Below are positions 1 through 64,000 of a DNA stretch of 64,000 nucleotides, in pieces (positions within the stretch are counted from its first letter, which is position 1; each line of letters opens with the position of its first letter). Source of the stretch: Selaginella tamariscina (taxonomy: Eukaryota; Streptophyta; Lycopodiopsida; Selaginellales; Selaginellaceae). Under the pieces are notes generated by a model. It saw only the letters and a program-made list of their open reading frames with translations. It did not search any database and had not been told where the DNA came from. The DNA is taken from assembly GCA_003024785.1 (NCBI GenBank), contig PUQB01000094.1, positions 285,249 through 349,248 of the forward strand, in the 5' to 3' direction. The translations under genes and the position numbers were made by a program.

Positions 1-1095
1 GGAATGTTCTTCGTAAGATCTATCAATGGGGTCGCTATTTCCGAGTAACCCTTTATGAATCTTCGATAATACCCTGTCAGACCAAGAAATGATCTAACTT
101 CATGCATGTCTTTTAAAGTCATCCACTCGGTAATAGCTTGAATTTTTTTTAGATCCATGGCAACTTTCCCACCTAAGATCAAGTATCCCAAGAAATCTAT
201 TTTGGTTTGACCAAATGCGCACTTGCTTTCTTTAGCATACAACTGGTTTTTCTCAACCTTTAAAACACTTTTTCTAAGTGTTCCACATGTTCCTCGATTG
301 TCGAACTGAAAATCAGAATGTCATCAATATACACCACTACGAACTCATCTAGTTAGTCTCTAAACACATCATCCATCTTTGTGCAAAACGTTGCTGGAGC
401 ATTGCACAACCCAAATGGCAAGACTAGAAACTCAAATGATCCATAACACGTTCAAAACCCTAAACCCTAAACCCTAATTTCAGGGACCCTGATCTCAAGT
501 CTATTCTTGAAAAATACTTTGCTTTTGATAGCCTATCAAATAAGTCGTCCACTCGTGGAAGAGGATACTTATTTTTGATAGTTATCGCGTTCAGCACTCA
601 ATAGTCCACACATTCGCATCGTACCATCCTTTTTCATTACAAACAAGATAGGTGCACCATACGGCGATCGATTAGGTTGAATGTGTCCTCGACCAATCAA
701 TTCTGTCAGCTGTCTCTTCAGTTCTACTAATTCTTGAGGATTCAACCGATATGGGGCTCTTGCCGATGGAGACGAACCTGGCAAAATCTCTATCCTGTGA
801 TCCACAACTCGATGTGGAGGTAACTTGGGCAGCAAGTCTTCTGGCAACACATTCTTATACATGTTCAAGACTTCCAAAATAGGTTCAGGAACATATTCTT
901 GACCATTTCCTATTTCGACTTCACCAGTATCCAAAACCATTGCAAGAAACACACGTTCCCAATGTCTAACTGCCTTACGCAACTGAGTTAAGGTAAGGAA
1001 CATAGGATTCCAATCCTTATTAGTTAGCATTTCCATTTTGAGCGTGGTCTTTCTAATGTCCTCTTATATGCTGCAAGTGTGATTCAATTATCTCC
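1..1095 (-). pseudogene. H copy 1 reverse transcriptase region (broken)
   Basis: An open stretch at 569-1036 reads through the N-terminal part of a Ty3/gypsy RT, with PHRVVDHRIEILPGSSP, PYRLNPQEL and SPYGAPILFVMKKDGTMRM. Continuing toward 1 the frame is lost, but [23 protein letters not shown] and DEFVVVYIDDILIFSS are readable, with the catalytic YIDD at about 320-345. The 456-476 segment is telomere-like DNA (CCCTAAA x3) sitting where about 20 RT codons should be. The enzyme would copy element RNA into DNA, but several stops make this copy non-functional. Confidence 0.85.
456..476. repeat. Interstitial telomere-like repeat (CCCTAAA)3 inside RT
   Basis: Three perfect plant-type telomere heptamers interrupt the RT coding region between the motifs DLRSG and YGSFEF. 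About 38 nt lie between those motifs, fewer than the roughly 55-60 nt expected in this enzyme. That suggests deletion plus filler DNA at a repaired break rather than simple insertion. Confidence 0.8.
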
Positions 1096-1099
1096 AGAA

Positions 1100-2673
1100 C
1101 CCCTCATTTCGATTACATGTTTATGGAACCATTCCATACCCAAACAAAGTCAAACCCTGTCATATTCAAGACAACTAAGTCTAGCTTATAGCCTTCCAAT
1201 CTTTAATTTGGATAGGAACTGCCCTTGCTATATTATTAGTATTTTGAGAACCTTTGTCAAAATTGATTTTTATTTCACACATCTTTATTACATCCAAATT
1301 CAACCGACGAGCTAGACTAGTCAATATGAAGTTGTATGTTGCTCCAGTATCGATCATCATTCAAACTCGGTCCCCTCGTATCCTTCCTGTCAAATATAAC
1401 AAAAGATCAGTTTTGTCTTGAATAGCGAATAAGGCAGGTTGTGTCTGGCACAACATTACCTCCTCTGACTCATCTTCTGGATCTTCATGCGTTTCTGGTT
1501 CAGCAACTTCCTCTTCTACCATCGCCTTGAAATGACCCGATTGTTGTGAGGGTGCCGACATTCTCTAGCAAAATGACCAGGCTTGTTACAAATGTGACAT
1601 GTACGAACCTCACCTGCGTATTGCGAGGGAGCAGACTTTGGAGCCGATCCTTGGCCTGCTGAGGAGGTGGTACGCTAACGGCTTTCAAGATCCGATGGGT
1701 CTAATGTATCTGAAAATTTGGAACTACCAACGAAGGAACTTGCACTTTGATTTGAAGGTGACTGATTCGGTCGTCTATCAATCTTCTAAACCCAGACTTT
1801 GGAAGAAAACTCTTCGGTTTGGTTTTGCTTCCTCCCTTTTGTACAAGTCTCTAACGACATGCCATAAGCAACCTTTTGAGCTGCCTCTTGACATTCTCGA
1901 TAGCTTGTTGGCTTGTACCTTAAGATTTCCCTTTGGCGTCTTCTCATTCAAGCTAGCCATGAAGCAACTTGAGCTTCATCATTGCTCATATTTGACACCA
2001 ATCGTTGTACACTCTCGAATCGATAAACGTGGTCCATTGACTTTCCCGAACTCCCTATTGACAAAGTGCCAGGTCAACACGCAATCGCAAACCGAGATCA
2101 TCCAGCATATACTGCTTTTTGATCTCCTTTTTCATGTGTTTCCAGCTGTTTTGGTATCCATGTTCACCTTTAACAATTCGCCACCAAGTCTTAGCTTCTT
2201 CTTTAAGAAATTGCTTGGACATGCAACCTTTTTGTCTTTCTCATGGACAGCCTCAAAATAGCTTTCCATATCATACAACCAGTCATCCAAAACCTTGTAA
2301 ATCCTTTGAACCCATGAAATTCAAAGGCTTTACTGGTTTGAATTTACTGGGACCTCTACCACCTACTTCGTCAAAGAATCTAATTCAAAGGAACCTGACT
2401 TTGAGTCATGCTTCTTCTTCTTTTTCCGTGTGTCTGCTTGAGAAACATCTGGCACTGTAGTATTCGTCGGAATCCAAACGGCAACATTATCAATTTGGTC
2501 ATTCAACCCCAAAATCCCCTCGAAGTTCGTTTAGGGCATCCATCATTATTTTTTGCCAACCAGGTCGTTGTCTAACTCTAGGGTCGACCTGGATCATCCT
2601 CATCCATCTCCTCATTTTGAGCCTCTACGATAGCCCTCTCTGCCTCAGGCTCTAGTTGCTTTCTTTTGTTCAT
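1100..2673 (-). pseudogene. H copy 1 gag and protease (broken)
   Basis: The likely gag ATG is at 2671-2673; its first residues (MNKRKQLEPEAERA) are shared with the plus-strand copy near 63725. A CX2CX4HX4C zinc knuckle (CHICNKPGHFAREC) reads at about 1558-1610, followed by an acidic linker. The aspartic protease motif DTGATYNFILTSLARR lies near 1310-1355. The order gag-PR-RT is normal for Ty3/gypsy. Early stops, including one about 30 codons after the ATG, show decay. Several plus-strand open frames over this interval look like shadows. Confidence 0.8.
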
Positions 2674-2976
2674 CGTATTGAACCCTAGTGTCAACACTCA
2701 GAGAATATGCTTGGAATATTCCCAATGTGAAACTGGAAACACCCTGCACAGGTTGTACACCCACACACATCAGCTTAAACCAGCATAAGACTTTCGGACA
2801 TACCTAGAATTTCACGCCGACTCACTGAGCAAGTGTTCTCCGAAGTTTGACAACTCATATGATCAAACTCTCTACACAGAATACAGACATGTCAATCGAA
2901 AGCAATAGAGTATAGAGTTATCTAATCATTGAAACACCCTACAACTTAAGGCAGTCCTACTGACCGCAGAGAACTT

Positions 2977-2988
2977 GCTCTGATACCA
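2977..2988 (-). promoter_or_regulatory. H copy 1 primer binding site (tRNA-iMet type)
   Basis: The minus strand reads TGGTATCAGAGC, the standard plant initiator-Met PBS, 2 nt inside the LTR end at 2991. This marks 2991 as the inner edge of the 5' LTR and contrasts with the non-TGG primer sites of elements A, B and the TRIM. Confidence 0.9.
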
Positions 2989-2990
2989 AT

Positions 2991-3193
2991 TGTCAGAGTT
3001 TTTACCTGGTGCCACAAAGGCAGCTTGCTAGGCCAACCTTGGAATCCCTTTTGGAAACCCCACAAAATCTAGTAAAATAATCATATTAGGACCCAAGCCC
3101 TAGGAACTCAAACCCCTAGCTGACTAAGTCCACGAACGAGACTCACCTTGTGAATCAGGATACACTGACTAGCCAAGCTTTAGGTGTCATTCC
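2991..3193 (-). repeat. H copy 1 5' LTR, inner (U5) fragment
   Basis: This is the 3' part of the H LTR on the minus strand, ending CTCTGACA. It aligns with 62761-62958 of the plus-strand copy. It is cut at 3193 by element A; the last five bases, ATTCC (3189-3193), are one copy of A's target-site duplication. Confidence 0.9.
3189..3193. repeat. Target site duplication of element A, left (ATTCC)
   Basis: ATTCC precedes the LTR terminus at 3194 and recurs at 9599-9603 just outside the other end. The uninterrupted H copy near 62750 carries this pentamer once (as GGAAT). Confidence 0.95.
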
Positions 3194-3835
3194 TGTCAAG
3201 CCAAATCCAGGAAACAGGAGAGAGCAGGATTCCAAGGACATGAAGGCTTGACTCAGGAACAGGACCGAGAGCAGGACAGGAACCAGGAATAGGAACAGGA
3301 CGGATCTAGGAGTAGGACAGGATTAGGATAGGATCCGGGAGCAAGACAGGAAAGCACAGGATAGGATCCGGGAGCAAAACAGGAACAGGACAGGATCCCG
3401 GAGCAGGACAGGATCCAGGAACAGGACAGGAAATAGGAGCGAGACAGGAACAGGACAGGAAACAAGACAAGACAAGATTGATCGTAGTAAGACTGGTGTT
3501 GATAGTAACTGATTGTACAACAATTAGGTCGGAGCTTTTATGCTCACAACTCCAAGAGCTAATCTAGGCATGCATGCAAAAGTGGTTGCATGCATGCAAA
3601 AGTGATTGCATGCATGCAGAGGCTAAGATGAGTCCACATGTCCCTTATCCTCTAGGCATATCCTGTGGCATATCCTGTAGGAATATCCTGCAACCGAATC
3701 CTGTGTCCGGAATCCTGGTAGGAGTATCCTGTAGGAAAATCCTGCAACCCATATCCTGTATCCGGAATCCTGTAGGAAAGTCCTGCAACCCATGTCCTGT
3801 ATCCGGAATCCTGTATTCTGTATCGGGTCGTGACA
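3194..3835 (-). repeat. Element A 3' LTR
   Basis: 642 bp, nearly identical to 8955-9598. On the minus strand it starts TGTCACGACCCG right after the purine tract and ends TTGACA. U3 has three roughly 40-bp tandem units built on ATTCCGGATACAGGA and three GCATGCATGC boxes. R-U5 is a pyrimidine-rich CCTGT leader. Short open frames inside it, such as one rich in LSCS/LFLD, are low-complexity artefacts. Confidence 0.95.
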
Positions 3836-3846
3836 GCACCTCCTCC

Positions 3847-6800
3847 CTAAAGACGAGTTCCACGAGTCTTGGGACCTGGTTTAGCAGGATAATGCCGATG
3901 GAAGGCAGCAACCTTGGAAGAAGCATGGAGTAAGTTGGATGCAGGTTCCCAAGTGCGATCAGTAGGCAGGTACCCTTTCCAATCCACCAAGTATTGGAGT
4001 TGGTGACGATGAAGACGAGAGTCAAGGATGGCTGCGACTTCGTACTCAGGTTCCGTGTCAATGACCACAGGAGGGGGAGGAGAAGAAACACGACCAGGAA
4101 GAGAAGAAGGATGATACGGCTCCAACAAAGAGGTGTGAAACACAGGATGAAGTTTCACCGTGGATGGTAACTCGAGTCGGAAAGCTACAGGATTTACCTC
4201 CGCCACGATCCTATAAGGGCCCAATCGTTGAAAATCCAACTTAGAAGAAGGCCTGTTGGTGCGAATGTGTCGACGAAGAAGCCACACGAGATCACCAATC
4301 TTGTATGCAGGTGCCGGCTGTCGGTGAGCATCAGCATGATGCTTGTATCGTTCCTGTGCCTGTTGAAGATGAACCTGGAGATCATCCTGTACCTGCCGAA
4401 GATGCTGAAGACGATCCTGTACTGCAGGAGCGGAAGAAGGAGAAGCGGTAGGAGCAAAGTCAAAACGTGGATGGTGGCCTGTAAGAGCAAAGAAAGGTGT
4501 CTGTCCTGTAGATGCGTGGATGGAGTTGTTGTAGGCAAACTCTGCCATTGGAAGGAGGTCCAACCAGTTGTCCTGCTGGTAACTGATGAAGCAACGAAGA
4601 TACTGTTCTAAGGTCTGAATTGTGCGTTCGGACTGCCCATCGGTTTGTGGGTGATATCCTGAAGAAAGATCCGCTTTGACCTGTAGACTCCGAAGAAGCT
4701 CTCGCCAAAACTTGGACATGAATTGTGGACCTCGATCGGAAACAATGCTCTCAGGAAGACCATGATGTCGGAACACCTCGCGGATCACCAACTCGGCAGT
4801 TGTCTGACCTGTAGCTGTCTTGTTGCAGGGTAGGAAATGAGCCTGCTTGGTGAAACGGTCAACCACCACAAGAACTGCATCAAATCCACGGGAAGGAGGA
4901 AGATCTGTGAGGAAATCCATAGAAATGGATCTCCAAGGAGCAGACGGAACAGGAAGAGGACGAAGAAGACCAGAGGGTGCATGATGAGGCATCTTCGACC
5001 TGCTACAAGTGTCACAACTCCGTACAAACCTCTCCACAAAACCTCGCAACCCAGGCCACCAATAGTTGCGAGTCACCAATTCCACTGTCTTGGCCACACC
5101 AAAATGTCCTGTAGCCGGGGTATCATGACAATCCTGTACCACACGAGTCCTAGAAATACCAACAGGAACGTACAGGAGACCTTCCCGGTACAGGAGTCCA
5201 TCCTGTATGGTGAATAGGTTGTAGTCTGGACGGGAACTGGAGGAAGAGGAACTTGCAACGTCAGGATGAATGTGTGAGAACACATTCTTTCCCAAGTCGT
5301 CTGTAGGCAACTGCGAACGAACGTCCTGTAGGAGTGTTGAATTTGCTGGAGCCTGATGAACCTGCAGTGCCGCAAGCCGGAAACGATCAGGACCCAACAA
5401 CACTTGCCTTTGACCGTCAAATGCAGGATCGCCCGGGCTTGGTGCAAGGTAAGAGCGCCTAGACAATGCGTCCGCCTTGCCATTCCGAAAGCCGGGCCTG
5501 TAGACGATGACGAAGTCAAAACGTGATAGGAACTCTGCCCACCTAGCCTGTCGCCGACTGAGGACCCGAGCCGTTTGAAAGTACTCCAGGTTCTTGTGAT
5601 CCGTAAGAACTTGTACAGGATGTGCAGCACCTTCCAGGAAATGCCGCCATTCCTCAAACGAATCCACAATGGCCTTGAGTTCCTTGTCATGAATCTCGTA
5701 GTTGATCTCCGCCGACAGGAACTTACGAGAGTGAAAGGCTACAGGATGAAGCAACTTGTCCTCTCCAACTTGCGATAGGACGGATCCTACTGCAAAATCC
5801 GAGGCATCTGCTTCAATGAAGAAAGGATGAGAAGGGTCAGGATGTGCTAAAATCGGAGCTGTCGTGAAAACGTCCTTGAGTGTTGTGAACGCGTGTTCCG
5901 CCTTGTCGGACCAAGAGAAAAGTCCTGTGCGCTTGGTGAGTTCTGTGAGTGGAAGTACACGCTTGGAGAAGTCCTGTATGAACCGCCTGTAGAAGTTTGC
6001 AAAGCCAAGGAAACATTGTACATCTCGTACCGACTTGGGCCTCTCCCACTCCACGATGGTCTTCACCTTGTGCATGTCCATGGAAACGCCAGCAGGAGAG
6101 ACGATGTAGCCCAAGAACTCCACCGAATCCCTATCGAAAAAACACTTCTCCAACTTCGCGTACAGGCCATGCTCGCGAAGCCGCTCTAAAACTAGTCGTA
6201 CATGCTTGTCATGTGCCGCCTGGTCCTTGGAGAAAATCAAGATGTCGTCGAGGTAGATCACCACAAACTGGTCCAAGAAGTCACGGAAAATGTCGTTCAC
6301 CATGTGTTGGAATACAGCTGGGGCATTGGTAAGGCCGAAAGGCATTACCGTGTACTCAAAATGTCCATACCTTGTACGAAAGGCAGTCTTCCACTCATCG
6401 CCGGGACGAATCCGTACAAGGTTGTAGGCTCCTCGTAAGTCGATCTTCGTGAACACCTTTGCCCCTCGCAGCCGATCGAGAAGTTCCGGGATCAATGGCA
6501 ACGGATACCGATTCCGAATGGTGACTTGATTCAAACCCCTGTAGTCCACCACCAAACGTAAACTCCCATCCTTCTTCTTGACAAAGAAGATAGGAGCTCC
6601 TGCAGGGGACTTTGAGTGACGAATGAAGCCGGATCCTAAGTTGTCCTCGATGTATTGACGAAGAACCTCCAACTCTGTGGGTGACAATGCATAGATCGGT
6701 CCGAATGGTGGAGTCTTTCCTTCCGCAAGATCAATAGGACAGTCGTAGGACCTGTGAACAGGAAGAACTGCAGCCTTGTGCTTGTCAAAAACGTCCTTAA

Positions 6801-7872
6801 AGTCGTGGTACTTGGATGGTAGGGAAGAAGGAGGAGAAGGAGAAGGAGAAGGAGAAAAAACAGGGGAGTCGGATACAGGAAAGGTAGGAGAGGACGTAGG
6901 AGTTACTTGAAAAGCAAAAAGGTGGAAGGGGGCAGGATCAGTGGCGAGTTCATGCATGGTAGTGGTAAGAACTCGGAGAGGAGAAGGAGGGAGCTGTGAC
7001 TGAAAAAGAGGAAGGATCTTGGGGGATGGAACAGAGGCAGGGTAACAGAAAGAAGCAGGATTGGAAAAAACCTGTGTGGTTGTTGATGAGTGTACAGGAT
7101 TGGAAGAATCCTGTACAGGACACCGTGAGTGTACAGGATTGGAAGAATCCTGTACAGGAGTCCGTGGTTGCGCAAGAGTGGAAGAAGCCTGCGAATGTGC
7201 TGACGAATCAACAGGAGGTGGATCCTGTTGAGGAGGAACCTTCGACACTGATACAGGATTGGAAGAACCCTGTACAGGACACCGCAAACTTACAGGAATG
7301 GGGAGAGCCTGCGGATGTGCTGAGGAACTGCCATGAGGTGAATCCTGTCGAGGAGGAGTCTTCAACACTGGTACAGGAACAGGTACGGTCAATCCTGTAG
7401 CTTGTACTGCCTCAGATACTAAGGATGTATCCTGCACGCAGGAAGGTACAGGATTGATCCTAGAAGTTGGAGAGGAAAACGTGAGTGTCCTAGACCTCCA
7501 GTCGATCTGCGGATTTGCAACAACGAACCATGGCATGCCCAAAATGATGGGAGTCGACCGAGTCTTGATCAAGTTGAAGGAAATTGAACAGTTGAATGTG
7601 CCATACCTGCAGGAGAGAGGTTCGGTAGCATGGGTAACTGCACCGGAAGCAATTAGACGCCCATCGGCCACCTCTACAGGAACTGCACGCTTCAACTTCA
7701 CCACCGAAATGCCATGTTGAGTTGCAAACGTGTCATCCATGAAGCATGCATTTGCACCAGTGTCTAACAAGGCAAACTCCATGAGCTCTCGATTATTAAG
7801 ATGAATGTGTACAGGAAACTTAAGTGACGGGATGGTATGAGCAGCACCAATGGAGCCTGCACCTACGTCCAA
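3847..7872 (-). CDS. pol: Element A pol polyprotein (PR-RT-RNaseH-IN-chromodomain)
   Basis: 1341 aa from a TTG at 7872; the frame is really entered from gag, being open back to just before the gag stop. Domains by residue: protease DTGA near 36; a Pro/Ser linker with repeated VQDSSNPV near 200-290; RT about 390-570 with YLDD near 540; RNase H about 680-800 (EADAS, TDHKN); integrase HHCC zinc site 915-960 and DDE core with D near 985 (SMDFLTD), D near 1045 (SDRGPQF), E near 1080 (GQSERT). Then comes a GPY/F module near 1220 (LGPYRIV) and a chromodomain 1275-1320 with the aromatic cage (EYEVAAIL, YLVDWKGY, RTWEP). Together these cover maturation, reverse transcription and chromatin-guided integration. 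There are no internal stops, so this copy may be competent. Confidence 0.95.
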   Translation of the reverse strand: MDVGAGSIGAAHTIPSLKFPVHIHLNNRELMEFALLDTGANACFMDDTFATQHGISVVKLKRAVPVEVADGRLIASGAVTHATEPLSCRYGTFNCSISFNLIKTRSTPIILGMPWFVVANPQIDWRSRTLTFSSPTSRINPVPSCVQDTSLVSEAVQATGLTVPVPVPVLKTPPRQDSPHGSSSAHPQALPIPVSLRCPVQGSSNPVSVSKVPPQQDPPPVDSSAHSQASSTLAQPRTPVQDSSNPVHSRCPVQDSSNPVHSSTTTQVFSNPASFCYPASVPSPKILPLFQSQLPPSPLRVLTTTMHELATDPAPFHLFAFQVTPTSSPTFPVSDSPVFSPSPSPSPPSSLPSKYHDFKDVFDKHKAAVLPVHRSYDCPIDLAEGKTPPFGPIYALSPTELEVLRQYIEDNLGSGFIRHSKSPAGAPIFFVKKKDGSLRLVVDYRGLNQVTIRNRYPLPLIPELLDRLRGAKVFTKIDLRGAYNLVRIRPGDEWKTAFRTRYGHFEYTVMPFGLTNAPAVFQHMVNDIFRDFLDQFVVIYLDDILIFSKDQAAHDKHVRLVLERLREHGLYAKLEKCFFDRDSVEFLGYIVSPAGVSMDMHKVKTIVEWERPKSVRDVQCFLGFANFYRRFIQDFSKRVLPLTELTKRTGLFSWSDKAEHAFTTLKDVFTTAPILAHPDPSHPFFIEADASDFAVGSVLSQVGEDKLLHPVAFHSRKFLSAEINYEIHDKELKAIVDSFEEWRHFLEGAAHPVQVLTDHKNLEYFQTARVLSRRQARWAEFLSRFDFVIVYRPGFRNGKADALSRRSYLAPSPGDPAFDGQRQVLLGPDRFRLAALQVHQAPANSTLLQDVRSQLPTDDLGKNVFSHIHPDVASSSSSSSRPDYNLFTIQDGLLYREGLLYVPVGISRTRVVQDCHDTPATGHFGVAKTVELVTRNYWWPGLRGFVERFVRSCDTCSRSKMPHHAPSGLLRPLPVPSAPWRSISMDFLTDLPPSRGFDAVLVVVDRFTKQAHFLPCNKTATGQTTAELVIREVFRHHGLPESIVSDRGPQFMSKFWRELLRSLQVKADLSSGYHPQTDGQSERTIQTLEQYLRCFISYQQDNWLDLLPMAEFAYNNSIHASTGQTPFFALTGHHPRFDFAPTASPSSAPAVQDRLQHLRQVQDDLQVHLQQAQERYKHHADAHRQPAPAYKIGDLVWLLRRHIRTNRPSSKLDFQRLGPYRIVAEVNPVAFRLELPSTVKLHPVFHTSLLEPYHPSSLPGRVSSPPPPVVIDTEPEYEVAAILDSRLHRHQLQYLVDWKGYLPTDRTWEPASNLLHASSKVAAFHRHYPAKPGPKTRGTRL

Positions 7873-7883
7873 CTTCGCGGCTC

Positions 7884-8861
7884 CTAGACGAAGTGGACAT
7901 TGGAGTTTTCCGACTGAACTTCGGCTTCGACTTCACGCGTCTTGAAGTTCCTGGCTTTAATAGGACAATCTGCCACCTTGTGTCCTGCTCCACCACAATA
8001 CAAGCACAGGTTCTCACTGCGACGACGTTGCTTCTCGGCAGCGGAAAGAGAGCCACGCTTGGATTTCTCAACCTCCATAGGAACTACTCCAGAAGGTGGT
8101 GCAGGAACATGTACCACAGCTGTAGGATTGGTTTGCAGGAACTGTTGACGGGATCTTTCCTGACGACGCTCGAACAAACGGTTGTCGCAACGAACAGCTT
8201 GTTGCATGATCTCCGCTAATGTTTGGGCATCCGGTAACGTAAGGAGAAGGTCCTTCACGTCGTCCCTCAACCCAAAACGGAAGTGTTCGATCAATGCAGT
8301 CTCGTCCCATGGAATGTTCGTGCAAAGTTGCTGAAATTCGGATGCATAGACGGAAGCTGGTCGGGATCCTTGAGTGAGCTTCCGTAACTTCGTGCATGCA
8401 GAACGGTACTTATCAGGATCTCCAAAACAGGCTTCAAAGGCAGCCACGAAACCTTCAAAGTCTTCCATCAGTGGATCGTCACGCTCCAGCAAGGGGGCAA
8501 CCCAAGCCCGTGGAGATCCACTTAGTAAGGATGCCAAAAGACCCACCTTTTGAGCATCAGTCGAGTAGCGCCGTGGTTGCATACGGATCAAGAGTCGGAT
8601 CTGATTCAGGAAACCTTGGAAATCGGCACGATTACCACTGAACTTCTCTGGCATGCTAACCTTCGGCTCCGAAGAAAAGTTTGATGAAGAGGAAACCACC
8701 GATGCCTGGGAGAGAGCCTGCGCAGCAGCCTTGGAGGATGCATCAGCAGCTGCATGTGCCGCAGTGGTGGAACCTTGCAGGTCGGTGACCACTTGGCGCA
8801 AAGTGGCCAGCTCATGAAGTAGCATTTGGTGCTCGTGTTGAAAATGCTCAAAATCAGCCAT
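7884..8861 (-). CDS. gag: Element A gag (capsid and nucleocapsid)
   Basis: 325 aa starting ATG at 8861, about 80 nt downstream of the PBS. The N-terminus has a heptad-rich helical stretch and an Ala-rich linker (residues 10-65). The capsid core begins at PEKFSGNRADFQGFLNQI and continues through LASLLSGSPRAWVAPLLERDD and FEACFGDPDKY, the retrotransposon-gag fold also seen in vertebrate sushi-type and fungal elements. A CCHC knuckle (CLYCGGAGHKVADC) lies near 290-304. It would form the particle and bind RNA. Its stop is followed by pol in the -1 frame; the two frames overlap by about 49 nt. Confidence 0.95.
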   Translation of the reverse strand: MADFEHFQHEHQMLLHELATLRQVVTDLQGSTTAAHAAADASSKAAAQALSQASVVSSSSNFSSEPKVSMPEKFSGNRADFQGFLNQIRLLIRMQPRRYSTDAQKVGLLASLLSGSPRAWVAPLLERDDPLMEDFEGFVAAFEACFGDPDKYRSACTKLRKLTQGSRPASVYASEFQQLCTNIPWDETALIEHFRFGLRDDVKDLLLTLPDAQTLAEIMQQAVRCDNRLFERRQERSRQQFLQTNPTAVVHVPAPPSGVVPMEVEKSKRGSLSAAEKQRRRSENLCLYCGGAGHKVADCPIKARNFKTREVEAEVQSENSNVHFV

Positions 8862-8939
8862 GATCTAGGAAAGAAAAAAGGAGGAAAATGAAGGAAAGGA
8901 ATCAAGAAAAAGGTAGCTGGAAAACGGAGAACTATGAAG

Positions 8940-8954
8940 CAGTTACTATCAAAC
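8940..8954 (-). promoter_or_regulatory. Element A primer binding site, self-complementary type
   Basis: Directly inside the 5' LTR (ends 8955) the minus strand reads GTTTGATAGTAACTG. There is no TGG, so no tRNA 3' CCA can pair. Its last 11 nt are the exact complement of CAGTTACTATC in the element's own LTR (9264-9274), about 27-30 nt downstream of the TATA-like box at 9299-9304. Confidence 0.75.
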
Positions 8955-9598
8955 TGTCAAGCCACGATCCAGGAAACAGGAAGAGAGCAGGATTCCAAGG
9001 ACATGAAGGCTTGACTCAGGAACAGGACCGAGAGCAGGACAGGAACCAGGAATAGGAACAGGACGGATCTAGGAGTAGGACAGGATTAGGATAGGATCCG
9101 GGAGCAAGACAGGAAAGCACAGGATAGGATCCGGGAGCAAAACAGGAACAGGACAGGATCCCGGAGCAGGACAGGATCCAGGAACAGGACAGGAAATAGG
9201 AGCGAGACAGGAACAGGACAGGAAACAAGACAAGACAAGATTGATCGTAGTAAGACTGGTGTTGATAGTAACTGATTGTACAACAATTAGGTCGGAGCTT
9301 TTATGCTCACAACTCCAAGAGCTAATCTAGGCATGCATGCAAAAGTGGTTGCATGCATGCAAAAGTGATTGCATGCATGCAGAGGCTAAGATGAGTCCAC
9401 ATGTCCCTTATCCTCTAGGCATATCCTGTGGCATATCCTGTAGGAATATCCTGCAACCGAATCCTGTGTCCGGAATCCTGGTAGGAGTATCCTGTAGGAA
9501 AATCCTGCAACCCATATCCTGTATCCGGAATCCTGTAGGAAAGTCCTGCAACCCATGTCCTGTATCCGGAATCCTGTATTCTGTATCGGGTCGTGACA
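8955..9598 (-). repeat. Element A 5' LTR
   Basis: 644 bp. On the minus strand the order is: TGTCACGACC; three roughly 40-bp U3 repeats; three RY boxes; ATAAAA (9299-9304); predicted R start at 9274 (CAGTTACTATC); a pyrimidine-rich leader with many CCTGT units; and the end TTGACA. It differs from the 3' LTR mainly by small changes in the last 30 bp. Confidence 0.95.
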
Positions 9599-9603
9599 AT
9601 TCC
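9599..9603. repeat. Target site duplication of element A, right (ATTCC)
   Basis: Matches 3189-3193. The H LTR sequence continues immediately after it. Confidence 0.95.
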
Positions 9604-10346
9604 TAGCTTGGCGTGGTTGAGGCGGCTGGAGGCAAGGCCTCAACCACTAGTTTTTGCGGAACGTGAACTCGAGCAATGCCTTTGAGCTTGCAGACAGGTT
9701 TTCGGACCAAGGAATCTGACTAACTCCTTGGAAGTGATGTCCCCTATCTCAAAGGCAAGATCCTACAAATGATAAGGATAGTCTAACCCTAGGTGGGTTG
9801 TACCCTGCCGTGTGGAAGTTTGGGCGGCACAATGGAGGGTTGCACCTTGACGACACAAGCTTAGCTTGCACCGGTAGGAGGTTAATGAGCTCTCTTTTGA
9901 ACCCAGGAAGCCTCACTACATATACTCTACCTTATTTATGTGCGGACCCCCCCCCCCCTATTTACCTAAGTGAGTAATGTGGGCTAGCACGGAAATGCTA
10001 GCCCTTAGAGAAAATAGTTGTCCTAACCTAACCCCTAGGGGGGGGGTTTAGGGCGTGGGGTTAGGTCAACCCTAGGGTGTCCCTAACCCTTATTTTGACA
10101 AGCTATACTTTGCAAAGAACCCTAACCTAAAACGTCAAACCATAGGAGAGTTTCTAGAAGGTAAGTTCTAGCTTCGCATAGAGTTTCCTGCAAATACCTA
10201 ATGTCACCCGACCGGACAGCCACTAGATACCCAAGTGCACTAAACGGCTTGTTTCCTACTACATCTAGGGTTCGTCACACAACTCGGTAAGTAACAACAG
10301 TCAAACCCCAAAGTAAAGGGTCGAGTCATAGTAAAAAACTGTGACA
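9604..10346 (-). repeat. H copy 1 5' LTR, outer (U3-R) fragment
   Basis: This continues the H LTR beyond insertion A. The minus strand starts TGTCACAG at 10346 and matches 61999-62760 of the other copy almost base for base in places (ACTATGACTCGACCC, TTTGGGGTTTGACTG). It includes a 13-nt C run near 9947-9959 and a G-rich run near 10039. The combined LTR length of about 946 bp agrees with the 960 bp of the other copy. Confidence 0.9.
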
Positions 10347-10439
10347 CTCTCCTGTCATCTTTCGGCTTCCCGCTTTTCAGCCTTCTTGGCGTACGGAGTA
10401 GTTTATTGAATGTGGTCGTCATCTAAGCCTATCCACTGT

Positions 10440-11106
10440 GGATCTCCGCCACAGTCCCTTTTGGTACCACATTTTCTTTGGTCAAGTCAATGGTTGACGG
10501 TGGTCAGACACTGTCAACGGCCAGCCGGCGTGGATGCCAGCTAGTGTGGATGAGCGATGGGACAAAGCACTGGATAAGGGAGGTATCTCAAATACGAACT
10601 AATAGCGACCGATGTCAGGCGACAATGTAACCAGGCGTAGAGCGATCATCCAGACCAACTACCCAGGTACATAGGACAGCACACGTGAGGGAGGTGCATA
10701 AATGTGATAGGCATGACTTTGTCACATGGCGGCAGACCAGTGGGAAGGCGCCACATGTACCTAGGGTCTAGCATTAAGTAACCCACTATATAAGCCGGAA
10801 GGTAGGTAGTGGGTCGGGTCTTTTTTAGGAGTCAAGTCTGCGTCTTTATCTTGCGCTCCTCTGTCAGAGTTAGTTTGTACTTGGACAGGCAATATATAAT
10901 ATCCATATTCCTTCTATTCACATTAAAAGTGGGTTTCCCCGCTTGTCCTACTCTGCTCAGCAACACTCTCTGCCAAATCACCGTAGTAGAACTCCCCCTA
11001 CCCTGTACACAGGCCCTCACGACGTCCGGTAGAGGCCATCCAACACCTTCCACCACTTTCAAGGTAGAAAGCACCACATCTAGCATGCGGAGTCCCCAAC
11101 GACCAG
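10440..11106 (+). repeat. LTR of family C (copy C1), boundaries approximate
   Basis: This segment is the reverse complement of 35618-36300, sharing TATA-containing CCCACTATATAAGCC, GACTCC/AGTCAAG and the end GCGGAGTCCC. A TATA box at about 10786-10797 on the plus strand is followed by GGGTCGGGTC, the likely transcription start. The 5' edge is uncertain (10440-10520) because similarity fades. Plus- and minus-strand open frames over 10809-11369 fall across the LTR and its edge and are not supported as genes. Confidence 0.6.
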
Positions 11107-11827
11107 TCAACTGGGGGCGTCTCATAGCCGGGCGATGTACCCCAGCATGCGGACCGTGTATTCGTCGATCAACTCTCCCCATTTTCTATTTCAAGCTCAT
11201 TAGCTTCTGGATCACCTCCTCTTCACTCTTTTCCTCCGAAAGGTATCTAGAAACGCCCTCCATGCGGTTCCCGCGAGCTCCTTTGTTTGCCTCGTGGAAT
11301 TGCATCCACCAAGATGTGCCTTCTTATCCAGAGTGCATGCAAATGCACTCAGCTTCTTGTGATTGTTGATTACACACCGAAGTTCACACCCTGTTCAAAC
11401 TTGTGTACGTGTTGGTTTGTGTCTTCCTATTTGCTCCACGAAACGCTGGCGTCCTGTTGCGCCTGAGAAGTGCTCCGATCCGGACCCTCCACTTCGGACG
11501 TGGTGTAGTCCACGTCCCAATATTCTACAGGTACCTTTCTCCTTCCTCGTGGCCCTGCCCTTCCATTTGAGGGTGGGTGACAAGGATGGGCTCCTCCCGG
11601 CTCTCCCTCGGGGGCCTCCCCACGGACCAACCTGACGGCTGGTGGTGCGGCTTACTTTGGCTGGACGGTATCCCTCATCCAGTGAATGGTTTGTAGGATG
11701 TGCACGGAATCCCCGCAATGTTTAGACGGTCGTGATCAATGGGTGAATCCTCCTTGCCCTGAGACGGTATCCCCTTGTCTGGTGATGGTTGGTGCTCTGC
11801 CGTGTGCTCTGGCGGATTTCCCTTGTA
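11107..11827 (-). pseudogene. Degenerate internal sequence of a family C-type element, left of insertion B
   Basis: GC-richer than the surroundings. Short overlapping minus-strand open frames (11395-11718, 11427-11630) have Gly/Arg/Ser-rich, low-information sequence and no recognisable domain. Position suggests this is the same degenerate internal region that resumes at 18224, beyond element B. Function cannot be assigned. Confidence 0.35.
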
Positions 11828-11832
11828 GGGCC
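11828..11832. repeat. Target site duplication of element B, left (GGGCC)
   Basis: GGGCC precedes TGTCACGACC at 11833 and recurs at 18219-18223. Confidence 0.9.
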
Positions 11833-12050
11833 TGTCACGACCCGATACAAAATACAGGATTCCGGATACAGGACATGGTTGCAGGACTTTCCTACAGGAT
11901 TCCGGATATAGGATATGGGTTGCAGGATTTTCCTACAGGATACTCCTACCAGGGATTCCGGACACAGGATTCGGTTGCAGGATATTCCTACAGGATATGC
12001 CACAGGATATGCCTAGAGGATAAGGGACATGTGGACTCATCTTAGCCTCT

Positions 12051-12132
12051 GCATGCATGCAATCACTTTTGCATGCATGCAACCACTTTTGCATGCATGC
12101 CTAGATTAGCTCTTGGAGTTGTGAGCATAAAA
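12051..12132 (+). promoter_or_regulatory. Element B LTR promoter: three RY boxes and TATA-like box
   Basis: GCATGCATGC occurs at 12051-12060, 12071-12080 and 12091-12100, exactly 20 bp apart. The separators are near identical (AAYCACTTTT). CATGCATG is the RY element bound by plant B3 factors of the ABI3/FUS3/LEC2 type. ATAAAA follows at 12127-12132, about 30 bp before the predicted start at 12157. The same module is in the other LTRs of A and B. Binding is inferred from the motif only. Confidence 0.65.
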
Positions 12133-12156
12133 GCTCCGACCTAATTGTTGTACAAT

Positions 12157-12170
12157 CAGTTACTATCAAC
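12157..12170 (+). promoter_or_regulatory. Predicted transcript 5' end (R start) able to pair with the PBS
   Basis: CAGTTACTATCAAC begins about 29 bp after the TATA-like box. Its first 11 nt are the exact reverse complement of 12481-12491. In Tf1 the first 11 nt of the mRNA pair with the PBS and serve as primer; this arrangement is the same. The start site is inferred, not mapped. Confidence 0.65.
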
Positions 12171-12476
12171 ACCAGTCTTACTACGATCAATCTTGTCTTG
12201 TCTTGTTTCCTGTCCTGTTCCTGTCTCGCTCCTATTTCCTGTCCTGTTCCTGGATCCTGTCCTGCTCCGGGATCCTGTCCTGTTCCTGTTTTGCTCCCGG
12301 ATCCTATCCTGTGCTTTCCTGTCTTGCTCCCGGATCCTATCCTAATCCTGTCCTACTCCTAGATCCGTCCTGTTCCTATTCCTGGTTCCTGTCCTGCTCT
12401 CGGTCCTGTTCCTGAGTCAAGCCTTCATGTCCTTGGAATCCTGCTCTCTTCCTGTTTCCTGGATCGTGGCTTGACA

Positions 12477-12491
12477 GTTTGATAGTAACTG
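12477..12491 (+). promoter_or_regulatory. Element B primer binding site, self-complementary type
   Basis: GTTTGATAGTAACTG directly follows the LTR. GATAGTAACTG (12481-12491) is complementary to 12157-12167. Three further bases pair if one T is bulged. It does not start with TGG, unlike the PBS of element H in the same window. Confidence 0.75.
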
Positions 12492-12569
12492 CTTCATAGT
12501 TCTCCGTTTTCCAGCTACCTTTTTCTTGATTCCTTTCCTTCATTTTCCTCCTTTTTTCTTTCCTAGATC

Positions 12570-13538
12570 ATGGCTGATTTTGAGCATTTTCAACACGAGC
12601 ACCAAATGCTACTTCATGAGCTGGCCACTTTGCGCCAAGTGGTCACCGACCTGCAAGGTTCCACCACTGCGGCACATGCAGCTGCTGATGCATCCTCCAA
12701 GGCTGCTGCGCAGGCTCTCTCCCAGGCATCGGTGGTTTCCTCTTCATCAAACTTTTCTTCGGAGCCGAAGGTTAGCATGCCAGAGAAGTTCAGTGGTAAT
12801 CGTGCCGATTTCCAAGGTTTCCTGAATCAGATCCGACTCTTGATCCGTATGCAACCACGGCGCTACTCGACTGATGCTCAAAAGGTGGGTCTTTTGGCAT
12901 CCTTACTAAGTGGATCTCCACGGGCTTGGGTTGCCCCCTTGCTGGAGCGTGACGATCCACTGATGGAAGACTTTGAAGGTTTCGTGGCTGCCTTTGAAGC
13001 CTGTTTTGGAGATCCTGATAAGTACCGTTCTGCATGCACGAAGTTACGGAAGCTCACTCAAGGATCCCGACCAGCTTCCGTCTATGCATCCGAATTTCAG
13101 CAACTTTGCACGAACATTCCATGGGACGAGACTGCATTGATCGAACACTTCCGTTTTGGGTTGAGGGACGACGTGAAGGACCTTCTCCTTACGTTACCGG
13201 ATGCCCAAACATTAGCGGAGATAGCTGTTCGTTGCGACAACCGTTTGTTCGAGCGTCGTCAGGAAAGATCCCGTCAACAGTTCCTGCAAACCAATCCTAC
13301 AGCTGTGGTACATGTTCCTGCACCACCTTCTGGAGTAGTTCCTATGGAGGTTGAGAAATCCAAGCGTGGCTCTCTTTCCGCTGCCGAGAAGCAACGTCGT
13401 CGCAGTGAGAACCTGTGCTTGTATTGTGGTGGAGCAGGACACAAGGTGGCAGATTGTCCTATTAAAGCCAGGAACTTCAAGACGCGTGAAGTCGAAGCCG
13501 AAGTTCAGTCGGAAAACTCCAATGTCCACTTCGTCTAG
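12570..13538 (+). CDS. gag: Element B gag
   Basis: 322 aa, open from ATG to TAG and the same as element A gag except for loss of three residues (a 9-nt deletion after DAQTLAEI). Capsid core FSGNRADFQGFLNQI and CCHC knuckle CLYCGGAGHKVADC are present. The gag stop at 13536-13538 lies inside the upstream-open pol frame. The deletion lies in the C-terminal capsid region upstream of the knuckle; its effect on assembly is unknown. Confidence 0.93.
   Translation: MADFEHFQHEHQMLLHELATLRQVVTDLQGSTTAAHAAADASSKAAAQALSQASVVSSSSNFSSEPKVSMPEKFSGNRADFQGFLNQIRLLIRMQPRRYSTDAQKVGLLASLLSGSPRAWVAPLLERDDPLMEDFEGFVAAFEACFGDPDKYRSACTKLRKLTQGSRPASVYASEFQQLCTNIPWDETALIEHFRFGLRDDVKDLLLTLPDAQTLAEIAVRCDNRLFERRQERSRQQFLQTNPTAVVHVPAPPSGVVPMEVEKSKRGSLSAAEKQRRRSENLCLYCGGAGHKVADCPIKARNFKTREVEAEVQSENSNVHFV
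13490..13538 (+). promoter_or_regulatory. gag-pol overlap, candidate -1 frameshift window
   Basis: The pol frame is -1 relative to gag and is open from 13490, right after a TGA, to beyond the gag stop at 13538. Any -1 ribosomal shift must occur in these 49 nt. The best heptamer is GGAAAAC at 13511-13517 (in gag frame G GAA AAC), which is not a canonical X XXY YYZ site. The mechanism is therefore unproven. Confidence 0.4.
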
Positions 13539-13549
13539 GAGCCGCGAAG

Positions 13550-16500
13550 TTGGACGTAGGTGCAGGCTCCATTGGTGCTGCTCATACCATCCCGTCACTT
13601 AAGTTTCCTGTACACATTCATCTTAATAATCGAGAGCTCATGGAGTTTGCCTTGTTAGACACTGGTGCAAATGCATGCTTCATGGATGACACGTTTGCAA
13701 CTCAACATGGCATTTCGGTGGTGAAGTTGAAGCGTGCAGTTCCTGTAGAGGTGGCCGATGGGCGTCTAATTGCTTCCGGTGCAGTTACCCATGCTACCGA
13801 ACCTCTCTCCTGCAGGTATGGCACATTCAACTGTTCAATTTCCTTCAACTTGATCAAGACTCGGTCGACTCCCATCATTTTGGGCATGCCATGGTTCGTT
13901 GTTGCAAATCCGCAGATCGACTGGAGGTCTAGGACACTCACGTTTTCCTCTCCAACTTCTAGGATCAATCCTGTACCTTCCTGCGTGCAGGATACATCCT
14001 TAGTATCTGAGGCAGTACAAGCTACAGGATTGACCGTACCTGTTCCTGTACCAGTGTTGAAGACTCCTCCTCGACAGGATTCACCTCATGGCAGTTCCTC
14101 AGCACATCCGCAGGCTCTCCCCATTCCTGTAAGTTTGCGGTGTCCTGTACAGGGTTCTTCCAATCCTGTATCAGTGTCGAAGGTTCCTCCTCAACAGGAT
14201 CCACCTCCTGTTGATTCGTCAGCACATTCGCAGGCTTCTTCCACTCTTGCGCAACCACGGACTCCTGTACAGGATTCTTCCAATCCTGTACACTCACGGT
14301 GTCCTGTACAGGATTCTTCCAATCCTGTACACTCATCAACCACACAGGTTTTTTCCAATCCTGCTTCTTTCTGTTACCCTGCCTCTGTTCCATCCCCCAA
14401 GATCCTTCCTCTTTTTCAGTCACAGCTCCCTCCTTCTCCTCTCCGAGTTCTTACCACTACCATGCATGAACTCGCCACTGATCCTGCCCCCTTCCACCTT
14501 TTTGCTTTTCAAGTAACTCCTACGTCCTCTCCTACCTTTCCTGTATCCGACTCCCCTGTTTTTTCTCCTTCTCCTTCTCCTTCTCCTCCTTCTTCCCTAC
14601 CATCCAAGTACCACGACTTTAAGGACGTTTTTGACAAGCACAAGGCTGCAGTTCTTCCTGTTCACAGGTCCTACGACTGTCCTATTGATCTTGCGGAAGG
14701 AAAGACTCCACCATTCGGACCGATCTATGCATTGTCACCCACAGAGTTGGAGGTTCTTCGTCAATACATCGAGGACAACTTAGGATCCGGCTTCATTCGT
14801 CACTCAAAGTCCCCTGCAGGAGCTCCTATCTTCTTTGTCAAGAAGAAGGATGGGAGTTTACGTTTGGTGGTGGACTACAGGGGTTTGAATCAAGTCACCA
14901 TTCGGAATCGGTATCCGTTGCCATTGATCCCGGAACTTCTCGATCGGCTGCGAGGGGCAAAGGTGTTCACGAAGATCGACTTACGAGGAGCCTACAACCT
15001 TGTACGGATTCGTCCCGGCGATGAGTGGAAGACTGCCTTTCGTACAAGGTATGGACATTTTGAGTACACGGTAATGCCTTTCGGCCTTACCAATGCCCCA
15101 GCTGTATTCCAACACATGGTGAACGACATTTTCCGTGACTTCTTGGACCAGTTTGTGGTGATCTACCTCGACGACATCTTGATTTTCTCCAAGGACCAGG
15201 CGGCACATGACAAGCATGTACGACTAGTTTTAGAGCGGCTTCGCGAGCATGGCCTGTACGCGAAGTTGGAGAAGTGTTTTTTCGATAGGGATTCGGTGGA
15301 GTTCTTGGGCTACATCGTCTCTCCTGCTGGCGTTTCCATGGACATGCACAAGGTGAAGACCATCGTGGAGTGGGAGAGGCCCAAGTCGGTACGAGATGTA
15401 CAATGTTTCCTTGGCTTTGCAAACTTCTACAGGCGGTTCATACAGGACTTCTCCAAGCGTGTACTTCCACTCACAGAACTCACCAAGCGCACAGGACTTT
15501 TCTCTTGGTCCGACAAGGCGGAACACGCGTTCACAACACTCAAGGACGTTTTCACGACAGCTCCGATTTTAGCACATCCTGACCCTTCTCATCCTTTCTT
15601 CATTGAAGCAGATGCCTCGGATTTTGCAGTAGGATCCGTCCTATCGCAAGTTGGAGAGGACAAGTTGCTTCATCCTGTAGCCTTTCACTCTCGTAAGTTC
15701 CTGTCGGCGGAGATCAACTACGAGATTCATGACAAGGAACTCAAGGCCATTGTGGATTCGTTTGAGGAATGGCGGCATTTCCTGGAAGGTGCTGCACATC
15801 CTGTACAAGTTCTTACGGATCACAAGAACCTGGAGTACTTTCAAACGGCTCGGGTCCTCAGTCGGCGACAGGCTAGGTGGGCAGAGTTCCTATCACGTTT
15901 TGACTTCGTCATCGTCTACAGGCCCGGCTTTCGGAATGGCAAGGCGGACGCATTGTCTAGGCGCTCTTACCTTGCACCAAGCCCGGGCGATCCTGCATTT
16001 GACGGTCAAAGGCAAGTGTTGTTGGGTCCTGATCGTTTCCGGCTTGCGGCACTGCAGGTTCATCAGGCTCCAGCAAATTCAACACTCCTACAGGACGTTC
16101 GTTCGCAGTTGCCTACAGACGACTTGGGAAAGAATGTGTTCTCACACATTCATCCTGACGTTGCAAGTTCCTCTTCCTCCAGTTCCCGTCCAGACTACAA
16201 CCTATTCACCATACAGGATGGACTCCTGTACCGGGAAGGTCTCCTGTACGTTCCTGTTGGTATTTCTAGGACTCGTGTGGTACAGGATTGTCATGATACC
16301 CCGGCTACAGGACATTTTGGTGTGGCCAAGACAGTGGAATTGGTGACTCGCAACTATTGGTGGCCTGGGTTGCGAGGTTTTGTGGAGAGTTTGTACGGAG
16401 TTGTGACACTTGTAGCAGGTCGAAGATGCCTCATCATGCACCCTCTGGTCTTCTTCGTCCTCTTCCTGTTCCGTCTGCTCCTTGGAGATCCATTTCTATG

Positions 16501-17571
16501 GATTTCCTCACAGATCTTCCTCCTTCCCGTGGATTTGATGCAGTTCTTGTGGTGGTTGACCGTTTCACCAAGCAGGCTCATTTCCTACCCTGCAACAAGA
16601 CAGCTACAGGTCAGACAACTGCCGAGTTGGTGATCCGCGAGGTGTTCCGACATCATGGTCTTCCTGAGAGCATTGTTTCCGATCGAGGTCCACAATTCAT
16701 GTCCAAGTTTTGGCGAGAGCTTCTTCGGAGTCTACAGGTCAAAGCGGATCTTTCTTCAGGATATCACCCACAAACCGATGGGCAGTCCGAACGCACAATT
16801 CAGACCTTAGAACAGTATCTTCGTTGCTTCATCAGTTACCAGCAGGACAACTGGTTGGACCTCCTTCCAATGGCAGAGTTTGCCTACAACAACTCCATCC
16901 ACGCATCTACAGGACAGACACCTTTCTTTGCTCTTACAGGCCACCATCCACGTTTTGACTTTGCTCCTACCGCTTCTCCTTCTTCCGCTCCTGCAGTACA
17001 GGATCGTCTTCAGCATCTTCGGCAGGTACAGGATGATCTCCAGGTTCATCTTCAACAGGCACAGGAACGATACAAGCATCATGCTGATGCTCACCGACAG
17101 CCGGCACCTGCATACAAGATTGGTGATCTCGTGTGGCTTCTTCGTCGACACATTCGCACCAACAGGCCTTCTTCTAAGTTGGATTTTCAACGATTGGGCC
17201 CTTATAGGATCGTGGCGGAGGTAAATCCTGTAGCTTTCCGACTCGAGTTACCATCCACGGTGAAACTTCATCCTGTGTTTCACACCTCTTTGTTGGAGCC
17301 GTATCATCCTTCTTCTCTTCCTGGTCGTGTTTCTTCTCCTCCCCCTCCTGTGGTCATTGACACGGAACCTGAGTACGAAGTCGCAGCCATCCTTGACTCT
17401 CGTCTTCATCGTCACCAACTCCAATACTTGGTGGATTGGAAAGGGTACCTGCCTACTGATCGCACTTGGGAACCTGCATCCAACTTACTCCATGCTTCTT
17501 CCAAGGTTGCTGCCTTCCATCGGCATTATCCTGCTAAACCAGGTCCCAAGACTCGTGGAACTCGTCTTTAG
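13550..17571 (+). pseudogene. pol: Element B pol, broken by a 1-nt deletion
   Basis: Same domain order as element A pol. The first frame (13550-16633) carries protease, RT with YLDD and RNase H through to the integrase zinc region. A single G is missing near 16388-16400 compared with element A, shifting the frame just after NYWWPGLRGFVE. The second frame (16357-17571) carries the HHCC cysteines, the DDE core, GPY/F and the chromodomain. Integrase would therefore not be made in frame from this copy. All other key residues are unchanged. Confidence 0.93.
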
Positions 17572-17582
17572 GGAGGAGGTGC
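17571..17582 (+). promoter_or_regulatory. Element B polypurine tract
   Basis: GGGAGGAGGTGC abuts the 3' LTR start TGTCACGAC and overlaps the pol stop codon by one base. It would prime plus-strand DNA synthesis. The TRIM at 63239-63702 has nearly the same junction. Confidence 0.85.
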
Positions 17583-18218
17583 TGTCACGACCCGATACAG
17601 AATACAGGATTCCGGATACAGGACATGGGTTGCAGGACTTTCCTACAGGATTCCGGATACAGGATATGGGTTGCAGGATTTTCCTACAGGATACTCCTAC
17701 CAGGATTCCGGACACAGGATTCGGTTGCAGGATATTCCTACAGGATATATGCCTAGAGGATAAGGGACATGTGGACTCATCTTAGCCTCTGCATGCATGC
17801 AATCACTTTTGCATGCATGCAACCACTTTTGCATGCATGCCTAGATTAGCTCTTGGAGTTGTGAGCATAAAAGCTCCGACCTAATTGTTGTACAATCAGT
17901 TACTATCAACACCAGTCTTACTACGATCAATCTTGTCTTGTCTTGTTTCCTGTCCTGTTCCTGTCTCGCTCCTATTTCCTGTCCTGTTCCTGGATCCTGT
18001 CCTGCTCCGGGATCCTGTCCTGTTCCTGTTTTGCTCCCGGATCCTATCCTGTGCTTTCCTGTCTTGCTCCCGGATCCTATCCTAATCCTGTCCTACTCCT
18101 AGATCCGTCCTGTTCCTATTCCTGGTTCCTGTCCTGCTCTCGGTCCTGTTCCTGAGTCAAGCCTTCATGTCCTTGGAATCCTGCTCTCTTCCTGTTTCCT
18201 GGATCGTGGCTTGACCCA
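17583..18218 (+). repeat. Element B 3' LTR
   Basis: 636 bp. It lacks about 10 bp of the U3 segment near 17750 and ends TTGACCCA rather than TTGACA. The end is fixed by the TSD GGGCC at 18219-18223. RY boxes, the TATA-like box and the CAGTTACTATC start (17897-17907) are retained. Confidence 0.92.
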
Positions 18219-18223
18219 GGGCC
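18219..18223. repeat. Target site duplication of element B, right (GGGCC)
   Basis: Pairs with 11828-11832. Confidence 0.9.
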
Positions 18224-19289
18224 GGTGCGATGCTAGTCGCTCAGGCGAATCTCTCCTGCCCTTGGACGAAATCCCCTCGTCCTTTGTCCAAAGTGGCCAC
18301 TGTGCAGCCCCTCTTCTGGTACCTCCTCCCAATCCGTCAGCTCTTCGACGTTCAGTTGCCTTCGCGCAGGTGGTCGTCCCATGTGTACCTCGGTCTTCTG
18401 AAGCCTTGGGTTCTCATCCTGGTAACCACCCTGGCCTACCGCATTGTCCGATTGGTTAAACTCCTGGTGCAGAAGTTGCCTTATTGGTAATCGATGCCCC
18501 TCCCTACGGGGGCCTTCCGGATGAGGCTCTTCCTTTCCTCTTTTTTGGGCGGCCACGGGCCCCCCGCCTCACCTTGGTGGGTGACGGTGGCCCTGGGTTT
18601 CCTACCTTACGTCTGTCATGGTGCTGGCCATGCTGGACCTCCGGCTCACATCCCCCATCGTTATCTGTGTTGCTTTTGCCCCCTCGAGATTCTTGCCTCC
18701 ACCGTAGGCTTGCCCTTTCCTAGGGTTGTCCTGTGCATGGTTTCCTCCTTCGAGGGTACTCGTCGAACACGGGTTCTGCTCTTTGGTGTGGGGGCTCATC
18801 ATGGCCATCACTTTCGCCTACGTTGAGAGGTGGAGGGCTTTCCATTGTCCTGCCATCCATCCCACTCTGCATCGTAGGTCATCGTTGGGTGAAGTCGCCC
18901 GTCCGGGTGCTGTTCATACCCGCATGCTATTGTACCTGGATTGACGTCCGACGTGGCTGCAGTTTCTTCATATCCTTCTTAGTTGTCGGTAGTGTGCGAC
19001 TGCCTCTGCCGCTGGTGTGTCGGGTTTACCATTGCTCGGAGATTCGGCCCACATAGTATTTACATCATTCCCTCGGGTAGGTGAGGTAGGGGCAGATTGC
19101 GGCAACTGAGGTGCCTCACTGCCTTTCATCAACCTCCCTCGGCCGGCCCATTGCATCCTCTTGGCCAGCTGTTGCTCATCAATCTCTATTTGTTCAAACG
19201 AATTAATCCCGGCTCTTCTTCAGGCCGCAACTCTACTTGCTATAGTGAACTCCATCTATGTATACTATTTATCCCATTGTGATCCACAA
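18224..19289 (-). pseudogene. Degenerate gag-like internal sequence of a family C-type element, right of insertion B
   Basis: Minus-strand open pieces (18233-18556, 18602-18811, 18968-19156) have polar, charged compositions like retrotransposon gag N-termini, for example LNVEELTDWEEVPEEGL. No catalytic or zinc motif is seen. A family C LTR end lies immediately upstream on the same strand (19290-19447), so this is probably the first part of that element. Plus-strand frames here look like shadows. Confidence 0.4.
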
Positions 19290-19447
19290 ATGGTTGTTGG
19301 GACTCCGCAGGTCAAATGTGGTGCTTCTCAAGAGCCTCAGTAATGGAAGGTGTTGAATGGCCTCTACCCGGACGCCGCAAGGGTCTATGTACAGGGTAGG
19401 GAAGTTCTACTGTGGTGGTTTGGTAGAGAGCATTGCTCGGCCTAGGA
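19290..19447 (-). repeat. Family C LTR, 3' end fragment in inverted orientation
   Basis: Matches 35625-35850 in the same orientation (GGGACTCCGCA, GTGGTGCTTCT, AATGGAAGGTGTT, CTAGGAGTGGGA). Similarity stops sharply at about 19447. It is inverted relative to the C1 LTR at 10440-11106, so the two face each other across B. Confidence 0.65.
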
Positions 19448-19738
19448 GTGGGATTTGTAATTTATGTGTATTTGGGGTCTAGATATGTAATTTTTCCTAT
19501 ATTATATAAACTGCATCAACTTTCAATCACACTCCAAGTTAAGAAAAGGACTTAAGTAATTAAAAAAATTTAAAACAACAAGAAATGGTATTTAATTATA
19601 TTGCCATAAATAGCATTGAGCCTTGCAGTAAATTTCTGCAAGTACTTGTGAATACACAGCCTTGTTTGAGAATTCGAAAAGGGTGTAAATCCCTTGGCGT
19701 CATCGTCGAAAACACCAATGATACAAGAAGTTCCTGTA

Positions 19739-20170
19739 TCAACGGTCCCTAAGAACCATAACAGTTACACGACACCCTATGCGGCCCTTTCTCAGGTGGA
19801 TAAGGGCAAACGCCACCTGCTGCAAGAATCTTATTCTTGTGAGCTTGTTTGATCTTCCATTGGGAGGCCTGTGCAATCTGAGTGCTCCAAGAAATTCCTG
19901 TAATGCGTGAGAGGCATAAACTCCAAGCTGCAGTGCATCACTGTGGATGCGAAACGAGACCCGGGAAGATAGGAGGTACAGGGTCGTAAAGGTGAAATCG
20001 TGCATTGAAATCCATGGTGCGTTGCGCATTCTGGAGGGCTGCAAACAAAGCTCAAACAAATGAACCAATCTCAATACTTACTGGAGGAACGGGTTGCATC
20101 GGTATCACGTCTTCCAATAGGTACTCCAGCCTGGTTTTTCCTGTTCCCTGTCTGAAAGGGGCTGGAATTG
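19739..20170 (-). pseudogene. Exon-like coding remnants, Pro-rich, possible 3' end of the DYAD-like gene
   Basis: The minus strand shows an acceptor-like TTTGCAG at about 20040, then a frame reading MDFNARFHLYDPVPPIFP before a stop. An upstream exon-like block (about 20078-20170) ends in CCTCCA and a GTAAGT donor. The blocks lie downstream of the DYAD-domain exons on the same strand, so they may be its last exons. Frames are interrupted. Assignment is inference from position and splice-like signals. Confidence 0.35.
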
Positions 20171-20190
20171 ACATAGCCATACCTAGATGA

Positions 20191-20310
20191 ACCTTAGAGG
20201 CCGCAACAAAGAGAAAGAGAAGCTAGATGAACCTTAGAGGCCGCAACAAAGAGAAAGAGAAGCTAGATGAACCTTAGAGGCCGCAACAAAGAGAAAGAGA
20301 AGCTAGATGA
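20191..20310. repeat. 40-bp perfect tandem repeat, 3 copies
   Basis: Units 20191-20230, 20231-20270 and 20271-20310 are identical (ACCTTAGAGGCCGCAACAAA...). It lies in probable intron or flank between broken exons. Confidence 0.95.
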
Positions 20311-20399
20311 GGAACATTACAATGGGTTTCTATTCTTTTACCGTACCCTATGACCTGGACGTGAAGTTTTCACGATAGAATATATAACTGCTTCTAACA

Positions 20400-21300
20400 G
20401 GCTATGATAACAATTTTTAAATTGATTAGAATATTCCAATGAAGGTGCGTTTTACAATATTAACTTTTCATTGTTTAGGTATTGCATGGTGTCGCCTTCT
20501 AACTCGTGCCAGGCTCTGCTATAGTGAACGTGAAGATTTTGAACTGTAAAGTTTATATTAAATTAATTTGTGTGTGTGTGTGTGTTGTGAGGATATATAT
20601 CTATGTTGTATACATCGAGAGAGACCTTGGCTTTATTGTTAACCTTGCGCTTAAACAAAGTGATAATTAGATACTTTATGTGTGTGCGCGAGAGCGATTA
20701 TATGTAAGAGTACAGCCTGAAGAAGTTTGCTTCAGCATCACATGGCAAACTTATGAGTCTGGAACATAACCAAATCGTTATAACGTTTAAACAATCACTA
20801 TGTACATAGTCACAACACACAACTTCGCTGTTTCATATACACTTCACATGATAGCAATATAGACAGACATATTATACATATACATTACTTTGAGGTTAAG
20901 TATTATATATCACTAAAGATGGTGTGTATTTGTGCGATGGTGCAACACACACACACGTACGTACGTAGATACTACTTGGCTAATCAAACATCATATACAT
21001 CAATAGTATGAATGCGGACAAAATATACAGACATAATGTATGTTTCGTGCAGTCTGTTTCATATAAACCTCATAAAAAAGAATCGAGTACTGTAACGTAT
21101 TATTCTATACAATTTATACAGCTACGTGTATATCGAACGTATTTACATATCTAGAATGTACATATATATAAAGTACAATTAATACTCATATACATGTGAT
21201 TTTATACATGTATGTGTGTATACATATTACAAAACATAGTTAAGGGATTTCAAAATGACTAAACGTACTAAAGTTAGATGATTATCAGTGGCGGGCCAGC
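20400..21300 (-). repeat. Partial copy D1 of the D2/D3 repeat unit
   Basis: The block shares segments with 24160-26220 and, inverted, with 40660-41590. It includes the remnant of a last coding exon (minus strand TGGCACGAGTTAGAAGGCGA), the CTGAAG...TTCAG block and the CATTCATA/GCGGACAAAATATA region. It is interrupted by GT and CA microsatellites. No open gene remains. Confidence 0.6.
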
Positions 21301-21359
21301 CATGCATGCGATCTCCTGATCCAGATTATAGATTTCTGCTGAAAACTTAAACTCATTAG

Positions 21360-21420
21360 ATGCATCTCTTCCTCTCTCTCTCTCACTCACACTCTCTCTC
21401 TCTCTCTCACACCACACACA
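21360..21420. repeat. CT/CA-rich microsatellite cluster
   Basis: CTCTCT and CACACA runs. The predicted frame across it is low-complexity only. A further (GT)9 run is at 21605-21623. Confidence 0.85.
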
Positions 21421-21754
21421 CTTTTACCTTGTTCCATTTTGACGAAGAGCTCATCACATGGGGTGTGCAAATAGCTTCGTGTACCTCTAATGCGGACACA
21501 AGCTTCCACATTTTGCATATCACGTTTACGTTTCCGTATTCAGCTTCTCGTCTCTGTACTCCTGTACAGCAAACTTAATGTTTGAAGTGACATATGTGCA
21601 TATGTGTGTGTGTGTGTGTGTGTAAGAACAGGCCATAAGTTATATGTTCAATAAGATTTCTTACTTACATTACAACCACACACAAAGTGCATACACGCAC
21701 ATATCATATACCCTACGCACGTGATAAATAAGAAAACTTAATAAATTACCTTGA

Positions 21755-23808
21755 CCATGTCGTTAAGTTGGACCTCGCGCTCTGACCCCTTCTATGAAAA
21801 CAGCATTAAGACCGAAACTTCATCTATTGCGTACCTCTTTAGGTCCTCGATCTCTTGCTTAAGGCGTTCCATCTCTGCAATCTCTGCAGAAGTCATTCCA
21901 CTACGGCATGTATAGACGTGGTCAGGAACCTTGTCACCGGGCTTCCATCCAGAACGGGTCTTCTACGCCTGCCGACTTCCTGAGTTCCATCAGGGCAGCG
22001 TCTTCAAGCCAGTACTCCATGCTCCTTCTGAGTTATGCCGCCTAGTGAAACGAACCACATTAGCTAAACAACGTATTGTGTTTGTGTAAGTAAATGTACT
22101 TCGTGCGCGCGTGTGCAGCGTATGTGTGTGCGTGTAATTATACCTTCGAAAACGTTGCCCATCGCCGATGGTTTTGTCCAACATGTGTTTTAGAAAATGA
22201 TCCAGCAGGCCGGTGTCACCAATGTGCTTCCTTGCTTCTGCTCAAAGTACAGTTCTCGAGACGGGCTGGCCTGGCTTCCTGCTTTCTCATGCAGGATCTC
22301 AACGAGCTTCAGTTGAGCATTCGCATATCTGTCCGGAGAATACAAAACAGCTACTATTACTAGAACTGGAATAAGTACAAACATAAACGTGTAGCTGTGT
22401 ATATCATTTCAATATTCTGCTATCGCGGCCTTTGTAAGGTGTAACTGTAAATTACATGTACTGTAAAACTACGGACTACATCAACAAAATGTACGAATGG
22501 GAGAATTACTCCTGTAGACCATCTTCCCTTCATATCGTTGCGAAGCCGAAGAGGAACCGTATCGTTAACATCGCTATCTTCTTCCGGTGGCTCGAGTTTG
22601 CTCACCTTCGTCTCGTTACGAAGCAGAGAGGAACTATGTCGTTCTCATCGCTATCTGGCTCCGGTTAGCTCGAGTTTGCTAATTAACAGCTACAGATCGG
22701 CTTCGTTTCCTGGACTTTCTTCGGACTCCCACTTCCTTGGGCTGCTTGTATCCGCATTGATCATGTGCCCTTTATCGTCTTCGGCCAGCCAGAAGTTGTC
22801 CGAAAGGCCCCGATGGAGAAGCTCGGTACATGATATTTCCCGGACCAACATCCGCTCAGCATCTTCGATGGTTATCAATAGCTCTCGTCCAGCTCCGGCT
22901 TTTCCACTACAGGCCCCTCCCGCTGATCAGTCCCCCAAAGAAGAGAGGTTTCCGCATTCTTCTTGAGAAACTCTCTCAGTGATTCAGCACTAAAAAATCG
23001 TATCTTTACTTGCGAAACCTGGGGAAGGAAAAACAGAGGGTCTGAAAAAGGAAAAGCTTCAGTTCGAGAATCCTTACCTCAACAACTCGGAGGGAAGCCA
23101 ACTGGGATGACGCTAGGCTTTCAGGAATGTGCTCATGGTCTATTTCGTAGACAACTCCAGCTGTCGGATGTTCTGCAGGAAGAGATTCGAATTTGTCTAT
23201 AGAAACGCGATTCGTGATAATACCTGAACAGATTTCTTCCTCGCCTGAGGAAACCTGCTCCTTCTTGGAGTCGCTTACGGAAGATTTCCTCTTGCGCTTC
23301 TTCTGCTCGGTACTCCATGGCAGCTCGTCGAAGTTTGTTCTCGAGCTCGTCCGCTACCTGGCAGAGCTGAAGATATGATACATGCAGAAACTAAGACGAG
23401 AGAAAATCAATATACCTCCGGAAGTCCGAAAAATCTCCGCGGTGCTAATTCCTTGAAAAAGATCAAAAGAAAAGAAGATCAGTACGGATTTCCGACTAAA
23501 AAGCTAAGATGAAATACACATCAATCGATAGAGAATAGAAAAACAGAAAATGGATGAATCCACAAGATTCGGACAAGAAAACGGAGGAAAAAGAAGAAAA
23601 TATGGCATTTTTGACATGAAAAAGAAGGAAATGCGATAAGAAAGCACATGACCGGACAGAAAAATGAGGATTTTGAGGTCGAAAACCGAGAAAGTCTGGA
23701 GATTCCAGATGAACAAAGAAAAAATATGGACATTTTGAGCCGACAAGCAAAGAAATCGAATTCCAGACAAAGAACACAGAAAATGAACATACCTTGGTAA
23801 TCCGACAT
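21755..23808 (-). pseudogene. DYAD/AMEIOTIC1 (SWI1)-type protein gene, broken
   Basis: A multi-exon minus-strand gene. ATG at 23808 opens a 16-nt coding exon (23793-23808) with a GTATGT donor; exons at 23416-23444, 23255-23366, 23078-23172 and from 23018 down follow with AG/GT borders and compatible phases. The core at 21840-22380 reads KHIGDTGLLDHFLKHM, then RHNSEG, MEYWLEDAALMELRKSAG and GWKPGD, followed by a helical EIAEMERLKQEIEDLK. That order is the plant DYAD/AM1 domain, known for meiotic entry and cohesion and shared by MS1/MMD1-type proteins. A CGA-to-TGA-like stop before EARKHIG, a missing base before MEYWLE and a collapsed segment before GWKPGD break it. Recognition of the domain is firm; the subfamily is not. 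Confidence 0.7.
22545..22680 (-). repeat. Imperfect ~70-bp tandem duplication within an exon-like block
   Basis: Two copies share GCGAAGC..GAGGAAC, TCGTTA/CTCATCGCTATCT and GGCTCGAGTTTGCT. The minus-strand product of one copy reads SKLEPPEEDSDVNDTVP; the other copy is frame-broken. Confidence 0.7.
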
Positions 23809-24225
23809 TGGGTCGCTCTTCAATCGATCGATCCTCAGCGAGAAAACAGGCGCTCGATGAAGAACCCTAGGAATTTTTCCCGCATTCTCACCATAGCACA
23901 AGCCGTACGGTACGGCCTAGACATAAATCCAAAACCGGCCACCGTACCACATACGTGAAGCCACCTTTCACGATGGAATATTCCTCCCGATAGTAACAGC
24001 TAACGTCCCATAGAAAAGGTTACCGTAGATATGCGTGAGATCTATAGACTACATCATAGTCGTATCATAGCCTGTTAAAAGAAGTGAAAAATTAAGTTAG
24101 TTTATCGCAGTAAAAAGGAAAATAACGAACTACCTATTACGTTTTCCGTAATAATAATTTCTGAATTGATTAGAATATTCCAGTGAATGTGCGTTTTACA
24201 ATATCAACTTTTTAAGTTTTTACTT

Positions 24226-24726
24226 GTTTAGGTCTTGCATGGTGTCGCCTTCTAACTCGTGCCAGGCTTCTTCCACTTCCTTTACAAACTCTGTAGTGAT
24301 AAAGTTCAAACGTGAGATCTTTAACGGTAAACTTTAATTATTAAATTAATTTTCCTGTGTGTGTATGCGTGTGTGTGTGAGAGAGAGAGAACATTAACGT
24401 CTCTGCATACACATATATACGTAAAGGATGCATGACCACATAAATACACGTGAATATTCTTGTGTGTATGTGTTGAATCTGAATACATATATGCTCTACC
24501 AGGTCTCCATGCATGTTATGTATTTATGTGCATACATATACAAAAGAATATGCATCGTAAAATCATATAATGTGTGTGTTGTATATATGATATTCAGGTC
24601 AGTATTCGATAGCATGCGTACGTTTCAAAATATATATTAGATGAGCACAGACTACGCGATAAACTTGCTATTAGCACGCACGCACAGTGTTTGCAAAAGC
24701 ATATATAATGTACAGATAATAGTTTC

Positions 24727-24759
<33 letters not shown>

Positions 24760-25815
24760 GTGTGTATTTGAATATATGTTAATAAAAGTGTTCTTAGATA
24801 GCACTTGCCTGGAAAGGAGGGATCCAAAGGACATCTCTGCATATATACACACTATAAGTTCAGACACTGTGTACATCCGCACGCACGCGCACACACACAC
24901 ACACACACATGCAGAAACACACGCGCAGGCAAGCAAGCACACACACACAGTAAGGTTATGAATAAGTGTAATTATTTGCTTACGATTATTTGCTCCCTCA
25001 AGGAGGTCTTCGTAGAAGAAACAGGATCCGTATTTGCACCTGAAAATTAACATAAACTCGGATTAGCTTTTTAAAACTCAGTTTTAAAACCTTTATACAC
25101 AGAGGCACACACCAAACAGAAAGTGCCATACATGTGTGTGCATACGTGTAAGAGTGTATATATCTATGTTGTAGACTAACCTTCAGCTGCAGAGTGAAAA
25201 CATAATTGCATTGCCTCTTCATTCACATCTGAAATAATTCACAGAACTTAGGGAGAGAGAGAGAGAGACAGACAGACCTTTAGTCGGAGGTTGTTCAACT
25301 GTTCGCATTGACTCTGAATATGTGCCTGAAGATTTGATTAGTACTTATTAAACCTTGCTTTTACGGTTGACCTTCAAGTGAAAACCAATTCCTATTTAAG
25401 CTCCTACGCAGATTGTAGCTTTCTTCAGAATTCATAATATCCTAACAGAGGAACAAAAACAAACATATGAACAATTATCAATGCAAACAATAAAGATACT
25501 CTATGTGTGTGCGCGCGACCGATTATATGCTTAAGAGTACAGTAAATACGAAGTACTAGCCTGAAGAAGTCTGAAACATGCTTCAGCATCACAGCCAGCA
25601 TGGTAACTTATGACTCTGGAACATAACCAATCGTTATAACGTTTAAACAATCACTACGTATGGTCTGCGCGTGCATGCGCATGAGAGAGAGAGGGAGAGA
25701 GACTCACAGTTCCTGATTTTGTGAAGCTTGCCAGAATTATGCTGGAACCACCGAGGTCCGAGCCCGTGCAAACGACAGCAGCGGAATGTAATGCTCTTCC
25801 TGTTCAGTAACATGG
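24226..25815 (-). pseudogene. Multi-exon gene of unknown function, copy D2 (lacks first exon); faint Rec114/PHS1-like features
   Basis: Minus-strand exon-like blocks with splice borders: about 25710-25812 (RWFQHNSGKLHKIRN, donor GTGAGT); 25555-25610 (AEACFRLLQ); 25278-25326 (HIQSQCEQLNNLRLK); 25185-25233 (VNEEAMQLCFHSAAEG); 24990-25040 (CKYGSCFFYEDLLEG); and a last exon 24230-24297 ending EFVKEVEEAWHELEGD..DLNK and TAA. The coiled-coil-like middle and C-terminal amphipathic helix faintly recall the meiotic Rec114/PHS1 family. That is a guess from shape, not motif identity. No first exon like the one at 39757 is found, so this copy looks truncated. Confidence 0.45.
24736..24760. repeat. (GT)n microsatellite, with (CA)n at 24890-24910
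   Basis: Perfect dinucleotide runs. Predicted short frames over 24594-25053 are mostly products of these runs. Confidence 0.9.
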
Positions 25816-26093
25816 TCACAATGCACAATACACACACACACAGTTTCATATAAACTTGATATATTTTCATGAAATATAGACAGACATATTATACATATAA
25901 ATTTGATCTTACTTTGAGGCTAAGTATAGCAGGAATTATGCCGTATATATCACTAAAGATGGTGAGCGACTATGCGTAGGCATCATTATCTGGTGTATTT
26001 GTGCGCTGGTGCAACACACACACACACGTATGTACGTAGATAGTACTTCTTGATGAACATACGTGTAGATACGTATGTACGTATCTACATCAT

Positions 26094-26164
26094 GTCCGCA
26101 TTCATACTACAAAATAAACGTCAAACATCATATACGACGTTTATTTTGTAGTATGAATGCGGAC
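26094..26164. repeat. Perfect 29-bp inverted repeat, 13-nt loop
   Basis: Arms 26094-26122 and 26136-26164 are exact reverse complements. The loop (AAACATCATATAC) and one arm correspond to single-copy sequence in D1 (about 20985-21030) and D3 (about 40690-40735). A second near-palindrome built on GTAGATACGTA lies just upstream (26065-26090). Confidence 0.95.
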
Positions 26165-27790
26165 AAAATATACGATTCGTCAGAGTACACACACATATGT
26201 ATATTTCGTGCAGTCTGTTTCATATAAACCTCCATAAGCAAAAATCTAGTACTGTAACGTATTAGTACATAGTATAATGTATGCAAACGTGATATTAAAA
26301 ACAAAAGGTGCAGAGGCATACACTTTGTAGTATTTAACTCAACACACCTACATGTGAATCTTATACCGCTACGTCTATGTACGAACGTATTTACATATCT
26401 AAAATGTAGTGTCCACGTAAAGAAAAGACATGAAATGCACGAAATAGCACTCGCTTTCCAACAGAAAAACAAAAACCAATGTGTACATATATACGTACAT
26501 ATTCGTAGTTACATTTCTTATGTATACGTTCGTATGACTAGTAAGTACATGTCAAAAATGATCTAATTCACATTTATCACATTATCATATACAAATTATG
26601 TATATATGTAAATATTAAAGCCAAGTAACTAACTTTGCACACATACATGTTTATGCGCTACATACAGACAGAGACATCCGTACACAGCGTGGTTTTTGTC
26701 TGCATATGTTTCAATAAGTGCGTACAAACACATTTCTTCTACTGATAACATTACATTTTCTATATTTTACCATTGCGTTACAAACACATCTTCTACTGAT
26801 AACATTATATTTCTAAACTCTACCATTGCGTTATGGATAAGCATCGAAGTATGCCAAAAGAATCCAGATGAATGTAGTTGACTACAGTATAGGATGCACG
26901 ATGTACTAATATCGTATATCCAGAGCATACATACATAATTCGTATATATACGAGTAAATATATGGAAAATACGTTCCAAATATACACATCAAAGTTTAAA
27001 AATCCCAAAAAGCCGACAAAATATACGACTTGTGTCTACGTCAGTAGACTACATATGAAAGCACGGATAATGTTCCATAAAAGAAGCAGAGTGTATATGC
27101 GTGTCTAGCGTATATATATGCATAAACATGTATATAATGTAGATATACACATAGATTTATGTAAGTATATATGTATGTATGTACATATGGAAACAAATTA
27201 TCTGTAACTTTACCTATACTCTATATATATACATCAAGAAATTCATGGAAACCACCCGGAACTTCGATTCGTCTGCACTGGGTCATATACATAAACAGCA
27301 CACACATATGCACTCACATATACAGAACAACGTTATATACCCTTAAAAATGAGTATATATATCCAGAGTAAAGAAAGGCCCAAAATGACTCAGAACAATA
27401 TAGCAAAACAGAGAATGACATGGACGCTGCTGGCTTGTGTTTAGATGAAAGGCCGGGTTATATGTGTATACACATAACTATATATACATGGTGTGTTATA
27501 TATCATAATGCATATATATACATATGCATTTTATCAGATATGCCCAAACAATTTATTTGTGTCAGTGGTGTATGTGTATATACAAATACAAAATGTACAT
27601 AAGCAAAGCTAACGGATTTCATCCAAAGTCCTGTATAATATAAATAAAAATGTATATAATGCACACACACACATTTATAAGGTGAGTAACTATTAGACGA
27701 ATGAATTTTTTATTAATAAAGAAAATATACTTTAAATTCAAAAAAATTAAACTATTCTAAAGTGATGTTTATTTTTTGTTTTTTTTATGT

Positions 27791-29209
27791 TTAGGATAAG
27801 GGGATCATAATGATATGAACAGTTACAATTAAATTCCTTCTCCAATAAAATATATAATTATAACATTATGTTAATGTTTTACAAGAAAACTAGAATTGCT
27901 GCTACAAAATCTTCATTTGCCAGCTATAAGAAATACATAATGACCTTCTAACTCCGACAATTGTAAAAGGAAAATGGAGAACTTAACCTTTTGATTAATC
28001 ATTTTATTTAAATTTCTTTAATAACATCTTAAATAATTGTTCCTTAATTGTATAAATTTTATTATTATATTCTCAGTAGCTAAGTAACAAGCTATCTTTA
28101 ATTTCCACTATAAATTAGTTTTTAACCCTTGACACGATATAAACTAAACGTACTATTCTTATTATTACGTTAAGACTTGGGATTATTAAGAGATACAAAG
28201 TGTTATATATTATGAAATGCTAGTAGTCATAAAATATAATAGTAATTAAATAACTAAGTACAGAAAATAATATCATATGATTGATCATTTCATTAATAAC
28301 AAGTGAAAATTAAAATATCACAAACACAATAATAATAAAGATAAAAGAGAAACTCATATATTTAAAAGTATTTGCAACTCGAGAATACTTTGCCAATAGA
28401 ATAAAAAAATTACCATAATCTTTTGACTTGTAACGTTCTCCGGTAATCGATTGGGTATACAATGTCACACACACACACACACACGCGTTGTATAATGTAC
28501 TACCAGGACTTATCTTATTGTCGTGAACAAATCATTCTGAATCATTTGTATTGCTGTAACCTTGGTCTGAGAAATAAGATAATGATCGTGCAGATATCAT
28601 GTATATGTCTCCCTCTCTCTCGCCACACACACGTACACCTATCAATGTCCTATATATACGCACGTGGACGTATCTGTTAATACATAAAATCTGTGTGTCA
28701 TATAGATGGTTATGTCACAACTTTGAACAGAGGATGAGTAAAAACTAGGATCTAACGTTTAGCATAATATCCACTACATTATATTTAAATTATATAAATC
28801 TTTATCGAGGTTCTAACATTTGGACTGATGAAAATTGTTATTTATGAATATTAATAAAAATTTAGCGAGTTCTATGTGCATTATCTTACTAACTAATGTT
28901 AAGCAGCATATTCTAGAAATATCCAAAGCCGTTAAGTATATATTTTAATGTATGAATTTTAAGTTTTAGTTGTTATTAAATCAAATGATTAATCATATAA
29001 CAATTATATTATTCTGTGATTAGTAGATATTATATATACTGTGAAAATCATGGGGAATCCACAGATTCAACATCGATGCTTTATGTGTTTGAATGCAAAC
29101 AAACTATATGTCGATATGTGTTTTGAGGGTTTTCTCTCACACACGTACAGAGTTGCAGCTTAGTTTGACTAAGGACTTCTACGGTCAGTTGTCAGTTCAC
29201 GTTATTTTT
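27791..29209. other. AT-rich stretch without recognisable genes
   Basis: Long A/T-biased DNA with a short (CA)n at about 28465-28484 and no coherent coding frame. I see no RNA gene or element here. Confidence 0.6.
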
Positions 29210-29318
29210 AAAGGGTTAAAATACTCACAGAGAAATTCCTGAATACCTTTTTGAAAACGTATTTTTTAAAGGGTTAAAATACTCACAGAGAATTTCCTGA
29301 ATACCTTTTTGAAAACGT
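29210..29318. repeat. 58-bp tandem duplication
   Basis: AAAGGGTTAAAATACTCACA begins at 29210 and again at 29268. The copies differ at about one base over the shared length. Confidence 0.9.
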
Positions 29319-30324
29319 GAAAGTTCCATTGTATAGTTCCATACACATGGCCATACCATTCCGTATACATGGTCGTACGGTTATGTACAATGTTCCATGT
29401 CATTAGTAGAAAATCCCATCTTTGGCACTAAAAAGATGTTTATGGCTTAAACTTATGTGTTACACAGCTTTATTATGGTGTTGTACATAATTTACATGTC
29501 TTAAAGGTGGAGGATGAAAGACATATGGAAACCTAAATGATTATTCATTAATCAAAATCATATATAATAATAATAATTAATTAATTAATAACAATTGAAT
29601 AACCAAATGTATGCACTCTTCATTATTATGCACATTGTAACTAAAATGATAGTCCCATTTTCTTAATAATTAGTAATTTTAGTTATTTAATTAATATTTT
29701 TTAATATGAAATAATATTCTTTAGAATGTATGTTTAAAGATAGAATATTTCTTAGAACATTTTATTTGTAATTGACCTTTTAATAAATGATAGCATTCAT
29801 GGACCAAAAATTAATAACATTATAAAAGTAAAAGGTATTAAGTTATGTAATATATTATATTTAAGATTGTATGGGCCTAATATAAAAAATTATTAAAGAG
29901 CATAAGAGGTACATTATATAAAATTTATGTTGTTATTAAAATATTAATATTTAAATATAACATTAATTAAAAATTTGTACTAATAATATATATATATATA
30001 TAATATACAAAATCCTATATAGTCAATCTTCCATATCTTTTTATAACTTTATATAGTTAAGTAAATAATTTGGTATTATTATTAAAGAGTTTATTATAAT
30101 TATGAATATTAATATACTATATTTTATAATTTTATAATTACTTTAAATTTCAGAAAACATACTTGTCAACGTAATTCAGTAGGTAACAACAGTCAAGAAG
30201 TGTTAATAAGTTTTTAAAGATCCTTGCAAGAATCAAAGTATGGTTTAGGTTTTTGGTTTCTTTGTCCAATAAAGTATGGGTTTACACTTCTATATCATTA
30301 CTGGCTTCTATGTCATCTACGCTC

Positions 30325-31290
30325 ATTGATGTCATTTCAATCTCCTCTCACCATCTTGTTTTAAAACCAAAAAGGGTGTTGTAATTATATACTTTATGAC
30401 AGCAGGCCCTTTTAACTCTTGAACAACAGTCTTCCAATAGTCAACCACATGCTTATATAGTTTTGAATAATTAATTGCCTTATCAAAAAATTTAACATCA
30501 ATTTTTGAATCCATATTACATATTTTTTTGATCCCATCAATAATAAGTTCTTGTTCCTTAAGTGGGCACTTAATGGAATAAGGTCTGGTTGTCCTTTGGG
30601 AGAAGTGGCTTTTCATCCTCTCCACTTTTGAAGAGCATTAAGCTCTTTTTCAGTAACCACTCTTGCTCTGATCCGTAACTTGTATTGCATAATAGGTATA
30701 TCATTTCTTATAAAGAAAAAGAATTGTAATGGCACAAGGTAACTAATTAAAGAATTGCTCTCCTCTTTGATATACTTTTTTGAAATCTGGCACCTTAGTC
30801 ACAAACAAAGCACAACTTTTTTTGGAGATGCAATTTTCAAAAAAATCCATCATATGTGATAAGGTAAGTGCACTTGTCCTTTTTGTAGAGTTGGAGACCT
30901 TGCTGAAGAATACATTAATATCTTCATGAGTGTGACTAATCATAAGGAAACTAAGCTTGATTGTCTCAAACACACCTTTGACAACAAGCATTGACAAGTA
31001 TGCTAGTAATATCTAGAAAATAAAAGTAAGTATGAGCTTGAGAAACCCTTAACTAAAATGATTTACCTATTTTTGTTCTCGCCTGCACAATTATCCATCT
31101 GTAAAAGCAAATGATGAAGAAGCTTATTTGATGTTGAGGACACATGTACATTATGTGAGCTAGATCCTTCCACTGAATTAGAACTCTTAACAAAACCATC
31201 TATTTTCTGTGGGTCAAGGTTGGCAAGATTAATCCCACTCACAACTCTCTCCAATGAAGAAGAGGTGGCGGGATTAATACCGCCCACAAC
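30325..31290 (-). pseudogene. DUF7869-like (transposase-like) gene remnant, unit E1
   Basis: Two broken minus-strand blocks correspond to the fuller gene at 57890-58760. Block 1 (30743-31110) reads QMDNCAGENKNR, then VKGVFETIKLSFLM and SHTHEDINVFFSKVSNS. Block 2 (30332-30640) covers the following KEQELIIDGIKK and YKHVVDYWKTVVQEL region. D-N-C..ENKN and G/S-HTHEDI are the conserved acidic/His motifs of the DUF7869 family, an RNase H-like domain frequent in plant repetitive genes. The N-terminal half is missing and is replaced by palindrome-rich sequence at 31200-31900. Confidence 0.7.
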
Positions 31291-31920
31291 TCTTTTCGAC
31301 GGGAATAGGTGGTGGGATTAATCCACCAATGTTTCCTCACCTCTAGAATTGGTGGCAGAATTAATCCTACCAATGCTTCCTCGCCTCCTAGAATTGGGGA
31401 CATGATTAATCCCGTCCACATTTAGAAAATAGAAAAGCATTGGCAGGGCTAATTCCCTCCTTAAATGGTGGGTGTGATTACATATTAGCTTGTTATGATG
31501 TGCCATTTGGTGAAACTACTTTTAGGGGTTTAGGATCCATTAAGATTGCACTAGAATTTATTAAGGATTTATCCTGTTTACATATCCTCTTTAATTAAAA
31601 TTTTTAGTTAACCGAGATTCAAAGAGATCTTGATGAAGTGGCAGGATTATCTCGCCAATGCTTCCTTGCCTTCTAAAATAGTGGCGGGATTAATCCCGTC
31701 CATAACTCTTTAAAATTAATTTTCACTAGTCTTTTTCTTTATTATTTCAGAGAGTTATGGACGGCTGCCGCCTTTTCTAAGAGGCGAAGAAGCATTGGTT
31801 GAATTAATCTTGCCACCCTTCTCCGTTTTAGAGAATTGTGGGCGGAATTAATCTCGCTAACCATTTTAAGAGGTGGAAATGAATAGCAGATTAATCCCGT
31901 CACAATTGAGAATTCTTTAA
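31195..31920. repeat. Degenerate palindrome cluster related to GGCGGGATTAATCCCGCC (E1)
   Basis: At least ten decayed copies, such as GGCGGGATTAATACCGCC and GTGGCGGGATTAATCCCG, lie between TTAACCGAG-like borders. Corresponding non-palindromic flank matches 54890-55015 in reverse. Most changes are C-to-T or G-to-A at CpG, consistent with age and methylation. Confidence 0.75.
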
Positions 31921-33040
31921 GACCTCGGCTAACTAAGAATTTGAAGTAAAGGATGCGTAAACGGATAAATCCTTAACGGATTATAATGCATCCTAATGGA
32001 TTCTTAAACCCAATTTAAGAGAGAATGTAAAGAGTGAATCTTTATAAGTATTTTTAAATTTATTTATATACTTGTAAACATTACAAAGGGTGCCATGCTT
32101 TTTTATAAAAGATAAAACCCAATTTAGTGTCACTCATGAAGTGATCACTATCAAGGAAATAGGAGATTTGAAGAGAAAAAATTATAAAAATGAAGAAACC
32201 CTTTCAAGAGAAAGAACCAGATCTGGATTTGAGTGAGAAATTAAAAACATTTTCAAATTTACATGTCAGATTGATATACTTATGTCAGAATTTAAAATTT
32301 TTGATAAGAAAATAAAATTTAAGATGAGTTAACATAAATAACTGACTCTTTAATATTTATATTCTCTGATTCTAATGATTTTTATAAATTGCATTATATT
32401 TAACATTAGCAAGTGATTCAAACTATTTAATTATACGAAATTTTAGTAATTGTTCTACATTCTTATTATTCCAGTATATTTATTAAGTATATATTATAAA
32501 TATATATACTTATACAATAGATAAAATGATATATTATTATGTATCATTTAAAATATATTCAGTGTGTATATTAATATCATTTTCTTAATTATTCGAGTAA
32601 TTATTCTGCATTTGTTTATATTAATGAGATATTCTTAATTATTTTCTTATATTCCAAGAAATTTTCCAATATTAAACCTTATTATCAAAATTAAATTAGT
32701 TATATTTTAATTATTTGAGTAATTATTCTACACTTGATTATATTAATGGGTTTCTCAATTATTTTCTTACTATTTCAAGAATATTTCAATATTAAACCTT
32801 ATTATCAATATTAAATTAATATATATTATTAAAACTATATATAATTATATATTAAATAAAATGATATATTATTATGTATAATTTAAAATATGTTCATAGT
32901 GTGTATATTAATATTATTTCACTTTAATTCAATGTTTCTTTGGCACACATATATAAACACAATAAAAAAATTTACATATACATGCACACACATTACAAGT
33001 ACACATACAAACACATATGCACACACATACACACGCTGAT
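31921..33040. other. AT-rich flank of unit E1, inverted relative to 53600-54960
   Basis: Shares AGAACCAGATCT, the ACATGTCAGA region and repeated ATTATTATGTAT blocks with 53600-54960 on the other strand. No coding potential beyond shadows. Confidence 0.55.
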
Positions 33041-33590
33041 GAGTGGATCACAATATAAAAAAATGTTCAAAAGATCTAGCATCTAACTTTGTATTTATGT
33101 TTAGGATTTAAATCCCAAACCAAACATTTATCATTACACACACTCTACAGTGGGGCTTTACATTACATACATGAAATATTTATAAACTTCTACCATTCGC
33201 ACAAAACACTCGTTAAAGCATCCCACAATATGCATTAAAAGCACATATGCTCACACATACACACACAGATGAGTGAATTACAATATTGTTAGGAGCTTTG
33301 TGTTTAGGGTTTAGGGTTTAAACCCCAAGCCAAGCATTTATTGTTACACACACTTACATTGGAACTTACATATACACACACAAAATTACAAAGTATTTTT
33401 AGACTCAAACATGTATTAAAAACATCCAATTGTGGGCTTAGTGTTTAGGGTTTAAACCCTAAACTCATAAGACACATATGAGTCGATCACGATATAAATA
33501 AGTTTAGGGGTTTAGCATCTAGCTTTGTTTAAGGTTTATGGTTACCCCAAACCAAGCATTTATCTTTACACACTAGGGATACAAGGTTTA
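33040..33590. repeat. ~200-bp repeat, three diverged copies, with TTTAGGG-like runs
   Basis: Each copy has GATGAGTxxATCACxATAT, a CTAGC(ATC)TTGT block, TTTAGGxTTTA and CCAAGCATTTATC/TTGTTACACAC. Two telomere-like heptamers in tandem are at 33303-33316. Confidence 0.6.
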
Positions 33591-33603
33591 AGATTTAGGC
33601 ATT

Positions 33604-33882
33604 ATGGCGAATGATGCATCTCCTTTGGTTATCACGAGTTTAATTGAGGATCCAAACAAAATTTAAGGTTTATCCCTCTCCTTGGTTATCACAAGCTTAA
33701 TTAATGATCCAATAAAATCCAAAGTATTTATCCCTCGTTAAATGTATCTCTTTTGGTTATCACGGGTTTAATTGACGATCCAACAAAATCCAGGTATTTA
33801 TCCCTCGTTAGATGCATCTCTTTGGTCATCACATACTTAATTGACGATTCAACAAAAGCCAAGGTATTTATCCTTCGTTAAT
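33604..33882. repeat. ~70-bp tandem repeat, about 4 copies
   Basis: Unit contains ATCTCTTTGGTTATCACG, TTTAATTGACGATCCAACAA and GTATTTATCCCTCGTTA, with moderate divergence between copies. Confidence 0.85.
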
Positions 33883-35219
33883 TTCAAATTTAAACTTGCT
33901 TTCTCTTAAAACCATTAACCTAGGGAATATTCTAAGCACTTATCTTTACACATGTAACACTAAACCTAGGTTATTAATAATTCACAAAAATATTTATAGA
34001 CTTAACACACATTGTTAAAAATATGTTTAGGGTTTAGAGTAAATTTATATAAATAATTAGAAAAATGTGCATGGATTTAATTTCTATGTCTTAAAGATTT
34101 TATACTATACATTATATATATATATATTTCAAATGTGTTTTAATATCACTAGGTAAATTTTAAATATATGCATATAATTTTAAAAGTGAGCAAATTATTT
34201 GCATTTTAAAAATAAAGTTTTAAAAATAATTGTGATTTTATGTTTAGCTACTTGATTATCAACAATTCTTTATGCATGTTTTTTGTGTATTTTTATATAA
34301 ATATTAAACTTTTTATATAAATATTAAAATTTAATAATAAAATACTTGCATTGGGTTTAAACCCTAAACCAAATTGGGGAGATATATTCTTTTTGAAAAC
34401 ATCAATGTTAAACGCATGTATGATTCATATGTACTCAGTCCGTGTGCATGTATATATGTGTACTAATGTATGCAATGTGTGTGAAATTAATTTTTCAGCA
34501 CTCTCTCTCTCACACACACACCATGCATGATCTATATGTACTGACATGACACATTCACATATATATGTACTATGTATGTCTTGTGTATATTATATGTGTG
34601 TATGTATGTATTGTTGCACATGAAAAACTTAACACTCTCATAGACACACATATGTTAAACCTTTGCATGATCTATATTTTTAAGGTATATGTGATACACC
34701 CACACACCCACATACGTACCTAAATTAAAAAATTTGATAATATAATGAAAGAATATTTGTTTAGGGTTAATATATATTTATTCCTTTTAGGGTTAAGGTA
34801 TATTTTTGTTTCAAAGTGGTGCAGAAGAAAGACGCGCGGCAGTGGAATATGAGAGCAGTGGTGCAATAGATCGATAGATCCACTCTCACAGGGCGTGGCA
34901 GTGCAAAAAGGCATAGTGGTGCAATAGGGTTTGAAGGCACATTCAACAGGTGAAATCTCTCTCTCTCACACACACACATATATACACTTATAATGTGTGT
35001 GCATCTGTATAATTTTATTTACTTATCTATCTCTGGCATACACATGCACACGTATAATTTTATTTATTTATCTCTCTCTCTTAGAAATTATCTTTATATA
35101 TCTCTCTCAGACACACACTCTTGAATGTAGTGTTTTTTTATATATGTAATTTCTTTATCTCTCTTTGTCACACACACACAACTTATATATATAATATATG
35201 TACGTGTGTATTTGTATCC
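33883..35219. other. AT-rich and microsatellite DNA, inverted relative to 52780-53650
   Basis: CT/CA runs and TTTAGGGTT-like fragments (34755-34800) mirror 52850-52980. No gene seen; open frames at 34720-34979 come from low-complexity sequence. Confidence 0.5.
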
Positions 35220-35224
35220 CATTC

Positions 35225-35617
35225 CCTACTTGGGCAGTGGGATTAACTCTACCACCTCTTCCATGCCGGGTGGGTAGGATTAATCCCGCCCCCATAGTTT
35301 GTGGCATGGAAGGGTGGTGGGATTAATCCTGCCCACCACTCTCTGAGACAGAGAAGAGGGGTGGCGGCATTAATCCCGCCACCACATCTATGCCTGGTGC
35401 AACATGATTAACCTCGCCAGCCTTACATGGCGGTTGGGCGGGATTAATCCCGACTCATACCATGCTTGGCGGGCAAAATTAATCTTGTCCCACACTCTTT
35501 AAGACATAAATGGTGGCTGGATTAATTTGTCACCCCTTCCATGCCTGATGGGCAGAATTATCCCGCCATAACTTTTTCATATGGATAAGGATGACGGGCG
35601 GGATTAATCCCGCCCGT
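35225..35617. repeat. Degenerate palindrome cluster abutting family C LTR
   Basis: About nine copies of GGCGGGATTAATCCCGCC-like dyads, mostly mutated, for example GGTGGGATTAATCCTGCCC. The last, at 35596-35615, is intact (GGGCGGGATTAATCCCGCCC). The cluster is cut exactly by the LTR terminus TGTCAGGGAC at 35618. Confidence 0.8.
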
Positions 35618-36300
35618 TGTCAGGGACTCCGCAAGCCAGATGTGGTGCTTCTTAGGAAGCCTCAGTGGTCGCCAGGACACTGTGGATAGCGTCCAACTCC
35701 GGGGATCCGAATCGGCAAGCCGGCCTTACCTCAAAAGTAATGGAAGGTGTTAAATGGCCTCTACCTGGATGCCGCGAGGGTCCATGTACAGGGTAGGGGA
35801 GTTCTATTATGGTGGTTTGGTAGAGAGCGTTGCTTGGCCTAGGAGTGGGACAAGCAGGGAATCCCTACTTGTAAGGTGAATAAAGGAGTATGGATATATT
35901 TATAATGCCTGCTTGAGTACAAACTATCTCCGACAAAGGACAAGATACAAGACGCAAACTTGACTCCCAAAAAGACCCCGACCCACTACCAGCCTTCCTG
36001 CTTATATAGTGGGTCACCTAGCGCTAGACCCTAGGTATAAGTGGCGCTTTCCTACGGTCTATCGCCTTGTGATAGAGTCAGTCTGTCTCATTTATGCTGT
36101 CTCATTTTATGCACCTCTCTCATGCGTGCTGTCCTACGTACCTCTGGGAGTTGGTCCGGATAATCGGATCTACACTTGTTACGTCGCTACTGACATATCG
36201 CCATCTATCATACCTACGATACTTCCTTATCTGGCGCTTCGTCCGTGCTCGTCCGCGCCGGCTGGCCTTTTAACGGTGTCAGACCACCGTCAACTAAATG
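35618..36300 (-). repeat. LTR of family C (copy C2)
   Basis: The minus-strand LTR ends GGAGTCCCTGACA at 35618. The TATA region (TATATAAGCAGG on the minus strand) is near 36002-36012. It corresponds to the plus-strand LTR at 10440-11106. The outer edge near 36280-36310 is approximate. Confidence 0.65.
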
Positions 36301-36309
36301 CCCAAACTT

Positions 36310-37560
36310 ATTTGTTGGCACGTCCTCGGTCCATGTGTCCCTTCCCCTAGGCTATGCCCAAGTGTTTTCGATAGGTAGCGGCTTCGTTTTCCACCGCGAC
36401 TAGCTTCTGCTCTCAAGGCTGTGATTGTTGCCTCTTGTAGCATGGTAGCCTTCTGTAGCTCCCTCTGGAACCCACCTCCTGCTGTTCCTACACGTGTTTC
36501 TTGAGCCTCTAGCCCCTGGACTAGCTCACGCGAGTGCTGTGTCCTGTTCCTTTGCCGTGAGTAGTTGGGCTGTTGTTGGCGGGCGTGCTCCCTCAGCTCG
36601 CGGCAGTGATTTGTGGTGTGTCCAATTTCCTAGTTGAGCTATGCTCATGTCTTGTGCTTGATGGCACTGTATCGCTCGCCTTTGACTCCCTAAGTAGGCT
36701 GGCCGTAGGTGTGGTAATGGCCTTAAGTTGAGCCCTTGTTTACAACTCCTCTCTGACCGCCTTCATGTCTGCTTGTGCTTCCGCGAGCTCCCCACACTTC
36801 ACTCTAACTGGGATTTAAGTTCATGTATCAGTTGTTCCTTTTTCTGCTATGACCTGGTTGTGGGTGTGCTAGTCGTCATTGAGTAGCCCTAGGAGGGTTT
36901 CGCACTCACTGTATAGCCTCCGAAATTCTGCTCTCCTCTCGCTCCAGCGTTCCCAGGCATCCTTCATTCTTTTTAGTGTTAACATACCAGTCGGCGCCCT
37001 TGACCCTGTAGTTCCTTAGCTTTTTGGGTAACCTCCCGGGCTTCTTGCCGTCGTTCTGTGAGTTTTGTCACTATGTCATCGTGTTCTTTCGCCACCCGTT
37101 GGGAGGTTGAGGTTGTCATATACCGCCATGGCTTCCTTTAGCTGGTCGAAGGCCTTCGCGAGCTTGGTATAGGCCGTGGAGGTGCATCATCCATCAGCTT
37201 GGAAATGCTGGTAGTTACCCTTGAACTCGTCCCTCGGACTTGTCTCCCTCTCCTCCCTGGCCGGTCCAGTTGATTGCTCAGGTATTTCTGTCGGGGATTC
37301 CGGTGGTAACGGGGATCCTACAGCTAGGGGAATCGCGTGTATGGGTCCGACGTCCCATGCTTTGGTGATTCCTGGTCAGGGAAGGGCTACCCTCCGCCTA
37401 TTCCTCTGTTTGATCCCGGGGGTTTTGGCTATTCCCTACGGCCATGCTGTCCTTCCTTCTCTATTCTCCATCCCTCATTTGGAGTGGTGGTGGTGCTCTA
37501 AACTGTCGTCCGGCCGAACGAGCATGTAGTCATAATAGCGATATGGCTGGCTGTGGGGAG
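36310..37560 (-). pseudogene. Gag-like remnant of family C (coiled coil and partial zinc knuckle)
   Basis: The minus strand shows helix-rich pieces (KEHDDIVTKLTERRQEAREV; LKRMKDAWERWSERRAEFRR) and then GHTTNHCRELREH, the tail of a gag CCHC motif whose first two Cys are lost. A Gln/Arg-rich tail runs almost directly into the C2 LTR, so pol is missing. This fits an internally deleted element. The plus-strand frame at 37221-37529 is a shadow. Confidence 0.55.
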
Positions 37561-37639
37561 CCTTTGCTTAGTACCGTTCGAACTCCGTGAATTCCACTAG
37601 TTAGAGCCGGCCAGGTACTGCTTAAGGCAGTCAGCCCAA

Positions 37640-38140
37640 TTTACTATGTATTATGTATGACGAGGTTAATTAGTGGATTAATAATTCTTTTTTTAAGTTT
37701 GCTTTCTTTTAAAAAGGAGCTTCTTTTATTGGTTTTTAATTTTTTTAATAGTTGTAATGTTTACATATGTACATAAAGAAAAAGTTAATTTAAAATTCTT
37801 AAAAGTTTTTAACAAGACAGACCTTGCTGTTTGTGATCGACCAAGTTTAATTCATATATAGAAGAATAATTAAATATATAATACTCACTCTCTAAGTTTG
37901 TAAATACACAGCTTGTTGTTATAAAATATATTGTTTACAAATGTTTTGAAACTTTATAATGCTTATAACGCAAAGTCTATTTTTATAAGATTTTATAATT
38001 CATATAGTTTCCAGATATGGAGATGGTATTTAGCTGAGAAAGTAGAGCAGATGCTGAGTCATTTACACCGTATTTGTGTGTGTGGAAACTACTTAAAGAT
38101 AGTTCATGAGTTTAATTAGTGGATTAATGGTTATTTTGCA

Positions 38141-38177
<37 letters not shown>

Positions 38178-39289
38178 GTCTGTGTAATTATAAAATATGT
38201 TGACAAAATCTAAGAATTGGACGTTCGTTTGGAAGATGATATATTTTAGATAATTATTACACATATATTTTCATAATAAATAACAGCATATGTACATAAT
38301 GAATAAATGTAACAATATTGAATATTTATTATCATTAATATTTTATATATTGATGAATAATTGTGAGTTTTTCTATATGTATATGATGTATAACATGCAA
38401 ATAAATAAATAAATATATATATATACACACACACACACTAATATATATATACATTGGTGGGCTTAATTATTTATTAATTACAATAGTGTTCACGTAGGAA
38501 ATTCATAATAGCATTTCAAAATTAACTTAGTTATTATTCTTAAAACGATGAGTTTATTCTAAATTAAATATTTAATTCAATTATTATTTAAATCTAATAA
38601 ATTTATTTCTAAACTGAATTTTAATTGAGTTATGATGAATTTATCCTTAATATCTTATATTTACTTAATTATTTAAGTAATTATTATTTTTAACATATTA
38701 AATTTATTTTTAAGCTGGATTTGTTATTTTAACTCATTGAATGTGGTGAATTTATTTTTTAACTCCTTAAATTTACTGATGTATCCATCAACCTTAATCT
38801 TAATTAAGTTAAATCTTTAATTTAGATCTTCAACTTAGTGAGTTAACTTAATTAGTGAGTTTATTTTTAATTTAATTATTATCTTTTATTAACTCATGCT
38901 TGATATAACAGTTTTAATAATGTCACGTTGGTGTAAATGTAAGATGATTATTAATGAGCTTTAATGGTTCAATAATGTACATAAATTTAGTATTTAAGAT
39001 GATTATTCATGAAGTTTAATGGGCTCGGAATGCCACCTGGATTTATGATTTAGGACGATCACTCTCTTTAAATATTGTGTGTGTATGTGTGTGGTTTTTA
39101 TAGAGTGTAACCATGTTCTCATTGAGTTTAAATGTGTGTGAATTTATTATTTAATGTACATTATTTAGTATATGCACATGGATATATATGTGTATGCACA
39201 CATACACACAATGTGTGTGTGCACGCGCGTGTGTGAGTTTTCTCTTAACATTTTGTTATCATTGCATTTTATTATATTATTATTATGAT
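37640..39289. other. AT-rich DNA, related to 43470-44900
   Basis: The block AGTTTAATTAGTGGATTAAT recurs near 37672 and 38112 and, diverged, near 44042. A (TA)n run lies at 38142-38171 and CA/GT runs near 38427 and 39200. No gene seen. Confidence 0.5.
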
Positions 39290-40865
39290 AAACTTTATAA
39301 AAACAAAAAAAACATTATTCAAACATCACTTAGAATAGTTTAATTTTTTTATTAAAATATTATTTTTTTATTAATAATCGAATTGAATCGTCACACCTCA
39401 TCGAAATATAATAATTATAAATCACATACAAAACAACAATATCAAATACAGAACCACAAAGTATATACACACAAGAATATACTTATATAGATTCCATCTT
39501 AAGTTTAACTTTTAGATAAAATTTTATTTTTATTTAATATGTATTAAATATTATACTTTCTTTAAGAAAAAGGAAAGAAAAAAGAATATAATTAGCTAAA
39601 TTTCATTAACAATATGGTTCGCTATGCATAAGAGTAACATGTGTGTATATTATAATATTTTACTACGACGGTAGAGATTTCATTTGACATGGAAAATCTG
39701 ACGGTGACGGGGAATGAATATTCTAGAATATTTAGCTAAGATCCCTACCCTAAGCTATGGAGGAATGGAGCTTGCCCAGTTCGTGCCGCCGCTTTCCGAT
39801 TCTAATCTCGGATTCTTCATCAAGTTTAATCCAGACAAGGGCCCATGGATTGTCTTCAGATCGGCCGTTACTCTCACCGTCTACAAATGTCCCCCCACAA
39901 TCGCCCTTGTTCATCCATGTATGTATCTTTGCATCACACACACACACACACACACACACATAATTTATGTATGCATTATATACATTTTTATTTATATTAT
40001 ATGTGGTTATTGCTTATATACATTTTGTATTTATATACACACACCACTGACACAAATAGATTGTTTGGGCATATCTGATAAAATGCTTATGTATATATAT
40101 GCATTACGATATATGCACACATACTTGGAACCATTCTACTACCTAGTTATGTGTATACACGTATAACCCGTATATACTGCCTTTCATCTAGACACAAGCC
40201 TTAAAACTTTGAGCAGTCAACGTCCATGTCATTATCTGGGTGCCTGTTTTGTATATTGTTCTGAGTCATTTTTGGGCCTTTCTCTCATTTTTAAGGGTAT
40301 ATAACGTGTGTTATGTATATGTGAGTGTACATTTATCATATACAAATTATGTATATATGTAAATATAAAGCCAAGTGCTATTTCGTGCATTTCATGTCTT
40401 ATCTTTATGTGGACACCGCATGAACAGACCAGAATGTATGTACACACATATACATGTTCACAGAATTTAGATAATATGCATACGTATCATACATTCTAGA
40501 TATGTAAATACGTTTGTATATAGACGTAGCTGTATAAGATTACACGTAGGTGTGTTGAGTTAAATACTACAAAGTGTATGCCTGTCCATCTTTTGTTTTC
40601 TAATACATTAACGTTACAGTACACGATTCTTTTTTATGGAGGTTTATATGAAACAGACTGCACGAAATATACATATGTGTGTACTCTGACGAATCGTAAT
40701 TTGTCCGCATTCATACTACTGACGTATATGATGTTTAATTAGCCAAGTACTATCTATGTACGTGTGTGTGTGTGCGTCAGAATTGCTGCTATACTTAACC
40801 TCAAAGTAAGATCAAATGATATGTTGTCTGTCTATATTTCATGAAAATATATCATGTGAAGTGTA

Positions 40866-40896
<31 letters not shown>

Positions 40897-41590
40897 GTGT
40901 GTTGTGACTATGTTATGGAACAGGAAGAGAATTACATTCCGCTGCACGGGCTCGGACCTCGGGTGGTTCCAGCATAATTCTGGCAAGCTTCACGAGATCA
41001 GGAACTGTGAGTCTCTCTCTCTCTCTCTCTCTCTCTCTCATGCGCGTGCACGTGCACGTGCAGACACACACGTAGTGATTGTTTAAGCGTTATAACGATT
41101 GGTTATGTTCCAGACTCGTAAGTTTGCCATGCGGTTTTCCAATGGCTGTGCTGAAGCATGTTTCGGACTTGTTCAGGCTAGTACTTTGTATTACTGTACT
41201 CTTAGCATATAATCGCTCTCGCTCACACACATAGAGTGTATATATTAGTTGCATTGATTATGAATTCTGAAGAAAGCTGCGTAGGAGTTTAAATAGGAAT
41301 TGGTTATCACTTTGTTTAAGCGCAGCACCATTTGAAGGTTAACAGTAAAAGCAAGGTTTAGTAAGTACTACGAGTCAATTGTTCAGAGTCAATGAGAACA
41401 ATTGAACAACCTCCAACTAAAGGTCTCTCTATGTGTAGATGTATACAACATAGACACACACACACAGGCAAATTAATTTAATAATTTAAATTTTACCGTT
41501 AAAGATACCTAAATAAGTAAAACTTGAATATTCTAATCAATTTAAAAATTGTTATTATGAAAAACATAACAGTTGTTGTTTTCCTTCACA
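39290..41590. repeat. Right arm (D3) of the dispersed inverted duplication
   Basis: Reverse complement of blocks in 24130-27790 and 20400-21300. It contains (CA)n 39939-39960, (GT)n 40866-40891 and (CT)n 41012-41038. Confidence 0.7.
39714..41440 (+). pseudogene. Multi-exon gene of unknown function, copy D3 (has first exon, lacks last)
   Basis: The first exon (ATG at 39714 or, more likely, 39769) encodes MELAQFVPPLSDSNLGFF and GPWIVFRSAVTLTVYK, with a GTATGT donor at about 39919. Later exon-like blocks: 40924-41007 (WFQHNSGKLHEIRN, donor GTGAGT); 41115-41177 (TRKFAMRFSNGCAEACFGLV); and about 41385-41425 (matching HIQSQCEQLNNLRLK of D2). The final exon present in D2 is deleted here near 41500. 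Phases do not join cleanly between the first and second blocks, so an exon may be missed or lost. No family is recognised with confidence. Confidence 0.45.
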
Positions 41591-44500
41591 GTGATGCACA
41601 ACAGACACGTGGAACCCTATATAAAACTTTTTTAGTTTAGATAATGATTTTTATTATTCATAAATAGTAAACCTTAATTTTAATTATAAAAAATATATAT
41701 TATAATTTAATATGAATAAATTAAAAAGGTATTCATTAAAATTAAAGATTACAAGATTAATATATATTATTTAATTTTAATTATTATAAATTATTATATT
41801 AATTAATTTAAAATTTATTAATTTAAATCATTATTATTATTTAATATACATATTTCATAAGTTTTTACCTAGGTAGTCAATTCACTAAATTAGAATTAAT
41901 ACATTATATGTACAATTTTTGTTATGGTTAAAGAATGTAAGAAATATTAAATTTTTATTTTAAGATTTTTCATTAGTTTTTATTTTTGTTTAAGAATCGA
42001 TTTTATTCTAGAGTAGGAGATCTTAGGAATTAACTTAAGATTAATATATATATATTATATTAATAATTTAAAAACTTAAGCATATAGTGAAAAATAATTT
42101 GTATAGTATCTATATTATAAAGTTTCATTAAATTAAACAAGTATAAAAAGTATAGATATGCAACATAGTTGAAATCCCTTTTATTATCGTATTTACCTCT
42201 TTTTAATATGTTTTTCTTTTTAAATACATAAATTAAATATATTTATATAAATTAATAGTTATATATAATACCACTATGTAAATTATATCATATATAAAGT
42301 TATAATATTTTAAACATTAATAATATAAAAAAAAATTCATTCTATAACGTTATCTCAAGTATCTTATTTATATACATAAAAAAAACCTTTATGTACCTCA
42401 CTTATCCTAATTATAAAGTTAAATTTGAATGCTGAATTTATTAATTAAAAAATGCACCCATATATTATATATTTATATAAAAAGTAAACTTTTCATAGAA
42501 TTACCAATGTATATTCATTTTTTATTATTTGTCACTTCAAATTCTAAATTTTTTTCTTTTTTCAAAATTTGTATTTTCCATTATTTATTTTTTCTCCTTA
42601 TTTTTTTGCCTAAAATTTTAAAAATTATTATTTATTATCTATTGATATATAAAAGTTCTTTTTTATCAAAAATCTTTTGATTTATATATTTCATTTTTTA
42701 TTTTCTTTTTAAATTTTATTATGTACAAAGATAATTCCTTTGATAATATCTTTTGTGCTATGCTAACTTTAACACTTTTTAGTCATGATTAAAAAAAAAT
42801 AAAATATACGTTGAAAGAAAAAATATATATGACACCCATTCTTCCGAATAAGTATTAAAAATTAATTAATTTTATTTGAGCTTTATTTTATAATCTTTCA
42901 AAATGTACAACACACAATGAATTTTAATTTCATATCTTTAATTCTATATTTTTAATTTTTTAATATTTTGTTTATCACACATTAATGGATGTAATGTGAC
43001 TTGAAAGTTATGTTTTTTATTATGAAATTATAAAAAATTGAAGCACTTTAAATTTTTAAATGAAAAATTAATAAATTTATAATATTGAAATTTTTTGAAG
43101 TAGGTGCTCATTATTTTTATTCATCTAGAATGATTATAAAGTGTGTAATGTAATATATAGTTTTTAAACATAATTAATATATAAGTTTCTTATACCATCA
43201 ATATCTTTCACACTTATTTTCGAGTTTATAAATGAGATTATGTAGTCACAAGTGTTTAAAAAAATCACACTAAAACTCAATGTTATATATTGCAATATAA
43301 TTTGAATACCATTTTTTTTCTTTTTCTTAATTACTTAACTTTAAAAGTTTGACGCATTATATAACATATACATTATATATTTGTACATTATTTTAATAAA
43401 AGTGACATTTAAAAAATGTATTAAACTTTCAAAATAACTTAATTATATTTATGAAATATTATACAAACATATAGAGCATATCATTATAGATTATATCCAA
43501 TAGAAAATTAATGAGTGTGCGTGCGTGCCTGTGTTATAGTGTAACATTCAGCTTGTACTTTACCAACATGGATACAAATGTGTGTGTGTGTATACATACA
43601 CACACACAAAGATGACATGACTTAACATATTCTTCAGTTCACTTCAGGTGTCATGTATACATGTGCATATGTACACAATGTTTGATGAATTTACCAACTC
43701 AAAGAGTTTAAGATGAAAATTAACTTTACTTATGTACATAATAAAGAAATTTCATTTAAATCTTTAAAATCTTGTAACCAAAAGTCAATTTACATTTAAC
43801 AAATATATTAATTATTCTATTGATAGAATATACTAATTATTTTATTGATAGAATGTATTAATTATTCTATTAGGTTATTTTGACTTTTTAAATATAAAGG
43901 GTTTAAGAACACACATTATGTATACATGTATATATGTATGCCATATATAATGAATGTGTGCATGTGTTTGTTCACACACACAGGCAGTACTCACTCCGTG
44001 TAAATCATGTGTGTGCATTTATTTTTAAGCTGGAAGTTGATGAGTTTAATTAATGGACTAATAATTGTTTATTTTTAATTTTGAAAATAGCTTTCTCAAT
44101 GGTTCTGTTTAATATTTTAAAATTTGTATTAGTTTCAATGGTCATCACATATGTATAATGAAAAGTTAATTTGAACATTTTTAAATTTAACGAGAGAGTT
44201 TGAACATTTTTAAATTTAAAGAGAGAGTTGTTCTTGTTTGTAATATCGATGAAAATAATAATTAAGAAGCATATGATAACATATCATATTTATATATAAC
44301 TATGAAATAGTGACAAATCTAAGATCTGTACTATTGTTTAAAGATGATAATCATATGTCATAATATCATACATCGTCTAGAGAGAGAGATATACTCAAAA
44401 CTGTATATGTATTACATATTAAAAATAATATTTTTCTGTGAAAGTTTTGATATGTTTGTATGTATATGTGTTCCTCTGCCGTGTTCACAGTTTGTTAGGT

Positions 44501-45380
44501 CATCTCTTCCTACACACACACACGCGCGGGACCAGGCAACTGACAAGTTCATAAGTTTGTAGTGAAGGAATATCCTGTGATTTCTTAACGTTTTAAAATT
44601 TGTATTGTTTAGACATCAAATATCACATAAGAGGTGTTAATATGAATTAATTATAACTGATAAGTAGTTAAATAAAATTTAAATTAAGTATGTGTTATTA
44701 ATGTGAAAATTTTAATTAGATTTTTTAATTGGAGCAGTTTATACCTATTTGAACGGTTGACATTAGCAAGACACCTATCTATGTTAGTACCTGTGTTTTT
44801 AAGTAGGCTCTTTTTGAAAAAGAGTTTGCTTCTTTGAATTTTCAATGTTTTAAATTTTTTTTTATTGTTTTCTTAGCTATATGCACGTTGTAACTAAAGT
44901 GGGCATGATACGTGAAAATGGGAATATAAAATAAATTACTAATTAATACTTAAGTTTTAATTATTAATTAATCATTTAATTAATATGTAATTAAGCCTTA
45001 AATATTTAATTAATTAATTAATCCTTCAATAACCTTACTTAGTAAGGAATATTCCTAAAATATCTTAGAATATTCATATTATTCTAAAAATAGTTTACAA
45101 TAATGAAAATACTATCAAACATAATTACAAATGAAATCATTTTCTTATCAACATATTAATTTTTTATAAATACTTTCTTTCTATCATAACAAGAAATCTT
45201 TTCATTTTGTCTAAATCATCACTCTCCGGATAATCAAATCATTTTGGTCAATATCTTGATGTTGTTGCCACCACTTAACACTCTCACGAATGCAATTGGG
45301 AGTTGCCATCCTTGTTAATACATAAGATGTGATAAGAGAAGGTCTGCATAAAGGCTCATCTAAAAACTGACGTTCCTTAA
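41591..45380. other. AT-rich DNA with short tandem repeats, no gene seen
   Basis: Very A/T-biased. Small tandem repeats include ~31-bp units at about 43797-43865 and a 29-bp duplication at 44173-44230. The frames at 42429-42680 and 44344-44562 are low-complexity and not supported. Confidence 0.6.
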
Positions 45381-45414
45381 GAAAATATTATAAAGCGCCC
45401 GGTTGCTATCCTTC

Positions 45415-46440
45415 ATTTATAAAATTCAATATCACGAGAAAGAAAAGCTTCAGGAAATGTATGATACGGTGGATACTGCTCACAAAAATTTCGAGATTCT
45501 TCTTTCTGAGGCACGTATCCAAGTAGTTCACTAGCTCATCCATGATATCGGTATCAGAATATGGATCGAAAAGTGATTGGATGAATACAAGCAATGTTTT
45601 GGTTGAGCATAGCCTTCTGAGGAGAGTCGTCTACTACTAAGATATGTGCATTCTTCATTATCCTTAAGCGACTGATCTCCCCATGAGTCCCAATTATTCT
45701 TTCATTCTTGAAGAAGTATGGCTTGCTTTCCTTTCTTATATTGTGAAATTCGAGAGGTTTATGACACATTCGCTGGTCAAAAATCCAATCTTTACGAATC
45801 ACCTCTTCTGCAACACTACAATGTTTCTTAAGTAAACTCAACAGCGGTGTTAAGTTATGAATCTGCATGCATGACCAAATCCCCACAAGCGCACCCATCT
45901 CCTTAAGCTTTTGAAAGAGACGATCCAACCCTGGACGAAAAATAATATCATATCGAAATTTACCATGACAAGGAATGAAATCTCCTTGTTTGATTTCTGT
46001 TTTTCTATCCTGGGCCTTTGTCGATGAAGCAGAACACCATTGACATCCAACAACACAATATGGCCATGAGTAACATGAGATAGCGTTGCCTCTTGAATAC
46101 TTTGCAAATCACTTGTTTGCTCCCTTTCACATTTATCCGTTGCCACTATTTCGTTGCCTATCCCTTCATCATTTAATTGTACATCATCCTTACAAGATTC
46201 AGATATTGCATGCGCTGAAGAAATTGATTTCGGAACTGAAGCCAATAAAAATGATGATGCAAAAACTGAAGTGGCCCCCATGGTAACGATGTTTTGAGCT
46301 GCATTATTATCCATTTCCTGCATGAACTCTGTCATTCTGACATGTGGCACAAGAAATTGTCGCCAAACCCCTCTCTTACCTCATGGCAATGCTGAAAATC
46401 CATGTTCTCAATTATTTCATTACATCTGCAAAATGATAAT
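45415..46440 (-). pseudogene. FCP1/NIF-type HAD phosphatase-like gene, frameshifted
   Basis: A minus-strand gene with a 5' exon near 46390-46435 (donor GTAAGA) and a main body from about 46350. After an acidic N-terminal tail it reads HIVLLDVNGVLLHRQRP (HAD motif I), GDFIPCHGKFRYDIIFRPGL, GALVGIWSCMQIHNL (motif II area) and ILVVDDSPQKA (motif III/IV), then a C-terminal DPYSDTDIMDELVNYLDTCL. This order is the FCP1-homology (CTD-phosphatase-like) domain. The second catalytic Asp of DxD is Asn here (DVN). Two one-base frame changes, near 46010 and 45570, interrupt it; both could be decay or base-call errors in runs. It lies about 170 bp downstream of the ParB-like gene on the same strand. Confidence 0.7.
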
Positions 46441-46607
46441 TAGCTGACCTTAAAATTATCAAGGTATATTATTTACCTTGTTAATGTGTGACCCATGTTT
46501 GAACTAAAAGCTTCATTAATCCTTGAGAATTTATTTTCTGTACAAATATAAAAGAAATATACAAAAATGCCTTATGTTACACTCATTTACAACTATTCAT
46601 CACTCTA

Positions 46608-49600
46608 TCAATTCATTATCAATTCTTCTTCGCTATTACCTTCTGAATGAGGCGAAGAAGGTCTAAGCCGCTTGTGAGATGGTTCAAGATCTTCTGCATC
46701 TTCTATTGATGTTTCCATGGGTCCTGGAGTGTGCGAATGTTCTGTACTCCTCGAGATAACTTCCGGTCTAATATCTGATTGATGTTCGTTCTCAGACTCC
46801 GAGATTGAACCAGATTCACCTTCAGAGCTATCGCACTTATCTGGAGGGAACTTTCTCAAATACGCCTTTATGGATTCGTTGGGGTACTCAGTTGAGACCC
46901 AATCTATCCACTTGTTCAGGTCCTCAACCATGGTCTTATCCTTCTCAACGGCAAACACACATGTATGCCGAAGGTAACACTCCTTCAAGACGGACCCCCT
47001 AGTGCAGTAGTCAAAAACCCACGCATCACTGTGAGGACCCCTGATCAAGTTGACGATGCTCCGTGCCGCTTGACTTGTAATGTTTGGATAACGTACATTG
47101 CCGAATACGTCACTCATACCTATCGGTGTATCGGATGGAGGTTCAGGGCCGTTGGAGTGCAAACAGATGCCTGGCCAGTCATTTGGAAGCTTGAAATTGT
47201 TTGGCGCATTCCTAACAACCAAGTGAACAACAGTATCAATGCACTTGGGATTAGCATCGTTCATATAAAATCCTGTCCAACGATGTCTATTCTTCTTGGC
47301 GAAGGCGAAGGCAAAAGTATCGGTGACATGAGCAAGAATCAAGAAATAAATACCTGAAAAAGTAGGTATCAGTGAAGAGCGCAAGCATGAATTCAATAAT
47401 AAATACCTTCTATGTATATGCTTGCACGGCTAAGTTTCTCCACCAGATCCTCTAGTGCCCTATCTGTCGAAAGATTTTTTGACACCCGCCGATCCATCAC
47501 GAACAATTGAAACGGTTTCCTACAAGCAGTGATGTTACCCCATAAAGTCTCCGAATCTAACAACAAACATCTGTAGGGCTTGTCGTGATTCGTAGCATCC
47601 TCCTTTATAAGGTTCAATTCGGTTCTCCGCTGCTGAAGGACTGCCATAAGAGAAGGCGTCATCCCAATGTTCTCCTTTTTGGCGTTGGCGTGCAATAGAT
47701 TCTTGCCTAGATCTTCCGATTGGTTCACCCATTCGACAAGCATATCATCGTTCGTCACATGCAAATATTTGCTAACCTCTTCATATGTTGAAGTCGAGGT
47801 CCAACCCAGTTTGTGGCAGTGTATTCCCAACCACTCCTTGAAATGCCTGACCGTCTTCAACTCCATTGCCTTGAGATGAAAAGGAGAGGTTGGGCTGCTG
47901 TTATTAATTTGTAGTTTGCCATCGATCACCAAATCAGCCAAGACTTCCATCTCCTCCATCGTTGTTCCATTTAAAGGCTTCAACCATGTGAGCTTGAAAT
48001 CGTTGTCTACATCCTTTGTAGATTGAACAGACTTAGCCTTCGGCGTCTTACTGGGTTTCTTTGCAGACTTTTCTGAGGGCTCCCCTTCACTTGTCTGCTT
48101 CTTCTTCAGTGTTCCTTTTGAAAAGGATTCCATAATCCCCAACCATTTGGCAAAGATCCTATCTTCGGGGCAAGAAATCAACATCATCAGAAATGATGTT
48201 TCCTTCCCGCCCACCTGGGCAAAATCAACTGCTGCAATTTCTTCAACTCTCTGAGGAAAAAGACAGATTAATATACCGGCGAGATAAATCCCGCCCAAAC
48301 AATTTGCTTACCCGGTATTCCGCAGATTGTGTATTCCCTGCGGTAGCTCTTTGTGGTCGCTGAAGAGATTCCCACACGGCTCGCGTGTGTTTAAACTTCT
48401 CCCATATTTTGCTGTTGTAGTGGTTGGTGTCGGCAGCGTCCCATTCCGCCGATAACTTATGGTACTGCTCGATTGTGAGATTCGGCTTAGCTAAAAACGC
48501 CGATCTTTTTGTCAGCTTCTCACGGGTATGCTCGGAAAGTTTTGTTGCCATCGTTCCTTTGTTGTGTTCATCGAGAAGTCGTTGGGCTGCCGTTATTGTG
48601 TGCTGGCCACTAATGATGTAGTACTTGATAGATTTTTTTCTCCGTCTGAATCTTCATGAGTTGTTCTGGTGTTGTGATCCAGACTTTGTCAGCACCCTTC
48701 CTTCTTTCATAGTATGGACACAAAACAGCATTATGTGGAACGGTATAAGAATTGTCGTCCTTCATCTTCTCCATGAGCTCAGCTACACGTTCCTGGTTGA
48801 GTGGCCTGTAATTGAAGTTTGGGTTGACGCTGCAATATTTAACCCTACAAGGATAAATCTTATCATCCAACATCATTTCCTTGTGACTTATTGCAGCATG
48901 AGATGCCACAGGTGCAGCTGACAAAACGATTGATGATTTTCTTTTGCGATCCGAATCAACATGTGTGATCCCCGACTGCAGCTGTTCTAGTGTTCTCGGC
49001 ACACTCTTCCAGCTCCCGAAGCTTCCTAAGCAAATTGAACGTGATCTGTAGAGAACCTGAGACCGAGCCACCTCTCAATCTCCTTATGATGTCGCTGTGT
49101 TCTTCTTCAATGTGAAGAGGGAAGATTGCTCCACTTGCTGATTTTCTGTATTGTGAAGCAATATCTCCTGACAATACACCTACTCGATGAGTCTGAAGAT
49201 CTTCGAAGTAGACATCCAGATGGATCCCCTCCATAGATGGGCTTTCGTTGAGTTGAAGAAGAACTCCAAGGTCAACATCATTAGTGAACACGTGAACGTC
49301 ATTATCCACAAGTCGACAAAACCACCCGAGATTAATGTTGTAACTGACGACCTCTGGATCCGAGAACGTGACATTGGATGGAACAAGGCATATCTGTCGA
49401 GCATCGTCCAATCTGGGTTCGCAGCCTGCTTTCGGGTGCTTGACTAGCGAATCTACTTTCCATTGTTTTGCTTGTCCATGAGATGTGACAGAGGTTAATT
49501 TGACAGCAACCATGGTTGCTCCAATGCGCTTCCCATTTATCTTAAAATATGGCCAAGTTGATTCCAGAATCCCCTGCCCATCTCTTCTCCTGCTCTTGTC

Positions 49601-49745
49601 TTTAATGTCACTCAATTCCACATCTGAATACAAAAATGATTAGTTCAAGTATCCGAGTATAACAGATTTTATTTTAATTCTTACCCAGAATTTGACGACG
49701 ACTCCATACTAATGACTCGATCTCCTTGTTTGATCAAATCGTCCT
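46608..49745 (-). CDS. ParB-like plus degenerate DNA-methyltransferase-like multi-exon gene
   Basis: Minus strand. Exons: about 49680-49742; 48305-49633 (frame changes near 48975 and in a run of seven A at about 48631-48637); 47410-48250; and 46608-47345 ending in TGA/TAA. Introns 48251-48304 and 47346-47407 have GTAAGC/AG and GTATTT/AG borders. Order: a novel N-terminal domain; a ParB/sulfiredoxin-like segment (NPNFNYRPLNQERVAELMEK through ISGQHTITAAQRLLDEHNK); a helical region; a basic linker; and a C-terminal VFDYCTRGSVLKECYLRH..FAVEKDK resembling motif I of N4/N6 DNA methylases. Motif I is degenerate and no DPPY/NPPY is seen, so catalysis is doubtful. The tail is Ser/Glu-rich. In bacteria ParB-like and methylase domains co-occur in mobile DNA; the role here is unknown. 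Confidence 0.6.
48251..48304 (-). other. Short intron containing one diverged palindrome copy
   Basis: The intron between EYR and RVEE is only about 55 nt, with donor GTAAGC and acceptor CTCAG. It contains GGGCGGGATTTATCTCGCC, a near copy of the array palindrome. Length and borders make it a plausible intron. Confidence 0.55.
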
Positions 49746-49849
49746 TCTGCAAAATAATACACTATAAATATAAATTATATAAAAACGCACACACACTTGT
49801 ATAAACCCGAATATACAAAAATAATACACAGAGAGAAGTAGACGTAATT

Positions 49850-49936
49850 AACTGTCCGAAGCTCACATTTGTGTTAGTGCAAAAGAAAGATAACATTTCG
49901 TTTTAGAACCACCACAAATGTGAGCTCTGGACAGTT
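49850..49936. ncRNA. miRNA-like foldback (hypothetical)
   Basis: Arms 49850-49873 and 49913-49936 (starting AACTGTCC / ending GGACAGTT) are complementary at 22 of 24 positions, with one 2-nt internal mismatch and a 39-nt loop. It lies upstream of the ParB-like gene in AT-rich DNA. Size and pairing fit a plant miRNA precursor, but a small fold-back transposon remnant is equally possible. Confidence 0.35.
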
Positions 49937-50039
49937 TTACATAGATTCCTAGCTTTTACTCGAAATATTATGATAAGATGATAAAAGTAAATAAAATGAG
50001 ATATGCAACTTATATATACTAATACACATATATATTCAC

Positions 50040-51620
50040 ATGGAAATTAATCTCGCCACCCCTTCAATGCCTCCTGAAAGAGTGGGCGGGATTAATCTCG
50101 CCACCTTTCTGGAGGCCTTGAACGGGAGTGCGGAATTAATCTTGCCACCCTTCTCGGTCTCAGAGAGAACTGGGCAGGATTTATTTCTCACACCCCTTCA
50201 GTGACTCCAGAAAGGAGGCGGGATTAATCTCGCCCACCATGTAAGGATGGTTAAATGAATTTCCCACCCTTCCCAATTCTCTCCATTGGTATGTTGAAAC
50301 CTTCTACGTCTCAGACAGAAACGTTTGGGATTGGTCCGACTCACCAATGGAGAAAAAAGGAAGGGTGGCGGATTCATTCCTCCAACAGGCATTGAAGACT
50401 CGGCGGGATTAATCCCGCCGCCCAGGGCCTTCACTCGGTCCCTATGCGGCGGGATTAATCCCGCCGGACGCCAATTCCCTGCGCGGAATCGGGCGGGATT
50501 AATCCCGCCGCCTAGGCACTTCAGACAGGCCAATGGCGGCGGGATTAATCCCGCCCGATTCCGCAGGGAATTGGCGTCCGGCGGGATTAATCCCGCCTCC
50601 CAGGCCCTTCACTCGGGCCTTAGTCGGCGGGATTAATCCCGCCGAACGCCAATGCCCTGTGCGAAATCTTGCGGGATTAATCCGCCGCCTAGGCCCTTCA
50701 GGCAGGCCAATGGCGGCGGGATAAATCCGCCCGATTCCGCGCAGGGCATGCGTACGCGCGGTTAATCCGCCACCATGTAAGGTGTGAAATTAATCCCACC
50801 ACCCTTCTCAGTTCCCTCCATTGGTATTTTGTAAACCTTCTCCGTCTCAGACAGAGTTAGTCGGGATTGATTCAACATACCAATGGGGTAATGAAGGTTC
50901 GGAGATTAATCTCGCCACCGGGTAATGAAGGTTCGGAGGCTAATCCCGCCGCCCTCTCGTAAATCATGCGCTCACACATATATATTGGCTGCGGCATTTT
51001 TGAACAGGGATGGGTGGGGGCGGGATTAATCCCGCCGCTTATATCCTGCGGAAGTGCCTGAGCGGCGGGATTAATCCCGCCGCCCTCCGCGAAGGGCATG
51101 AGCGTGGGGCCGGATTAATCCCGCCGTTCATGTCCTGTGAATTCCCTGGGCGGCGGGATTAATCCCGCCGCTCTACGACAAACCGAAGAGCGGCGGGATT
51201 AATCCCGCGCCCATGGCCTGCGTGAGGGGCCTCGGCGGCGGGATTAATCCCGCCGCCCATCCCTGTAAATGCCCTGCGCGGAATCCGGCGGGATTAATCC
51301 CGCCCATTAGAACCTTCACACAGGCCATTGCCGGCGAGATAAATCCCGCCGCATTCCGCGCAGGGCATGGGTGAGCGGCGGGATTAATCCCGCCGCCGAG
51401 GCCCCTCACGCAGGTTATGGGCGGCGGGATGAATCCCGCCGCTCTTCGGTTTGTCGTAGAGCGGCGGGATTAATCCCGCCGCCCATAGCCTGCGTGAAGG
51501 GCCTCGGCGGCGGGATTAATCCCGCCGCCATGGCCCCAACCATATAGCGGCGGGATTAATCCCGCCGCCGAGGCTATAAACCTATAGCGGCGGGATTAAT
51601 CCCGCCGCTCGAGGGGCTTA
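50040..51620. repeat. Palindrome array P1: GGCGGGATTAATCCCGCC with inverted spacers
   Basis: About 22 copies of the 18-bp dyad between 50402 and 51610, 16 of them perfect (for example 50402-50419 and 50448-50465); degenerate copies continue down to 50045. Spacers are about 25-35 bp. They occur as inverted pairs: one containing CTACGACAAACCG near 51175 recurs reverse-complemented near 51443, and one containing CCAATTCCCTGCGCGG near 50470 is inverted near 50560. Apparent reading frames (GGINPA, AGLIPP) come from the palindrome. GC content is far above the surroundings. Confidence 0.95.
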
Positions 51621-51629
51621 GCGAGATAA

Positions 51630-52313
51630 AAACACACACATATATATGTGTGTGTTATATATATATATATGTATGTATGTATGTATGTATAGGAGTGTAC
51701 GTGTGTGTGCAAGAGATAGATAAATAAATAAAATTATACAGTACTGGTACACCTAATATATGTGTGTACATAGGTATATATATGTGTGTATATGTATATC
51801 GTGTGTATGCGTGTGAGCGAAACAAATAAAATCATACAGATAAACAAACACACACACACACATATATACACAGGAGTGTGCGTGTGTGTGCGAAAGATAA
51901 AACTAATAAATAAATAAAATTATACAGATAAACACACACATATATATGTGTGTATATAGATATATAATCTATAGAGAAAGAGAGAGAGTCTGTGAATATA
52001 TAAGCATATATATAAACTAGTGTTGTATGTATATATATGTATATAGGTATATATATATGTGTATATGTATATTGTGTGTATGCGTGTGTGAGCGAAACAA
52101 ATAAAATCATACAGATAAACAAACACACACACACACACATATACATACACAGGAGTGTGCGTGTGTGTGCGAGAGATAAAACTAATAAATAAATAAAATT
52201 ATACAGATAAACACACACATATATATATGTGTGTATATAGATATATAACCCATATGAATATATAAGCATATATATAAACTAGTGTTGTATACTATTTGTT
52301 AATATGCATTGAT

Positions 52314-52365
<52 letters not shown>

Positions 52366-52434
52366 GCAGTGCGCGTGTGTGTGGAGAGATAGATCAATAA
52401 AAAAAAATTTACAGATACTGGTACACATAATATA

Positions 52435-52489
<55 letters not shown>

Positions 52490-52752
52490 GCAGTGTGCGT
52501 GTGTGTGGAGAGATAGATCAATAAAAAAAAATTTACAGATACTGGTACACATAATATATGTATGTATATATGTATATAGGTATATATATATATGTATATG
52601 TATATCGTGTGTATGCGTGTGTGAGCGAAACAAATAAAATCATACAGATAAACAAACACACACCCACACACACTATACATACACAGGAGTGTGCGTGTGT
52701 GTGCGAGAGATAAAACTAATAAATAAATTTATACGCACACTCCTATACATAT

Positions 52753-52783
<31 letters not shown>

Positions 52784-52790
52784 GATCTCA
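51630..52790. repeat. Microsatellite-rich block with three larger direct repeats
   Basis: AT/GT/CA runs. A unit containing TATGCGTGTG, GAGCGAAACAAATAAAATCA and GGAGTGTGCGTGTGTGTGCG recurs near 51800, 52080 and 52610. A unit containing AAAGCAGTG, GGAGAGATAGATCAATAAAA and ACAGATACTGGTACACATAA recurs near 52360 and 52490. No coding sequence. Confidence 0.85.
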
Positions 52791-52799
52791 CCTGTGTGC

Positions 52800-54960
52800 A
52801 CAGCCGCCGCCGCCGATTTCACAGCCGCCGCCTCTTGAAACCCTAAGAATATACCTAAACCCTAAAGGAATTAAATATATATATTAACCCTAATAGAATA
52901 TTCCTTCTGAGAATATACTTAAACCCTAAAAAGAATAAAATATAGATTCGCCCTAAACGAATATTCTTTCATTATATTATTAGCGCGTGCGTGTGCGTGG
53001 GTGTATCACATACACCTCAAAAATATAAATCATGCAGGGATTTAACATGTGTGTGTCCATGAGAGTGTTAAAGTTTCATGTGTATCAATACATACATACA
53101 CATTGCATATATTAATACACATAATATATACATACACACGTGTATACACACAGACATACACACATATTAGTACATAATATTAGAGAGACCGAGTACATAT
53201 TATAGATCATGCATGGTGTATATGTTTGAGAGAAGAGAGACAGTACATATTAACATGGATCATGCATGGTGTGTATGTATGAGAGAAGACAGAAAGTACA
53301 CATATATACATACAGAGTACACATATATACATGCACACGTGTATACACACAGACATACATACATATTACATGAGTAAATTCATTGTGTTACATATTTAGG
53401 GTTTAGGGTTTAGGGTTTGCTCCCAACAAGCTTAATATAAATATTACACATGTAAATTCAATGTGTTACATACAGTCACACAGATTGAGTACATATATCA
53501 TACATGCGTTGAACATGATGTTTTCAATAAAGAAGCAACCTATTTCTTCAGTTTGGTTTAGGGTTGTGCATGTGTGTGCATATGTGTTTTTGTAAGTTCT
53601 TGTAATGCGTGTGTAAATTTATGATTGTGTTTATATATGTGTGCAAAACAAACATCGAATAATTAAGAAAATAATATTAATAAACACACTAGGAACATAT
53701 TTTAAATTATACATAATAATATATGATTTTATCTAATATATAGCCATATATAGTTTTAATAATATATAAATTTAATATTGATAAAAAGGTTTAACATTGA
53801 AATATTCTTGAAATAATAAGAAATTAATTGAGAAAATCCCATTAATATATACAAATGTAAATTAAGTACTCAAATAATTAACTAAATTAATTATCATAAT
53901 CATGTTTAATATTGGAATATTCTTGGAATAATAAGAAAATAATAAAGAATATCCCATTAATATAAAGAAGATTAATTACTCAAGTAATTAAGGAAATGAT
54001 ATTAATATATATATTATTAAAACTATATATGACTATATATTAGATAAAATGATGTATTATTATGTATAATTTAAAATATGTTCATAGTGTGTATTAATTT
54101 AATATTGATAATAAGGTTTAACACATGAATATTCTTGAAATAATAACAAATTAATTGAGAAAATCCCATTAATATATACAAATGTAGAATAATTACTGCA
54201 ATAATTAAGAACAAGACTAATTTAATTATGATAATCAGGTTTAATATTAGAATATTCTTCAAATATTAATAAAATATTAAAGAATATCCCATTGATACTA
54301 GGAAATGAAAACTAAATACTCGAGTAATTAAGAAAATAATAATAATAAACAGACTATGAATATATTTTAAATGATACATAATAATATATCAATTTATTTA
54401 TTGTATAAGTATATATTTATATATATATAATAATATAAATATACTTGAATACTAAGAATGTAGAATATAGTCTAAAATTTCGTAATATTAAACAGCTTGA
54501 ATCACTTGAATAACATTAAATGCAATTTTAAAATACTCATTGGAACTGGAGAGTATATATGTCAGAGTGTCGGATATTTGTGTCAACTCATCTTAAATTT
54601 TATTTTCTGTTCTTTTTAAAAAATTTGAATTTCTGACATATGTATTGTCGGTCTGACATGTAAATTTGAAAATGCATTTAATTTCCCACTCAAATTCAGA
54701 TCTGGTTCTTTCTCCGGCAAGGGTTTCTTCATTTCTGTATTTTTCACTCTTTAGATCTTCTTTTTTCTTCATAGTGATCATCTCAGGGGCGAGATTAAAT
54801 TGGGTGCTATTCTTTATAGGAAAGCACGGCGCCTTCAGTGCTGTTTACAAGTAAGTATTATAAACAAATTTAAAAATACTTATAAAGATTCACTCTCTTA
54901 CATTCTCTCTTAAAATTACAATTTAGGGGTTTAGGAATGCATTAGGATTATAATATATTC
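52800..54960. other. AT-rich left part of unit E2, mirrored at 31921-34830
   Basis: Reverse complement of blocks near E1 (for example the 54600-54700 region versus 32200-32330). It has CCCTAAA-like runs at 52850-52960. No intact gene; the frame at 54666-54854 is isolated. Confidence 0.5.
53395..53418 (+). repeat. Interstitial telomere-like repeat (TTTAGGG)3
   Basis: Three perfect heptamers at 53395-53415 followed by TTT. Confidence 0.9.
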
Positions 54961-55009
54961 CGTTAGGGATTTATCCCGTTTAAATATCCTTTTAACTTAA
55001 TATTCTAGG

Positions 55010-55952
55010 TTAACCGGGCCGGCGGGATTAATCCGGCCATTTCTTTTTGGCCTCTTCGAAGAGGTGGCGGGATTAATCCCGCCACCATCTCCCGGGCAAT
55101 GCTTCTCCGCCACTGAAAAAGAGTGGCGGGATTAATCCCGTCGATAACCTTCTCAACTGATGAAGAGTTACCAGAATTTATTAGAAAGAGTTGTCGGCGG
55201 GATTAATCCCGCCAACCATTTTAGGAGGCAGGGAAGGGGTGGCGGGATTAATCTCGCCACCACTTCCCTGTTTTAAAGATTTGGGGACAGGATTTATCCC
55301 GAGATCTCTTTGAAATCATAGTTTTGGAGAGAGTTATGTGCGGGTTTAATCCCGCCACCCATTCCCCGTCGTAAGAATTGTGGGCGGGATTAATCCCGCC
55401 TTGGACTCCCTCCGACAAGGAAGAGCCGGCGGGATTAATCCCGCCGCCTCTTCCTCCTCGGGGGAGTCCGGCGGGATTATTCCCGCCGACTCTCTCCGGC
55501 GAGGATGAGTCGGCGGGATTAATCCCGCCGGACTCCCCCTCGAGGAGGAGGCGGCGGGATTAATCCCGCCGGACTCCCCCGAGGAGGAAGAGGCGGGATT
55601 AATCCCGCCGACTCCCCGAGGGGAGAGGCGGCGGGATTAATCCCGCCGGCTCTTCCTCGTCGGAGGAGTCCGGCGGGATTAATCCCGCCGACTCTCTCCG
55701 AAGGGGTTGAGTCGGCGGCGGATTAATCCCGCCGGACTCCCTTCCTCGTCGGAGAGAGTCGGCGGGATTAATCCCGCCGGACTCCCCCCGAGGAGGAAGA
55801 GCGGCGGGATTAATCCCGCCGGCTCTTCCTTCGGAGGGAGTCCAAGGCGGATTAATCCGCCGACTCTCTCCGAAGGGGTTGAGTCGGCGGCGGGATTAAT
55901 CCCGCCGACCGTTCCTCGTCGGAGGGATTCGTGGGCGGGATTAATCCCGCCC
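55010..55952. repeat. Palindrome array P2: GGCGGGATTAATCCCGCC alternating with a second dyad
   Basis: About 21 copies of the same 18-bp core, 13 of them perfect (for example 55383-55400). From 55400 onward spacers are about 25 bp and belong to one dyad family running GACTC...CCGA.GAGGA..GAGTC in either orientation. So two palindromes alternate. Array P2 spacers are unrelated to those of P1 while the core is identical. Confidence 0.95.
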
Positions 55953-56090
55953 ATCAGTTGTATTAATCAAACATGAGAATATTATCTCTAAACATAATTA
56001 TTATTGCATATGCATATTATTAAGTAACCGTAATTCAGATTTCTTAGAAATATTGCATAAACAGATATCATAAATAATACAATTATTTAT

Positions 56091-59000
56091 GTGCAGGACA
56101 ATATGTTTAATACTGGAGATAAAGTATGTCTTCTTCGGAACAACGAAATAGTTGGCACTGGAACTGTGGAAGTTCGAGATAATAATGCATCATGTCACAA
56201 TATTGCCCAAGGATCTTGTGTGTACGTATGGGTGAATACCATTTACAAGCATGTTGAGGTTCTGGGAATGGAATTTGAGGAGGGTTCTCCTGTATTGTGG
56301 AATTTGGATGAAGTCAAGGCTGACACAGAATATGCAGAGTCACAAACAAATAGTAGCACGAGTTTACCAGATGATGGCTTGCCTGCTGTAATGGATGAGG
56401 TGATTCTCTTTCTTCGTGAGATTGAAGTCGGAAGAGGCATCATCACAGCTATAAATCCAATGGAAGCAGTGTCAGAAGAGAAACTAGGGTCCGACTTCGT
56501 GGGTGTAGTTGTGACAGAGGTTCACCTAATGGCACATTGTATCCTGGATCCCTCGTGAGGTGGCGAACATCTGAATTAAGACGGCAAGATGGTTCAACAT
56601 ATTCTGGGTTGGATTTCAATAAAACAACCCGGAAGAACAACTCATATTTGAAGAGGTTCTTGCATTGGTCCATTGTAAGAAAAAGGCGATTCATGGGTTA
56701 GATCTTCCCCTGCAAGTTTCAGCAAGAGGGTAAAGATGGATCCTACATCTTCCGAAAGTGTTACGAGCATTTCCACGATTGACTGTTGCAAGAAGAAGTG
56801 TTGTCAGATGGCAGACCGGAATGAAATTACCCAATGTAGACATGTCTTTCGTATGCTCACCCAAAAGCAAAGGCATGAGTTTGTATATGCTGCACTAACT
56901 GGGTGTATTGATGGAATGGCCTCGGACACAGGTTATCAGAGTACATCCATGGTATTAATAAGGTGGCCATCTGCTTCAAAGCTTGGTACAGTAGGATCCC
57001 AAAGCCACGTTCTACCATCGAAGGGATGAGTGGTTAGATGGAGCGCGAACCTCAGTTCATGGGAACACTGGCTTGGTCAAAACCGCTCTCACATCATGGC
57101 AGCATAGAGATACTCAAGGCTTTGTGGAAGCAAATGCAGACAGGATGCCTCACAAATGCCGAACCACAAATGCAGGGGTCAGGGAAAATCTCAAGGTTTT
57201 ACCTTCAATCTACACTCAATTGAAACTGTGGAACATGTGAACAAGTGCCTCAGTTTGATGGGGCTCAAGCAATCTGCACTGGTACCTTAATAACATATGG
57301 AATACTCATTTTAAGGATGTGGAGATTGCAAAACACTCTAGCTTTTCTAAGTGTGACACTTGTACATCATTGAAGGCTGCAGAGGCTTGTGCAAAAACCT
57401 TGGTGGAGATCACTACCATTCAAAGGAAGATGGAGGCCCACATGATTGCACAACAAACTTGCCGGTCTCAACTATGCACACCGCATGCTTTGTGTCACAC
57501 CATCAGAGTACCTGTGTGATCCATGACAAGAAGGATCATTCAAAGACCAGCATTCCAAAGCTCTTTGCAACACCAAAGTGCCTTGGAAATGTCATGAAAC
57601 TTCCATTTCATTGACAGGTGTGCTAACACATGGACACGGTGTGAGTCATATGGACACTTTTCACTTCCACATTGGTCTAGCGACTCCATTCACTATTGGG
57701 TCGTTAGCCATGTGTTTCAGAAACCTGAAGCCCATCACAGACAAGTCCTATCAGTGATCTCAAAGTGAAGAAACAAACACTTCAACCTTTACATAATGCC
57801 TCATGAACACGTCTGCACTTGAGGCTACTTGGAATATGAGAGCATGTTAGCACCCTGCACAAAAAAACAGATGGCCGTTGAGAGTTCAGGTTCAGTGGAG
57901 GGATCTAGCTCAAATATGTACATGTGTCTCAACATCAAATAGCTTCCTCGTCATTTGCTTTTACAGATGGATAATGTGCAGGCGAGAACAAAATAGGTAA
58001 ATCATTTTACTTAAGGGTTTCTCAAGCTCATAACTTACTTTTATTTTCTAGATATGTGCTAGCATACTTGTCAATGCTTGTTGCCAAAGGTGTGTTTGAA
58101 ACAATCACGCTCAGTTTCCTTATGGTTGGTCACACTCATGAAGATATTGATGCGTTCTTCAGCAAGGTCTCCAACTCTACAAAAAGGACAAGTGCACTTA
58201 CCTTACCGCATATGATGAATCTTTTTGAAAATTGCATCTCCAAAAAAAGTTGTGCTTTGCTTGTGACTGAGGTGCCAGACTTAAAAAATTTCTCAAGGAG
58301 TATATAAAAGAAGGGAGTGATTCTTTAGTTGGTCACCTTGTGCCGCTACAATTCTTTTTCTCCATACGAGATGGTATACCTATTATGCAGTACAAGTTAC
58401 GGCCATCAGAGCAGGAGTGGTTACCGAAAGAGGGCTTAATGCTCTTCAAAAGTGGAGAGGATGGAAAGCCACTTCTCCCAGAAGGACAACCAGACCCTAT
58501 TCCATTGAGTGCCCAGCTCAAGGAACAAGAGGTTATTATTGATGGCATCAAAAAATATGTGGCATGGGTTCAAAAATCGATGCCAAAGAATTCTGATAAG
58601 GCAACTGGTTACTCAGAACTATATAAGCATGTGGTCAACTATTGGGAGACTGTTGTTCGAGAGTTGGAAGGGCCTACTGTCACAAGTACAGAATTGCAAC
58701 ACCCTTTCTGGCCTAAAACAAGGTGGCGAGAGGAGATTGAAATGACATCACTGAGCACAGACGACATAGAAGCCAGTAGTGATGTGGAAGTGCAAACCCC
58801 ACACTTTGTTGGACAAAGGAACCAAAAACCTAAAGCATACTTTGATTGCTGCAAGGATCTTCAAAAACTAATGATGGTTCTCATTACTCCAGATGCGTCA
58901 TATAATCAGCCTATTTGGATGGGTCAAATTATCGACACACCTGAAGTAATCACAAAAAATAGTATTGTTAAGGTTGCATGGTTCAAAACAAAAAAGGCGA

Positions 59001-59177
59001 CACGAGAAGGAGAGCGAAAGATATAATGGATGCCTAGAGAAAACATGGTCTCCCAATCAAAAAGACCCAGCATGTTTTATAAATGTTAAATCCATTCGAT
59101 ATGGGTGGATGTCAAGAAGCGTTGATAAAGTCACGATTAACAAAACTGCAAGGGAATGTATGTTTTCTGAAGCTTAA
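56091..59177 (+). pseudogene. DUF7869-like (transposase-like) gene, near full length but frameshifted, unit E2
   Basis: Plus strand. An N-terminal module (56103-56545) reads FNTGDKVCLLRNNEIVGTG and SCHNIAQGSCVYVWVN, recalling a module of plant transposon-type proteins. At 56770-56930 CCKKKCCQ and MLTQKQRHEFVYAALTG form the usual Cys-rich start of this family. At 57320-57440 AKHSSFSKCDTCTSLKAAEA is the Cys-pair region. 57960-58300 gives MDN.Q.ENK and GHTHEDIDAFFSKVSNS, the presumed active-site region. 58340-59160 is a C-terminal region with FWPKTRWREEIE. Many frame changes and stops make it inactive. DUF7869 has an RNase H-like fold; its biochemical role is not established. Confidence 0.7.
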
Positions 59178-59189
59178 AGCAATTACAAA

Positions 59190-59760
59190 ATTATAAAATA
59201 TCATATATTTAATATTCATAATTATTATAAACTCTTTAATAATAGTACCAAATTGTATACTTAACTATATAAATTTAAAAAATGATATGGAAGATTGACT
59301 ATATTATTATAGGATTTTATATATATTATTACTACTACAAATTTTTAATTAATAATGTTATATTTAAATATTAATATTTAATAACAACATCAATATTTAT
59401 ATAATGTACCTCTTATGCTCTTCCTTAATTGTTATATTAGGCAATATATTATATAATTTAATACATTCTACTTTTATAATGTTATTAATTTTTGTTCAAT
59501 GAATGCTATATTTATTAAAGGGTAGAATACAAAATAGAATATTCTAAAGAATATTCTCTTTTCAAACATATATTCTAAAGAATATTCCTTTAATATTAGA
59601 AAATGCTAATTAAATAGCTAAAATTGCTAATTATTAGGAAATGGGACTATGCCATGCCCATTTTAGTTACAACTTGCATATTTGACTTGGTGAAGGTGTT
59701 GAATGCTCTAGAAGTTTCAAACCTCGTTTGACATCCTAAAAGTACATCTCAGTAATTACA
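59190..59760. other. AT-rich right flank of unit E2, mirrored at 29640-30170
   Basis: Shares, in reverse, the AATAGTACCAAATT, GGATTTTATATA and GGAAATGGGACTAT blocks with 29640-30170. Marks the outer end of the inverted E units. Confidence 0.55.
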
Positions 59761-59779
59761 AAAAAAAATGGCAAACACA

Positions 59780-60285
59780 AAGTAAAAAAGCACACCGTTC
59801 TAGGTAGCACTTCAGCTAGAAGTCCTTGTCTAGAGCATTCTCTTGTTGAGAAGTCATTGCAATTTCTGTAATGGAAGAGCAAGCTTCAGGAAAAATGTGA
59901 AAAAATTACCTCTCGATTTGTAGTCTTAGATGGAATGAAAGCTGAACGTGCATTGTCTCATCAATATCCTGCAAGTTTAGAGAAACTAAATGGACTTCAA
60001 GTGCTTGAACATACCTCTGAGCTTATCATCTTCTACTACAATGGGTTTATGTTGATGTATAGAAGCTTGTAAAACTCGCCGTGAAACACCAACCTCATCT
60101 AGATGAGCATTTAGTGCATCAATTGAAGGAACATCTGCTCGAGGTGCAATTTTCCTTCTTCTTGGAGATGTCTTCAATGGAGAAACAATGTCCAAACCCA
60201 CTGCTTTCCTCTTTTGTCGAGTCATCTGCATTGGAATGTGAGAAAACAAAAAACAGGGATAAAAAAATCTTATCGATGCCATGAA
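59780..60285 (-). CDS. Hypothetical multi-exon gene fragment
   Basis: Minus strand. Acceptor AATGCAG at about 60228, then MTRQKRKAVGLDIVSP, TSPRRRKIAPRADVPSIDAL and LDEVGVSRRVLQASIHQ, ending in LRG with a GTATGT donor at about 60015. Further exon-like blocks: 59920-59978 (DIDETMHVQLSFHLRLQIER, GTAATT donor) and about 59785-59870 (RNCNDFSTRECSRQGLLAEV). The start is basic and probably nuclear. Phases do not all fit, so the gene may be broken. No family recognised. Confidence 0.35.
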
Positions 60286-60779
60286 GCTTGGCTCCTAGGG
60301 CTCGCACCGCCTAAGTCAAAAATGCCTATCTAATTTTGGATTCAATCTAGGCCATTGAGGCAATCAACGGTCAGCCATGCATAGATGAGATCATCATATG
60401 CTTGGATGAATATGTTAGATTCCATACATAGCCATGGTGAATGCTAGATTCCACATATATTCTTGAATGAATATACTAGATTCTATGATACCCATCCATG
60501 CCTATTTAACCCATGTATCCCTAGAAATTGAAACCCTAAATCACACTTTTGCAAAAAATGGTGGTAAAGTTATGAAAACCATGGTTTTTTCTCGGAAGTT
60601 TTGGAGTATAGTATGCTGCACTTTTAACTTTGGGCTGACCTTTTCCTTTCCATACATGGCTAATGTAAATTAATGAGGGTAGCTGACATAGTAAGCTCGG
60701 TTGGTTGAGTGAGGAAGATATACATGGTTTTTGTGAGATTAATCCTTTTTAAGAATCCTTTGAAGTCAAGAACATGGCC

Positions 60780-61215
60780 TTTTATTTGAGAGGTTACTCA
60801 AACGTAGCAGGATTTATCCTGCAAAGGTCCAAAAAGGACAAGAAGGGGTCGACAAAATTAATCTTGTCGACGTCTGTTATTGGTGAGAAGGCTTGGCAAC
60901 ATTAATCTTGCAGACGCCCATTGTTAACAACAAGGATTGCTAGGATTAATCCCACCGATGCCCATTGTTAGCGAGAAAAAATTGACATGATTAATCTCAT
61001 CGATGCCTATTGTTGGCAAGAAGGATGCCTATCGTTGTAAGAAGCATCGATGGGATCAATACTACGATGCATGTTGTTGGCGAGAAGGCTCAACGGGATT
61101 AATCTCATCACACCCATTATTAATGAGAAGGCTCAATACCAAAAATGGCATCAATGGAATTAATCCGCCAATGCCATTTTTTGGCCAAAAAAGATTCAAT
61201 AGGATAAATCCCACT
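60780..61215. repeat. Highly diverged palindrome cluster
   Basis: About nine dyads on the (A/G)ATTAAT(C/T) core, roughly 45-60 bp apart: GCAGGATTTATCCTGC (60809-60824), GTCGACAAAATTAATCTTGTCGAC (given only as a pattern), ACATGATTAATCTCAT and others. Both arms have changed together in several, so dyad symmetry is kept although the arm sequence differs from P1/P2. Confidence 0.65.
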
Positions 61216-61343
61216 CAGTTCCAAGGACGACAATAAGGCACATCCACACGCACACACACAAGGACGAACACACTTCTCTGTTCAATGAAATACATATGTG
61301 TTGGTGAGAAGGCTTAGCAGGATTTATCTGGTCGAATCCTTGT

Positions 61344-61523
61344 AACCAAAAACAACATTACTCCAGCCAATGTGTCACAACCTTACAACCTTAGTGGCGT
61401 GATTTTTACTAAAATTTTAAAGTTTACTTCTGAAACCAAAAACGACATTACTCTAGCCAATGTGTCACAAACTTACCAACCTTAGTGGCGTGAGCTTTAC
61501 TCAAAATTTAAAGTTTATCTTTT
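61344..61523. repeat. 90-bp tandem duplication
   Basis: AACCAAAAACRACATTACTC begins at 61344 and 61434; the units share GCCAATGTGTCACAA and CTTAGTGGCGTGA. Confidence 0.85.
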
Positions 61524-61546
61524 AATGAGAATCGAACCTGAGATTG

Positions 61547-61718
61547 CTTCGATACCAAATATCACAACCTTTCCTCTCCCTTTATGCCAACTAAGCAAAG
61601 AGCTAATTGGTATTTATGAAAGGGCCCTGGTCATGATGACTCAGTTACGCTTGAGTCTTTTACCTAATATTCCACAATCATTTACCCAGGTAGTTAACCC
61701 ACAGGCTAGAACTATGAC
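61547..61718 (-). mobile_element. Possible short LTR plus tRNA-iMet-like primer site
   Basis: The minus strand shows TGTCATAG at 61718, a TATA-like CATAAATACC near 61612-61621, an end at TGTGATA (61561), and then TGGTATCGAAGC (61547-61558), a near match to the iMet PBS. That would be a 158-bp LTR of a small element. No partner LTR was found, so it may be a truncated or chance arrangement. Confidence 0.3.
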
Positions 61719-61799
61719 AAATGCCATTTTTGGCCAGAAAGATGTTCCCCACAACAACAAGGCACAACCACACACACTTAGATGAATACACTTCTTTGT

Positions 61800-61975
61800 T
61801 CAATAGAAATACATGTGTTATACATAACACATATATGCTTGTGTGTATACAAATACTTATACACACATCGACAACACACACACATGCACACATTGGAAAA
61901 AAAATGATATTACCATAATACAAACATAAAAACACATACATACATACATATATGTGTGTGTGTGTGTGTGTTGTA
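61800..61975. repeat. CA/GT and TACA microsatellites
   Basis: ACACACAC at 61874-61892 and (GT)n at 61953-61971; adjacent to the H copy 2 LTR start. Confidence 0.85.
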
Positions 61976-61998
61976 TGTATACATATATACACTATACT

Positions 61999-62958
61999 TG
62001 TCATAGTTTTTACTATGACTCGACCCTTTACTTTGGGGTTTGACTGTTGTTACCTACCGAGTTGTGTGGCAACCCTAGTTGTAGTGAGAAACAGCCCCGC
62101 TTAGTGCACTTAGGTGTTTAGGGGTAGTCCGGTCGGCTGTCACTAGGTACTCAAGAAACTCTAGGCGAAGGTAGTACTTACCCTCTAGAAAACTCTCCCC
62201 CAGTTTGACGTTACAAAAGATAGGTTTTCCGTTAAATATAGCTTGTCAAAAAGGGTTAGGGACACCCCTAGGGTTGACCTAACCCACGCCCTAATACCCC
62301 CCTAGGGGTTAGGTTTAGGTTAGGTTAGGACAACCATTTTCTCTAAGGGCTGGCATTTTCGTGCCATCCCACTTACTCATTTAGGTAAACAGGGGGGGGG
62401 GGGTCCGTCACACAAATAAGGTAGAGTATATGTAGTGAGGCTTCCTGGGTTCAAGAGAGAGCTCGTTAACCTCCTATCGGTGCAAGCTAAGCTTGTGTCG
62501 TCAAGGTGCAACTCTCCGTTGTGCCGCCCAAACTTCCACACGACAGGGGTACAACCCACCCTAGGGTTAGACTATCCTTATCGTTTGGTAGGATCTTGCC
62601 TTTGAGATAGGGGCACGTCACTTCCAAGGAGTTAATCAGATTCCTTTATCTGAAAACCTGCCCGCAAGCTCAAAGATATTGCCCGAGTTCACATTCCGCA
62701 AAACTAGTAGTTGAGGCCTTGCTCCGGCCGCCTCAACCACGCCAAGCTAGGAATGACACCTAAAGCTCAGCTAGTCCGTGTATCCTGATTCACAAGGTGA
62801 GTCTCGTTTGTGGACTTAGTCAACTAGGGGTTTGACTTCCTAAGGCTTGGGTTCCTAATACGGGTTACTTTACCAGGTTCTGTGGGTTTCCAAGAGGGGG
62901 GATTCCAGGGTTGGCACCTGGCAAGCCGCCTTTGTGGCACCAGGTAAAAACTCTGATA
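61999..62958 (+). repeat. H copy 2 5' LTR (uninterrupted)
   Basis: 960 bp, TGTCATAG...CTCTGATA (CA end mutated to TA). Collinear with the split LTR of copy 1. It includes a 13-nt G run near 62390-62402. At about 62750 it contains GGAAT once, the empty site corresponding to insertion A. Confidence 0.9.
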
Positions 62959-62960
62959 AT

Positions 62961-62972
62961 TGGTATCGGAGC
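62961..62972 (+). promoter_or_regulatory. H copy 2 primer binding site
   Basis: TGGTATCGGAGC, one change from the iMet PBS, 2 nt after the LTR. Confidence 0.85.
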
Positions 62973-63233
62973 AAGTTCTTTGCGGTCAATAGGACTGCCT
63001 TAAGTCGTAGGGTGTTTCAATGTTTAGATAACTTTAAATTCTTGATATACTCTATTGCTTTCGGTTGACATGTCTGTATTCTGCAGAAAGAGTTTGATCC
63101 TGTGAGTTGTCAAACTTTGGAGAACACTTGCTCAGTGAGTCGGTATTCTAGGTATGTCCAAAAGTCTTATGCTAGTTTAAGCTGATGTGTGTGGGTGTAC
63201 AACTTGTGCAGGGGGTTTCCAGTGTTGACACTA

Positions 63234-63238
63234 GGGTT
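63234..63238. repeat. TRIM target site duplication, left (GGGTT)
   Basis: GGGTT; repeated at 63703-63707. Copy 1 of H has the uninterrupted site (ACTAGGGTTCAATAC) near 2680. Confidence 0.92.
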
Positions 63239-63563
63239 TGTCACGTTCCAGGGATTTGAACCCCTACCTCTGGAGTAGTAGGCGTGACTTTGGACCAAAA
63301 GGCCACATTGATCAGGATGACACCTAACCACGCTCCAGACCTAGTATAGTACGTGTGTCGTGACACCACCTCCCCCTCGGCCCTTTCTCGGGTGGAACTA
63401 CTGGGGATACCAGTAGGCCAGGGGAGGTCAGAATGACCACTAGCCCGGCCAAGGTGTCAACACATACTAGGGCCCCCAACCCTATTACGAATTGCCTAGG
63501 TTTTTGTTACACATACTAGGGCCCCCAACCCTATTACGAATTGCCTAGGTTTTGTTGACCTAA

Positions 63564-63578
63564 GTCATCCTGATCAAT
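63564..63578 (-). promoter_or_regulatory. TRIM primer binding site, complementary to its own LTR
   Basis: The minus strand reads ATTGATCAGGATGAC one base inside the 5' LTR. Its exact complement GTCATCCTGATCAAT lies in the LTR at 63649-63663 (minus strand). There is no TGG start, so a tRNA primer is unlikely. Confidence 0.65.
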
Positions 63579-63592
63579 CTGTCACGTTCCAG

Positions 63593-63663
63593 GGATTCGA
63601 ACCCCCTACCTCTGGAGTAGTAGGCGTGACTTTGGACCAAAAGGCCACATTGATCAGGATGAC
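63593..63663 (-). promoter_or_regulatory. Candidate polymerase III promoter in the TRIM LTR
   Basis: Minus strand: box B GGTTCGAATCC (63593-63603) is a perfect consensus. Box A-like TGGCCTTTTGG (63637-63647) starts 44 nt upstream of it, a tRNA-like spacing. The sequence complementary to the PBS starts at 63663, 16 nt before box A, where polymerase III would be expected to initiate. Caveats: box A is imperfect and includes TTTT, which can terminate polymerase III. The other LTR has a damaged box B (GGTTCAAATCC). Confidence 0.45.
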
Positions 63664-63707
63664 ACCTAACCACGCTCCAGACCTAGTACGTGTGTCGTGA
63701 CAGGGTT

Positions 63708-64000
63708 CAATACAATGAGTAAGAAGAAAGCAACTAGAGCCTGAGGCAGAGAGGGCTGTCGAGAGGCTCAAAATGAGGAGATGGATGAGGCTGATCCAGG
63801 TCGACCCCCTAGAGTTAGACAACGACCTGGTTGGCGAGAAATAATGATGGATGCCTAAACGAACTTCGAGGGGATGTTTTGGGTTGAACGACCGAATCGA
63901 TAATGTTGCCGTTCGGATTCCGACGAATACTGCAGTGCCAGATGTTCCGCAACCAGACACACGGAAAAAGAAGAAGAAGCATGACTCAGAGTCAGGTTCC
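63708..64000 (+). pseudogene. H copy 2 gag 5' part (broken)
   Basis: ATG at 63725 followed within ten codons by a stop. The downstream sequence aligns with the minus-strand copy at about 2370-2670 (for example GATGGATGAGG and TCGAGGGGATGTTTTGG). It is cut by the window end. The long minus-strand frame at 63574-63960 is a shadow. Confidence 0.8.

Follow-up and report, generated by a model that had tools for sequence, protein, structure and literature searches.

The minus strand of the window (the whole stretch of 64,000 nt that was analysed) holds a 464-bp TRIM, which probably has a tRNA-Arg-like promoter for Pol III in its LTR and is mobilised in trans by, and self-priming like, the Tf1/sushi-type chromodomain Gypsy element of the same window. 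Its copying probably relies on the enzymes of this larger element and needs no cellular tRNA for priming. Self-priming of the TRIM is, at the level of sequence, well supported. Trans-mobilisation by the Gypsy element is supported by composites of the two elements which share one outer TSD.

Structure, insertion site and copies of the element

The element has a length below 1000 bp, two LTRs, a PBS, a polypurine tract (PPT) and a TSD, and lacks gag-pol, as is characteristic for TRIMs. A plus-strand reading was dropped because PBS, PPT and promoter boxes make sense on the minus strand only. The parts are listed here.

63580..63702, minus strand: 5' LTR, 123 bp, TGTCACG...CGTGACA
63239..63365, minus strand: 3' LTR, 127 bp, with one substitution and two indels relative to the 5' LTR
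63703..63707, plus strand: TSD GGGTT, copy 1, supported by an empty-site paralogue
63234..63238, plus strand: TSD GGGTT, copy 2, supported by the same paralogue
63366..63382, minus strand: polypurine tract GGCCGAGGGGGAGGTGG, abutting the 3' LTR
63460..63556, minus strand: internal direct repeat, two units of about 49 nt
63564..63578, minus strand: PBS ATTGATCAGGATGAC, one base past the 5' LTR
63649..63663, minus strand: LTR 40-54, the complement of the PBS, which would be the 5' end of the RNA and the self-primer
63637..63647, minus strand: box A-like motif TGGCCTTTTGG, LTR 56-66, including TTTT at 63639-63642
63593..63603, minus strand: box B GGTTCGAATCC, LTR 100-110; most family LTRs read GGTTCAAATCC
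63592..63648, minus strand: tRNA-Arg(TCT)-like stretch, LTR 55-111
2380..3200, minus strand: paralogous Gypsy leader without the TRIM

The paralogous leader at 2380-3200 contains a single GGGTT and is therefore the empty site of the TRIM insertion. Pieces of the interrupted Gypsy, which is not the proposed partner, are found at 2390-3194, 9599-10346 and 61999-64000; they carry a PBS-like TTGGTATCGGAGC, presumably of the tRNA-iMet type, and it is the leader of this Gypsy in which the TRIM is inserted. The first-pass annotation, which was made from the sequence alone, had described the 5-bp TSD, LTRs of 123-127 bp and the purine tract, and all three are confirmed on the minus strand. Its statement that the element is non-coding holds down to the cut-off of 150 aa, at or above which no ORF lies within the TRIM. 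A scan of viral contigs gave no match to the TRIM LTR end. Elsewhere in the window, dense direct and palindromic repeats are present at 50.4-52.7 kb and 55.3-55.9 kb.

In the 300.7-Mb assembly (1391 contigs) at least 89 matches to the whole element (40 of 53 candidates scored) and at least 45 matches to the LTR (40 of 91 scored) were identified; since a part of the candidates was scored, these counts are lower bounds. An exact 5-bp TSD flanks 8 of the 16 distinct two-LTR copies, or 7 of 15 if L001 and L002, which have a common TSD and common flanks and are therefore one duplicated insertion, are taken together. The LTR pairs show 44 differences in 1942 sites (0-9 per copy). L015, L016, L017 and L018 have near-identical TRIM plus Gypsy neighbourhoods, two of them at identical coordinates near contig ends (3287-3658 in C527 and C725), and these four stem from duplication or from redundant assembly. 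Pieces of the TRIM LTR and of the internal part also occur in tandem or scrambled arrays (L009, L012, L025, L032, L036, L038, L040), and L027, L028, L033 and L064 are fold-back copies.

Primer pairing and tRNA-like promoter sequence

In this insertion the PBS (63578-63564) is the exact 15-nt complement of LTR 40-54 (63663-63649). Of 20,000 dinucleotide shuffles, none had a 15-nt complement between the LTR and the 25 nt that follow it, and four had one of 12 nt. The perfect complement, which was the starting point of the first-pass annotation, is however a property of this one insertion, since the usual family PBS pairs with the LTR at 14 of 15 positions, 12 of them contiguous, with one C.A mismatch in most copies. 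The 33 distinct LTR-PBS contexts (L001-L050; two are tails outside the standard PBS) read GATTGATCAGGATAAC in 25 cases and GATGAC in one, which is this insertion, and 18 of 19 aligned units are without the pair that completes the 15/15 complement. These 19 come from 22 distinct units; the fold-back copy L028, which is among those left out of the alignment, pairs 15/15.

Due to the mismatch in most copies, the primer that the copies have in common may measure only 12 nt (LTR 43-54). PBSs rewritten to GATGAC would be expected to be commoner than 1 in 33 contexts if the primer had 15 nt. Conservation of the complementarity had been named as decisive, and it is seen for LTR 43-54, intact in 37 of 42 full-length LTRs (L001-L030), not for the full 15 nt. 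Over the 19 distinct aligned units the primer:PBS helix is paired in 91.9% of cells, and 9 of its 15 pairs are invariant. The suggested check for co-variation of LTR and PBS among copies was negative in these 19 units, because the copies are too young and the rows too alike. The predicted fold of the TRIM leader (window copy; -46 kcal/mol, z -3.96) contains the primer:PBS helix with a U5 stem beside it, and the same two parts are found in the predicted fold of the Gypsy leader (window copy; -66.8, z -2.79). After the TRIM LTR ends in L008 and L006/L021, GATTGATCAGGATAC is followed by foreign or shifted sequence, and these are possibly copied primer remnants.

Inverted (fold-back) recombination could leave such a complement as a functionless by-product. 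The existence of L027, L028, L033 and L064 fits with this, as does the observation by eye that the complement runs on loosely, with a gap, to LTR 33-38. Nevertheless such an origin is very improbable, as the complement is located at the PBS position, one base from LTR ends that lead into standard internal sequence, and as the partner Gypsy has unrelated sequence in the same arrangement.

Another primer was looked for as well. Animal and fungal Helenus PBSs match tRNAs, the fungal ones often the anticodon loop (PMC10886601, available text), and a tRNA or half-tRNA might accordingly prime the TRIM as in these known elements, with the LTR complement being incidental or tRNA-derived. The family PBS 21-mer was compared with both strands of the 300.7-Mb genome at up to 3 substitutions, a setting which takes in substitutions only, over the full length of 21 nt. 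It was found in 36 places, of which 29 have no mismatch, 4 have one, 2 have two and 1 has three; a reversed-pattern control gave 1 match. All but one of these places (35/36) lie within or directly beside TRIM matches. The lone outside place (C91, 3 mismatches), the sole PBS-like 21-mer with at least 18/21 outside TRIM places, contains no tRNA according to ARAGORN and no TRIM LTR, and is chance-like. Therefore neither a tRNA gene nor an autonomous element carrying the PBS was found at up to 3/21 substitutions. The host tRNA sample comprises 40 genes (33 distinct) of at least 62 listed, with 63 of 15,756 candidates scored; it covers six anticodons (Asn, Arg-TCT, Arg-TCG, Ile-TAT, Lys, Cys). In these 40 genes the best exact complement to the PBS has 7 nt, while matches of about 12 nt are possible in other tRNAs, such as those for Leu, Ser and iMet. 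Moreover, the PBS begins without TGG, and the mobilising Gypsy is itself self-complementary. We therefore consider a tRNA primer improbable.

The promoter boxes lie as they had been described, box A starting 16 nt past the start of the complementary stretch and box B a further 44 nt downstream. An exact box B arose in 29/20,000 shuffles, and box A alone (up to one mismatch, two motif spacings) in 14,052/20,000, so that box A by itself means little. Both boxes at a distance of 42-46 nt occurred in 0/20,000 shuffles and at 30-75 nt in 5/20,000; with box B given, p for box A is about 0.035 and about 0.28, respectively. What stands out from chance is therefore the complement at the PBS, box B and the distance between the boxes, rather than box A taken by itself. 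Box A of this TRIM has one mismatch to the consensus and is intact in 37 of the 42 full-length LTRs (L001-L030). The box B, which had been called perfect, is exact in this insertion in its G form, whereas the usual family box B has A; the G belongs to this one insertion. As a family trait box B is conserved, with 35 of 42 full-length LTRs fitting GGTTCRANNCC (33 with A, 2 with G), a consensus in which we take both bases to be legal. A second box A-like motif without mismatch, TGGCCTACTGG, is located at 63410-63420 (minus strand, element position 283), 158 nt from the next box B.

LTR 55-111 is colinear with host tRNA-Arg(TCT) over a stretch that begins with GTGGCC and ends with box B, with two 2-nt gaps. 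The alignment score is 42, and 200 mononucleotide shuffles gave at most 29. Among 5,114 stretches of 75 nt from the window the best three are in this LTR pair (42, 39, 37), the 37 being that of the 3' LTR. The next unrelated stretch, near 20675 on the minus strand, scores 36; the tRNA similarity is therefore the best in the window, with a modest margin. Rfam (E up to 10) revealed no tRNA in the TRIM, and ARAGORN none anywhere in the 64,000-nt window. A 5S promoter of the Cassandra type was considered and rejected, as no 5S rRNA family match was found. An upstream GTGGTTAGG, seen by eye as an alternative box A, was dropped because the alignment puts both boxes in the tRNA-Arg register. In this register the complement covers the leader and the 5' acceptor strand, and LTR 40 and LTR 43 correspond to positions -9 and -6 of the tRNA. 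These positions fall in the usual start range of Pol III, and we infer a Pol III start near LTR 40-43. The boxes and the tRNA-Arg similarity thus bear out the first-pass claim of a tRNA-type promoter sequence in the LTR. Its wording that the promoter starts exactly at the self-priming sequence has to be weakened: the pairing stretch is at the expected start of a tRNA promoter, but 'exactly' is not supported in view of the C.A mismatch.

The TTTT in box A, for which caution had been advised, is present in 40 of 42 full-length LTRs, and the caution stands, as this run (LTR 61-64) could stop Pol III. Sense-strand runs of four T occur only in box A of each LTR (element 61-64 and 403-406). Of the 40 host tRNA genes, 15 have exactly four T in their first run of four or more T within 40 nt, 5 have a longer run there and 20 have none. 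If the 3' copy terminated and the 5' copy were somehow read through, an RNA with a short terminal repeat holding the primer would result. The TTTT and the mismatch in box A would both suit a self-priming TRIM that is transcribed by Pol II from a TATA-less promoter and whose tRNA-like stretch survives as an inert relic or serves only to shape U5. The silence of Rfam and the TATA-like box of the partner Gypsy point the same way. We regard Pol II transcription as unlikely, since the boxes have tRNA-like spacing and are intact in 37 (box A) and 35 (box B) of 42 LTRs, though the copies are young, and since only 39-42 bp of LTR lie above the proposed start, with no TATA box seen by eye in the 5' LTR. 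The 3' LTRs of this copy and of L002 have a short extra insertion upstream of the proposed start.

The proposed Gypsy partner and composite loci

The proposed mobilising family is present in the window in two copies.

3194..9598, minus strand: chromodomain Gypsy, LTR TGTCACGAC...TTGACA, purine tract AGGGAGGAGGTGC, TSD GGAAT
11833..18215, plus strand: second, inverted copy, 99.5% identical, about 2.2 kb from the first
9262..9274, minus strand: Gypsy LTR 325-337, CAGTTACTATCAA, predicted RNA 5' end and self-primer
9298..9305, minus strand: TATA-like CATAAAAG, about 30 nt above the predicted RNA start
8940..8952, minus strand: Gypsy PBS TTGATAGTAACTG, two bases past the LTR, complementary to 9262-9274

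This Gypsy encodes RT, RNase H, integrase, a Tf2-1-like SH3 domain and a chromodomain, and by its pol, chromodomain and SH3 domain content it is assigned to the Tf1/sushi-type chromoviruses. It has in common with the TRIM the LTR start TGTCACGAC, the LTR end GACA, GGAGGTG in the purine tract, which in the Gypsy ends GGAGGTGC, and the 5-bp TSD. The PBSs of the two elements are unrelated and each is matched to its own LTR, which can be read as covariation between families (n=2).

The TRIM and this Gypsy family occur together in 14 of 42 loci (L001-L042). One of these, L007, is nested and has a TSD of its own; L015-L018 represent one arrangement, L034 and L035 have a common outer flank, L020 is ambiguous, and the far end of L008 is outside the comparison. 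In seven composites the five bases preceding the Gypsy 5' LTR were compared by eye with the five that follow the distal end of the TRIM. One outer TSD was found in four of them, namely C682 (AAAGC, where the match follows an irregular LTR end), C670 (ATGGT), C1237 (AAGTT) and C489 (TCAAG), and no shared TSD in C488, C1348 and C572. The chance of a 5-bp match is about 1 in 1,000 per composite. One duplication across both elements indicates that the cDNAs of the TRIM and of the Gypsy were linked to each other prior to integration and inserted together. Such composites are genomic evidence of a mobilising partner.

The Gypsy LTR end is followed in the composites by GT, the two spacer bases before the Gypsy PBS, which fits first-strand synthesis from the PBS. 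The exception is C1237, in which the Gypsy LTR is truncated; in the Gypsy copy of the window the TSD follows directly after the LTR. Three loci have junctions near the proposed RNA start. In L064 an inverted internal part runs into the LTR at G40; in L028 this junction falls within the 12-nt pairing stretch, and in L018 the TRIM starts near LTR 45, joined to a Gypsy LTR end. These would fit the products expected if the cDNA ended near LTR 40-46, but homology-driven switching also explains the junctions of L064 and L028. Other TRIM truncations are at LTR 9, 11, 36, 54, 59/60, 76, 78 and 96.

Taken as a self-priming element with a Pol III promoter, the TRIM would be copied as follows. The tRNA-like boxes of the 5' LTR would recruit TFIIIC and Pol III, and the RNA would start near LTR 40-43. 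Its first 12-15 nt, for which the pairing is seen, would fold back onto the PBS beside the LTR and close the U5 stem. The folded 5' end would then be cut into a primer as in Tf1, the partner RT would copy the TRIM RNA, and the partner integrase would insert the product with a 5-bp duplication. The TRIM would thus keep the priming layout of the Gypsy with its own primer/PBS pair, a tRNA promoter replacing the TATA box. It is tempting to go further and to regard the promoter as a primer-making device: the TRIM would have swapped the Gypsy TATA box for a tRNA-Arg promoter, whose Pol III start at LTR 40-43 makes an exact PBS-pairing 5' end, and the small Pol III RNA would prime its own reverse transcription in the partner's particles. 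We propose this only tentatively and are not quite persuaded of it.

Comparison with known systems

Helenus elements are TRIMs of 311-1263 bp with tRNA-derived sequence in the LTR (Kojima 2024, PMC10886601, available text). Because LTR 55-111 resembles host tRNA-Arg(TCT), the present element is a TRIM of the Helenus kind and a candidate TRIMp3. The tRNA-derived sequence by which Helenus is defined is found in LTR 55-111 by alignment (score 42), with Rfam and ARAGORN silent, and the TRGCY and YGG of box A are present, as is the GGTTC of box B. With Helenus/TRIMp3 it shares the short length, the tRNA-derived LTR part, both boxes, PBS and PPT, and with fungal and plant Helenus the 5-bp TSD (PMC10886601). 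Animal and fungal families are described with tRNA primers, and a complement of the tRNA-like part in the PBS was not found (PMC10886601, available text). In contrast, the stretch of the LTR that pairs with the PBS here lies directly upstream of the tRNA-like part and overlaps its start, and the complementarity to a tRNA reported for Helenus was not found (genome at up to 3/21 substitutions; 40 tRNA genes). Fungal Helenus is linked to Copia and animal Helenus to Gypsy (PMC10886601); the present TRIM goes with a chromodomain Gypsy.

Tf1 RNA anneals to the PBS by its first 11 nt (PMC7175516). Self-priming was predicted by Neumann et al. for most plant Tcn1 elements (PMC6317226), while for SM-Tcn1 of Selaginella neither kind of priming was found to be supported (PMC2864245, available text). 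As in Tf1/sushi and Tcn1 elements, the PBS of the TRIM is complementary to the predicted RNA 5' end and the partner is a chromodomain Gypsy (PMC7175516, PMC6317226). The PBS/LTR pairing of the window Gypsy, about 30 nt below a TATA-like box, is the arrangement of Tf1 (PMC7175516). Unlike the autonomous Tf1 and Tcn1, the TRIM is a non-coding element of 0.4 kb with a tRNA-type promoter.

The U5 stem, known in Tf1, is common to Tf1 and the predicted TRIM folds. Cassandra elements are TRIMs with a 5S (Pol III) promoter in the LTR. Like these, the present TRIM has a Pol III-type promoter sequence in the LTR, and tandem LTR/internal arrays are also found; it differs in having no 5S rRNA match, and a tRNA-like promoter with a self-complementary PBS instead. 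Evidence of a mobilising partner is described as lacking for Cassandra (PMC10886601, available text). A paper on a bivalve TRIM discusses self-priming elements and, as far as available, gives no clear mechanism for its own TRIM (PMC6934838). No TRIM was found in Physcomitrella according to Gao et al. (PMC4717578, available text).

No self-primed TRIM was found among the top matches listed from the open-licence full-text literature. If our reading is true, this would be the first one found within that scope, and the first link of a Pol III promoter to a reverse-transcription primer. It would also explain in a simple way how an element that has no genes can use Tf1-type machinery without sharing its PBS, and elements recorded so far as 'PBS not found' would merit a second look for pairing of LTR and PBS above box A. 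The first-pass annotation knew of no described TRIM combining tRNA-type promoter and self-priming. TRIMs with a tRNA promoter have been described (PMC10886601, available text), whereas their combination with self-priming looks new. With its tRNA-like LTR and self-pairing PBS the element is therefore of the Helenus kind by its LTR and Tf1-like by its PBS.
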